Positions 1 through 37,534 of a stretch of 37,534 nucleotides of DNA are shown piece by piece. Numbering within the stretch: the stretch's first letter is position 1; each line of letters begins with the position of its first letter. The notes beneath the pieces were generated by a model, which had not been told where the DNA came from, did no database searches, and saw only the letters and a list, made by a program, of their open reading frames with translations. Position numbers and translations under genes: made by a program. Where the stretch lies: positions 1 through 37,534 of the IMG/VR virus record IMGVR_UViG_3300032213_001036. The stretch is one strand, 5' to 3'. Origin of the DNA: a virus.

Positions 1-94
1 AATGGATACTGCGCCAGCGATAAGAGCCGACTTCCATACTTCTAGGTCTGGAGCAATAACAGCAGCACCAGTCACCACGCCAAGGGCGTTGGTG
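1..94. repeat. Terminal direct repeat, left copy (circular joint)
   Basis: These 94 bases are identical to 37441-37534. An open reading frame (the holin) continues correctly when the two ends are overlapped, so the repeat marks closure of a circular or circularly permuted molecule and probably not a functional short terminal repeat. The unique genome is then 37,440 bp. Confidence 0.95.
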
Positions 95-141
95 AGAAAA
101 AGTGCAACAATTCTGCCTGCAATGTCTTTTGCCTTATTCAT
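1..141 (-). CDS. Holin, 5' part of gene crossing the joint
   Basis: This is the N-terminal part of a 90-residue protein that starts with ATG at 141 and continues through the joint to 37440-37309. AAGGAG lies a few bases upstream of the ATG. The N-terminus (MNKAKDIAGRIV) leads into a hydrophobic segment, LFLTNALGVVTGAAVIA, and a second hydrophobic stretch follows after the joint. Small size, two membrane segments, a charged C-terminus and a position just before the M15 endolysin are as expected for an actinophage-type holin that forms membrane holes at lysis. The start overlaps the end of the upstream membrane-protein gene by 8 bases, so the two are probably translated together. The holin call rests on topology and neighbours, not on a specific motif. 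Confidence 0.8.
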   Translation of the reverse strand, partial: MNKAKDIAGRIVALFLTNALGVVTGAAVIAPDLEVWKSALIAGAVSI

Positions 142-301
142 TTTTCTCCTTAATAAATACACCAACAAGGTGTACAGTTAATGCTACTAAGGTAATTTGC
201 CAACCCAAGGAACGGGTCTTGCCAGACAGGGTAATTAAAACCATGCCTGTTCCAGCCAAAGTCCAAGTAAGACCATGAATTTCAGAAAAAAACCTTTTCA
301 C
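134..301 (-). CDS. Small two-segment membrane protein, possible second holin or antiholin
   Basis: This 55-residue frame begins with GTG at 301 and ends with TAA at 134-136. It carries two hydrophobic stretches, about residues 11-25 (LTWTLAGTGMVLITL) and 33-50 (LGWQITLVALTVHLVGVFI), joined by a short basic turn (SGKTRS), and ends in charged residues (KEKNE). Its last 8 bases overlap the first codons of the holin gene. Paired small membrane proteins directly before an endolysin are usual in phage lysis cassettes, so an antiholin or second holin is the best guess. The start is uncertain: no good Shine-Dalgarno is placed for it, and the only other in-frame ATG is at residue 20. Confidence 0.6.
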   Translation of the reverse strand: MKRFFSEIHGLTWTLAGTGMVLITLSGKTRSLGWQITLVALTVHLVGVFIKEKNE

Positions 302-319
302 CCTAATAGGCTAATTGTT

Positions 320-1705
320 CTACGGGAACTTCCTAGAACCAACAGCAGCCATTGCTGCACCAGCAGCAACAGCAATAAGGGTTCTACGAGTATCAACAGG
401 AATATTAGACCCCACGGGAACATAATCACCTAGGTCCGAGGCAAAGATGTCAATACTAGTTTCAAACTGTATACGAATCTCCTCAGGCGCAGATTGAACA
501 GCCTCAATTAATTCAGAAACCTGCTCAACAGTCAACTCATCAACCTGCAAAGCCTCAAACACCTTCTCAGCATTGTCCACGCTAATAACAGCCAAAACTT
601 CTGGGCTTGTGGCTAAAGCGACAGCCTGCTCCTGAGTAGGAGGTTCCTCTTGATTTAGAATCTCATCAACAACCTGTTCAACTTGTTCAGGTGTTAACTT
701 CTCAAAAATTTCTTGTAATTCCTCAATGGTGGTTGCTTCAGCAACCAAAGCCTGAACTTCTTCCTCAGCCAGTGGCTCTAAATTTGGCTCCAAATTTGGC
801 TCTAAGGTTGTGGTAGTATCTTCGGGTGCTTCAGTTGTTATTGTCTCTAATTCAGTTGTTGTGGTTTCTTCTTCAACTGTCGTGGTTGTTTCTTCGGGAA
901 GCATCTCCTCTGGGATGGTTTCCTCTACTAGTGGCTCTGTGGTGTTTGTCTCGTCTGGTTCAGGCTCTACAGGAACAGAAGTATCAACGGGTTCTGGCTG
1001 AATTATTTCAGGCTGTGTAACAGGTGTAGGAACCTGTGGTGGTTCAGTCGTTGTCGTTGATGTTGTTGTTGTTGTCGTAGTTGTTAATGTTGTTGTCGTA
1101 GTTGAAGTAGATGTCGTGCTGGTCGTTGTACTCGTACTTGATGTTGATGTAGTTTCTTGAACTATCGTAGTAGTCGGGTTGGTGGCAAGGACAGTCGTTT
1201 CGGGGACAATAGTAGAAGTAGTCGTTGTCAACGCTGTGGATGTTGTTGTAAATTCCCATAATGAAAGATTACTTATCGTTAAGTGACCAGCCTTACAGCA
1301 TGAATCAATTGAATATTGTCTAAAGGTAAATATATCACCAGCAGTAACAGTAACCGTTTTTGTTCCCGAAGCCTGATTCTGCTGTGTTAGCAAAGTATAA
1401 ACATTGTTCACACCATATTGTGGTGGGTCATAAACCCACCCATCATGCGTCCAATACGACCAATCAAAAGAAACGCTAAGGACACCTTCAGGAATTGTGG
1501 TTTCAATTTTAACCCAATTAGCCCCACCACACCCACCACCATCAGGTCCAGTAAGAACAATACTATTATCAACTACATCTACAAAACCTGTGGCACAAGA
1601 CTGCGAAGCGGTCCAGTCGCCTAAACCATCTGCTTTAGCAACTGTTGACCATAATGCCAGTATTGCTACTGGCATAAAAATTATCCAGCGAGTGTTGCGA
1701 CCCAC
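320..1705 (-). CDS. Secreted, membrane-anchored mucin-like surface protein
   Basis: The gene encodes 461 residues from a GTG at 1705, just after the stop of the preceding gene. An alternative start is Met11. Residues 1-25 form a signal peptide with a likely cleavage site after AKA. Residues 26-150 look like a beta-rich domain with four cysteines (37, 59, 136, 137). About 152-225 is almost pure Thr/Ser, and 225-310 is Pro/Glu/Thr-rich. About 310-425 is acidic and helical with repeated ELxEI/EQVxE-type phrases. The C-terminus has a hydrophobic stretch (LIAVAAGAAMAAV) followed by a basic tail. No LPXTG sortase motif is present. Export from the infected cell and anchoring in its membrane follow from the architecture. 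It sits between tail genes and the lysis cassette. Exclusion of other phages, spanin-like envelope disruption or a virion adhesin are all possible; I do not recognise the family. Confidence 0.85.
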   Translation of the reverse strand: MGRNTRWIIFMPVAILALWSTVAKADGLGDWTASQSCATGFVDVVDNSIVLTGPDGGGCGGANWVKIETTIPEGVLSVSFDWSYWTHDGWVYDPPQYGVNNVYTLLTQQNQASGTKTVTVTAGDIFTFRQYSIDSCCKAGHLTISNLSLWEFTTTSTALTTTTSTIVPETTVLATNPTTTIVQETTSTSSTSTTTSTTSTSTTTTTLTTTTTTTTSTTTTEPPQVPTPVTQPEIIQPEPVDTSVPVEPEPDETNTTEPLVEETIPEEMLPEETTTTVEEETTTTELETITTEAPEDTTTTLEPNLEPNLEPLAEEEVQALVAEATTIEELQEIFEKLTPEQVEQVVDEILNQEEPPTQEQAVALATSPEVLAVISVDNAEKVFEALQVDELTVEQVSELIEAVQSAPEEIRIQFETSIDIFASDLGDYVPVGSNIPVDTRRTLIAVAAGAAMAAVGSRKFP

Positions 1706-1706
1706 A

Positions 1707-1949
1707 TTATTCAGGTACTACAAACTCATCAAGTTCAGCATTGTAATAATTACCTATGCCCGCAAACTTGCTACGAAAGTTTCCGTTGTAACTTGTTTGC
1801 AACCATTCTCCATTAATCCCACATGAAGCAATAAATGCTTGTCCAATTGGTTCGCTGTCTGGGAACGGCAAATTATCAACCTGCTGATTGCCAATAACCA
1901 AAACTTCCACAACTCTTTTTTGTTCGTTAATTTTTGCAAAGTGTGCCAT
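1707..1949 (-). CDS. Conserved phage protein of the MAHFAKI type, probably virion-associated
   Basis: The 80-residue product begins MAHFAKINEQKRVVEV at an ATG overlapping the stop of the glycine-rich fiber gene (TAATG), so I prefer it over upstream in-frame starts. The C-terminal phrase WLQTSYNGNFRSKFAGIGN followed by a Tyr-rich end is, from memory, typical of a small protein family found in many marine and freshwater phages, including T4-like cyanophages, near structural genes. Its biochemical role is unknown. Position between the fiber gene and the surface-protein gene in the late arm suggests a virion or tail-associated role. Confidence 0.8.
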   Translation of the reverse strand: MAHFAKINEQKRVVEVLVIGNQQVDNLPFPDSEPIGQAFIASCGINGEWLQTSYNGNFRSKFAGIGNYYNAELDEFVVPE

Positions 1950-2803
1950 TATGCAACCACCAAAGTTCCTGTTGCCGTATAATTCCAATAAGTGTACGAA
2001 CCGTCGGTTCCTGTTGTATATGTTCCCGTTGCTGAAATTGTTAAACCTGTTGCGGAGGCTGTTAGGTATCTAATGACGACACGCCCTGAACCACCTGCGC
2101 CACCGCTTGAAGCGGAAGTTCCAGCACCACCACCTCCACCACCAAAGTTTGCAGTTCCACTTGTGCCAGCCCCACTAGAACCGCCCGTGCCAGCATTCGT
2201 TCCACCAGCAGCACCTGTCCCAATAGCACCGCCACCTCCACCAGAACCATAAACTGACGAAGTGCCATTGTAAGCATTAGTTGTACCAGCACCGCCAGCA
2301 CCAGCAACCGAAGTGCTTGATGCGTTAGAACCACTAGCACTCGCACCACCACCACCACCGCCAGCACCGTTACCGTTACCTGATGATTGCGCCGTACCGC
2401 CAGAGTTTCCTTCACCTGAAACACCACTACCGCCAGCACTAGTACCGCTACCACCAGCACCAGAACCACCAACAGAACCAGCAGAAGTAGTTCCGCCACC
2501 ACCGCCGTTAGCCGAACCAATAAAACCTGATGCCGTACCGTTTGCTGCTCCGTTTATCGGATTAGAACCGCCAGCACCAACTTTCACCGTGTAAGTACCT
2601 TTAACAATTGTTGCTGACGAAACGACCACACCACCACCGCCGCCACCACCAAAACCATGTGTAGCGAATGTGCTTGATGTTGCACCGCCACCGCCACCAA
2701 CCATCAAAAAATCAACAGCCAATGTTGGAGTGCTAGTTGCTGGTTTACCCCAAGACGAAACGCTTAAGTCTGATGCTGTTCTTGCAGGGAATCTTGAAGT
2801 CAT
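1949..2803 (-). CDS. Glycine-rich tail fiber/tip protein
   Basis: The 284-residue product starts at the ATG at 2803 with GGGA upstream. Residues 1-33 are an ordinary N-terminal segment. From about residue 36 to 245 it is dominated by Gly, Ala, Ser and Thr with many runs of four to seven glycines (for example GFGGGGGGG), then ends in a short beta-rich tail with repeated TGTY phrases. Such Gly-rich domains occur in phage receptor-binding tips, where polyglycine helices pack into a sandwich, so a host-recognition role is likely. Its place among tail-end genes supports this. The biased composition produces long antisense frames that are not genes. Confidence 0.8.
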   Translation of the reverse strand: MTSRFPARTASDLSVSSWGKPATSTPTLAVDFLMVGGGGGATSSTFATHGFGGGGGGGVVVSSATIVKGTYTVKVGAGGSNPINGAANGTASGFIGSANGGGGGTTSAGSVGGSGAGGSGTSAGGSGVSGEGNSGGTAQSSGNGNGAGGGGGGASASGSNASSTSVAGAGGAGTTNAYNGTSSVYGSGGGGGAIGTGAAGGTNAGTGGSSGAGTSGTANFGGGGGGAGTSASSGGAGGSGRVVIRYLTASATGLTISATGTYTTGTDGSYTYWNYTATGTLVVA

Positions 2804-2812
2804 TGTTATCCC

Positions 2813-3181
2813 TTAAACTGTTGTTATACGGTTAACATACCCGTGCATTACGATAACATTGGCTGTAGCAGCAAATGCACGAACAACAAGCGCAGTAGCA
2901 TTACCCTTAATTAGGTTACCTGCCACAACCAAATACAAACCGTTTTCGGCAGGAACCGTATATTCAATATGGTCATCTGGTGAAGCAACGCCACCCCATT
3001 CAACAGTTAACTTAACTGCTGTTGCCGAAGTGTTAACTGCATACAACCAGATTTCATCAATTATAGATGTGTTAGTTGAACCAGTATGAATAGTCGTACC
3101 AGCAGTAGCGGTAGCGGCAACTTTAATGCCTTTACCGTCTGTTGAACCACTAAGAATTGTTTTGCTAAATGTTGTTGCCAT
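2813..3181 (-). CDS. Putative virion structural protein
   Basis: The gene encodes 122 residues. Its ATG at 3181 follows an AGGAA motif. The sequence is rich in Thr, Ala and Val with alternating hydrophobic residues, as in a beta-sandwich, including the stretch VNTSATAVKLTVEWGG and a C-terminal MHGYVNRI. It resembles short beta-rich proteins found in many uncultured phages next to fibers. It has no catalytic motif. Location between two tail-associated genes suggests a fiber-attached or decoration protein. I do not recognise a named family. Confidence 0.75.
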   Translation of the reverse strand: MATTFSKTILSGSTDGKGIKVAATATAGTTIHTGSTNTSIIDEIWLYAVNTSATAVKLTVEWGGVASPDDHIEYTVPAENGLYLVVAGNLIKGNATALVVRAFAATANVIVMHGYVNRITTV

Positions 3182-3202
3182 AATAGTATTCCTTTTGTTC
3201 CT

Positions 3203-3526
3203 TTACCAAATTAAACTGTATATTTGCTGTTCAACCGTATCATAACGGTCAAAAACCCGTAATTCTAACCACTCATCAGCGTCATCAATAGTAAAATTAA
3301 GAAAATCAAACTCCAACGGATAAACCCGTACAAAGTAATCGTTTACCAAATCTCCTAGAGTTGCGCCCGTAGCACCCTGTGCCACATAAAACTCATAAGC
3401 CAAAGTGCCACGATACTGCAAACCTTTTTCAGACCAGAAAGCATACAACAAGTCACCCAAGGTTTGACCTGATGATGGATATGACCCTGCTAGAGCCTCA
3501 AACATCGCATCATTAGTTGTTGTCAT
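3203..3526 (-). CDS. Small putative tail-associated protein with an internal repeat
   Basis: This 107-residue protein contains two related phrases, GQTLGDLLYAFWSEKG near residue 20 and GATLGDLVNDYFVRVY near residue 54. The pattern TLGD followed by aromatic residues recurs in small N-terminal modules of phage tail proteins. The C-terminal third is acidic and aromatic. Its ATG at 3526 overlaps the end of the upstream zinc-ribbon gene by 14 bases, and GAAG/GAGAG lies upstream. Function is unknown; context points to the tail. Confidence 0.7.
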   Translation of the reverse strand: MTTTNDAMFEALAGSYPSSGQTLGDLLYAFWSEKGLQYRGTLAYEFYVAQGATGATLGDLVNDYFVRVYPLEFDFLNFTIDDADEWLELRVFDRYDTVEQQIYSLIW

Positions 3527-3653
3527 AATCTCTCATCTTCCTAGGTTCACCCTCACAGCATGAATCCTTAAAGCCACACTCAGGGCAACGCCATCTGGTC
3601 GCAACAGGAGGATACTCACACCCACAAGTCGGACATTCTATCGTTGAACCCAC
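3513..3653 (-). CDS. Zinc-ribbon mini-protein
   Basis: This 46-residue frame begins with GTG at 3653, whose first base is the last base of the small terminase stop codon. It holds CPTCGC near residues 7-12 and CPECG at 23-27, the two cysteine knuckles of a rubredoxin-like zinc ribbon, followed by another Cys pair (32-33). Tight coupling to the small terminase on one side and a 14-base overlap with the next gene on the other argue that it is translated. Its role is unknown; such ribbons bind nucleic acid or protein partners. Confidence 0.7.
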   Translation of the reverse strand: MGSTIECPTCGCEYPPVATRWRCPECGFKDSCCEGEPRKMRDYDNN

Positions 3654-4075
3654 TATTGTGCTTTTAGTTCCTTACGGGACTCAACCTCAGATTGAGCGAC
3701 TGACGCTATGAGGCTGTCTAGTTCGGCATCGGTGATTTCTGAGGGTTTGCTGGAGTGTTCTACATGGACTTGCGTTGGGGCTAGACGGTTGGTGGCTTGC
3801 AAATACAGTTTGGCGGAGTTGTTGTCGCCTGCTAAAGCACGCTCATAAAGATTATCCAATAGTTTTTGGGTTCGTTCTGGGGATTGTTGGAGTTCGGATA
3901 CTCGTTTTTCCCATTCCATTTTGAACGCTGGTTTTTTTTTCCATCTGCGTAAAGTCGTTTCATCTACGCCTTCTAGTATTGCATATTTTTCTTGTGAGGA
4001 TGGTACACGGTTTGGTGGTGGGACCATTAGCCAGTTTAAAAACTTTTCTTGCCTTGGGTCTAAGATGTTGTCCAT
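3653..4075 (-). CDS. terS: Terminase small subunit
   Basis: The 140-residue product has an N-terminal helix-turn-helix region (about residues 25-55), with DETTLRRWKKKPAF as the probable recognition part. A helical middle section (LDNLYERALAGDNNSAKLYLQATNRL) and an acidic C-terminus follow. That layout matches small terminases of the phBC6A51/HTH type, which bind the packaging site and regulate the large subunit. It is the first gene of the minus arm, facing the plus arm across the control region, and is separated from terL by the lysis and tail genes when read round the circle. No good Shine-Dalgarno is visible. A TAAT lies only a few bases before the ATG, so a leaderless transcript is possible. 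Confidence 0.75.
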   Translation of the reverse strand: MDNILDPRQEKFLNWLMVPPPNRVPSSQEKYAILEGVDETTLRRWKKKPAFKMEWEKRVSELQQSPERTQKLLDNLYERALAGDNNSAKLYLQATNRLAPTQVHVEHSSKPSEITDAELDSLIASVAQSEVESRKELKAQ

Positions 4076-4233
4076 GCTATTAGATGGAATGTTCCCAACT
4101 TGTATTGAACTTGTCTAGGGAACACAGGGAACAAGGGTGGGGGGAACCTACGGAGGGGGGTAGGATAAATAGGTACACTGAGCCTACTGGCGAAGTGTAC
4201 AATAGTGAAGGTAAGGATAAAACCATCTTATAG
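4076..4233. promoter_or_regulatory. Divergent control region between the two arms
   Basis: This 158-bp gene-free stretch separates terS (minus) from the first plus-strand gene, so promoters for both arms are expected here. Visible elements are an inverted repeat GTACACT (4173-4179) with AGTGTAC (4194-4200), direct repeats AACTTGT (about 4097 and 4109) and GGGAAC (about 4119 and 4129), and a G-rich block at about 4136-4164. A TACAAT (4198-4203) could be a -10 box for the plus arm, but no convincing -35 box is correctly spaced. The inverted repeat overlaps it and could be an operator. Confidence 0.5.
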
Positions 4234-4241
4234 ATGGTTTT
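4219..4241 (+). promoter_or_regulatory. Hairpin covering the first possible start codon of the plus arm
   Basis: Nine complementary bases (4219-4227 with 4233-4241, five-base loop) form a stem-loop of the type AAAACCATC...GATGGTTTT. The ATG at 4234 lies inside its right arm. It could act as a terminator for leaky transcription or hide the ATG in the mRNA, favouring the downstream ATG at 4276. Confidence 0.5.
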
Positions 4242-4425
4242 GCTAATTGTTGTTTTAGCATGGACAAAAGGGCTTATGGGAACATTACTTGTAATTGTAG
4301 GAACAGCGTTTGCTACCTTGTTTGGTATAGCATTGTTTTTGAGAGCATTTTTCAAAACTTTAGAAAGTTTTGATTACGATATTGAATACGAAATGGACAA
4401 ATATTATGAAACCAAAAGACGCTAG
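4234..4425 (+). CDS. Small membrane protein
   Basis: This 63-residue frame has a strongly hydrophobic N-terminal two thirds (MVLLIVVLAW and LLVIVGTAFATLFGIALFLRAFF) and an acidic then basic tail (DYDIEYEMDKYYETKRR), so it is a one- or two-pass membrane protein. The first ATG is buried in a hairpin. ATG 4276, after an AGGG, would give 49 residues with one membrane segment. It overlaps the next gene. As the first gene of the plus arm it may be early expressed; the function is unknown. Confidence 0.5.
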   Translation: MVLLIVVLAWTKGLMGTLLVIVGTAFATLFGIALFLRAFFKTLESFDYDIEYEMDKYYETKRR

Positions 4426-4681
4426 CCCACCAACAAAAGACCCTGAGGTGATTCAGGGCGCACGCATGTATCTACGGGACAATGTTATGCCATCAATCCG
4501 CAAACAAAGTCTATCTAGAGAATATAAGAGTCCGAAACGGTTTGTTAAGGCTATGATGGACACAATCACCGAGGGTGATATATCACAGAAGTTCTCTGAT
4601 GGTGACTGGCAACCAGTAGCAGAAAACATGTTGATGCAACTATGGCAAAATCAAAACAAAATGCGAGTAAAACGACCATAA
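4406..4681 (+). CDS. Hypothetical basic protein
   Basis: From ATG 4406 the product has 91 residues; the longer in-frame start at 4370 would lie deeper inside the preceding gene. It is charged and mostly helical (ARMYLRDNVMPSIRKQSLSR, FVKAMMDTITEGD) with a basic end, and no motif that I recognise. Its stop codon TAA overlaps the next ATG (TAATG at 4679-4683), as in the three following gene pairs, which points to translational coupling in one operon. Confidence 0.6.
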   Translation: MKPKDASPPTKDPEVIQGARMYLRDNVMPSIRKQSLSREYKSPKRFVKAMMDTITEGDISQKFSDGDWQPVAENMLMQLWQNQNKMRVKRP

Positions 4682-4959
4682 TGGCTGCTAAGAAACGCCG
4701 TCAACCAGTAGTACCTGATAGGTATGATGACGCTTTAATACGAGCAATTAAAAAAGCAATTCAACTACCTGAAGGCAATGATAAAACTGTGTATCGTTCT
4801 GACCTTGCACCATTAAAACCAGAAAAACTAAAACCATATAAATCAGATTACAACTATTATCGTCCAATGAACCCATGGGACCCAAATCTGCCACCAGAAG
4901 TAAAAAGAATGTACACCACTAAAGCAAAGAAAAACAAACGCAAAGGCATGACTGCATAA
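4681..4959 (+). CDS. Hypothetical lysine- and proline-rich protein
   Basis: The 92-residue product begins MAAKKRRQPVVPDRYDD at the ATG overlapping the previous stop (TAATGGC). An in-frame ATG 13 codons upstream breaks the coupling pattern. It has basic termini (AKKRR, KAKKNKRKG) around a Pro/Tyr-rich middle (YNYYRPMNPWDPNLPPEV). No domain is recognised. Basic, disordered-looking small proteins in such clusters could bind nucleic acid or be packaged, but nothing in the sequence decides this. Confidence 0.65.
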   Translation: MAAKKRRQPVVPDRYDDALIRAIKKAIQLPEGNDKTVYRSDLAPLKPEKLKPYKSDYNYYRPMNPWDPNLPPEVKRMYTTKAKKNKRKGMTA

Positions 4960-5183
4960 TGGCTAGCAAGAAGAAGAAGCCAGCGATTGAGTTGCCAAAC
5001 CCACCACAATCCTATTATGATAACGCTATGCCACGCAAACGACAACTGCGCAGCAAGGACGAAATCTATACTGGCAACAGCCGAGGCACAGTAGGAATAT
5101 ATCGCAAACCTAAGAAGAAAAAGATTATGTTTGCAAGACCTGAAGTAAAACTAAACCAAAACAAACGATTCATGGAAGCATAA
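4959..5183 (+). CDS. Hypothetical small basic protein
   Basis: This 74-residue product starts MASKKKKPAIELPNPPQSYYDN at a TAATGG overlap with the upstream gene. It is highly basic (KPKKKKIMFARPEVKLNQNKR) and lacks cysteines or recognisable motifs. Both ends are coupled by TAATG overlaps, a good sign of a genuine gene. The function is unknown. Confidence 0.65.
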   Translation: MASKKKKPAIELPNPPQSYYDNAMPRKRQLRSKDEIYTGNSRGTVGIYRKPKKKKIMFARPEVKLNQNKRFMEA

Positions 5184-5506
5184 TGGCAACCTCAAAACCA
5201 TCACGGGACCCACGACTAGCAAAAGCAGGCGTATCAGGCTACAACCAGCCAAAACGCACACCAAACCACCCAACCAAATCCCACATTGTCGTAGCAAAAT
5301 CAGGTGGACAAATCAAAACCCTAAGGTTCGGGCAACAAGGTGTAAAAACCAACCAAACAGCAGGACAAAACGAAGCGTTCAAAAACCGTCATGCCAAGAA
5401 TATCGCTAAAGGACCCATGTCACCAGCATGGTGGGCAGACAAAGTGAAATGGGACAAATCAAAAACAGCCCAACCAAAAAACCAGAAATGGGTCAAAGGC
5501 TCATAA
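5183..5506 (+). CDS. Hypothetical basic protein
   Basis: This 107-residue product is rich in Lys, Gln, Pro and Asn with few hydrophobic residues (for example NQPKRTPNHPTKSHIVVAKSG and FGQQGVKTNQTAGQNEAFKNR). It ends with a Trp-containing basic segment (WWADKVKWDKSKTAQP). It starts at a TAATGG overlap and ends one base before the next ATG. It looks largely disordered; nucleic-acid binding is plausible but not shown. Confidence 0.65.
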   Translation: MATSKPSRDPRLAKAGVSGYNQPKRTPNHPTKSHIVVAKSGGQIKTLRFGQQGVKTNQTAGQNEAFKNRHAKNIAKGPMSPAWWADKVKWDKSKTAQPKNQKWVKGS

Positions 5507-5507
5507 A

Positions 5508-5909
5508 ATGGGATACACCAAACCACAACTAAGAGCAAGAATAGTTTCAGCCGTCAAGGCTGGAACCGCAGGCGGAAACGCAGGACAATGGTCCGCACGC
5601 AAAGCCCAACTAGCAGCACAACGCTACGAGAAGGCTGGCGGAGGTTACACAGGAACCAAAACCAAAGCCCAATCCAACCTAAGTAAATGGACATCCGAAA
5701 AATGGACAACCAAATCAGGTAAACCATCCACCCAAGGACCCAATGCCACAGGCGAAAGATACCTACCAAAAGACGCAATCAACAGACTATCAACATCAGA
5801 ATATGCTGCCACCACAAAAAAGAAGCGTGAAGGCACAGCCAAAGGAAAACAGTTCGTTCCAAACACCAAAACAGCACGGACAGCAGGACGAGCAGCCCGA
5901 AAAAAATAA
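5508..5909 (+). CDS. DUF5872-like basic protein
   Basis: The 133-residue protein contains the phrases KPQLRARIVSAVKAGTAGG, GQWSARKAQLAAQRYEKAGG, SNLSKWTSEKWTTKSGKPS, GERYLPKDAINRLS and KKREGTAKGKQFV. This order matches, from memory, the small family DUF5872 found in phages, giant viruses and some hosts: GQWSARKAQL, then a W-containing stretch, then RYLP, then a basic GKQFV end. The family has no established activity. Extreme basicity suggests nucleic-acid binding. It closes the first plus-strand operon; an AT-rich spacer and the structured-RNA region follow. Confidence 0.75.
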   Translation: MGYTKPQLRARIVSAVKAGTAGGNAGQWSARKAQLAAQRYEKAGGGYTGTKTKAQSNLSKWTSEKWTTKSGKPSTQGPNATGERYLPKDAINRLSTSEYAATTKKKREGTAKGKQFVPNTKTARTAGRAARKK

Positions 5910-5929
5910 CACAATATATTTTTTTGTGT
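5909..5929 (+). terminator. Weak AT-rich hairpin after the first operon
   Basis: ACACAA (5909-5914) pairs with TTGTGT (5924-5929) around a loop that contains a run of T. It lies at the stop codon of the preceding gene. The T run sits in the loop and not after the stem, so termination is only possible, not shown. Confidence 0.25.
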
Positions 5930-5949
5930 GCCACCCCCCGTATAAAAAT

Positions 5950-5978
5950 TTCACAAATCGGCTCTACCTCCTTATATA
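5950..5978 (+). promoter_or_regulatory. Candidate sigma-70-type promoter for the structured RNA
   Basis: TTCACA (5950-5955) is followed after exactly 17 bases by TATATA (5973-5978) in the most AT-rich stretch of the plus-arm spacer. Transcription would start near 5985, just before the first hairpin of the RNA-like region. Confidence 0.45.
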
Positions 5979-5985
5979 AATAAAT

Positions 5986-6806
5986 ATACATAGGGGCGTA
6001 CCCCCCCATGCCCCCGTGTGCCATGTGCCATGTGGCTGTGCGAGGTTGGATTATGGTTTCGGCATTATGAACAGTGCCATAATGTGCCTATTGTTGCAGG
6101 AATGTGCTAATCGTAGGCGCATGACGGGGGTGCATGAGCCGAGGCTCCAACCAATGCATAATCTTTTGGGGTCATATCGGGTTTTTGCCAACATGCGGAA
6201 TTGGCGTGTGATTTTCGTAAGCGCATTATGCATGCAAAACACCCGTGAAAATTCGGCGTAGAATTGGTGCTTGAAATTTGTTTTGGGCTGTGTCTAAAGT
6301 GTTTGGCATCGGAATCGGCAACGGTAACTAATGAGGGTAGCGTCTCATTGGTAGGGTCACCACAACCGAACGAAGTGCTGAGCAATACGAATCGGCACAC
6401 CACACAGCGACACCTCATGGCGAATGTCATGGGTTATGGATGGCTGTTGGAGTCGCAGGGCAACCTATTCTTCCACAATGAAATGTGGAACGGCGTAAAG
6501 CGACACGAACAATGTTTGCATTGTTCAACTTAGTTGATGCATGGACAATCTGTAGATTGTGTTTGGTGTTGACCCCATTAGATAGCCGAAGGCTTAGTTG
6601 GTTTCGGTAAAGTGACGGGGAACGGGACATGATTGGAATTACATGCAAAGACATGAAATGTCATCCTGAGCGACAATAACTACAGGATGTCACGGGAGGC
6701 TGGCAGGCAGTCAGCATGCTGGTAGTGATGGACGCATTATGCTAGAGTCATTACTGGTTGGAACGGGGTTCAATTCCTTGTCTTTCCGCTATGTTCAATA
6801 GAACAT
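5986..6806 (+). ncRNA. Candidate large structured non-coding RNA
   Basis: The gap from 5910 to 6844 has no credible gene: frames on both strands lack ribosome sites and have unlikely composition. It is instead full of complementary segments: 5993-5996/6001-6004, 6044-6050/6146-6152, 6063-6069/6078-6084, 6154-6162/6225-6233 enclosing 6187-6191/6201-6205, 6328-6335/6344-6351, 6471-6477/6484-6490, 6507-6514/6519-6526, 6545-6550/6555-6560, 6650-6654/6658-6662, 6662-6668/6683-6689 and 6724-6733/6747-6755. A tRNA-like T-arm lies at 6764-6780 and a hairpin at 6791-6806. Several stems contain G-T pairs that would be C-A on the other strand, so a plus-strand RNA is indicated. About 820 nt and a phage origin recall the ornate GOLLD or ROOL classes, but I cannot match a consensus. 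An origin of replication is an alternative. Confidence 0.55.
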
Positions 6807-6821
6807 AAAAGATACACACTA

Positions 6822-6840
6822 TTACAACTGGAGGTTGTAA
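6822..6840 (+). promoter_or_regulatory. Shine-Dalgarno hairpin before the gene at 6845
   Basis: TTACAAC (6822-6828) pairs with GTTGTAA (6834-6840), leaving a five-base loop TGGAG. The ribosome-binding GGAGG therefore starts in the loop and runs one base into the right arm. The ATG lies four bases after the stem. The same layout with different stems precedes 8624, 9564, 10330 and 13354. Confidence 0.7.
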
Positions 6841-6844
6841 CATT

Positions 6845-7165
6845 ATGAAACTAGAAGCAATGTCAGTGACTGTGACACCATTCAAGAATGGTGTTCGTAA
6901 GAATGTTGGCAATTGGTCGTTCGTGGATAACAATGACGACAACTTTAGTTATCGTCAAATTTTGCATCACGGAACTCTCTTGGGAGAGTTTTACACGAAC
7001 CGTGACAATGTGAATTGGGGCTTCGCCCCGTTGTCCACTGGTTGGGGTTCTGCATCGGACCAAATGGGTATGAATAAAATCCTGAAGGATTTCGGTTGGA
7101 CATTCCGTAGGAATGGTGGCGAGGCTCGTTTTGAGCATGTTTCGGGACGCAAGTTCCCTAACTGA
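6845..7165 (+). CDS. Hypothetical protein, first gene after the structured-RNA region
   Basis: The 106-residue product starts at ATG 6845 behind a strong GGAGGT displayed in a hairpin. It reads as a compact soluble protein with alternating hydrophobic and aromatic residues (VTPFKNGVRKNVGNWSF, WGFAPLSTGWGSASDQMG, FGWTFRRNGGEARFEHVSG). It has no membrane segment or cysteine. I do not recognise a family. Its position directly after the RNA region and before the MoxR-type ATPase suggests early expression. Its stop codon lies inside the first of a series of small hairpins. Confidence 0.7.
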   Translation: MKLEAMSVTVTPFKNGVRKNVGNWSFVDNNDDNFSYRQILHHGTLLGEFYTNRDNVNWGFAPLSTGWGSASDQMGMNKILKDFGWTFRRNGGEARFEHVSGRKFPN

Positions 7166-7282
7166 CTTTGGTCAGTCGGACGAAATAGCACACCGATTTG
7201 GTGTGGGCAGTGCAATTCTGCTATCGTCCACTATGGTGGACTCAGCCAATGGGGTTGAGTCATTAGATGTCCGTGAACGGAC
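7161..7282 (+). promoter_or_regulatory. Array of six small hairpins between two genes
   Basis: In 122 bases six complementary pairs follow one another: 7161-7166/7171-7176, 7189-7194/7200-7205, 7207-7210/7218-7221, 7226-7231/7236-7241, 7239-7244/7256-7261 and 7269-7273/7278-7282. The fourth and fifth share bases 7239-7241 and exclude each other. No credible gene explains the stretch; a 65-codon frame through it (7113-7310) mostly overlaps the upstream gene. Confidence 0.6.
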
Positions 7283-7294
7283 AGCCATTCAACA

Positions 7295-7317
7295 CATAAT
7301 GGGAGGATAACATTATG
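7295..7317 (+). promoter_or_regulatory. Hairpin enclosing Shine-Dalgarno and start codon of the MoxR-type gene
   Basis: CATAATG (7295-7301) pairs with CATTATG (7311-7317). The nine-base loop holds GGAGG (7302-7306), and the ATG at 7315 forms the end of the right arm. Folding would put the start codon in a stem while leaving the Shine-Dalgarno exposed, an arrangement suited to regulated initiation. Confidence 0.6.
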
Positions 7318-8595
7318 GCAACATCAGCAAACACAGTTGTATCTATTGATACAAACAACAGGAGAATCACTTTCCGTACCGATACAGGTCGGGAATATGG
7401 GACTCACATCAGCAACCTAAGCAAAAACGAACTTATCAAGGTTGGCTCGTTCCTTCAAGTCAAGTGGAACGGCACACCAATGCACAAGACAGTCGCTGAG
7501 ATTGCTGGCATCGTAGATGAGGCTTTGGCACAGTTCAAAAGTGTTCCACAACCTACGGTTGAGAAGCCAATCGTTCGTACTTCGGAACCTGTCCCTGCTA
7601 AAGCAGTTGTGCCAACTGGTTCATCGTTGGATGCTGTAATTGCAACTATGGTTGCAAACATTATGGAAACCATCCCTGTCGGGATTGACGAGGACAAGGT
7701 TCGTGACATCGCTAACGATGTTTTCGCTCCGATTGCGATGGACCATGCAGTGGCGTTGTCACGATTGACTCAAAAAATTGAGGCAATGCAACCGAAGGTT
7801 ACACAAATCGTCATCAAGGACCGTCCGACAGTTACCCTAAAGGGTGTTCAACATATGGCTTTTGCTGACATTATGATGTCAATATCTGCCCGTTGCAACA
7901 CTTTCCTTGTGGGTCCTGCTGGCACTGGCAAGACAACGATGGTGCAACAAGTTGCTGATGCTTTGGGTTTGCGTTTTCATGCTGAAAACTTGACAGCCGC
8001 AACTACCGAGTATTCCCTAAAGGGCTTTACTGATGCCAATAGCGGTTACAAGGCAACTCCACTTCGTGAATTGTTTGCGAATGGTGGCGTTTACTTGTTG
8101 GATGAGATTGACAATGCGAACCCCAATGTTTTGGGGGTTCTCAACAGTGCCTTGTCCAATGGCTTTATGGCTTTCCCTGATGGCATGGTGCAAAAGCATC
8201 CCGAGTTCATCGCTGTTGCGGCAGGTAATACTTACGGCAACGGTGCAACGGCAGAGTATGTAGGACGGAATCCGATTGACGGTGCAACTTTGGACCGTTT
8301 CGCTTTCTTCAATGTTGACATTGATGAAGCGGTAGAGGATGCGATGCTTGCAGGGTTCGGTTTGCCTACGGCAACTGCTACTGCTTGGGTCAATGCGGTT
8401 CGCAAATCCCGTCAGAATGTCGCTGATAGCGGTTTACGAGTCATCGTGTCACCACGAGCCACAGCGAACGGTGCAGGGTTACTTGCTCAGGGCATGGACA
8501 TGGACAAGGTGTACAGTGCCACAGTCCTGAAGGGTGCAAAGCATGACCAAGTTGAGAAAATCCGTCAAGGTGTAACCTTGACAGTAGCCGCTTAG
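7315..8595 (+). CDS. MoxR/CobS-type AAA+ ATPase
   Basis: This 426-residue ATPase has an N-terminal region of about 170 residues, a beta-rich start and then a helical linker. A AAA+ core follows: Walker A GPAGTGKT (200-207), Walker B VYLLDEID (259-266), sensor 1 Asn in AAGNT (about 305) and an arginine-finger-like GATLDRF (about 323-329). The pattern is that of MoxR/CobS/CbbQ ATPases, which remodel partner proteins, often with a VWA-domain partner encoded next door. The following gene is the likely partner. The start codon lies in a hairpin with a strong GGGAGG. A perfect 8-bp hairpin (8564-8571/8575-8582) sits at the end of the reading frame. The phage substrate is unknown. Confidence 0.9.
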   Translation: MATSANTVVSIDTNNRRITFRTDTGREYGTHISNLSKNELIKVGSFLQVKWNGTPMHKTVAEIAGIVDEALAQFKSVPQPTVEKPIVRTSEPVPAKAVVPTGSSLDAVIATMVANIMETIPVGIDEDKVRDIANDVFAPIAMDHAVALSRLTQKIEAMQPKVTQIVIKDRPTVTLKGVQHMAFADIMMSISARCNTFLVGPAGTGKTTMVQQVADALGLRFHAENLTAATTEYSLKGFTDANSGYKATPLRELFANGGVYLLDEIDNANPNVLGVLNSALSNGFMAFPDGMVQKHPEFIAVAAGNTYGNGATAEYVGRNPIDGATLDRFAFFNVDIDEAVEDAMLAGFGLPTATATAWVNAVRKSRQNVADSGLRVIVSPRATANGAGLLAQGMDMDKVYSATVLKGAKHDQVEKIRQGVTLTVAA

Positions 8596-8604
8596 TCCAT
8601 TACG

Positions 8605-8623
8605 ATTCAACTGGAGGTTGAAT
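8605..8623 (+). promoter_or_regulatory. Shine-Dalgarno hairpin before the gene at 8624
   Basis: ATTCAAC (8605-8611) pairs with GTTGAAT (8617-8623) around the loop TGGAG. The stem abuts the ATG at 8624. Compared with the hairpin at 6822-6840 the stem has changed on both sides and pairing is kept. Confidence 0.7.
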
Positions 8624-9466
8624 ATGTCAAATACAAAACTTATGCAACTTGACGGCAAAGCCGTTTATGTTGATTATTTCAACTCGTTTGGCGAGATGCT
8701 CAACTATGTTGAACGCAACCCAAAGTTTGCACAATCCGACAAGGATGGCACACAGGGTTGGGATGGGATGCGGAACTTTGCTGATGCATCACAATTAGCC
8801 CGTGATGGTTGGCATGATGTTCGTCCTGAGGTTGATAAGTTGCTCAACCAAATGTCGGATGTCATTGCTGAGCGTTTGGAAATTGCTCCTGCGATGACAT
8901 GGAATGTCGCTGGTGGTGTTGTGGATGTTGGTCGTTACTGTGGTAACGAACCGATGTGCATGATTGATTTCCCGATGGAACCACAAGAGCGAATGGGCAA
9001 GGTGGTCAAAATGTTTATTGACTACGGTGCATCGGCTTCGTTCAGTGGCGATTTCATTATGAAACGGGGCATTGTGTTGTTGGCTCTTGTGGATACTTTG
9101 CAGAAACTTGGTGTTTCTGTTGAGATTTACGGCGAAACAGCAATCTCTAGTGGCGGTACGATGCACACCACGGTAACGAAGTTACATGACCCAACAGACA
9201 AGTTGGACATTGACGAACTGATGTTCACTTTGGCTCATCCTGCGATGCTTCGCCGTATGGCGTTCGCTGTTCGGGAAATGTCATCCTGTGCCAAATCAAT
9301 CAGTGCTGTTCAGGGAGGTTCGTATGGTTCAACACGCCACACGATGTATGCCCCGACTGTCAATGCTGATGTTCGGATGGAACGCTTGGAACATGCGGCA
9401 ACACAGTGCATGGAGAATCCTGTGGAATGGGTTATGCAAACCATTACTGGTTTGAATCTAGTGTAG
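8624..9466 (+). CDS. Putative partner protein of the MoxR-type ATPase (VWA-like fold suspected)
   Basis: The 280-residue product starts at ATG 8624, directly after the GGAGGT hairpin. The middle part reads MTWNVAGGVVDVGRYCGNEP, then MIDFPMEPQERMGKV, then RGIVLLALVDTLQKLGVSVEIYG. The last phrase resembles the central strand and helix of VWA domains (a helix, then LxxxGxxVxV). A full MIDAS motif (DxSxS) is not seen, so metal binding is doubtful. The GGVVDVGRYxxGxPxCM phrase is, from memory, conserved in phage proteins paired with CobS-like ATPases. Adjacency to the AAA+ gene supports a two-component machine like CobS/CobT; the substrate is unknown. Confidence 0.7.
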   Translation: MSNTKLMQLDGKAVYVDYFNSFGEMLNYVERNPKFAQSDKDGTQGWDGMRNFADASQLARDGWHDVRPEVDKLLNQMSDVIAERLEIAPAMTWNVAGGVVDVGRYCGNEPMCMIDFPMEPQERMGKVVKMFIDYGASASFSGDFIMKRGIVLLALVDTLQKLGVSVEIYGETAISSGGTMHTTVTKLHDPTDKLDIDELMFTLAHPAMLRRMAFAVREMSSCAKSISAVQGGSYGSTRHTMYAPTVNADVRMERLEHAATQCMENPVEWVMQTITGLNLV

Positions 9467-9475
9467 ATGTCCATT

Positions 9476-9530
9476 GGTGTAACAGGGTGGTGATTTTATC
9501 CTCCGCTACCTTGTTACACCTTTGGTGTAA
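9476..9530 (+). promoter_or_regulatory. Long hairpin with CCTCC loop and overlapping second hairpin
   Basis: Bases 9476-9488 pair with 9508-9520 (13 pairs, one G-T) around a 19-base loop containing CCTCC (9500-9504), complementary to the GGAGG of the next gene. The right arm also pairs with 9524-9530 (TTACACC-TTT-GGTGTAA), so two structures exclude each other. A TTGTTA (9511-9516) and TATAAA (9533-9538), 16 bases apart, could form a weak promoter over the same bases. Confidence 0.55.
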
Positions 9531-9546
9531 AATATAAACAACAACA

Positions 9547-9561
9547 CAACCTTGGAGGTTG
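9547..9561 (+). promoter_or_regulatory. Shine-Dalgarno hairpin before the gene at 9564
   Basis: CAACC (9547-9551) pairs with GGTTG (9557-9561) around the loop TTGGA; GGAGG spans loop and right arm. The ATG follows after two bases. Confidence 0.6.
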
Positions 9562-9563
9562 AA

Positions 9564-10019
9564 ATGAAAAAGCAATTAGCACGGACATTGTTCATGTGGG
9601 TCTTGTATGGGGTCACATTGTGGGTTGGTTTTGGGTGGTTCGGTTTACCGAACGCTTTTATGCCAATGTTTATGACCTTTTTGGGTACTTCAGTACCTTT
9701 GGGGTTCGCTTTATGGGAGTCATTCATCTTTATGGGGATGAATGACCTAAGAAAAGATGCACGAGATGCAGAGTTGGAAACTTGGGCGAGAGATTTTTTC
9801 TCACCTTTGAAAGAGAATCAGTCATGGGATGTCAGTATTCCTGCACCGAATGGTTACCAGTTTGAAATTTGGTGGAATGGTGCGTTAGTGATGTGGCAAG
9901 CGGAACTGTGGGACATGACAGTTACACCAATTGCGATATGTGACCGTGATGTGTTTGTCACTAGGGACGAAGCGATTGATTGGTTTGTGAAGCAATCAAA
10001 GATACTTGACAAGTTCTAA
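9564..10019 (+). CDS. Membrane protein of unknown function
   Basis: From ATG 9564 the product has 151 residues; an earlier in-frame start would lie inside the Shine-Dalgarno. Residues about 7-25 (LFMWVLYGVTLWVGFGWFG) and 31-55 (AFMPMFMTFLGTSVPLGFALW) are membrane segments. The remaining 90 residues are soluble, acidic and Trp-rich (WNGALVMWQAELWDMTV, RDEAIDWFVKQSKI). The topology suggests two membrane passes with the C-terminal domain on one side. It is expressed with replication genes, so it may act on the host membrane early. The 3' end of the gene contains a good promoter sequence for the next gene. Confidence 0.75.
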   Translation: MKKQLARTLFMWVLYGVTLWVGFGWFGLPNAFMPMFMTFLGTSVPLGFALWESFIFMGMNDLRKDARDAELETWARDFFSPLKENQSWDVSIPAPNGYQFEIWWNGALVMWQAELWDMTVTPIAICDRDVFVTRDEAIDWFVKQSKILDKF

Positions 10020-10034
10020 GGTAATGTGTAAAAT
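10006..10034 (+). promoter_or_regulatory. Strong sigma-70-like promoter
   Basis: TTGACA (10006-10011), a perfect -35 box, is followed after exactly 17 bases by TAAAAT (10029-10034). It overlaps the end of the membrane-protein gene and would start transcription about 20-25 bases before the ATG at 10064. Confidence 0.65.
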
Positions 10035-10063
10035 AACTAGTGTAAACCGATTGGAGGTGAGTG

Positions 10064-10222
10064 ATGCTTACGAACTACAAAGAGTGGTCAACGGATGAAC
10101 TGTTGAAGCAGTTGCAAAGCAACCGTGTTGTTGTGTTCAACATGAACAACGACAGCACAGCGATTGTTGATATTCTAGAAACTAGAATAAAAGACATGAA
10201 GGAGGTCATGTACAACGACTAA
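10064..10222 (+). CDS. Small hypothetical protein
   Basis: ATG 10064 follows GGAGGTGAG and opens a 52-residue frame (MLTNYKEWSTDELLKQLQ... ending KDMKEVMYND). It is charged and mostly helical, without cysteines or membrane segments. The strong ribosome site and the strong promoter directly upstream support translation. No family is recognised. Confidence 0.6.
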   Translation: MLTNYKEWSTDELLKQLQSNRVVVFNMNNDSTAIVDILETRIKDMKEVMYND

Positions 10223-10250
10223 TAGATACAACACAACTGGTAAGGATGAA

Positions 10251-10289
10251 ATGTCCCCAATAGGGGACATACACGAATAGTTTTTCGTG
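10251..10289 (+). promoter_or_regulatory. Two consecutive hairpins between genes
   Basis: ATGTCCCC (10251-10258) pairs with GGGGACAT (10263-10270) around AATA. CACGAA (10272-10277) pairs with TTCGTG (10284-10289). No T run follows either, so they resemble regulatory or RNA-stabilising elements more than simple terminators. Confidence 0.55.
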
Positions 10290-10310
10290 CTGATGATTCC
10301 AGTCCGAATC

Positions 10311-10327
10311 TGTACCTTGGAGGTATG
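10311..10327 (+). promoter_or_regulatory. Shine-Dalgarno hairpin before the gene at 10330
   Basis: TACC (10313-10316) pairs with GGTA (10322-10325) around TTGGA, and two G-T pairs extend the stem to 10311/10327. The ATG follows after two bases. It is the weakest member of the series. Confidence 0.5.
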
Positions 10328-10329
10328 TT

Positions 10330-10935
10330 ATGAGTAAGCAAGTGGCAGGGGCATTTATGCCCAGTGGTATAGGCAAAGAGATTGAGCCTGTAATGGTTGG
10401 CGATTACAAACATATTCAGTCGCTAATTGGCGGTTGTTTTGATGTTGTCACAACTAGGGTTGGTGGTAACGAAATCGTTGGTTATGTCCATGATGAGGGT
10501 TTGCTGATTGGTTTGGAACAAAACTGGTTTGCCAGTGCATTGTTTGAACGCAACTTAGTGGGTCCTTGCGTTATCATTGGTGGTGAGTCACCTGACGGAT
10601 ATTGTGATGGTGACAGTTATGATTTGCCTGAAAATTTCTTTCATTTCCTTGCAACGAAGTTCACGGAACATGTTGCTGACACATACAACGAGGCTACGAC
10701 AGCAACGATTGTGTTGGAACTTGCCCAAAAGTTTGGTCTTGCAACCGAGGACGAACTCAATTTGCTTGTTAGCAAAATGAGTGACGAGATGAACACAGGT
10801 CAAAAGGGTGATGCCATGGAAATGCTGATTTCATTGACTAATCGGGTCAACGACCAGTTGGCTGATATGGCTAGCAAAGTAAAAGGCACGCAGTTGGTCA
10901 ATGAAGTTGAAGAATTTTTGAAAGGAAATTCATAA
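10330..10935 (+). CDS. DUF3846-like protein
   Basis: In this 201-residue protein, residues about 15-115 follow the DUF3846 pattern: a start on an acidic position (IEPVMVGDYKHIQSLIGGCFDVV), then a beta strand, then DEGLLIGLEQN, then the GPCVIIGGES phrase and a closing helix. The family is common in phages and plasmids of actinobacteria and firmicutes and has no settled function. The C-terminal 80 residues form helices (DELNLLVSKMSDEM, LTNRVNDQLADMASKV). The gene follows a hairpin-displayed Shine-Dalgarno and overlaps the next gene by TAATG, starting a run of overlapping small regulatory genes. Confidence 0.75.
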   Translation: MSKQVAGAFMPSGIGKEIEPVMVGDYKHIQSLIGGCFDVVTTRVGGNEIVGYVHDEGLLIGLEQNWFASALFERNLVGPCVIIGGESPDGYCDGDSYDLPENFFHFLATKFTEHVADTYNEATTATIVLELAQKFGLATEDELNLLVSKMSDEMNTGQKGDAMEMLISLTNRVNDQLADMASKVKGTQLVNEVEEFLKGNS

Positions 10936-11090
10936 TGTCAGATAGCCCAGTTGAGCAGTTGGTGGGTCGGGGCAAGTATGAGTGTCCGACCTGCGAGAAC
11001 ACTATTGAGGTGTTCGTTCGCCTCAGCGAACTTCCGTTATGTTGTAATCATGCAACAGGTAAAATTCAAATGCGAAAGGTAGGTAAATAG
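10935..11090 (+). CDS. Zinc-ribbon mini-protein
   Basis: This 51-residue frame starts at a TAATG overlap with the DUF3846-like gene. CPTC (17-20) and the later CCNH (36-39) form a likely zinc site. The end is basic (KIQMRKVGK). It lies in a run of small, closely packed genes. A nucleic-acid- or transcription-related role is plausible from the fold, but nothing more specific can be said. Confidence 0.65.
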   Translation: MSDSPVEQLVGRGKYECPTCENTIEVFVRLSELPLCCNHATGKIQMRKVGK

Positions 11091-11261
11091 ATGAGTTGCC
11101 CAATATGTAATGGTCCGATTCCTAATGCCATGCATGAAGGAAAGTATTGCGGCGCAATATCTCGTGTTGATAACAAAACCGAGATTTGCTCCGATTGTGG
11201 TGTTCGTGAAGCGATTCAGGATTTCAACCGTAACCGTAGGTCGGTGATTGTTGATGCGTAA
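11091..11261 (+). CDS. Zinc-ribbon mini-protein of actinophage type
   Basis: This 56-residue protein begins MSCPICNGPIP immediately after the previous stop. CPIC (3-6) and CSDC (33-36) make a zinc ribbon, with SRVDNKTEICSDCGVREAIQDF between and after them. The phrase SRxDNxTEICxxCGxREAxxDF is one I remember from many mycobacteriophage and other actinophage mini-proteins, which supports an actinobacterial host. Their function is not established. Confidence 0.75.
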   Translation: MSCPICNGPIPNAMHEGKYCGAISRVDNKTEICSDCGVREAIQDFNRNRRSVIVDA

Positions 11262-11493
11262 ATTCAAAGCACGACATTATCCTGCGACAGAACTGTTGCG
11301 AATGTTTCGCCCTGAAACCGAGGACACGATTATTGCACAAGCATTGGGGATTCATCCCCAAATTGTTAGGAAATGGAAATATAAAAACACACAAATAAAC
11401 CAGTGGTTTGCTGACAAGTATGCGATTCGTTTGGGTATGCATCCTTCGGCAGTATGGAATGATTGGTTTGAGATGGAGGCAGAACAAGTATGA
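11254..11493 (+). CDS. Helix-turn-helix DNA-binding protein
   Basis: The preferred start is ATG 11254, overlapping the previous stop by 8 bases and giving 79 residues; the two TTG codons before it are less likely. Residues about 25-45 (EDTIIAQALGIHPQIVRKW) form a helix-turn-helix. They are followed by INQWFADKYAIRLGMHPSAVW, a phrase common in actinobacterial phage regulators (AD..A..LG.HP..VW). It probably binds DNA as a small regulator. It overlaps the next gene by an ATGA. Confidence 0.7.
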   Translation: MRKFKARHYPATELLRMFRPETEDTIIAQALGIHPQIVRKWKYKNTQINQWFADKYAIRLGMHPSAVWNDWFEMEAEQV

Positions 11494-11660
11494 AAGCACA
11501 TGACCAAATTTTTGATGTTGAGCAGAACATGAAACAAGTTTTCGGAGATAACCTTGCATTGGGGTTGTGTCTGAAATTGATTTATGATTTGACAACTGAC
11601 GAGCAGTGGCAAAATTTAGTAGAAACAACGCTACAAGCAAGGCGGTTAGCAAGTGTGTGA
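11490..11660 (+). CDS. Small hypothetical helical protein
   Basis: The ATG at 11490 overlaps the previous stop (ATGA). The 56 residues are helical and acidic to neutral (FDVEQNMKQVFGDNLALGLCLKLIYDLTTDEQW) with a basic end. No motif is recognised. Overlap on both sides supports expression as part of the operon. Confidence 0.55.
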   Translation: MKAHDQIFDVEQNMKQVFGDNLALGLCLKLIYDLTTDEQWQNLVETTLQARRLASV

Positions 11661-12360
11661 TGACCATGGTTTGGATGATGTTACACCTATCGGTGTGAAC
11701 ATATCCTCCGATGCCATAAATGGTATGTGGATGGGTGACCGTATTGCATACATAAAAGGTTATGACCTGACAAATAGGCATGATGTTTTGGCATGGTTGG
11801 AAGCAGTAACACAAGTGCATGACCAGTTTGTTTCCGAGTTCATGGGTGATTCGTTTGATGAGTTGCAACTGTTGGAATTACCAACGAACCCGTTGCAACG
11901 ATGGATGATTATTCGTGACTCGGTAACAAAAATCATAAACCAATTTCAAAATGTTACCAGTGTTCTTCAAGTAATTGACCAGTTGGGTGTGTCCCTAGAT
12001 GAGTACATGACAGCGTTCAGCACAAATAAGTTCGGTGGTTATATTGACCGAGCAACCTTTGCGGAATTTGAATCCGACATGCTGAAGGAACGCCCAAATT
12101 ACATGAAATTAGTGCGTAAATACGGGCTAAATCGCAACATGGTGAAAAGTTTCCAAGAACTGTACGAACCAATAGTGGTTCGTACTTATGGTCGTGGAAA
12201 CAACATGGGGCTAGTTAGAAAAGAGTTCCATGAAATGATTATGGCGGGGACAATATCAAACAAAGAAATAGTCAGAATAATAAATGAGAAATACGGGACC
12301 AATTATGTTCCTGACACAGTTCGCTGGCACAAGCGACAAATGAAAAAGAAGGATGTATAA
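11653..12360 (+). CDS. Putative DNA-binding protein
   Basis: The product is 235 residues from GTG 11653, which overlaps the preceding gene by 8 bases. An in-frame ATG at 11725 would remove 24 residues. The C-terminal 45 residues (EMIMAGTISNKEIVRIINEKYG, then VRWHKRQMKKK) look like a helix-turn-helix of the resolvase/homeodomain-like type with a basic end. The N-terminal part is helical with acidic patches. It could be a transcription regulator or origin-binding factor; it lies just before the replication genes. Confidence 0.55.
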   Translation: MCDDHGLDDVTPIGVNISSDAINGMWMGDRIAYIKGYDLTNRHDVLAWLEAVTQVHDQFVSEFMGDSFDELQLLELPTNPLQRWMIIRDSVTKIINQFQNVTSVLQVIDQLGVSLDEYMTAFSTNKFGGYIDRATFAEFESDMLKERPNYMKLVRKYGLNRNMVKSFQELYEPIVVRTYGRGNNMGLVRKEFHEMIMAGTISNKEIVRIINEKYGTNYVPDTVRWHKRQMKKKDV

Positions 12361-12405
12361 CTATATGTGTTACTATTTGTCCATGCTAATTATTGGAGGT
12401 TATAA

Positions 12406-13242
12406 ATGAGAATAGATAGAGTCAATCAGAAAATCTTTATTAGACAATCATGGTTAGGTGACATGACTATCTGCCCTGAGCGTGCAAGGCTTGGTCAGAT
12501 TCGTCCTGAGTTTCGGACAGGTTCCGATGCGACAATCATCGGAACATCGTTACATGCTGGCATTGAGTCGGTGCTTGATGGCAGGTCATCCGAGTTCGGT
12601 GACATGCTGAAAGCGGTACAAACCGAATATGAAATGCTGGAGCAAACAAATTATAAAAAGACCAACATTGACCCAGACAAAATTCCTGCGTATCTGGAGT
12701 CTATGTCACTTGCGTTTTATGATGGCATCTTGCCACATGTTGAGCAAGGCGGAAAAGTAGAACACAAGTTCACATCCTCATTGGGTTTTACCATCAACGG
12801 CTACGCCGTTTATGTTGAAGGAACAATGGATTATGTGACACCTAGTGGTGTTATTTGGGACTGGAAAACAGCCAGCCGCCAATACAACATTAAAGAGAAA
12901 CAGAAATCCAACATTCAAGCCAGCGTTTATGCTGACGCTTGTGTGTCGTTGGGGCTATCACCTGAGTACCCAGTTGATTTCCGTTTCGGTGTTATGGTCC
13001 GTCAAGAGAAACCTAAATCACAAATCGTTTCCATCGTTCGTACCGAAGCGCATGGACAATGGTTGCGTCAATACATTCGTGGTGCAGTCAACACAGCGAT
13101 GAACAACGGTTACGAAAACAACTGGATTATGAACGATTCTTCAGCACTATGCTCGGAATCATGGTGCAGTTACTGGAGCATCTGCAAAGGTGCGTTTGTT
13201 CGTGCTGGAGATGACGCTTTCCCTGAGCAGTTGGATGTCTGA
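12406..13242 (+). CDS. RecB/Cas4-like PD-(D/E)XK exonuclease with probable Fe-S cluster
   Basis: This 278-residue nuclease has the expected motifs in order: GTSLHAGIE with His50, VEGTMDYV with Asp142, WDWKTAS with Asp152 and Lys154, and the QxxxY helix motif beginning at Gln171. Four cysteines (23, 249, 254, 260) are arranged as in AddB/Cas4 nucleases, one early and three near the C-terminus, so a 4Fe-4S cluster is likely. These enzymes resect DNA ends for recombination-dependent replication or repair. It starts at an ATG behind TTGGAGGTT. Its neighbours are the presumed single-strand binding protein, helicase and primase. Confidence 0.9.
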   Translation: MRIDRVNQKIFIRQSWLGDMTICPERARLGQIRPEFRTGSDATIIGTSLHAGIESVLDGRSSEFGDMLKAVQTEYEMLEQTNYKKTNIDPDKIPAYLESMSLAFYDGILPHVEQGGKVEHKFTSSLGFTINGYAVYVEGTMDYVTPSGVIWDWKTASRQYNIKEKQKSNIQASVYADACVSLGLSPEYPVDFRFGVMVRQEKPKSQIVSIVRTEAHGQWLRQYIRGAVNTAMNNGYENNWIMNDSSALCSESWCSYWSICKGAFVRAGDDAFPEQLDV

Positions 13243-13259
13243 CATGTCCATGCTATGCT
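13231..13259 (+). promoter_or_regulatory. Possible promoter before the replication genes
   Basis: TTGGAT (13231-13236) and TATGCT (13254-13259) are separated by exactly 17 bases. Both match the sigma-70 consensus only moderately. The element overlaps the end of the nuclease gene. Confidence 0.35.
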
Positions 13260-13273
13260 CTAGTTTAGTTCAC

Positions 13274-13315
13274 GAACGACACGGCTCGGTCACCTCCAGT
13301 CAAGTCGTGTCGTTC
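13274..13315 (+). promoter_or_regulatory. Long hairpin with CCTCC loop
   Basis: Bases 13274-13286 pair with 13303-13315 (13 pairs, one G-T) around a 16-base loop with CCTCC at 13293-13297. Stem length, loop size, loop CCTCC and distance to the next ribosome site match the hairpin at 9476-9520, although the stems are unrelated in sequence. Confidence 0.65.
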
Positions 13316-13336
13316 ACTAATGTAATACCAAACCAA

Positions 13337-13351
13337 CAAGCAGGAGGCTTG
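13337..13351 (+). promoter_or_regulatory. Shine-Dalgarno hairpin before the gene at 13354
   Basis: CAAGC (13337-13341) pairs with GCTTG (13347-13351) around the loop AGGAG. The ATG follows after two bases. The third stem pair from the loop is A-T as in other members, while the base pair next to the loop has changed on both sides. Confidence 0.65.
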
Positions 13352-13353
13352 AA

Positions 13354-13818
13354 ATGAATACCATCAGCAAAGACCAATCCATAATCACACAGGTGGCTGC
13401 AAAAATTGCTGCCGACCTGACACCTAAGACAGATGACATTATGACGAACATCGCTAATTGGGCGATGGCGTTTGATGCCACTACTGATGCCCTGTTGCAA
13501 AAGCATGGCATGACCTCAGGTGGTATGACCGAACAAGAAGTAGCACAGGCTGTTATTTCAACCTTCGGTGCAACACCAGTAGAAGCACCAGCACCACAGT
13601 GGGCTAAAGAAGCATCTGCACCAGCAGGTGGCTTTCAGGTCCGCATCAAAGGTCAGCAACACGGTCCAATTCCAGCATGGCTACATGCAGAATGTGCCAA
13701 GGTTGGCGTAAACGAAGTGTGGGACAACCGTGACGGTTTGCAAGCAAACCCTAAGCGTCCTTGGTTCAAAGCCGTAACAGGCGACAAGGCGTTTTGGGAA
13801 CCACGAGCAAAACGATAA
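13354..13818 (+). CDS. Conserved replication-associated protein, possible ssDNA-binding role
   Basis: The product has 154 residues. The N-terminal 70 are helical (VAAKIAADLTPKTDDIMTNIANWAM) with a Gly/Met-rich turn and TEQEVAQAVISTF. A Pro/Ala linker follows at about 72-90. The C-terminal 60 residues read HGPIPAWLHAECAKVGVNEVWDNRDG, then NPKRPWFKAVTGDKAFWEP. The final module is rich in Trp and basic residues and, from memory, recurs in actinophage proteins next to DnaB-like helicases. A single-strand DNA binding or helicase-loading role is suggested by neighbours only. It starts behind the AGGAG hairpin. Confidence 0.6.
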   Translation: MNTISKDQSIITQVAAKIAADLTPKTDDIMTNIANWAMAFDATTDALLQKHGMTSGGMTEQEVAQAVISTFGATPVEAPAPQWAKEASAPAGGFQVRIKGQQHGPIPAWLHAECAKVGVNEVWDNRDGLQANPKRPWFKAVTGDKAFWEPRAKR

Positions 13819-13824
13819 ACAAAC

Positions 13825-14907
13825 ATGACACCTGCTCCTGATTACACGGAGCGTTGGGCAAAGATTGGACGGGGCGAGAACATCGCCCCGTCCGATTTGT
13901 CTATAACGCCAAAATTCAATTACTTTACGCCACTTGAAAAAGCGGCTGATGATTATGTCCATTGGGCGCAAACCCCACACGAACGAGTTTACACAGGCTT
14001 CGCTGACATTGATTCAGAGATGCGAGGGATAGCACCAGCAGAACTATGCCTAGTGAACGGCTACTCACATAGCGGTAAAACACTGGCATTGCTACAGATA
14101 CTTGTAGCGAACAAAGACAAACGAGTTGTGTACTTCTGCCCCGATGAGCCACGCACACTAACGCTGATTAAGTTGGCGTGTGTAGTCCATGGTGTTGATG
14201 CGAACCAGTTGGAACAACAAATCGCCAACAATGACCGTCAAGCCATAAATCTGTTGAAAGACACAGCACGAGAACACTTTCCGAACCTAGCGGTATTTGA
14301 CCAAACAGTTTCACTGTTGGACATGGAACGCTCGTTGTCCGAAGTATCGGATGCGATTGGTGACCCACAACTTATTGTTGTTGACTATTTAGAACTGTTG
14401 ACAGGTGCTGGCGAGGATGTTCCATCCAAAGCCAACGCAATCAAAGCGTTCGGTAAACGCCACAACAAGCCTTTACTTGTGTTGCACCAGTCATCACGGT
14501 CATCAGGTGCTGATGGAAAGAAAATGACCATCAGTTCAGGTGCATATGGTGGCGAACAGCAAGCGACACACATCATTGGTGTACGCCGTAAACGGTTTGA
14601 AATTGAAGGTTACATTCGTGACCTGCAAGGCAAACTGGAGCGTTCCGCAAACACCGAAAAGATTATGGAAAAGATTGAATCACTACAGTACGAGTTGCGT
14701 ATCCACATGGATACCGTCACACTCAACTTGGTGAAGTGCAAGCGTCCTGCTTCGCAGTTGCTTGACGATATGGATTTTACAATTGAATACGGAACAGGTC
14801 GTTTGCATCGTCTTGACACAGGTGTGTTGCCATGGAAAGAAACACGCCCTAGCGTGGACAATCCACTAGAACAACTAACACTTGCAGAAACCTTGGAGGA
14901 CTGGTGA
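13825..14907 (+). CDS. DnaB/RecA-like replicative helicase
   Basis: This 360-residue protein has a RecA-type ATPase core: Walker A GYSHSGKT (79-86), the PDEPR phrase at about 106-110, Walker B LIVVDYLELL (183-192, close to the DnaB LIVIDYLQLM), and the segment NKPLLVLHQSSRS (214-226) that corresponds to DnaB motif H4. KCKRPAS near residue 305 resembles the DnaB arginine-finger region. It lacks the full DnaB N-terminal domain, so it is shorter than cellular DnaB (about 450-470). It should unwind DNA at the phage fork together with the primase, whose GTG overlaps its stop codon. Confidence 0.85.
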   Translation: MTPAPDYTERWAKIGRGENIAPSDLSITPKFNYFTPLEKAADDYVHWAQTPHERVYTGFADIDSEMRGIAPAELCLVNGYSHSGKTLALLQILVANKDKRVVYFCPDEPRTLTLIKLACVVHGVDANQLEQQIANNDRQAINLLKDTAREHFPNLAVFDQTVSLLDMERSLSEVSDAIGDPQLIVVDYLELLTGAGEDVPSKANAIKAFGKRHNKPLLVLHQSSRSSGADGKKMTISSGAYGGEQQATHIIGVRRKRFEIEGYIRDLQGKLERSANTEKIMEKIESLQYELRIHMDTVTLNLVKCKRPASQLLDDMDFTIEYGTGRLHRLDTGVLPWKETRPSVDNPLEQLTLAETLEDW

Positions 14908-15827
14908 TACCTGACTATCTGACACAGCCATACATAACTTTGTTTCGTGGCAGAGGTGATGTTTATGGACATAATGAGGGTCGCTGTGTAAAAGAGCAGT
15001 TGACAAACGATGTGTTCCAAAAACATTTCTCAGGTGAAGCACCAATCGGTATTTATCCGTTGGTCCCACACTTTGAACAGTTTTATGTTGCATGGGGTTG
15101 CGTTGACTTTGACACAGCAGACGCAGACCAAAACGCAGTGAAACTACATGACGCATTGCTAGAAGCAGGCATCGTGTCATGGATAGAGAAATCACGGTCC
15201 AAAGGATTCCATGTTTGGGTATTCGCTGAACAGGCTGTCCTTGCTGAGGATATGCGTAACATGCTGGTCGTTGCATCACATGTTGCTGAAACACCAACCA
15301 CAGAAGTAAACCCAAAACAAACCACATTGAAAGCAGGACAATATGGCAACTATGTTAGGTTACCGTATCCGAATTTGGATGACCGACAAACTGACAAGCA
15401 ACGCATCTTTCACAAGAAAGATGTTGAATCGGGTTCCTTTGACAATCCGATGGTCTTTAGTGACTTTATTGAATCGGCTATGTCGCTTCGTACCTCGCAA
15501 GAAACGATTAAGCGCATCGCATCCATGTATCAGCCACCCAAGCAAGCAACGGTTGTCGTAAATGATTATGTTTATGATGCAACTCTCAGTGAGGCTATGC
15601 AGATACTTAGCCCGTTGGGTAAGGTCATTTGGCGTGACGGACCGCTAGCAGGCAAAGACCGTTCATCTACACTGGCGAAACTAGGTCATGAAACTGTTCG
15701 CAGTGGACTGAACCCAAGCCAAACCAAAATCGTGTTGATGACAGCAGACAAACGGTGGGGCAAATATCATTTGCGCCACGATGGTGAACTAGAAATAGAC
15801 AAACTAGTTGTCAGAGTGCATTCGTGA
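14904..15827 (+). CDS. Archaeo-eukaryotic-type (prim-pol) primase
   Basis: This 307-residue protein shows the primase-polymerase signature: WGCVDFD with Asp68 and Asp70, KSRSKGFHVWVF with the Ser-x-x-His-like motif (His103), and GNYVRLPYPN (148-157) as the third motif. The C-terminal 100 residues, with RDGPLAGKDRSSTLAKLGHE, resemble the helical primase C-terminal module. It starts with GTG 14904 after TTGGAGGA and overlaps the helicase stop by four bases (GTGA). It would prime DNA synthesis, and some relatives can also extend DNA. No DNA polymerase gene is seen in the genome. Confidence 0.85.
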   Translation: MIPDYLTQPYITLFRGRGDVYGHNEGRCVKEQLTNDVFQKHFSGEAPIGIYPLVPHFEQFYVAWGCVDFDTADADQNAVKLHDALLEAGIVSWIEKSRSKGFHVWVFAEQAVLAEDMRNMLVVASHVAETPTTEVNPKQTTLKAGQYGNYVRLPYPNLDDRQTDKQRIFHKKDVESGSFDNPMVFSDFIESAMSLRTSQETIKRIASMYQPPKQATVVVNDYVYDATLSEAMQILSPLGKVIWRDGPLAGKDRSSTLAKLGHETVRSGLNPSQTKIVLMTADKRWGKYHLRHDGELEIDKLVVRVHS

Positions 15828-16357
15828 AAACACTTACTGAATATCCGTTGATGCACCTCACCGCTAAAGAGGTGGTTCAACTGCGCCAATTCACAGAAAA
15901 CTGCAAACAAAACAAAACTCAACACCAAGTTACTGACCAAAAATACACAACCGAAGCCACAGAAAAAGGCATCATTATGCTAGGCAAATCGGGAGAAGTA
16001 ATTGTCTCCCGATACTACAACGCACCTATAGATTGGGACATCTATATTGGCGCAGACAACGGTTTTGATACCACTATAAACAACAAAAAAACTGAAATCA
16101 AAACATCAAGCCAAAAAAATCTTATTATAAACGACCCTGAATATTGCAAATATGGGCTATGGAAATCCGACACCGAACAATGCATTATTGTGTGGTGCGA
16201 CCAGCCAAAAGACCAATGGGAAAACATCGGTACAAACACACAATTTCAAATAATTGGTGGAACAACACGAGAACATTTTTTTGCAAACTCCCACAAATCG
16301 GACTACGGCTATGGACCTAGACTGACCCTTGCCGCAGACAAACTAGTACATCTATAA
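15824..16357 (+). CDS. Putative restriction-endonuclease-like PD-(D/E)XK protein
   Basis: The product is 177 residues from GTG 15824 (GTGA overlap with the primase stop). The centre reads GKSGEVIVSRYYNAPIDWDI, then NGFDTTINNKKTEIKTSSQ. The first part carries the conserved Glu-containing helix of PD-(D/E)XK nucleases; FDTTI supplies the Asp and EIKTS the ExK. The remainder (GLWKSDTEQCIIVWCDQP) looks like the following strand. It may cut host DNA or act in recombination. The assignment rests on the motif order alone. Confidence 0.6.
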   Translation: MKTLTEYPLMHLTAKEVVQLRQFTENCKQNKTQHQVTDQKYTTEATEKGIIMLGKSGEVIVSRYYNAPIDWDIYIGADNGFDTTINNKKTEIKTSSQKNLIINDPEYCKYGLWKSDTEQCIIVWCDQPKDQWENIGTNTQFQIIGGTTREHFFANSHKSDYGYGPRLTLAADKLVHL

Positions 16358-16370
16358 AGGAACACACAAA

Positions 16371-16955
16371 ATGACAACAATACTTGCAATCCAAGGTGAG
16401 GACTACTGTGCAATCGGTTCCGACTCACAATGGACAGATGACTATGGGCGAGTAGGACGCATGAACCAACCCAAAGTAGTTACCGTAGGTAAATATCTGA
16501 TTGGCGTAGCAGGAGACACTCGTGGTGCGAATGTGGTTCAACATGCGTTCAACCCACCAGTACTCCCACCCAAACTCGTTGGCGCAAAACTTGTGAAGTT
16601 TATGGTGTCACACTTTGTCCCCGCCTATAAAGAATGTTTAGAAGCACATGGTGCAGGCAGACCACAATACGATGACCAGCCAGCGCAATCAGCAAACGAG
16701 ATACTCGTTTGCGCTAATGGCACAGTGTTTCAAATTGATGAGGATTATGGAACAGAAACAGACACATGCAACCTGTATGCAATAGGTTCAGGTGGACACT
16801 TCGGTTTAGGTGCATTGCAGGCTTACACAAACGGGAAGCGTGTCGTACAAGCAAATGCTAAACAGTTGTTGCTCAAATCGTTAACAGTTTCCGCAAAGTT
16901 TGATAGCGGTTCAGGCGCACCATTCCACACCTTCATACAGACAGCGAAACCATAA
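16371..16955 (+). CDS. Proteasome/HslV-like Ntn-hydrolase (peptidase T1 type)
   Basis: The product has 194 residues from an ATG behind AAGGAAC. It begins MTTILAIQGEDYCAIGSDSQ. Counting Thr2 as residue 1, as in HslV after Met removal, places the Asp of GSDSQ at 17 and the Lys of QPKVV at 34, close to the proteasome Asp17 and Lys33. YLIGVAGDT corresponds to the next strand, LYAIGSGG (136-142) gives the Ser129 equivalent, and FDSGSG (177-182) gives Asp166 and Ser169. All catalytic and structural residues of a threonine protease are therefore present, with no propeptide. It sits between DNA-metabolism genes and overlaps the RusA gene (TAATG). No HslU-type ATPase is in the genome. It may degrade host proteins, process phage proteins, or assemble with host factors. 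Confidence 0.85.
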   Translation: MTTILAIQGEDYCAIGSDSQWTDDYGRVGRMNQPKVVTVGKYLIGVAGDTRGANVVQHAFNPPVLPPKLVGAKLVKFMVSHFVPAYKECLEAHGAGRPQYDDQPAQSANEILVCANGTVFQIDEDYGTETDTCNLYAIGSGGHFGLGALQAYTNGKRVVQANAKQLLLKSLTVSAKFDSGSGAPFHTFIQTAKP

Positions 16956-17452
16956 TGGGAATAGAATACTCTAAGAAGCGTTATAAACAAGTACAAAAAA
17001 AGAAAGCCGCCATCATACCGAAGGCTGGACCAATCAAAGTAACGAAGGCTGACGGAACTGTAGAAATACAACCCGTTGACCCCAAGGCTGTACGCAAGAC
17101 CATTAAGAAAGGTCAGAACAAAGCACACAAACTTAAAGTTGACTCCAAGCCAATACCAAAAGGTCGTCCACGGATGACCCGTTATGGTCGTGTGTTCACT
17201 CCAGCAACCACATTGCAAGCAGAAGCAATCATAGCGCAAGCGTGGAACGGACCAAAGTATGAAGGTTTAGTAGAGGTTGATTGTGTTTTTACACCCGAAG
17301 GAACAACAGTAATCGTTACACCAGTAGAAGGAACGCAATCAAAATTGCGTGGCGACATAGATAACTATGTCAAACTATTGATGGACGGTCTTAATGGTGT
17401 CGCATGGCTGGATGACAAACAAGTAATTGTAGTCAGAGCAGAAAAGCGATGA
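16955..17452 (+). CDS. RusA-like Holliday junction resolvase
   Basis: The product has 165 residues. Residues about 58-165 form the RusA domain: PIPKGRPRMTR (67-76), then LRGDIDNYVKLLMDGLNGVAWLDDKQV (131-157). Asp134, Asp136, Lys140 and Asp154 correspond to the RusA catalytic Asp70, Asp72, Lys76 and Asp91. An N-terminal extension of about 55 basic residues is unusual for the family. The enzyme cuts four-way junctions arising from recombination before packaging. It overlaps both neighbours by four bases or fewer. Confidence 0.9.
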   Translation: MGIEYSKKRYKQVQKKKAAIIPKAGPIKVTKADGTVEIQPVDPKAVRKTIKKGQNKAHKLKVDSKPIPKGRPRMTRYGRVFTPATTLQAEAIIAQAWNGPKYEGLVEVDCVFTPEGTTVIVTPVEGTQSKLRGDIDNYVKLLMDGLNGVAWLDDKQVIVVRAEKR

Positions 17453-17928
17453 GCAAAAACCAGTCAGATTATGATATTCCAGCCCGCAAGTTTGACTTCC
17501 ATACCGACCTAAAGTTCGGTAAAAAAGGTGAAAAACTTGTAGAGGATTTCCTTGATGCCATGTCTGATGGTTCCTTTGAAGTTAAAACAGACCGATACCG
17601 CAACGGGCGTATGGTCCTAGAGATGACTCATAATCCACGCAAGAAACTGGATGATGAGGGTAAACCGTTATGGACCCCTTCGGGGCTTGCCATAACAAAA
17701 GCAAAATGGTGGGTATATGTTTATACCTTGGATGGCTCCTTTGTGATAGTTAGCACGGACAGAATCAAACGATACCTAAAAGCCAACAAGGAGAGATTTA
17801 ATCCCAAGAAATACCACTCTTTCGCATGGTCCTCTAGTAACCCGTCAAAAGGATATTTGCTGGAACCCGAAGATGTTATGGACATGATGATTAACACGGA
17901 ATACGATGAAGTACGAACCAACCAGTAA
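17449..17928 (+). CDS. Putative PD-(D/E)XK nuclease
   Basis: This 159-residue product starts at an ATGA overlap with rusA. GKKGEKLVEDFL (24-35) supplies the helix with Glu, and FEVKTDRYRNGRMVLEM (about 43-59) supplies the ExK and following strand. PSGLAITKAKWWVYVYTLDGSFVIV then gives the last core strands. The pattern is that of small phage resolvase- or VRR-like nucleases with the SG..T.A phrase. A role in DNA repair or degradation beside RusA is likely. Confidence 0.7.
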   Translation: MSKNQSDYDIPARKFDFHTDLKFGKKGEKLVEDFLDAMSDGSFEVKTDRYRNGRMVLEMTHNPRKKLDDEGKPLWTPSGLAITKAKWWVYVYTLDGSFVIVSTDRIKRYLKANKERFNPKKYHSFAWSSSNPSKGYLLEPEDVMDMMINTEYDEVRTNQ

Positions 17929-18229
17929 AACTGGTAAAACCGAAATAGAATTATTAATGCAACCGTTTTCGGTTACACATGATGAAACCGATTGGGAATT
18001 AATTGAACTCATACAAGACTCACTGTCCACGCTAAGCGAAGCAGACCAAGACGCATTACATGGCATATACTATTTGCGTCAAACATATCAGGACCTTGCG
18101 AGCGACCTTGGCATCAAAGCCAAGTCGCATGCGTGGAGGAAAGTTGATTCAGCCTTAAAGAACTTACAAAAAGCATTATTGGAAAACGAAAAGTTCGTTG
18201 AAAAAATGGGAGAAAAATATGACATCTAA
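17906..18229 (+). CDS. Sigma-factor region-4-like DNA-binding protein
   Basis: The 107-residue product starts at ATG 17906, inside the preceding gene. Residues about 43-91 (LSEADQDALHGIYYLRQTYQDLASDLGIKAKSHAWRKVDSALKNL) read as sigma-70 region 4: a short helix, then a helix-turn-helix with QDLASDLGI as first helix. There is no region 2, so it is not a full sigma factor. It could be an anti-sigma-like, late-gene or co-regulator. It overlaps the next gene. Confidence 0.65.
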   Translation: MKYEPTSKTGKTEIELLMQPFSVTHDETDWELIELIQDSLSTLSEADQDALHGIYYLRQTYQDLASDLGIKAKSHAWRKVDSALKNLQKALLENEKFVEKMGEKYDI

Positions 18230-18446
18230 GTATGGTGAAACAGGAACAAGATACGAGATTGGTGAGGGAGAAATTTTTGTTGACGAAAAATTTATTATCT
18301 CAACTCTTATGGCACTAATATATGCCATTTCACAATCCGATAAAGAACAAGCCGAAAAAATTGAATATGTAGCAGGGAAATTATATGACGAAATCAAAAA
18401 AGTTGAATCTGACGACACTGAACGAACAACTGACATTCCTGCATGA
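18219..18446 (+). CDS. Small hypothetical protein
   Basis: The start at ATG 18219 follows GGGAG and is preferred over the TTG 21 bases upstream; it gives 75 residues. The product is acidic with one hydrophobic helix (FIISTLMALIYAIS) that could span or lie on the membrane, followed by an acidic helix. Its last 62 bases overlap the next small gene. No family is recognised. Confidence 0.6.
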   Translation: MTSKYGETGTRYEIGEGEIFVDEKFIISTLMALIYAISQSDKEQAEKIEYVAGKLYDEIKKVESDDTERTTDIPA

Positions 18447-18546
18447 GGAACTAGTACACGCTGGCGCACCAAAAACAGCAATCAGACGGGTTGAGGACAT
18501 TTCCGTATCTGTTGCATGGTTGGATAAACATGCCAAAAAATCATAA
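18385..18546 (+). CDS. Small hypothetical protein
   Basis: This 53-residue frame starts at ATG 18385 after AGGGAAA. The N-terminus is basic (MTKSKKLNLTTLNEQLTFL), followed by a helix and a basic end (DKHAKKS). The good ribosome site supports it, although it overlaps both the previous gene and the next. The function is unknown. Confidence 0.5.
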   Translation: MTKSKKLNLTTLNEQLTFLHEELVHAGAPKTAIRRVEDISVSVAWLDKHAKKS

Positions 18547-18784
18547 TCCAGACTTCAACCCAGATGACATGTCTGAACTTGAAGGTATATTTGCTCAGAT
18601 GATAGAGGATAACGAAACAGGTTTCGTTATGGAATTTATAATCAGCAAACTCGCTGCCAAAGAACTAGTTGAAGCATGGACCGAAGCGAAGTATGGAAAC
18701 CCTTCCGCACTCGCATTGTCATGGCAAGAGTACGGTAAAATCATTACCGAACTCGCTCAGGCTTTAGACGACCCTACTTCTTAG
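18530..18784 (+). CDS. Small acidic hypothetical protein, last gene of the plus arm
   Basis: From ATG 18530 the product has 84 residues (MPKNHNPDFNPDDMSELEG...). The longer in-frame TTG start lies inside the preceding gene. It is acidic and helical (GIFAQMIEDNETGFVMEFI, ELVEAWTEAKYG). Its 3' end overlaps the 3' end of the 1795-residue gene by 11 bases on the other strand. No motif is recognised. Confidence 0.6.
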   Translation: MPKNHNPDFNPDDMSELEGIFAQMIEDNETGFVMEFIISKLAAKELVEAWTEAKYGNPSALALSWQEYGKIITELAQALDDPTS

Positions 18785-18788
18785 GGTT
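18770..18788. terminator. Possible bidirectional terminator between the arms
   Basis: ACCCT (18771-18775) pairs with AGGGT (18783-18787), with a G-T pair outside and a seven-base loop. On the plus strand a T-rich stretch follows (18791-18805). Both stop codons fall within it. The stem is short, so confidence is low. Confidence 0.35.
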
Positions 18789-21700
18789 CATTTTGTTTGT
18801 TTCAACAAGGTCCTTCAAGTATTGTTTCAACTCTATTGTGCGACCATACGCTTCTGATTCCTGTTGCTGTGGACCAATATAACGAGCAGGAATACCAAAC
18901 CAGTTAAGAATGTTACCCAACTGGCGTTCCTGATATGAACTCTTACCACCAGTAGCACCACCAGTAACACGGTTCAACTGTCCCAACACAGGTAGCAAGT
19001 TCTGTGCAACATACGGTACACGCTCATCCAATAACAGTTCACCCGTCTTAGGGTCAACACCAACAAGAGCGTCCTTACCAATTGCGTTAGCAATTGTGCG
19101 TAACACCGTTTTGTCAAGCACACCAGTAGCAGGGGACTGCTTCTCCTTGAACGGACCAACATCAATACCCAACTGCCTGCCAGCAATAAGTTCAAACGGC
19201 AACTTTATAACAGGAGCCATCTGACCAACCAACCGTTCAGGGTTCGTAAGTTGTTGCAACTGTTGTTCCAAACGAACCATCGGCAAATCAGGTGTCAAAA
19301 CCCACTGCCCACCCTCACCATTCACACCGCCAATAGCAATCGGATTATAGTCCGCAATCCACTTCGGCATTATAATGTTGTCACCAACAGGTGAGTTCTC
19401 TGTAACTTTGTCATAAATGCTGTACGCCGATGGATGAACCACACGCTCAACCATCTGCAACGGCACATTCCGACTAGTCCAAATCCAAAACGGGATAACT
19501 TTGCGTGCGCCCTCATCAAAACCACTCAGGTCGCTATAGTCAAAGTGGTAGCGGTTAATACGAACCACAGCCTCATCAAACGACTGTCCACGCCTGAGGG
19601 AATCCAAAGCCATTGGATATCGCACAGCCCGTTCAACAAAGTCGTTCTTTGAACGAATAAACTTTGTTGCCTTGTTGTTCAAAACCTTCTCACCCAAAGT
19701 CCCACGAATAGCAGGACTAGCAATGTCATCTGACTGTCCACGACCAGTCGCTGCCGTTGCTTTCCATGCTTCCTCCATAATGGCTCGTTCTCTAGGAGGA
19801 TATTTGGACAAGAACTTCAACCATGCTTCCTCACCTTGACCCAAACGATAAGCCGCACGGAACCCAAGTTCAATGTCGCTCAGTGGAACGCCAGCGACAT
19901 GATTCATAAAGGTTGCTGACATGCCGTTACGCATAAAGAAACCAACGGTGCTAGTTGCATAAGTTTTAAAGAACACAACGCTGTAGTCATATGCTTTAAT
20001 GAATTGATTTTTTGTGATGTTGCTACGCAACTTCTCTAGGTTTGGTTTCCAAACTTTAAGAACTTCCTCAGGCATCATCACACCAAGGTTGGCGATTTCC
20101 TCCCACCCTTCAAGAGTGTCGTCAATCATCCGACCAACCAAACCACTACGCATCATGTCAAGAGTTGCTTCAATTCGTGGAATCGTCACAGCCTCATGCA
20201 CGGCAAGTTTTGCTTCATCCGCCAACAACAATGTTGTTACACGGTCATAAGCGTTACGCAACGCAGGGTCCTGAATACCGCCAACGCTGGCAAGAACACG
20301 GTCAACTTTACGCACCCAAGCAGCCGATGCACCAGCCGCCGCACCTTTAGGTGGGCGTGCTGACAACAAAATATGCAAATCCTGAATATCTTTAGCAAGG
20401 ACAGTACCAGTTGTATTGGACCAGTTTTTCAAAACCTTAGCCTGATTCATCAACATGGCGATGCGTTCTTTATAATCACCAACCGCATCAACCTTTGCCC
20501 CACCCTTGGAACCAATTCGTGGAACACCTTCAGAAACATAAACAGATTCAATCTCTTTATCTAACTGTGTTAAAGCGGTTTCATATTTCTTTTCCATACG
20601 AACCAGTTCACGCTGAGCATTTTCACGAGTCAAAGTAGTTTTCACACCACCAATATTAATTTCAATAGAATCGGTTCGGCGCAACTGTTCCATAGCGGCT
20701 TCAGTTTTCTTTAAACGCCTATTGGCACTGGCTGTTAACCCACCTTTGCGTCCACTAAGTGATTTGAGTTCAGCCCGTGCAGTAGCAGAACCCATTTGTG
20801 CGCTTTCCAACGCAATGAGTTCTTCCTCCTTGGCGGCTTTCGCAAGCGAAACCTCCAAAGAAGCCTCCTCATATTCACCGCTAAGGATGCGTTGAACAAA
20901 CACATTATCTTTAACAGTTTTTACAGGCGCACTCGGACCCATGCTTGGCTGCGGAAAAGTTTCATTATGAGGAAATATAACAGCCCACTCATCAACAGTT
21001 TCAATATCATCAACAAGTTCCCGTGGAACCAACAAACCCCTACGACTATTGTTTGGGTTAGTGCTTTGACGAAACGCACTCGCACCCCAAAGTTCCTCCA
21101 TAACTTCCCTAGCAAAAATGTCCACATCTTCAGGGTCAGCAAGTTCAGGAATCAAACGAATACGCTCATCAATAGCATTAAAGATTGCTTTGATTTCCTC
21201 CTCAGAAACAGCCTCGGCAGGGTTAATAGCCCTAGCGTGGAAATATACTGTGTCAACCAAATTTGCAACCTCAGGATAAAACTCTATAAGTTGAGGGTCA
21301 TATTCACCAGTTTCAACAAGTTGACGATAAGCAACACTGAACTCCTCACCCTCAACCATCAAACCTTTTTGCGTTAAAGCAAACCCCATGTCCTCGCCAA
21401 AACTGTCAGGACTAAAATACTCTTGTGCTTGAATAGGGTTACGCAAGTCAACAAGTTCAGTATCAGGAACAGCATCCATTGCCACAGATGATTCAAAGTT
21501 ATTAAAACCTTCATCTCGTGGTTTAGTGCGGAATACTTTATAACCCGCTTCCTCTGGAAGTTCAATCAAATCACCAGCATCGCCATAAAGCAAACCATCG
21601 TTTGCGTATGTGGCGTTCGCTTTAGTTTCAGCAATAGTTGTAAAACCTTGCTCAATGTTTTCAAGTTGATAATACTCATCAGCCTTTTCCGCACGAAGTC

Positions 21701-24161
21701 GTGCGTACTCAGGACCATCAGGTATAGCGTCAATTTCTGCACGCAACTCACGAATCTTGGTATTGACAACACGCAACTCACGGGTAGCAGGCATACCCTT
21801 AGAGTTCATAATCTTTTCAGCCAACCACTCAGGAGTTTTACCAGTCAAAGCAGCAGGATTATGATTAGGAAAAATTTCTAGGTAAATGTTCCGCAACTCA
21901 ATAGTTGCGGCATAACGCTCAGGATTGTTTATAGCAGCACGAAGGTTAGCAATCTCGTCAACAAGGACAGAATGAATCGTTGCGAACTCTCCACGCTTAG
22001 CAACAGTCTTGGTAGCAGCCGAAACATTAGCCTGAGTTAACCGTGCAATCGCTTCATCCAAACGGCGACTAAGAGTAGTGATTTCTTGTGTCGTTAAAGC
22101 CTTAGTTTTCAACTGACCAGACAAAAACCGTTTAGCATAATTAGCACCAGAACGAGCATAATCGGTAGCCATAATTTTGTTTTGTTGAATACGATTACGC
22201 AAAAATGTTTGTGTTTTCAAAACCTTTGAATACACAAACTCCAGTTTAGTAACCAACTCTGAATCAGGAATAACCTTCTTAATCAAAGGTTGAATAATAT
22301 CAGCATCACCAAAATCCATTGCCCTGCGGGTAGCGGCTACTCGTCCACGCACCTTATTAATTGAATACGAGTAACTGTCCATGATTGAAACCATGTCGGT
22401 TTCAAACCATTTAGCATCAGGGTCACCAACAGCCTTGGCAAATATTTGGTTGATTTCATCAACACTTCCAGTGCGAACTGGTACACCAAAAAATTCCTCA
22501 GCAAGGACAAGACCAGTGTCGGGGTCAACATATTCTCCACGCAATTTACGGAACATAATTGCACCAGTTGACTCTGTTAAGTCTCGTGCAGACATGTCGC
22601 TGGACTTATAAAGAACTCCTTCACCTTTACGACCAGCCTCAGACTTCAACCATTCCATAGCCTTCTTGCTAAGTTTGTGGTGAACATAATCATCAATGAA
22701 ACCAATTTCTTTAATGTTTGTTCCAAAGTCATCACCAAATTTAACAATGTCAGCGTTTGCGCTGAGGCGCAAAGTTGACTGCCAATCACGAATGTCGCTC
22801 ACAAGTTGTTTTAACTCAGGGGTAATAGTTGTCAAACCATCAACAGTTGCTTTAGGCATTTCAAGGTACTTGTAAATGTTTACTGCTTCTTTATCTCGGA
22901 CAGCACCAGCAACACCTTTAACCCTGTTTACTGTTCCACGACCAAGTAGTTCTTTTTGACGGTCAGCAAAAGCCATTAACGATTGCTTAGCCAAAAACTC
23001 AGCACTGTTCACAGTACCTTTATAACTTTTTGTCATCGCAAACTGAACAAGTTCTCGTTTAAGCAAAGCACTATCTGTGATAGTGCGACCAAAACCACTA
23101 CGCAAACCTTCAACACCTTTAACCGACCTAGGAATCATTGTTTCTAAAGCACGACCAATAGGGTTCGCTGCGATACGACCAGCAGTGTTTTCTATACCTT
23201 TACCAGCAAAAACGATGTCACCAAGAAACGCACGACTGCCAGCAAAACCTTTTTCAACACCACCTGTGTATGGGACAATTTTTCCTGCATAACGAATACC
23301 AGTAGCAATGCCTTCTGCTTCACGAATAGCCTTAGGTACACCTGACGCACCATAACGAATAATTCGTCCAGCATCAACAGCATCGTCACCATATTTTTCA
23401 ACCATGCGAACCGCTAAAGCCATGCGACCCGCACGACCCGATGCACCAATTGCACCAACACCAGCATAAGTTAACGGGTCAGCAACAGCCTGAAAGTAAA
23501 CCGTTTTAATAAGTTTGTCAACAGTGGAATCAAACTGAAATTTTCCTTCAGTGAAAAACGGATTATAATGTTCTTTAGAGGCAGCATTTTTTTTGAATCG
23601 TTCCCAACTAGGAATGAACTCCTCTGGATGACTTATAATGTAAGCCTGTTTCTCTGGGTCAACTTTAGAACCATAATCCAACCCAAGGAAATCTGCAATA
23701 GTTACAGCAACACCACCAGATTTTTTACCAAGACGCTTTTCCTCTGTACGCAAAGTAGCATAAGCATCAGGTAAACCACTCAACTCAGAAGCAATAGCCA
23801 TAGAAGTATTAGTCAAAGGTTTAATCAAACCAGAATATTGATTAGCCAAACCAGCAACAGGACCAATAACAGCCTTCTTGGCAGCAGTACCAATAACACC
23901 ACTAATGTTTCCCCACAAACTAGGTTTGCTTTCACCCTTCTTAGCAATCTGATAAGCCTTAGTAGCAGCCTCCTGCTTTTGTTCAGGAGTCATCTTTGTA
24001 TCTAAAGCAATCTTTTCCAAAGACGACTGCAACGCTTTGTCCAAGTCATCCCTGTTTGGGGTTGGTGAACCAGCAGCCTGCGGCTTTATGCTTGTACCAA
24101 TTTGCATTTTGCCTTGAACGGCATTAGGCAAATTAGATAAAGGACCTCTGGTTACAGCCAT
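18774..24161 (-). CDS. Giant internal virion / ejection protein
   Basis: At 1795 residues this gene takes about 14% of the genome. Its ATG at 24161 follows GGGAG. The sequence is mainly helical and charged. A hydrophobic Gly/Ala section lies near the N-terminus (about 80-140), long coiled-coil-prone tracts lie in the middle (for example IATLRAAIN-type and LSGRKGGL-type segments), and the C-terminal third is aromatic-rich (SVVFFKTYATSTVGFFMRNG, VIPFWIWTSRNVPLQMVERV). Large last genes of podovirus structural arms encode proteins held inside the capsid and ejected to form a channel in the host envelope. I see no lysozyme or protease motif. The function is inferred from size, position and composition. 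Confidence 0.75.
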   Translation of the reverse strand: MAVTRGPLSNLPNAVQGKMQIGTSIKPQAAGSPTPNRDDLDKALQSSLEKIALDTKMTPEQKQEAATKAYQIAKKGESKPSLWGNISGVIGTAAKKAVIGPVAGLANQYSGLIKPLTNTSMAIASELSGLPDAYATLRTEEKRLGKKSGGVAVTIADFLGLDYGSKVDPEKQAYIISHPEEFIPSWERFKKNAASKEHYNPFFTEGKFQFDSTVDKLIKTVYFQAVADPLTYAGVGAIGASGRAGRMALAVRMVEKYGDDAVDAGRIIRYGASGVPKAIREAEGIATGIRYAGKIVPYTGGVEKGFAGSRAFLGDIVFAGKGIENTAGRIAANPIGRALETMIPRSVKGVEGLRSGFGRTITDSALLKRELVQFAMTKSYKGTVNSAEFLAKQSLMAFADRQKELLGRGTVNRVKGVAGAVRDKEAVNIYKYLEMPKATVDGLTTITPELKQLVSDIRDWQSTLRLSANADIVKFGDDFGTNIKEIGFIDDYVHHKLSKKAMEWLKSEAGRKGEGVLYKSSDMSARDLTESTGAIMFRKLRGEYVDPDTGLVLAEEFFGVPVRTGSVDEINQIFAKAVGDPDAKWFETDMVSIMDSYSYSINKVRGRVAATRRAMDFGDADIIQPLIKKVIPDSELVTKLEFVYSKVLKTQTFLRNRIQQNKIMATDYARSGANYAKRFLSGQLKTKALTTQEITTLSRRLDEAIARLTQANVSAATKTVAKRGEFATIHSVLVDEIANLRAAINNPERYAATIELRNIYLEIFPNHNPAALTGKTPEWLAEKIMNSKGMPATRELRVVNTKIRELRAEIDAIPDGPEYARLRAEKADEYYQLENIEQGFTTIAETKANATYANDGLLYGDAGDLIELPEEAGYKVFRTKPRDEGFNNFESSVAMDAVPDTELVDLRNPIQAQEYFSPDSFGEDMGFALTQKGLMVEGEEFSVAYRQLVETGEYDPQLIEFYPEVANLVDTVYFHARAINPAEAVSEEEIKAIFNAIDERIRLIPELADPEDVDIFAREVMEELWGASAFRQSTNPNNSRRGLLVPRELVDDIETVDEWAVIFPHNETFPQPSMGPSAPVKTVKDNVFVQRILSGEYEEASLEVSLAKAAKEEELIALESAQMGSATARAELKSLSGRKGGLTASANRRLKKTEAAMEQLRRTDSIEINIGGVKTTLTRENAQRELVRMEKKYETALTQLDKEIESVYVSEGVPRIGSKGGAKVDAVGDYKERIAMLMNQAKVLKNWSNTTGTVLAKDIQDLHILLSARPPKGAAAGASAAWVRKVDRVLASVGGIQDPALRNAYDRVTTLLLADEAKLAVHEAVTIPRIEATLDMMRSGLVGRMIDDTLEGWEEIANLGVMMPEEVLKVWKPNLEKLRSNITKNQFIKAYDYSVVFFKTYATSTVGFFMRNGMSATFMNHVAGVPLSDIELGFRAAYRLGQGEEAWLKFLSKYPPRERAIMEEAWKATAATGRGQSDDIASPAIRGTLGEKVLNNKATKFIRSKNDFVERAVRYPMALDSLRRGQSFDEAVVRINRYHFDYSDLSGFDEGARKVIPFWIWTSRNVPLQMVERVVHPSAYSIYDKVTENSPVGDNIIMPKWIADYNPIAIGGVNGEGGQWVLTPDLPMVRLEQQLQQLTNPERLVGQMAPVIKLPFELIAGRQLGIDVGPFKEKQSPATGVLDKTVLRTIANAIGKDALVGVDPKTGELLLDERVPYVAQNLLPVLGQLNRVTGGATGGKSSYQERQLGNILNWFGIPARYIGPQQQESEAYGRTIELKQYLKDLVETNKMNPKK

Positions 24162-24169
24162 AACTCCCT

Positions 24170-25255
24170 TTATTTCTTATTCTTTGTTGCTACCCATTGA
24201 GTACCACTCCACTCCCAGTGCATACCTTGACCAGCAGGTGTGCTAGGTTTAGCAGGCTTCTCAGGTGGTGGAGCATACTTGGCTGTAGTGTCAGCCTGCA
24301 TTTCAGTAATCTTTGCCAACGCATCAGCATACTGACCCATAATGTCACCCTCAGTATTAGCACGGTTAGTTGCCAACTCTGACAACTGCTTACCAAACGC
24401 AGACTCAATACCACTAGAAATTTCAGGTTGACGCTGACCCAAATATTGGCGACCAGCCATAGCCGAACCACGACCAGAGTTACGCAAACTTTCCAACAAG
24501 TTTGTTTGAACATCACCATAACGACTAGCAGACTGCTGTTGCAGTTGCGTCATAAAGTTATTCAACGACTGGTCCATAGCGGACTGCTGTTGCACAGCAC
24601 CCTCACCAGCACCCTGCTGACGCAAAGCCTCCAACAAAGGATTCTGCAAAGCCTGCATGTTAACAAACTGTGTATTAGCGTATGCGCTTGTTGGTTGAAC
24701 ACTTGACAAGAAATCCTGTTCAGCCTTAGTAATATCGGCTTGTCCTTGCCCAATCATTGATTCAAGCAAAGCCAACTGTCTTGCTCGTTCATCATCAATG
24801 TTTTTTTTCTGTGGGTCATAAACATCAGCAATACGACCCTCAGCAGCAGCCTTAGCAGCCTCAGCACTTGCTTTATAATCTGCAATTGCTTGCATGCCAG
24901 AGGCATAAGCAAGCGCACGGTCCTGAGCCTCTTTCAAAGTCTTGTCTGCAAGCGCTTTTGCTTTAGCATCAGCAACCGCTTTAGCCTTATCAACTGTTGC
25001 TACAGGGGCATCAACAACTTTACCAGTTTTAATGGAAGTTCTAGCACCTTCAGCACCAATGCGCTGAGTTGGTTCAGAACCCATTACACCAGCCTGCTGC
25101 ATGTTTTTTATTGCGCCTGCATCCATCATACGCATTTTTTCCCACTCTGGGTTAGCCTTTTCTGTGCCACTACGCTGTGCGGCAGCCAACATACGGTCTG
25201 CTATCTGCTCATCCGATTCCCGAACCAAACGACCATTCACATAAATAATACCCAT
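24170..25255 (-). CDS. Internal virion protein
   Basis: ATG 25255 (GGAG seven bases upstream) gives 361 residues starting MGIIYVNGRLVRESDEQ; 15 codons of the longest frame before it lack a ribosome site. The middle is Ala/Gln-rich coiled coil (VDKAKAVADAKAKALADKTL, NNFMTQLQQQSASRYGDVQ), and the end is Pro-rich with a Trp pair (MHWEWSGTQW). Such Ala/Gln-rich proteins upstream of the giant protein in podoviruses are internal core proteins. Nine bases separate it from the giant gene. Confidence 0.7.
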   Translation of the reverse strand: MGIIYVNGRLVRESDEQIADRMLAAAQRSGTEKANPEWEKMRMMDAGAIKNMQQAGVMGSEPTQRIGAEGARTSIKTGKVVDAPVATVDKAKAVADAKAKALADKTLKEAQDRALAYASGMQAIADYKASAEAAKAAAEGRIADVYDPQKKNIDDERARQLALLESMIGQGQADITKAEQDFLSSVQPTSAYANTQFVNMQALQNPLLEALRQQGAGEGAVQQQSAMDQSLNNFMTQLQQQSASRYGDVQTNLLESLRNSGRGSAMAGRQYLGQRQPEISSGIESAFGKQLSELATNRANTEGDIMGQYADALAKITEMQADTTAKYAPPPEKPAKPSTPAGQGMHWEWSGTQWVATKNKK

Positions 25256-25262
25256 AACGCTC

Positions 25263-25700
25263 CTAGTAACTACTGAAAGCACGCAACTGTGTTGCGGCAT
25301 TTATAATGTCACGCTGCTTCTGCAAACGCTGTTCAGCCAAATATGATTCCAAATCAGCCTGCTGCATAGACTCATCCATAGCAATCTTATTCAACTCATC
25401 TTGCATGGACATCTGTTCAGCACCCAAACGGGCTTGAATACCAGCCGCATAGTCCTCTAAACCCTTGCGAGCGATACCTGACTGCACATTAGGTCCAGCC
25501 AAACCACGGCGACCATAAGCACTAACCTGCGGGTTGAACCCCTGTATGCCAGCCTTGGTAATGTCAGCGATGTTGCGTGAGCCACGCTGTTGACCCAACA
25601 TAGCAGCCTGCTGGTTTGCTATAGAACGCTTCTGTTTCCTAGCAATCTGAGCAGCCTCGCTAAGCCCAAAATCCTGATTATATGCGTCCATCATGCTCAC
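25263..25700 (-). CDS. Internal virion protein, Ala/Gln-rich
   Basis: The product has 145 residues (or 143 from ATG 25694) and reads as a long alpha-helical protein: AAQIARKQKRSIANQQAAMLGQQ, a Gly-rich hinge (GRRGLAGPNVQSG), then EQMSMQDELNKIAMDESMQQADLES. There is no catalytic motif. Composition and place between the tail hub and the giant protein match small internal core proteins of podoviruses. Confidence 0.65.
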   Translation of the reverse strand: MSMMDAYNQDFGLSEAAQIARKQKRSIANQQAAMLGQQRGSRNIADITKAGIQGFNPQVSAYGRRGLAGPNVQSGIARKGLEDYAAGIQARLGAEQMSMQDELNKIAMDESMQQADLESYLAEQRLQKQRDIINAATQLRAFSSY

Positions 25701-25701
25701 A

Positions 25702-25872
25702 TTAATACCTCGTTTGTTCCTTATAACCCAAGGTGTTTCTATCTTTCAAAACATCTATTTCGTTTTGCATCCGACCCAGTTCAGCCTGAAGTGACGAAAA
25801 GATGCGTTGAAGCGCATCTTTATCGGTCCCTACTAGCACGGACAGGAAAGGTGTTTGCCAGCCGACTTTCAT
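25702..25872 (-). CDS. Small coiled-coil protein
   Basis: This 56-residue frame begins with ATG at 25872, overlapping the previous stop (TGATG). It reads MKVGWQTPFLSVLVGTDKD and then a coiled-coil-like helix (LQRIFSSLQAELGRMQNEIDVLKDR). Translational coupling and clean codon use support it. It may be a small virion or assembly protein. Confidence 0.6.
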   Translation of the reverse strand: MKVGWQTPFLSVLVGTDKDALQRIFSSLQAELGRMQNEIDVLKDRNTLGYKEQTRY

Positions 25873-26102
25873 CAGCCAAAAACCTGTGAACCCAAAATGA
25901 TTTGGTCGCTGTCACCAGAAGCAGTCAAAGCCGTCACGGTGGCTGCCGCTAGTTTGCTATAAACAATTGACCCATCATCAAGGTTTGTCCCTGCTGCTAA
26001 TGCTTCAACAAAAGTTTTAACATCATTAAAGTTTGTGTTAACTTCTGTAGCAATGGCAGGTGTGCCGTTGGTGAAACTGTTTGTAATACTGAGAGTTGCC
26101 AT
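25872..26102 (-). CDS. Short tail-spike-like protein
   Basis: This 76-residue protein contains TNSFTNGTPAIATEVNTNF and VKTFVEALAAGTNLDDGSI, followed by KLAAATVTALTASGDSD. The pattern (I-A-T-E-V-N-T-N-F, then TFV-L-AGTNL-DGSI, then KL) is typical of short trimeric fiber heads or tail needles in environmental phages. It is placed right after the tail hub gene. Confidence 0.65.
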   Translation of the reverse strand: MATLSITNSFTNGTPAIATEVNTNFNDVKTFVEALAAGTNLDDGSIVYSKLAAATVTALTASGDSDQIILGSQVFG

Positions 26103-26105
26103 AAA

Positions 26106-27716
26106 TTAACCTTTAATCCTTCGTGCCTGATATTTATAACCGATGCTGTTTATGCCCCACTTTTTGCTACTAGGACCAACAAATTCCAACTGAATAGACC
26201 GTGCCAAACCAAGGTTGCGTCCAGCGATAACCTTGGAACTAGCAGCACCACTAGCCCAATCCTCACCCCACAAACCAGAACCCCAAAGCAACGATGTTGT
26301 TGGTGGTGTTTGTATAATGCTAAAAATCTTTCTTTCATTACCTTCACCCTCGGTGAAGTCGTGATAAACTTTTACCGCAATGCTCTGAGCAATGTCGGCT
26401 TCTTTAACAACAAAGTCTGGGCGGCGAAACATTTTCTTTTGCATATAAGACCCACCATCAAACCAGCGTGTCTTATAATATGATTCAAAAGCGGTGCTGG
26501 TTCCAGAAATGTTATCTGATTCATCGTTGAACATGTCAACCTTCAAAACATATGCTTGCGTTGGATGACACAGCAAACGGTAATCTGCTTCAGTTGAATC
26601 AGTCCAATTACATCCGCCAACCAAACCATAACCATCATGGCTGGAAAACATTGTGTAAACACCACCACGAATAGTTGGGTCCAAAACAAAGTTAACCGTA
26701 GGCACAGTAACAGTTGTTTCCTTAGAGTATGGTGCAGAAACCCACACACGGCGACCAACCCAAGAAACGCTGATTGATTCATGGTCGGCAGGGTTAATAT
26801 AGTTCAAGTCAATAGCAGTACGAAGGTTGTCAAACATGTCTCTAATGGATGCACCATTATAAAAATATAATCCTTGGTTGTGACTAAACCAGTAAACACC
26901 ATCATCTGCCTGTGCAATAGCATGGTGGCTTATACAACCAAGACGGTTTGTTAGTTCAACAACTTGAAAGTTGTCACTAGCGTAACCAAAAATTACATAC
27001 ACAGCGTTAGGTTTAAAAACAACTAATTGTCCTGATACAACAGCCATACCTGTGATACCGTTGCCGCCGCCAACGATATCAAAATAATCATCTTCATCCC
27101 AGTTTTCAGGGGCGTTCTCCAAAGACCAACGCAAACGGTTTGGATAATATGTTCCAGCCTCAGTCGTATTAGCAGCCCACATTTTGTTAGCGTGGACAAT
27201 AAGGTGTTCTGCTGTCGGCATTTTGCGTTGACTAGCGTCAGGGGTTGTTTGCCAAGCATGAGGTGCAGTACCTGATGCTGTTAACGCTGTAGCATATGTG
27301 TCAGTGGTTTTCCACACATAACCACCACTACCGCTACGACCAGTAGCAAGATACATGCTGTCAGCCCACTGTGCCATACAAAAACCATGAGGGCTAGCGG
27401 AAACAACATCATTGCCTGACGAGTATTGGAGGGTAGTAAAGTTTCCGCCAGTTGATTTATAAACTTTGGTGCTGTTAGCCAACAGGATTGTTGGCGTTGC
27501 ACCTTGAAATGGATACAACTTTTGTGGACTCCAAGTACCCGAAACTGCTGTCGTGTTTAACCGTTGGTAACCACCACGACTAAATACACCACCTCGTGGG
27601 TCAATCTCAACATTCAACATGTCAGGTGATTCAAAAGTTGACAACTGGAATTGGTCTGCACGGAAGTTCAGTCCACCAGTAAAATCACTTACCTCGGTAA
27701 TGTTTAATCCAGCCAT
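26106..27716 (-). CDS. Tail hub / nozzle protein (beta-propeller-like)
   Basis: This 536-residue protein begins MAGLNITEVSDFTGGLNFRADQF and has many short beta blades with Gly-Trp turns (YLATGRSGSGGYVWKTTDT, WWFSH-like VYWFSHNQGLYFYNG). This layout matches podovirus tail nozzle proteins, in which the beta-propeller ring extends the portal channel. Its position after the adaptor and before the internal proteins is the usual order. It starts at a TAATG overlap with the adaptor gene. Confidence 0.8.
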   Translation of the reverse strand: MAGLNITEVSDFTGGLNFRADQFQLSTFESPDMLNVEIDPRGGVFSRGGYQRLNTTAVSGTWSPQKLYPFQGATPTILLANSTKVYKSTGGNFTTLQYSSGNDVVSASPHGFCMAQWADSMYLATGRSGSGGYVWKTTDTYATALTASGTAPHAWQTTPDASQRKMPTAEHLIVHANKMWAANTTEAGTYYPNRLRWSLENAPENWDEDDYFDIVGGGNGITGMAVVSGQLVVFKPNAVYVIFGYASDNFQVVELTNRLGCISHHAIAQADDGVYWFSHNQGLYFYNGASIRDMFDNLRTAIDLNYINPADHESISVSWVGRRVWVSAPYSKETTVTVPTVNFVLDPTIRGGVYTMFSSHDGYGLVGGCNWTDSTEADYRLLCHPTQAYVLKVDMFNDESDNISGTSTAFESYYKTRWFDGGSYMQKKMFRRPDFVVKEADIAQSIAVKVYHDFTEGEGNERKIFSIIQTPPTTSLLWGSGLWGEDWASGAASSKVIAGRNLGLARSIQLEFVGPSSKKWGINSIGYKYQARRIKG

Positions 27717-28432
27717 TATTGGTTATCTTTCAAACCTTGCCCCATGCGTGTCATCCAACCGTTAAAGGTTGGACGACCAGTGGTACGACCAGCAGACAAC
27801 ACCAAGTTAGCGTGACTGTTTGGTGTCATCACAGACTTAACAGCCAACATAACACCCTCATCAAAAGACCGTTTATAAACATCAGCCATAGCGACATCCT
27901 CTAAACGCTGATACACACGGCTACAAGCATAATAAACTAAAGAAAAATGCAAGTTCGCACTAGCGTCAACATAACCACCATCAGTAACCCAATCAATAGG
28001 TTCACGATAACCACGGACAGTCAAAGTACGAGCATTGTTTGGTTTAGGAAACAAATGAATGTTGCCATTCCAAATAGAATAAAACAATGGGTCACCACTC
28101 GTGTCATACGCACCAATATAGGTGCTTTCAGCCTCATCATGTGAAACCATGTCCAAGCGCAAACCAATACCCGTGTTATCCACAATAGACACAATCTGCG
28201 ACATAGGGTCAGCGGTAAAAGCACTAATAGGGTATGCCCGTTGCTCAGCAACAGTATTAAAAGTAAACGACTTCTCTAGGAAGGTCCAACGCTTCTCAAT
28301 GTCCAATATACGGTAGTAGCCGTCACGGATATAAAGGTTTAGCAACGAATCGGGTAAGTCCTCAGAGTCAAGGTCCGTTATGTCTCGTACTGTTTGACGC
28401 AACGATGTTGCGGTCATCTGGGCATAAGCCAT
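27716..28432 (-). CDS. Head-to-tail adaptor (connector) protein
   Basis: The 238-residue product begins MAYAQMTATSLRQTVRDITDLDSEDLPDSLLNLYIRDGY, the acidic then aromatic N-terminus of gp4-like or tail-tubular-A-like adaptors (LRxxVxDxxxD followed by LLNxYIxxGY). A beta-rich middle (VRGYREPIDWVTDGG) and a C-terminal helical part (YYACSRVYQRLEDVAMADVY) follow. Such proteins form the ring below the portal. It lies between the minor head genes and the hub. Confidence 0.75.
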   Translation of the reverse strand: MAYAQMTATSLRQTVRDITDLDSEDLPDSLLNLYIRDGYYRILDIEKRWTFLEKSFTFNTVAEQRAYPISAFTADPMSQIVSIVDNTGIGLRLDMVSHDEAESTYIGAYDTSGDPLFYSIWNGNIHLFPKPNNARTLTVRGYREPIDWVTDGGYVDASANLHFSLVYYACSRVYQRLEDVAMADVYKRSFDEGVMLAVKSVMTPNSHANLVLSAGRTTGRPTFNGWMTRMGQGLKDNQ

Positions 28433-28656
28433 TATGCCTCCTGTTCAGATTTGATTTTCTTTAAATGCCCTGCACAAAACGACTGTCCACGCACCTTGTT
28501 TGCACCACAAGTATCATCGTTTCCAGAGCATTTGTCACCACGACCAATATAAGGTCCACTAGGGGCAGCAATACGGGAACCAGCAACCGCCGCAAGGCGG
28601 TAGCCAGTTAAAGGTGTTCCATAATAGGATTGAGCAGGGACAGCGTTATTGTTCAT
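28432..28656 (-). CDS. Cysteine-containing hypothetical protein
   Basis: The 74-residue product starts at ATG 28656 (a GTG lies one codon before). The N-terminus is Tyr/Gly-rich (QSYYGTPLTGYRLAAVAGSR). The second half holds a Cys/His cluster (KCSGNDDTCGANKVRGQSFC, then AGHLKK), a likely zinc site. It overlaps the adaptor gene by TAATG. A hairpin precedes it. The function is unknown. Confidence 0.6.
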   Translation of the reverse strand: MNNNAVPAQSYYGTPLTGYRLAAVAGSRIAAPSGPYIGRGDKCSGNDDTCGANKVRGQSFCAGHLKKIKSEQEA

Positions 28657-28664
28657 CACTCATA

Positions 28665-28679
28665 GGGGAATTGTTCCCC
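28665..28679 (-). promoter_or_regulatory. Short hairpin before the Cys-containing gene
   Basis: GGGGAA (28665-28670) pairs with TTCCCC (28674-28679) around three bases in the gap before the gene at 28656. There is no T run on the minus strand, so it is more probably an RNA element than a terminator. Confidence 0.4.
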
Positions 28680-28686
28680 AAAAGCA

Positions 28687-29190
28687 TCAACCGCCCTGTA
28701 ATTGCATCAACAACAGTTCCATCGGAGAATAAGTATAATCCGTTGAACCACTGTTAGAGCCAGCAACCTGACTTCTCAAAGGCTTAGACGACCCAAGGAT
28801 GTCCAACAACATCTTTGTTTCTTTATCAATGTTTTTCAACTTTTTGGCAGCCTTACCAAAAGGTAGAAAGTTTATGGCAGCCCACATAGGGTCTAATTTC
28901 TCAGACTTACCTTGAACCAGTCTTTGTGCTTCGCTGGCTGGAGTAAACCAGTCAGCCAAAAACTTTGCTGTTTCATAATCGGTTTTAACCTTAGTATTAT
29001 ACGCATCGGCAACAACACCAGAATAAGGCGCAGCCTTAGACTGATACCCGCCACCCATCACACCCATAACATCTTGACTAGTTAACTTGCCCTGAGACAA
29101 ATTAGTAGCAGCCTTAACCTTAGGTTGATTCAGAAACCCCAATAGGTCACCGATATCAAAACTAGGTTTCTGTTTCTTAGGCTTAGCCAC
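28687..29190 (-). CDS. Hypothetical minor virion protein
   Basis: This 167-residue product starts with GTG 29190. The N-terminus is basic (MAKPKKQKPS), then mixed helices (DIGDLLGFLNQPKVKAATNL, ETAKFLADWFTPASEAQRL) and a Ser/Gly-rich end (SNSGSTDYTYSPMELLLMQL). No motif is recognised. It is one of four packed genes between the decoration protein and the adaptor, so a minor virion role is likely. Confidence 0.6.
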   Translation of the reverse strand: MAKPKKQKPSFDIGDLLGFLNQPKVKAATNLSQGKLTSQDVMGVMGGGYQSKAAPYSGVVADAYNTKVKTDYETAKFLADWFTPASEAQRLVQGKSEKLDPMWAAINFLPFGKAAKKLKNIDKETKMLLDILGSSKPLRSQVAGSNSGSTDYTYSPMELLLMQLQGG

Positions 29191-29192
29191 AA

Positions 29193-29684
29193 CTACTTCT
29201 TGTTGTCTCGTGGCTTCTTACGAGCGTTCTTAGCACGGTTTTCAGCAGCCTTCTTACGGGCATCAATACGGTCAGGCGCATTACGCCCACCAGATTCAGT
29301 AAACGCTTTTTTGCGTTCAGCACGAAGGCGAGCAGCAGTCATAGCGGCAGTTTCATCAGCAGATTGCTTTGCACCCTGACCCTTAAACTTACTGTCCATG
29401 CCACGCAAAGCCTTTTCTTCACGCAAACGCTGTGTAACGCTTTTGGCGTTACCAGCCCTTTCCTTCGCATAACGCTCAGCACCAAGTTTCTTGCTCCACT
29501 CAACACTCAAAGCATTTTTACCTGATGCCATTTTTGCTGAATCACTACGATAAACCTTTTGCAAACCTTTAAGTCTGTCAACCTCTTTTATTGCTTTTGG
29601 TGTACCTTTACGAAGCAATCCCAAAATCTTTTTGGCAATATCTTCTTCAATACCCTTAGGTTTATTAGCCTTCTTAGCAGCCAT
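29193..29684 (-). CDS. Highly basic hypothetical virion-associated protein
   Basis: The product has 163 residues, more than a quarter Lys and Arg, and begins MAAKKANKPKGIEEDI. It is predicted helical throughout (AERYAKERAGNAKSVTQRL, RLRAERKKAFTESGGRN, ENRAKNARKKPRDNKK). It may be a DNA-binding internal protein or a scaffold accessory. It is coupled closely to both neighbours (2-3 base gaps). Confidence 0.6.
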   Translation of the reverse strand: MAAKKANKPKGIEEDIAKKILGLLRKGTPKAIKEVDRLKGLQKVYRSDSAKMASGKNALSVEWSKKLGAERYAKERAGNAKSVTQRLREEKALRGMDSKFKGQGAKQSADETAAMTAARLRAERKKAFTESGGRNAPDRIDARKKAAENRAKNARKKPRDNKK

Positions 29685-29686
29685 AA

Positions 29687-29920
29687 CTAGTAGTCGCCCT
29701 TGCTGTTACGCAAAACATAATCCTTATAATCTTTAGTCATACCACCCTTGGACTTGTAAGGATTCTTTTTGTACATAGGGTCAGGAATATCATTGATACC
29801 CTTCTTCACAACTTTTTTACTTTTTTTAACACCAGAAACAACTTTTTTAACCAAAGGTTCAATAATATCATCAATACCCTTGGTATGTCCTACACGGGAT
29901 TCAATAGCAGGTTTACGCAT
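29687..29920 (-). CDS. Small basic hypothetical protein
   Basis: The product has 77 residues and begins MRKPAIESRVGHTKGIDDI. It has a Lys-rich middle (VKKVVSGVKKSKKVVKKG) and a polar C-terminus. No motif is recognised. It is one of three consecutive basic proteins after the decoration gene, with gaps of only a few bases. Confidence 0.6.
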   Translation of the reverse strand: MRKPAIESRVGHTKGIDDIIEPLVKKVVSGVKKSKKVVKKGINDIPDPMYKKNPYKSKGGMTKDYKDYVLRNSKGDY

Positions 29921-29921
29921 A

Positions 29922-30089
29922 TTAACTCATGCTCCCATACTCTGCTTTACGCTGTGCTTTAGACTCAGACTTCTCATGTGCCTTACCAGAACTATGCTTT
30001 TTTTTGCTATATAAACCTGCGGCAGTTACTGTCCCTGCCTTAGGTGTTGCATCAGCGTGACTGGACAAAATCTTGTACTTTACTGGCAT
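29922..30089 (-). CDS. Small basic hypothetical protein
   Basis: ATG 30089 with GGAG upstream gives 55 residues (MPVKYKILSSHADATPKAGTV...). The longest in-frame start would extend back into the decoration gene. The C-terminal half is very basic (KKKHSSGKAHEKSESKAQRK). It follows a strong hairpin after the decoration gene. The function is unknown. Confidence 0.6.
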   Translation of the reverse strand: MPVKYKILSSHADATPKAGTVTAAGLYSKKKHSSGKAHEKSESKAQRKAEYGSMS

Positions 30090-30108
30090 AAATACTCCTA
30101 GATAGAGA

Positions 30109-30138
30109 AATGGTGGGGAGTTTCTGCTCCCCACCATT
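30109..30138 (-). terminator. Strong hairpin after the decoration gene
   Basis: Twelve bases (30109-30120) pair perfectly with 30127-30138 around a six-base loop. A smaller stem (30148-30152/30157-30161) lies between it and the stop codon. No T run follows on the minus strand, so partial termination or RNA stabilisation is as likely as full termination. Confidence 0.55.
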
Positions 30139-30162
30139 ATCAATTTGTTCCCTGATGGGAAA

Positions 30163-30582
30163 TTACTTGCGGTAGATTGATACCGTGTCTGCTGCGGTGA
30201 AAACAGCAATATATGATGCTGATGAAGCGGCTGCAACTGAAAAAGTTGCTGCTACACCAACAAGCGTCACACCCGAAGCACCAGCAGTAACCACGATTGG
30301 GTGAGTTGCTGCTGCCACATTGACAACAGTAAACTCAAACGAGGACCCTACTGCTTCATCGGTAAATGCTGTACCCAACTGTGCGCCAGTTGGCGTAGTC
30401 AAAGTACGGCTTGCTGTTGGTGTCATCGTGTAAACAACCTGCTGTGCGGCAGCAAGAGTATCTGCTGACATAACTGTTGCAGCGTCAGTAGCGGCAACAA
30501 CAGTTGCCTTTTCTACTTTGGTTGCCCAGTCAGCAAGACGAGTACGGTCAATTGCACCATTTGTGTTTGAAATAAGTGGCAT
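30163..30582 (-). CDS. Head decoration / capsid-stabilising protein
   Basis: This 139-residue protein is rich in Ala, Thr and Val in beta-strand patterns (RTLTTPTGAQLGTAF, FEFTVVNVAAATHPIVVTA, ASYIAVFTAADTVSIYRK). Such small beta proteins directly after the major capsid gene usually bind the outer capsid surface. TAGGAG precedes its ATG. The family assignment is by position and composition only. Confidence 0.65.
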   Translation of the reverse strand: MPLISNTNGAIDRTRLADWATKVEKATVVAATDAATVMSADTLAAAQQVVYTMTPTASRTLTTPTGAQLGTAFTDEAVGSSFEFTVVNVAAATHPIVVTAGASGVTLVGVAATFSVAAASSASYIAVFTAADTVSIYRK

Positions 30583-30629
30583 TTTATTCTCCTAAATTTT
30601 TGAATTTTGTGTTTTTTTTATTATGACAA

Positions 30630-30647
30630 TGGGGGCTTGCGCCCCCA
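30630..30647 (-). terminator. GC-rich hairpin after the capsid gene
   Basis: TGGGGGC (30630-30636) pairs with GCCCCCA (30641-30647). On the minus strand the loop is GCAA, a stable GNRA tetraloop. It follows the capsid stop by 16 bases. An A-rich run follows on the minus strand instead of U, so simple intrinsic termination is doubtful. Confidence 0.5.
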
Positions 30648-30663
30648 CCATCGGATTGGTTAA

Positions 30664-31602
30664 CTAGGCTGTCTTAGCCGTCAACTTGCCTTGCTTGTTA
30701 GCGTTGCGGCAGGTGAGGTTACCGTAGCACATGATGAGTGCATAACGGGCATCCAAGTCCTCTGGTCGCACAAAGTCTGTTTGTGAGAACCACTTGCCTG
30801 AATGACCAACCAAGGTTAGGTACTTGCTGTTCAAGAAGTACACAACACCTGCGGTACAATGCTCATCGTAAACAACAGGAGCAGCCTTGAACAACAGGTT
30901 CTGGAATCCAGCATCTGCGGTCTTGGTGTCGGTGTAACGCAACTGTGGTTGCAACAATGCTTCGTACTTTTCAAACAGAGTCTGGGTTGTGAGAACCATG
31001 TCTGGGTGGTCGTTACCAACAGAAACGGTGTTATAAGCAGTTGACAACTGTGCAAGGGTCAACGCTGTTGCAGTGTTTTCCTCATATGACTTCCAGTAGT
31101 CGTTACCAGTTGTTGCACGGTTGATACCGCCAACAGTTCCTGATGCTTCAACGATGTTTCCAAGACCGTTCCAGTCCTTGCCGCTGTTGCCAGTTCCATC
31201 ACCAAAGAACATCTGGTTGAAACCCTCACGCATTGATTCTTCAGCCTGCATGATTTTGGCTTCCAACAAGTTGATGATTTCTTGTTCACCGTTGTTCTTG
31301 GCTTCTTCAATACCGCTAATTGCAATTGATGCAGCGTACTGCTTCCACTCGTATTCAGCAGCAGTGATGCCAGTTTGTGCGGTCAAAGCAATTGAGTCAT
31401 AACCACTGTATGATTTAACTGTTGAACTTGTTCCGTAGATAAGTGGCTCAACAATCTTGGTTCCACCGTTAAGCATGCGGATGCGACCCTTGTCCTGAAG
31501 GAAGTAGGTCAACGGGCGTGCCGTAAAGATGTTGTCCGTGAGTTGGTCACGATAGTTTGCGAGCGTTGTACTGAGCAACGCATCAAAGTTTGGGTTAGAC
31601 AT
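30664..31602 (-). CDS. Major capsid protein
   Basis: The 312-residue protein follows the scaffold gene and begins MSNPNFDALLSTTLANYRDQL. Phrases such as LTYFLQDKGRIRMLNGGTKIVEPL, YEWKQYAASIAISGIEEAKN, QMFFGDGTGNSGKDWNGLGNI and DHPDMVLTTQTLFEKYEALL are typical of HK97-fold capsid proteins of environmental podo- and siphoviruses. TAGGAGAAC lies before the ATG. It should form the capsid shell and be among the most expressed late genes, consistent with the hairpin behind it. Confidence 0.9.
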   Translation of the reverse strand: MSNPNFDALLSTTLANYRDQLTDNIFTARPLTYFLQDKGRIRMLNGGTKIVEPLIYGTSSTVKSYSGYDSIALTAQTGITAAEYEWKQYAASIAISGIEEAKNNGEQEIINLLEAKIMQAEESMREGFNQMFFGDGTGNSGKDWNGLGNIVEASGTVGGINRATTGNDYWKSYEENTATALTLAQLSTAYNTVSVGNDHPDMVLTTQTLFEKYEALLQPQLRYTDTKTADAGFQNLLFKAAPVVYDEHCTAGVVYFLNSKYLTLVGHSGKWFSQTDFVRPEDLDARYALIMCYGNLTCRNANKQGKLTAKTA

Positions 31603-31631
31603 TATGTTCTCCTAAAAGAATGTAGTAGTTT

Positions 31632-32417
31632 TTATTTTGCGCCCATAGAACGCTTGGCGGCAGCCCAAGCCTCAGCGACTGATGTAATAGGCTCAAAACT
31701 TTCACTAGTTGTAGATGCCGTAGCGGATGAACCACCCGATACCACACTGGCTTGCCTTTTGGATTCCAACAAAGAATTTTCTTTTTGTTGTTGGACTTCA
31801 CGGGCTTGCCGTTCTAGTTCTGCTTTTGCCATCATTTTATCAAACGCAATCTGCTTGTATGTGCCTTCCAAATCCGTTGAGTTCACCCGCAAAGCGGCTG
31901 TAACAACTTCATTGATATTGAAATCCTCATATTTGGACTTTAGTCGTTGAACTTCACGCTCAACTTCCTGTTTGGATTGATAATCCTCAAACGATGCAAG
32001 ACGCTTGTCAAGTTCCCGATACTTTTGTTCTGTAGGGTCCAAAGAATCAAAATCTTCACCATCGGCAATCATTTCGCTAACAGCCTGACGGCTGATACCA
32101 TAATGTTTGCTCAATAAATCAATCGTGGCGGCAGGGTCATTATCTAAAGCCGATTGAAGTGCAGTAGCAAATTGAAACTGTTCTTTTTGCTGTGCAAGTT
32201 CTTGCGTCTTACGAGTATAATCTGCTTGGCGTTGATAACCAGCGAGTGCCTCACTTAGAGGTACTTCCAAATCCTCACCATCTAATTTGATTGGAACTCT
32301 ATAATTAGAATATTCCTCAACAGATAAAACTGGTGTATTCGGGCTTTCTGAAACACTTTCTGTAACGGGTGACCCTTCGGGTTCCACAGACGGTGTTGTT
32401 ACGAGTTCATCACTCAT
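31632..32417 (-). CDS. Scaffold protein
   Basis: This 261-residue, acidic, highly helical protein lies between portal and capsid, the standard scaffold position. It has an acidic, Ser/Pro-rich start (EPEGSPVTESVSESPNTPV), a GYQRQADYTRKTQELAQQKEQ coiled coil, and a C-terminus with a short basic end (AWAAAKRSMGAK). The YTRKTQxLAxxK phrase is widespread in phage scaffolds. It would direct capsid assembly and then leave the head. Confidence 0.8.
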   Translation of the reverse strand: MSDELVTTPSVEPEGSPVTESVSESPNTPVLSVEEYSNYRVPIKLDGEDLEVPLSEALAGYQRQADYTRKTQELAQQKEQFQFATALQSALDNDPAATIDLLSKHYGISRQAVSEMIADGEDFDSLDPTEQKYRELDKRLASFEDYQSKQEVEREVQRLKSKYEDFNINEVVTAALRVNSTDLEGTYKQIAFDKMMAKAELERQAREVQQQKENSLLESKRQASVVSGGSSATASTTSESFEPITSVAEAWAAAKRSMGAK

Positions 32418-32474
32418 TATGTTATTTCTCCTAGAGTCCTAGTTGGTTGCTCTACATATGAAATTGCTGTTCCT

Positions 32475-34244
32475 TTATGCCATTGGTGGCATCTGTCCTT
32501 GCTGTGCAAGCATTGCTTGCAACATGGCAGGGTCACCAGTTAAAGGACCTGCACCTTGTTCAGCAGGGACAGGAGGGGGTCCTTGTGGCGGCATTGGAGG
32601 TGCGCCAGCACCACCCATGTCAGGACCCATAGCAGGTGGGGCTTGTTGAGCCAAGAACTCATCAGGATTCTTAACACCAAAGCCCTGTTGTAGCACATAG
32701 GCGGCAAGTTTTGCCATATCTATAATTCCTGCTCCAGCAAACGGAGCCATAGCGTCAACCATTTGTAGTGCCATTTGTCGGCGGAATGATTCGTTATGTG
32801 GCTGTGTTGAACCAGCAACTACTTCAAAGTCAAAATCACCTTCCAAATAGTCACGGTCAAATTGAACCCAAACAGGCTCACCATCTTTACCAGTAATACG
32901 GGCTACCTGTTCACCTGACATGTATTGTCTGGCTAGTGCAACCATGCGGCGACCCACTTCGCTGATGGCTTGTTCAACCATTGCTAGTTTGTCTGCTGTT
33001 CGTGCGTTGCTTGCATCCTGCACCAAAGCGGATTCGGTTGCGGTACGGCGAATTTCGCTTGTACCGCCACGCTGAATTTCTGACACACCAGATACACGGT
33101 CAATGTCAGCAATGATGGTTGAGGTTTGGTCATAGAAATCTGGTGGGTTAATCAAAGCAGGGAAGTTTGCTACCACACCACTCAGGGCTTCATCACTAAT
33201 GACTGGGACCATTACATTGTCGTCATCAGACTCCAATGCTTGGCGACCCATACCATCAAACGCTGATTCCTTATATAGGTATTTGCGTGAATACTTTTTA
33301 CGGTGATTCATCATTTGGGTGCGGGTTTCGTTCAACTCTTTTTGCAAAGGTTCAATTGATTCCAAATCGCCAATAGGATAAAAATGGTCGGGGACATCAT
33401 AGTTACGCAACATAACAAATGGCTGACCAAACGAGTATGGCATTTTTGTTGGGCGAACTAAAAAGTTTTCTGCACCCTCACAGAATACGCTCATTGATTT
33501 TCCAGCAACATCATAAAACTCAAAAATTTCGGCGTAGCCTTCATTTTTGTCGTTAATCTTTTTGCGACTTGGGTCATCGGCATAACGGCTGACAGCCATA
33601 ACTTGCACTTCGTCCCTAGCAACTTTGGAGTAACGCTTGTCATTTTTTACATCACGGATTGGTCGGCGGATACGCTGAGCAATCCATTTGATGTCACGCA
33701 TACTGGTTGCATCTGGGTCAACAAAAACATCCATGGGGCTGACACGCTCAGCAAAAGGGCTATCCTCTAGGATTACTGTTGTGGATGTCATTTCTCCACC
33801 CTCTACAGGGTCAGAAACTTCTGTATCTTCTCCAACTACTTCTTCTTCAACAAAACGGTAACCACTCTTAATCCAGCCATGACCCATAATCAATGAGTCT
33901 TTTACTGCACGGCGGAACTCGGTACGAATATCACGATGTTTCCACCAATAGTTTACAACGGCTTCAGCAATAACTGCGTTGGCAGCGTTTTCTGGTTTAA
34001 CAGAGTTTACAGCAATCTTTGGAAAGTTTACTGAAATGTTTGGGGCAATAATGTTGATAGTTGCAAAAGCAATATTAACCAACAGTCTGTCCTCATCACG
34101 ATAGTCCTCATATTGATGACCTTTATATAGGTCTGTGAGTCTGCGCCAAACTTCATCATAACCTTCGTCTTTGCGCCAACGCTTAGATGATTCCAAGCGT
34201 TGCTTGTACATTTTTAGTTGGTCTGCTGCTGATTTCTTAGCCAT
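32475..34244 (-). CDS. Portal protein
   Basis: This 589-residue portal carries typical phrases: an N-terminal RWRKDEGYDEVWRRLTDLY, AVVNYWWKHRDIRTEFRRA, the wing-region GHGWIKSGYRF, SPMDVFVDPDATSMRDIKWI, IEPLQKELNETRTQMMNHRKK, and a Pro/Gly-rich C-terminal tail (GGAGAPPMPPQGPPPVP). It forms the twelve-fold ring through which DNA enters. It lies downstream of terL and two small genes. Confidence 0.9.
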   Translation of the reverse strand: MAKKSAADQLKMYKQRLESSKRWRKDEGYDEVWRRLTDLYKGHQYEDYRDEDRLLVNIAFATINIIAPNISVNFPKIAVNSVKPENAANAVIAEAVVNYWWKHRDIRTEFRRAVKDSLIMGHGWIKSGYRFVEEEVVGEDTEVSDPVEGGEMTSTTVILEDSPFAERVSPMDVFVDPDATSMRDIKWIAQRIRRPIRDVKNDKRYSKVARDEVQVMAVSRYADDPSRKKINDKNEGYAEIFEFYDVAGKSMSVFCEGAENFLVRPTKMPYSFGQPFVMLRNYDVPDHFYPIGDLESIEPLQKELNETRTQMMNHRKKYSRKYLYKESAFDGMGRQALESDDDNVMVPVISDEALSGVVANFPALINPPDFYDQTSTIIADIDRVSGVSEIQRGGTSEIRRTATESALVQDASNARTADKLAMVEQAISEVGRRMVALARQYMSGEQVARITGKDGEPVWVQFDRDYLEGDFDFEVVAGSTQPHNESFRRQMALQMVDAMAPFAGAGIIDMAKLAAYVLQQGFGVKNPDEFLAQQAPPAMGPDMGGAGAPPMPPQGPPPVPAEQGAGPLTGDPAMLQAMLAQQGQMPPMA

Positions 34245-34451
34245 TTATTTTGTGTCCTTTTGACCTTCATGCCAACCAATATGGTTGTCAAGTTTGCTAC
34301 CTATTTTGTCAACCTTAGACCCGATAATCCGAAGAAGGACTTGTCCTTGTGCGTGTTGGTCGGTATTTTCTTTACGAAGTTTTTGTAAGACCACCACGAC
34401 TGGTCCCATGATGAGCGCAACGATGATTGGGACCCATACGGATGAAAGCAT
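34245..34451 (-). CDS. Small membrane protein with coiled coil
   Basis: The product has 68 residues with an N-terminal membrane segment (VWVPIIVALIMGPVVVVLQKL) and a C-terminal coiled coil (IIGSKVDKIGSKLDNHIGWH). One-pass proteins of this shape with VDxIxxKLDxHxxWH occur in actinophage lysis and head modules; I recall them as DUF2746-like, with low certainty. It ends one base before the portal gene. Confidence 0.6.
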   Translation of the reverse strand: MLSSVWVPIIVALIMGPVVVVLQKLRKENTDQHAQGQVLLRIIGSKVDKIGSKLDNHIGWHEGQKDTK

Positions 34452-34457
34452 GATTCA

Positions 34458-34679
34458 TTACATCCAGTTCGTGACTGGTTCAGCGTTATACCCGTTGATT
34501 TTAGCCTGTTCCACAGTTTGACGCTGACGCTCAGCAATAGTAGGACCATGAAAATCTTCTTGACCATAAGTGAATCCCAATCGGACGGTTTTGATATGAC
34601 ATGCAAAACAAACTTCACCTCTGCGGGGAAGTTCATCTGAAGCAAAGGTTTTGTCACAATTTGTGCATTTAAACATCAT
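34458..34679 (-). CDS. Zinc-finger protein between terminase and portal
   Basis: This 73-residue protein has CTNC (5-8) and CFAC (24-27), a zinc ribbon, followed by a segment with FTYGQEDFHGPTIAERQRQTV. The phrase TxxEhxRxxVExAKxNGxxAEPV occurs in small phage proteins near the terminase. HNH nucleases sometimes sit in this place, but no HNH motif is visible. Its role is unknown. Confidence 0.65.
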   Translation of the reverse strand: MMFKCTNCDKTFASDELPRRGEVCFACHIKTVRLGFTYGQEDFHGPTIAERQRQTVEQAKINGYNAEPVTNWM

Positions 34680-34704
34680 AATAGTACTGAATCTGTTCCT
34701 AAGG

Positions 34705-36303
34705 TTAAAAAGGTGTTCGTTTTCTTACATTATGAGAACCAAGAAACATCCGATTTTCACCCTGCCCGCTAAATAGGTGTTGTTCCCACCACATCAAACT
34801 GTTTTTAGGCAAAGAAATATTACCACGATATTCAGGTAACCAAACATATTTCAACATTTGGTTGGCAATAGCCAAACTAATAATTCTGTCGTCATGTGGA
34901 CTTCCAGACATACGACCATTTTCCTTGCGAACAAATGTTCGCAATTCACCCAATGTCTTAGAACACAATATAATTACACCCTCATCACGAATAGCGGCAC
35001 TCAGTTCATCAATAGCCAACGGCTTGCTAGAGGAAGTAGTACGCCAACCTAACACATCACTAGGGTCAGCACGGACAGCATTGAGGCGGCGTTGTTTATA
35101 AAGATTCTTATAACCATGCTTTTGTGCAGCCTTCAAAGTTGTTAGACCGTGGTTGTTGCTTTCAATACCCAATAGACCTGTGTTATACCACCAACCAATT
35201 TCAGCCAGAAGTTCACCAAACAAGTCTGGTTCAATATGTCCATGCCAATGAGCAACCACTAACCCTGTGGCTGCGTCAACTACATGGGCGGAACTGTAGT
35301 CACCATAACTGAGTCCTTCAGCGACATCGGCTCCAATCACATAGGTTCCACCACTCTCAGGATATGACCAAACTTCTAGTTCACCATTTTCTTGAAAACG
35401 GAACTCACCATTACCATCAGAATATAAATGATAATAACCAACATGACCATCTTCTGGTTGCATATTGTTCAACATGTCAATATCAAAAACGGGATTACCT
35501 GATTTGATGAACGCTTCTTCAGGGAAGCGTGGATACTCTTGGTGCATTTGCCAAGATTGCATGTTACGGCTTTTAGCCTCATACCAATCTTCACCACGCT
35601 CACCATCGGCATCCCAAGGATAAAAAATTCCTTTGAACTTATTTGACCCTGTTTGTGAACCAACCCATAGTTGATGAAAAAAGTTTCCCGAACCATTGGC
35701 AGTGGACAAACCAACAACACGACCACCGACATCGGTAATAGGTTCAATAGAAGCCCACGCTTCTTCAGGGTTGGGCAAAAACGCCCACTCGTCCACAATA
35801 ACTAAATACACTGATTCACCACGAGCAGGGTCGCTGCCCGATGGTAGCGACTCAATAGCAGACTCGTTGTCAAACATCATTTTAAGTTGATGGTCAGTAG
35901 TTTGCCTAGGTCCACGCTCTTTCATCCACTGTGGAATAAAACGATAACCATACTTACTTTTAGCAAGCAACTTTACAGACTCACGCTCAGTGCGGGACAA
36001 CATAACAACAAAACGGTCAGGTGCAAAAAATACTAACCAAAAAGCGTATGCAGCAGCCAGAGTGGAGAATCCAATCTGACGGGCTTTCAATACAATTGTG
36101 TAACGCTCGGACATCCAAGTTTTAACTGTTTCAACTTGTGAATCACGCAAGTTAAACTTTATACGACCCTTTTCAGGATGTTTAATACACCAAAAAGTTT
36201 CACAAAAATATGTGAAAGCCTCTAGTTGTTGTTCAATTGTTGCTTTTTCTGGACCACGACATTTACGCCATTCTTTCTCATTTATGAGAGCATTTAAATC
36301 CAC
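34705..36303 (-). CDS. terL: Terminase large subunit
   Basis: This 532-residue terminase has a GTG start at 36303, overlapping the preceding gene by ten bases. ATPase motifs are KARQIGFST (73-81, Walker A variant) and YLVIVDEWAF (166-175, Walker B with catalytic Glu). SNGSG-like LSTANGSGNFF (199-209) is the coupling motif. The C-terminal nuclease has VIGADVAEG with Asp326, Asp335 in YGDYSS, GIESNNHG with Glu381, and HDDRIISLAIA with Asp471 and 472. It drives DNA into the prohead and cuts it with the small subunit encoded at 4075. Confidence 0.95.
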   Translation of the reverse strand: MDLNALINEKEWRKCRGPEKATIEQQLEAFTYFCETFWCIKHPEKGRIKFNLRDSQVETVKTWMSERYTIVLKARQIGFSTLAAAYAFWLVFFAPDRFVVMLSRTERESVKLLAKSKYGYRFIPQWMKERGPRQTTDHQLKMMFDNESAIESLPSGSDPARGESVYLVIVDEWAFLPNPEEAWASIEPITDVGGRVVGLSTANGSGNFFHQLWVGSQTGSNKFKGIFYPWDADGERGEDWYEAKSRNMQSWQMHQEYPRFPEEAFIKSGNPVFDIDMLNNMQPEDGHVGYYHLYSDGNGEFRFQENGELEVWSYPESGGTYVIGADVAEGLSYGDYSSAHVVDAATGLVVAHWHGHIEPDLFGELLAEIGWWYNTGLLGIESNNHGLTTLKAAQKHGYKNLYKQRRLNAVRADPSDVLGWRTTSSSKPLAIDELSAAIRDEGVIILCSKTLGELRTFVRKENGRMSGSPHDDRIISLAIANQMLKYVWLPEYRGNISLPKNSLMWWEQHLFSGQGENRMFLGSHNVRKRTPF

Positions 36304-36725
36304 TTAGGTTCACCACCCCATGGACCAAAACCATCCCCATAACGACTGTTGGCATAATCATAAATAGCCATAAAGGCTTTAGCAGAAACAATAGGATTAT
36401 AAAGTTCGTGACACTTTTCTAAAATACCAGCATCTTGAAGGAAACCTTGTTTTGTGTATCGGTTTGGTTTACACCAAAACTTGTTGATTTGGAACAAGCC
36501 AACCGACCCACCATTAGGGTCCAAACGGTTAATGTTTTTAGGTTCACATCTGGATTCACGCCACATAATATAATCTACTTGGAGAATCATTTTATTGCTA
36601 TCTGCAATAATGCGAGTAATGTCCTCCATTTCTGGACACCTAAGGTCCAATGGTTTCTTTGCAGAAACACTGGACGGTGAAAAAAACATGCCTATAATTA
36701 ATGAGATAACAAAAAATTTCCTCAT
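36294..36725 (-). CDS. Secreted lysozyme-like transglycosylase
   Basis: The 143-residue protein starts behind AGGAAATT. Residues 1-22 form a signal peptide (FFVISLIIGMFFSPSSVSA). The mature part has MWRESRCEPKNIN with the likely catalytic Glu57, then NGGSVGLFQINKFW, the motif order of lytic transglycosylase/lysozyme-like SLT domains. A secreted cell-wall enzyme next to the M15 endolysin suggests two-enzyme lysis with Sec-dependent export. It may also serve in cell-wall opening during infection. Confidence 0.85.
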   Translation of the reverse strand: MRKFFVISLIIGMFFSPSSVSAKKPLDLRCPEMEDITRIIADSNKMILQVDYIMWRESRCEPKNINRLDPNGGSVGLFQINKFWCKPNRYTKQGFLQDAGILEKCHELYNPIVSAKAFMAIYDYANSRYGDGFGPWGGEPKWI

Positions 36726-36736
36726 AATTTCCTATC

Positions 36737-36754
36737 TGTGCAAACAATTGCACA
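36737..36754 (-). promoter_or_regulatory. Hairpin between endolysin and transglycosylase genes
   Basis: TGTGCA (36737-36742) pairs with TGCACA (36749-36754) around six bases, in the 38-base gap between the two genes. It lies close to the AGGAAATT ribosome site on the minus strand and could modulate its use. Confidence 0.4.
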
Positions 36755-36763
36755 TCGGGGATA

Positions 36764-37309
36764 TTACTTGCTAGATTCCTTCCAAGCCACAACGGCTTCA
36801 GGTGTAGCATCACCTGCAACATAACGAATATGCCAAGGTTCGTCAGGAACTACTTCCCAAGACCAACCAAATTTGGCAATGTTATTAAACATCCATTCCA
36901 AAATCTTACCATTAGCACCAGCAACATCCACTGCAATACCCAACATATGTTTAGAACAATTCTTTGGGTCATCATTAGGAGCCGCTAAAGGTGCAAAACC
37001 TTTTTTCAAAAACCATTTAACACCATCCCAAGTGCGTGTTATTGCACCTTCAATAGGTTCCTTCTGGTATCTTTGAACAAAACCTGCTGTCTGTTGTGCA
37101 ATACTGCGGAACATGTCCCCTGCGCTACTGGGAGATAACTTTATGCCATCAACCTTAGCAGCAGCAACCATTGCTTCCCACGCATCAGCCGCACACAACT
37201 CTAATTTACCACCACCCGAAACCTTGCGAAGCATGCTAGGGAGAACCTCAGACGGTTTTTTACCTTTTAGATGCTGACAAGATTTGACGGGGGTGATAAA
37301 CAATTTCAT
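36764..37309 (-). CDS. M15-family peptidase endolysin (D-Ala-D-Ala carboxypeptidase type)
   Basis: The 181-residue protein starts at a TAATG overlap with the holin gene. The C-terminal half holds the M15 zinc site: SKHMLGIAVDV with His121 and Asp128, and EPWHIRYV with Glu157 and His160. The N-terminal 30 residues may bind the wall. It cuts peptide cross-links of peptidoglycan and depends on the holin, as no signal peptide is present. Confidence 0.9.
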   Translation of the reverse strand: MKLFITPVKSCQHLKGKKPSEVLPSMLRKVSGGGKLELCAADAWEAMVAAAKVDGIKLSPSSAGDMFRSIAQQTAGFVQRYQKEPIEGAITRTWDGVKWFLKKGFAPLAAPNDDPKNCSKHMLGIAVDVAGANGKILEWMFNNIAKFGWSWEVVPDEPWHIRYVAGDATPEAVVAWKESSK

Positions 37310-37534
37310 TACTTTGCTACAGCCTTAGCAACTTTCTTGGCTGCAATCTTTGCTGGTGTTGCACCAAACGCTGCATCAATTTCATCCTTCGTCAGGACAC
37401 CATCAATGCTCGCCTTTGCAAGACCTTCCGCAACCTTGAAAATGGATACTGCGCCAGCGATAAGAGCCGACTTCCATACTTCTAGGTCTGGAGCAATAAC
37501 AGCAGCACCAGTCACCACGCCAAGGGCGTTGGTG
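37309..37534 (-). CDS. Holin, 3' part of gene crossing the joint
   Basis: This is the continuation of the gene that starts at 141, cut by the window end. The in-window part ends in a helical, Lys/Ala-rich tail (AFGATPAKIAAKKVAKAVAK) after the second hydrophobic stretch (WKSALIAGAVSIFKVAEGL). Together the two parts encode 90 residues. Its TAA overlaps the ATG of the M15 endolysin, giving tight coupling of holin and endolysin. Confidence 0.8.
   Translation of the reverse strand, partial: TNALGVVTGAAVIAPDLEVWKSALIAGAVSIFKVAEGLAKASIDGVLTKDEIDAAFGATPAKIAAKKVAKAVAK
37441..37534. repeat. Terminal direct repeat, right copy (circular joint)
   Basis: Identical to bases 1-94. It lies inside the holin gene, which argues for assembly of a circular or permuted molecule rather than a real terminal repeat. 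Confidence 0.95.

Follow-up and report, generated by a model that had tools for sequence, protein, structure and literature searches.

The window analysed here is the whole stretch of 37,534 nucleotides of the virus record IMGVR_UViG_3300032213_001036. The following genes and RNA elements, among them hairpins with a Shine-Dalgarno (SD) sequence in the loop, lie at the locus:

6822 to 6840, + strand: SD hairpin of g6845, TTACAAC-TGGAG-GTTGTAA, 7 bp, ATG 6845 4 nt downstream
6845 to 7165, + strand: g6845, 106 aa, no Pfam or PHROG match
7315 to 8595, + strand: g7315, AAA+ (MoxR-like) ATPase (Pfam AAA_5, 7e-19)
8605 to 8623, + strand: SD hairpin of g8624, ATTCAAC-TGGAG-GTTGAAT, 7 bp, abutting ATG 8624 (0 nt)
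8624 to 9466, + strand: g8624, DUF7192 protein (Pfam PF23822, 8e-38)
9476 to 9520, + strand: hairpin with a CCTCC (anti-SD-like) loop at 9500-9504, about 60 nt before ATG 9564
9547 to 9561, + strand: SD hairpin of g9564, CAACC-TTGGA-GGTTG, 5 bp, ATG 2 nt downstream
10244 to 10300, + strand: hammerhead-like fold (GAA, stem III, H17=A, stem I, CTGATGA, 3-bp stem II), fold z -3.8
10313 to 10325, + strand: SD hairpin of g10330, TACC-TTGGA-GGTA, 4 bp, ATG 4 nt downstream
13274 to 13315, + strand: long hairpin with loop TCACCTCC, CCTCC at 13293-13297, about 60 nt before ATG 13354, fold z -4.6
13337 to 13351, + strand: SD hairpin of g13354, CAAGC-AGGAG-GCTTG, 5 bp, ATG 2 nt downstream
13354 to 13818, + strand: g13354, 154 aa, strongly conserved in the family (alignment), no Pfam or PHROG match

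The AlphaFold model of g13354 was of low confidence (pTM 0.37) and gave no fold match. The window sequence carries five SD-loop hairpins exactly where the original prediction had placed them, before genes 6845, 8624, 9564, 10330 and 13354. RNAfold returned each of them as the minimum free energy structure of its own 49-nt context, frequently with an additional U-G or U-A pair, the loop then being GGA or UGG. Their folding energies were unexceptional (z from -1.9 to +1.1), and taken alone the one at 10313, with its 4 bp, is weak, 179 of 200 shuffles folding equally well. Single-site fold z-scores are uninformative, and the evidence for the hairpins is positional and comparative. The covariance model (CM) matched the sites of g6845, g8624 and g13354 at 25.4, 26.4 and 20.0 bits, respectively, all three sites belonging to its training set. 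The early genes g7315, g10064, g12406, g13825 and g14904 of the window have no SD hairpin; at g7315, many relatives have one. No curated Rfam family matched the SD hairpins at E <= 1, one weak match within 6000-18800 being unrelated, and the hairpins are described by no catalogued RNA family among those searched.

The relatives, which are viral contigs with 30-100% protein identity, keep a hairpin with a GGA(G) loop at the same gene starts, and the stem letters change freely and compensatorily. The stems in g6845 orthologues are ATTGAC/GTCAAT, ATTCAAC/GTTGAAT, ATGAAC/GTTCAT and TAATAAAC/GTTTATTA. Those of g10330 are ATACAC/GTGTAT, CACC/GGTG, TAAACAC/GTGTTTA and AATAAC/GTTATT, and those of g13354 are CACC/GGTG, ACACC/GGTGT, CAACC/GGTTG and GCATC/GATGC. 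The g9564 orthologues keep CAACC/GGTTG, with the loops TTGGA, TAGGA, TCAGGA and TTAGGA. The orthologous site of g8624 has 26 distinct hairpins. The covariation score there was 0.460; shuffled sequences gave 0.188, and sliding the pairing by 1-3 columns gave no more than 0.265. Across 25 sites from several genes, the score was 0.708 versus 0.176. These scores were obtained by counting a named structure; RNAalifold predicted no structure on the hairpin alignment, perhaps since the alignment mixes pairing frames. The earlier observation of SD sequences in hairpin loops, with stems maintained by compensatory change, is thus confirmed, and much more strongly than one genome could show.

Hairpins of at least 5 bp were present at 29% of early gene starts compared with 3% after re-pairing of the arms, and at 2% of structural gene starts (2% re-paired), in agreement with the proposed restriction to early genes. 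In orthologous early leaders (g6845, g7315, g8624 and g10330), stems of at least 4 bp reached 49-67%, versus 12-19% when re-paired within the gene family. A stem of at least 5 bp at GGAG was found at 16.8% of early-strand gene starts and at 2.4-2.7% of sites outside gene starts. Hairpins were present in 150 of 324 early leaders and in 40 structural leaders, where dinucleotide shuffles gave 29.7 and 29.2, respectively. The pairing frames centred on GGA far exceeded re-pairing, for example, 57 versus 2.3. When 57 relatives were searched with the CM, 61 of 65 matches were on the early strand and 58 of these 61 were at an ATG. The hairpins are concentrated on early genes preceded by an intergenic gap. 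Their frequency on the early strand rose from 5% (overlap) to 40% (gap of 80-160 nt), while on the late strand it did not rise as the upstream gap grew.

The hairpins differ from one another in the sequence and length (4-8 bp) of the stem and in the length and letters of the loop. The loops found were TGGAG, AGGAG, CGGAG, TAGGA, TTGGA and TGGGAG, and a distant relative presents TGAAA as CCC-TGAAA-GGG. Because stems and loops vary and the TGAAA variant exists, the only constant is the complementarity of the loop to the 16S tail (anti-SD). Stem length was anticorrelated with GC fraction (rho -0.60), which indicates a near-constant stability for stems of 5-8 bp. In otherwise perfect 5-bp stems, one G-U pair was enriched 4.6-fold and one A-C 2.1-fold, the latter within the null range; this difference favours RNA over DNA as the acting form. 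Hairpin presence was correlated within genomes (variance 0.097, versus a permuted mean of 0.054 and maximum of 0.084). Some sub-clades keep GGAG but have no hairpins altogether, which speaks against the original prediction in those sub-clades and indicates that the element is not obligatory; elsewhere in the relatives the pairing is kept compensatorily. The leaders examined in Gordonia phage Kudefre and mycobacteriophage Rose5 have no such hairpins. The AAA gene is common to both phages, and Rose5 also has a DUF7192-like gene.

The relatives also contain 45 distinct, newly recognised type-II hammerheads, which the earlier analysis had missed. They were recognised by the pattern GAA, A15.1-U16.1, H17 and CTGANGA, with stems I and III closed and stem II open; reversed sequence gave 0 matches. 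In 42 of the 45, a gene start adjoins downstream, usually one with an SD hairpin, and the hammerheads end roughly 20-40 nt before the start. Among 43 distinct segments downstream of them, 30 have a stem of at least 4 bp at GGA. One relative locus scored 26.1 bits with Rfam Hammerhead_II, under the 37-bit cut-off. These predicted hammerheads may cleave themselves. In the window, the fold at 10244-10300 has the core and stems I and III, and its stem II begins with a U-U mismatch in place of a standard pair. In the counterpart of this fold, U15.1-A16.1 occurs in some close relatives, and the Rfam hammerhead models did not match the window copy. This copy is degenerate, and ribozyme activity in the clade of the window is doubtful. 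In the available part of Perreault et al. 2011 (PMC3088659), type II hammerheads flank prophage genes and no SD hairpin is mentioned. The hammerheads of the relatives resemble these in that they have the type II core, with stems I and III closed, directly before early genes.

Hairpins with CCTCC loops upstream of g9564 and g13354 had likewise been overlooked. Among the g9564 leaders, CCTCC was kept in 6 of 6 from the close W-clade, and three more distant ones have CCCTC. Of the 63 distinct g13354 leaders, 29 have CCTCC upstream, mostly within or beside a hairpin; none of the 67 g8624 leaders or 63 g7315 leaders does.

On balance, we lean towards the view that each SD hairpin forms a self-contained ribosome-binding site, insulated by its own structure, in which GGA stays exposed beside structured leader RNA. 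The predicted unpaired probability of GGA was 0.84 with the hairpin and 0.40 when the hairpin was disallowed, a comparison in which holding the left arm unpaired frees the right arm too. The corresponding values were 0.58 in early genes without a hairpin and 0.40 in structural genes. We infer that the 16S tail would nucleate on the exposed loop and that the 30S subunit would then open the weak stem, with a possible effect on translation. The hairpin would prevent capture of the ribosome site by the surrounding structured intergenic RNA (hammerheads in relatives, long hairpins). Such insulation would matter for those early genes that begin after a gap, where translational coupling is unusable. 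The data point to a modular mode of translation initiation based on structure. Against this view, structural genes and some sub-clades manage without hairpins, hairpin presence is correlated within genomes, and the window's own ribozyme is degenerate. By standard thermodynamics, opening the stem costs several kcal/mol, and therefore the hairpin could also lower translation.

In the operators of CsrA/RsmA, MS2 coat and T4 gp43, letters of the loop or stem are conserved and the protein that binds them is known. As here, GGA or the ribosome site lies in or next to a hairpin; unlike in these operators, the letters vary in our hairpins and no binding protein is known. The CsrA/RsmA loop motif ANGGA is absent from most hairpins, whose main loops are TGGAG, TAGGA, TGGGAG and AGGAG. 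The start-associated sequences (SAS) of cluster K mycobacteriophages, named as the nearest analogue in the original prediction, are indeed close in position and in having AGGAG with complementary flanks (PMC3203893). In SAS, AGGAG is flanked by the complementary triplets GGG...CCC, as GGG-ATAGGAG-CCC (PMC3203893, PMC12699233). Both elements occur directly upstream of non-structural gene starts, oriented with the gene and in many copies per genome, and the function of SAS is unproven, as is that of the hairpins. However, SAS is one fixed 13-bp sequence, whereas in the hairpins the letters change freely and the pairing alone persists. The window sites differ from the SAS consensus GGGATAGGAGCCC, for which the TM4 sites carrying it were used for comparison. 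Extended SAS has 17-bp imperfect inverted repeats upstream; on general inspection of the leaders here, none was conspicuous. Because SAS is fixed in sequence, and non-palindromic according to its authors, its pairing is not testable by covariation. In RiboJ (PMC6206723), as in the leaders of the relatives only, a hammerhead is followed by a hairpin and then the gene; the ribosome site of RiboJ is downstream of the hairpin, whereas here GGA is inside the loop. T4 RegB sites (PMC3014915) are also GGAG SD sequences of early mRNAs, but they have an A-rich 3' context consensus, structure usually protects them, and no covarying stem is described.

It is possible, though rather unlikely, that the hairpins are operators for a trans-acting regulator or nuclease reading the loop GGA (like CsrA, or T4 RegB on early mRNAs) and shutting early genes off together. 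Their restriction to early genes would fit, and a host or phage factor could explain the correlation of hairpin presence across the genes of a genome, but this may be ancestry. An unpaired GGA with a constrained fourth G is the geometry cut by T4 RegB without S1 (PMC3014915), and GGA in hairpin loops overlapping SD sequences is CsrA-like, but the A-rich RegB consensus downstream of GGAG is absent, the hairpins differ widely in their stems and in the letters and length of their loops, and one relative has TGAAA loops. Neither a regB family nor a RegB or CsrA homologue came up when the early proteins of the window and a selection of its others, few of them structural, were scanned against Pfam and PHROG. 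No early gene family tracked the hairpins in 48 genomes, allowing for 70 tests; the best positive p was 0.0016, and that family also occurs in a hairpin-less genome. Nothing, therefore, points to the special phage or host factor that had been proposed to recognise the folded site, and the earlier interpretation is only partly supported.

We doubt that the hairpins instead shield or mark the ends of mRNAs processed by a hammerhead or nuclease and slow decay, with the SD in the loop only for lack of space. The position of the relatives' type-II hammerheads shortly before gene starts is in keeping with this, and the hairpin that RiboJ leaves at the 5' end is believed to make the mRNA more stable (PMC6206723). 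However, there are also genomes and genes, the window included, that have hairpins but no recognisable ribozyme, stem I of the ribozyme would already give a 5' hairpin after cleavage, and stability does not need a loop centred strictly on GGA. It is a quite improbable idea that the early region is under RNA-only control, in which hammerheads would cut the transcript into units, SD hairpins would present the ribosome site, and the CCTCC loops of g9564 and g13354 could kiss the SD loop, holding it off until a ribozyme, ribosome or ligand changes the fold.

It is very unlikely that the dyads are DNA operators of a phage repressor that overlap ribosome sites by chance. They are perfect inverted repeats with few G-U pairs before early genes only, but the half-sites differ between genes and relatives while complementarity stays, leaving no consensus for a DNA-binding protein. 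The explanation was rejected on these free half-sites, the position fixed relative to ATG and GGA, the greater enrichment of G-U than A-C, and the early-strand-only orientation. Least probable of all, and rejected, is chance or mutational bias, in which A/C-rich leaders (as these are) beside GGAGGTT make palindromes without selection and template switching, which could keep stems perfect, perfects quasi-palindromes: the signal vanishes when real arms are re-paired, stems at the core AACTGGAGGTT-N4-ATG are no longer than chance predicts in unrelated viral contigs, 57 of 72 ending at 3 bp, while they reach 6-8 bp in 4 of 4 contigs with several family genes, and late genes have no hairpins.

The carriers form a family of uncultured viruses, with freshwater actinobacteria as the most likely hosts. 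A terminase search of genome contigs for a host found nothing, and the four loci matched in a DUF7192 search, which lie in Trebonia, an Actinomycetota bin and Spirosoma, are distant and not decisive for the host. If the stems matter, the presented ribosome site would be one whose shape, not its sequence, is conserved and which recurs before many genes per genome, and it would be a test case for the reading of an SD sequence in a loop. It would also offer a testable reading for the unexplained SAS elements of cluster K, and the arrangement in the relatives would be the equivalent in nature of the engineered insulator that joins a ribozyme to a hairpin.

The five small hairpins named in the original prediction, each presenting a GGA(G) Shine-Dalgarno (SD) sequence in its loop just before the ATG of the genes at 6845, 8624, 9564, 10330 and 13354, are present in the window, as confirmed by reading its sequence and by scanning every GGA in it. 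The window spans an entire virus record (37,534 bases), to which no host genome is linked. The + strand carries the early and replication genes between 6845 and about 18.8 kb, and the - strand encodes the terminase, portal and capsid along with most of the remaining structural genes. About 260 related loci were obtained from IMG/VR scans with the AAA+ protein (gene at 7315), the terminase, the protein of the gene at 13354 and the DUF7192 protein (gene at 8624) as queries, and upstream regions of orthologues were gathered for both early and structural gene families.

A stem of at least five Watson-Crick pairs around GGA was present at 29% of 411 distinct early starts, compared with 3% after re-pairing, in which 5' and 3' arms were swapped between sites; for structural gene starts, the values were 2% and 2%. 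The dominant pairing frames were those centred on GGA or GG. GGAG sites away from starts had a stem in 2.4-2.7%. When the core AACTGGAGGTT-N4-ATG was located in 72 viral contigs without family hits, the stem went no further than the three given pairs in 57. It reached 6-8 pairs in each of the four contigs that have several family genes.

At the orthologous site of the gene at 8624 (35 distinct sequences, many without this hairpin), the covariation score was 0.460 versus 0.188 ± 0.030 in shuffled and at most 0.265 in slid controls, the excess over shuffles being inflated by relatedness because cells count sequences, not events. The slid control answers this objection in part, as does the fact that different genes within a genome have independent stems. 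Both sides had changed in 7/7 pairs at this site. For 25 sites of several genes, chosen for having the hairpin, the score was 0.708 versus 0.176. One G-U in a 5-bp stem was enriched 4.6-fold over re-pairing and one A-C 2.1-fold, the latter inside the null range; this order fits what would be expected of an RNA strand. A covariance model built from these hairpin sites matched 65 places in 57 relatives. Of these, 61 lay on the early strand, and 58 of the 61 coincided with the ATG of an open reading frame; the training set did not include 32 of the distinct sites found. The model had no match in the actinophages TM4 and Kudefre or in the uncultured podovirus MW202803.

The main loops were TGGAG, TAGGA, TGGGAG, AGGAG, TTGGA and CGGAG. 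GC fraction fell as the stem lengthened (rho -0.60), and mean energies of 5-8 bp stems lay between -3.4 and -4.2 kcal/mol. On the early strand, hairpins were rare at overlapping genes (5%) and common where the upstream gap was 80-160 nt (40%); the late strand, which has few such gaps, showed no rise with gap. Exposure of GGA was computed by ensemble folding of 145-nt contexts: the predicted probability of GGA being unpaired was 0.84 at hairpin sites and dropped to 0.40 when the left arm was barred from pairing. It was 0.58 for early genes without the hairpin and 0.40 for structural genes. In MW202803, CCC-TGAAA-GGG precedes the start of two early genes; its loop is a different stretch of the 16S complement. 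A repeated motif, (A/T)TCCCTACTA, stands directly 5' of the hairpins in L071 and L091, at orthologues of the genes at 7315, 8624 and 10330. In sub-clades without the loop-SD hairpin (L221, L239, L244, L245 and similar loci), the 7315 orthologue is often preceded by a hairpin, e.g., GCCGAAAGGC, adjoining the 5' side of AGGAGG.

Other RNA elements were seen in the early leaders. CCTCC occurred upstream of the gene at 13354 in 29 of 63 distinct leaders, mostly inside or next to a hairpin that is kept in many relatives. The leader of the gene at 9564 has a similar element, and other early leaders hardly ever contain CCTCC. These hairpins, which look like the 16S 3' end (TCACCTCC), lie about 60 nt before the two SD-hairpin genes:

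13274-13315, CCTCC-loop hairpin before the gene at 13354
9476-9520, CCTCC-loop hairpin before the gene at 9564

Positions 6721-6787 and 7178-7229 have tRNA-like folds with no anticodon arm, a T-arm GGTTCAATTCC or GCAGTGCAATTCTGC and an acceptor-like stem; the first of them weakly resembles mascRNA in Rfam (20.1 bits). Rfam tRNAs were found at L015:7684-7756 and L028:2509-2581. The long stretch at about 6000-6840, ahead of the early genes, has several small hairpins and no convincing gene, and is possibly a structured noncoding RNA.

A search of the relatives for type II hammerhead ribozymes, requiring both closed stems, the core letters and stem II, predicted 45 distinct matches versus 0 in reversed sequence; 44 were on the early strand and 42 within 90 nt before a gene start. 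Several genomes have 3-4 per early region. The loci include L217, L165, L240, L250, L253, L255, L199, L161, L164 and others. Downstream segments had a stem of at least 4 bp at GGA in 30 of 43 distinct cases. Rfam Hammerhead_II found one locus at 26.1 bits, below its 37-bit threshold, and the gathering threshold passed over type II hammerheads in the loci scanned. In the window, a hammerhead-like fold whose core contains a U-U mismatch precedes the gene at 10330. Perreault et al. (PMC3088659) described type II hammerheads on the flanks of prophage genes and proposed that they process long phage transcripts.

By terminase, the nearest annotated relative is MW202803, from Manatee Spring (49% identity). 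The host is likely an actinobacterium, because the AAA and DUF7192 proteins have relatives in mycobacterium and gordonia phages; a proteasome-like protein in the window, matching below the family cut-off, lends weak support. The 461-aa product of 320-1705 (- strand) contains long threonine-rich stretches, may have a membrane anchor at its C terminus and is perhaps a surface protein.

No Rfam family matches the SD hairpins, and searches of an open-access library turned up no account of phage SD-loop hairpins with covarying stems. The nearest known element is the Start-Associated Sequence (SAS) of cluster K mycobacteriophages, which is similar in position and has AGGAG flanked by GGG and CCC, but its sequence is fixed. 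For the linked ESAS repeats, the authors of the SAS work saw little evidence of RNA pairing (PMC3203893). Fixed, stemless, SAS-like contexts are repeated before starts in other actinophages, L392 (Rose5) and L266 (Kudefre) (CACACCAGGAGGACACCATG; GGGAGCTAACCACAATG). We class the SD hairpins as a new form of structured ribosome site, outside every family tested.

The structure, its covariation and its specificity for gene and gap are shown by the sequences, and we lean towards the hairpin being a ribosome site that is presented and insulated. The main rival, a regulator recognising the hairpins, appears unlikely. Genes of one genome tend to agree in having or lacking a hairpin, but close relatives have this in common by descent, and no gene family tracks hairpin presence. 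As a presented site, the loop would let the 16S tail nucleate on it, and the 30S subunit would then open the stem.
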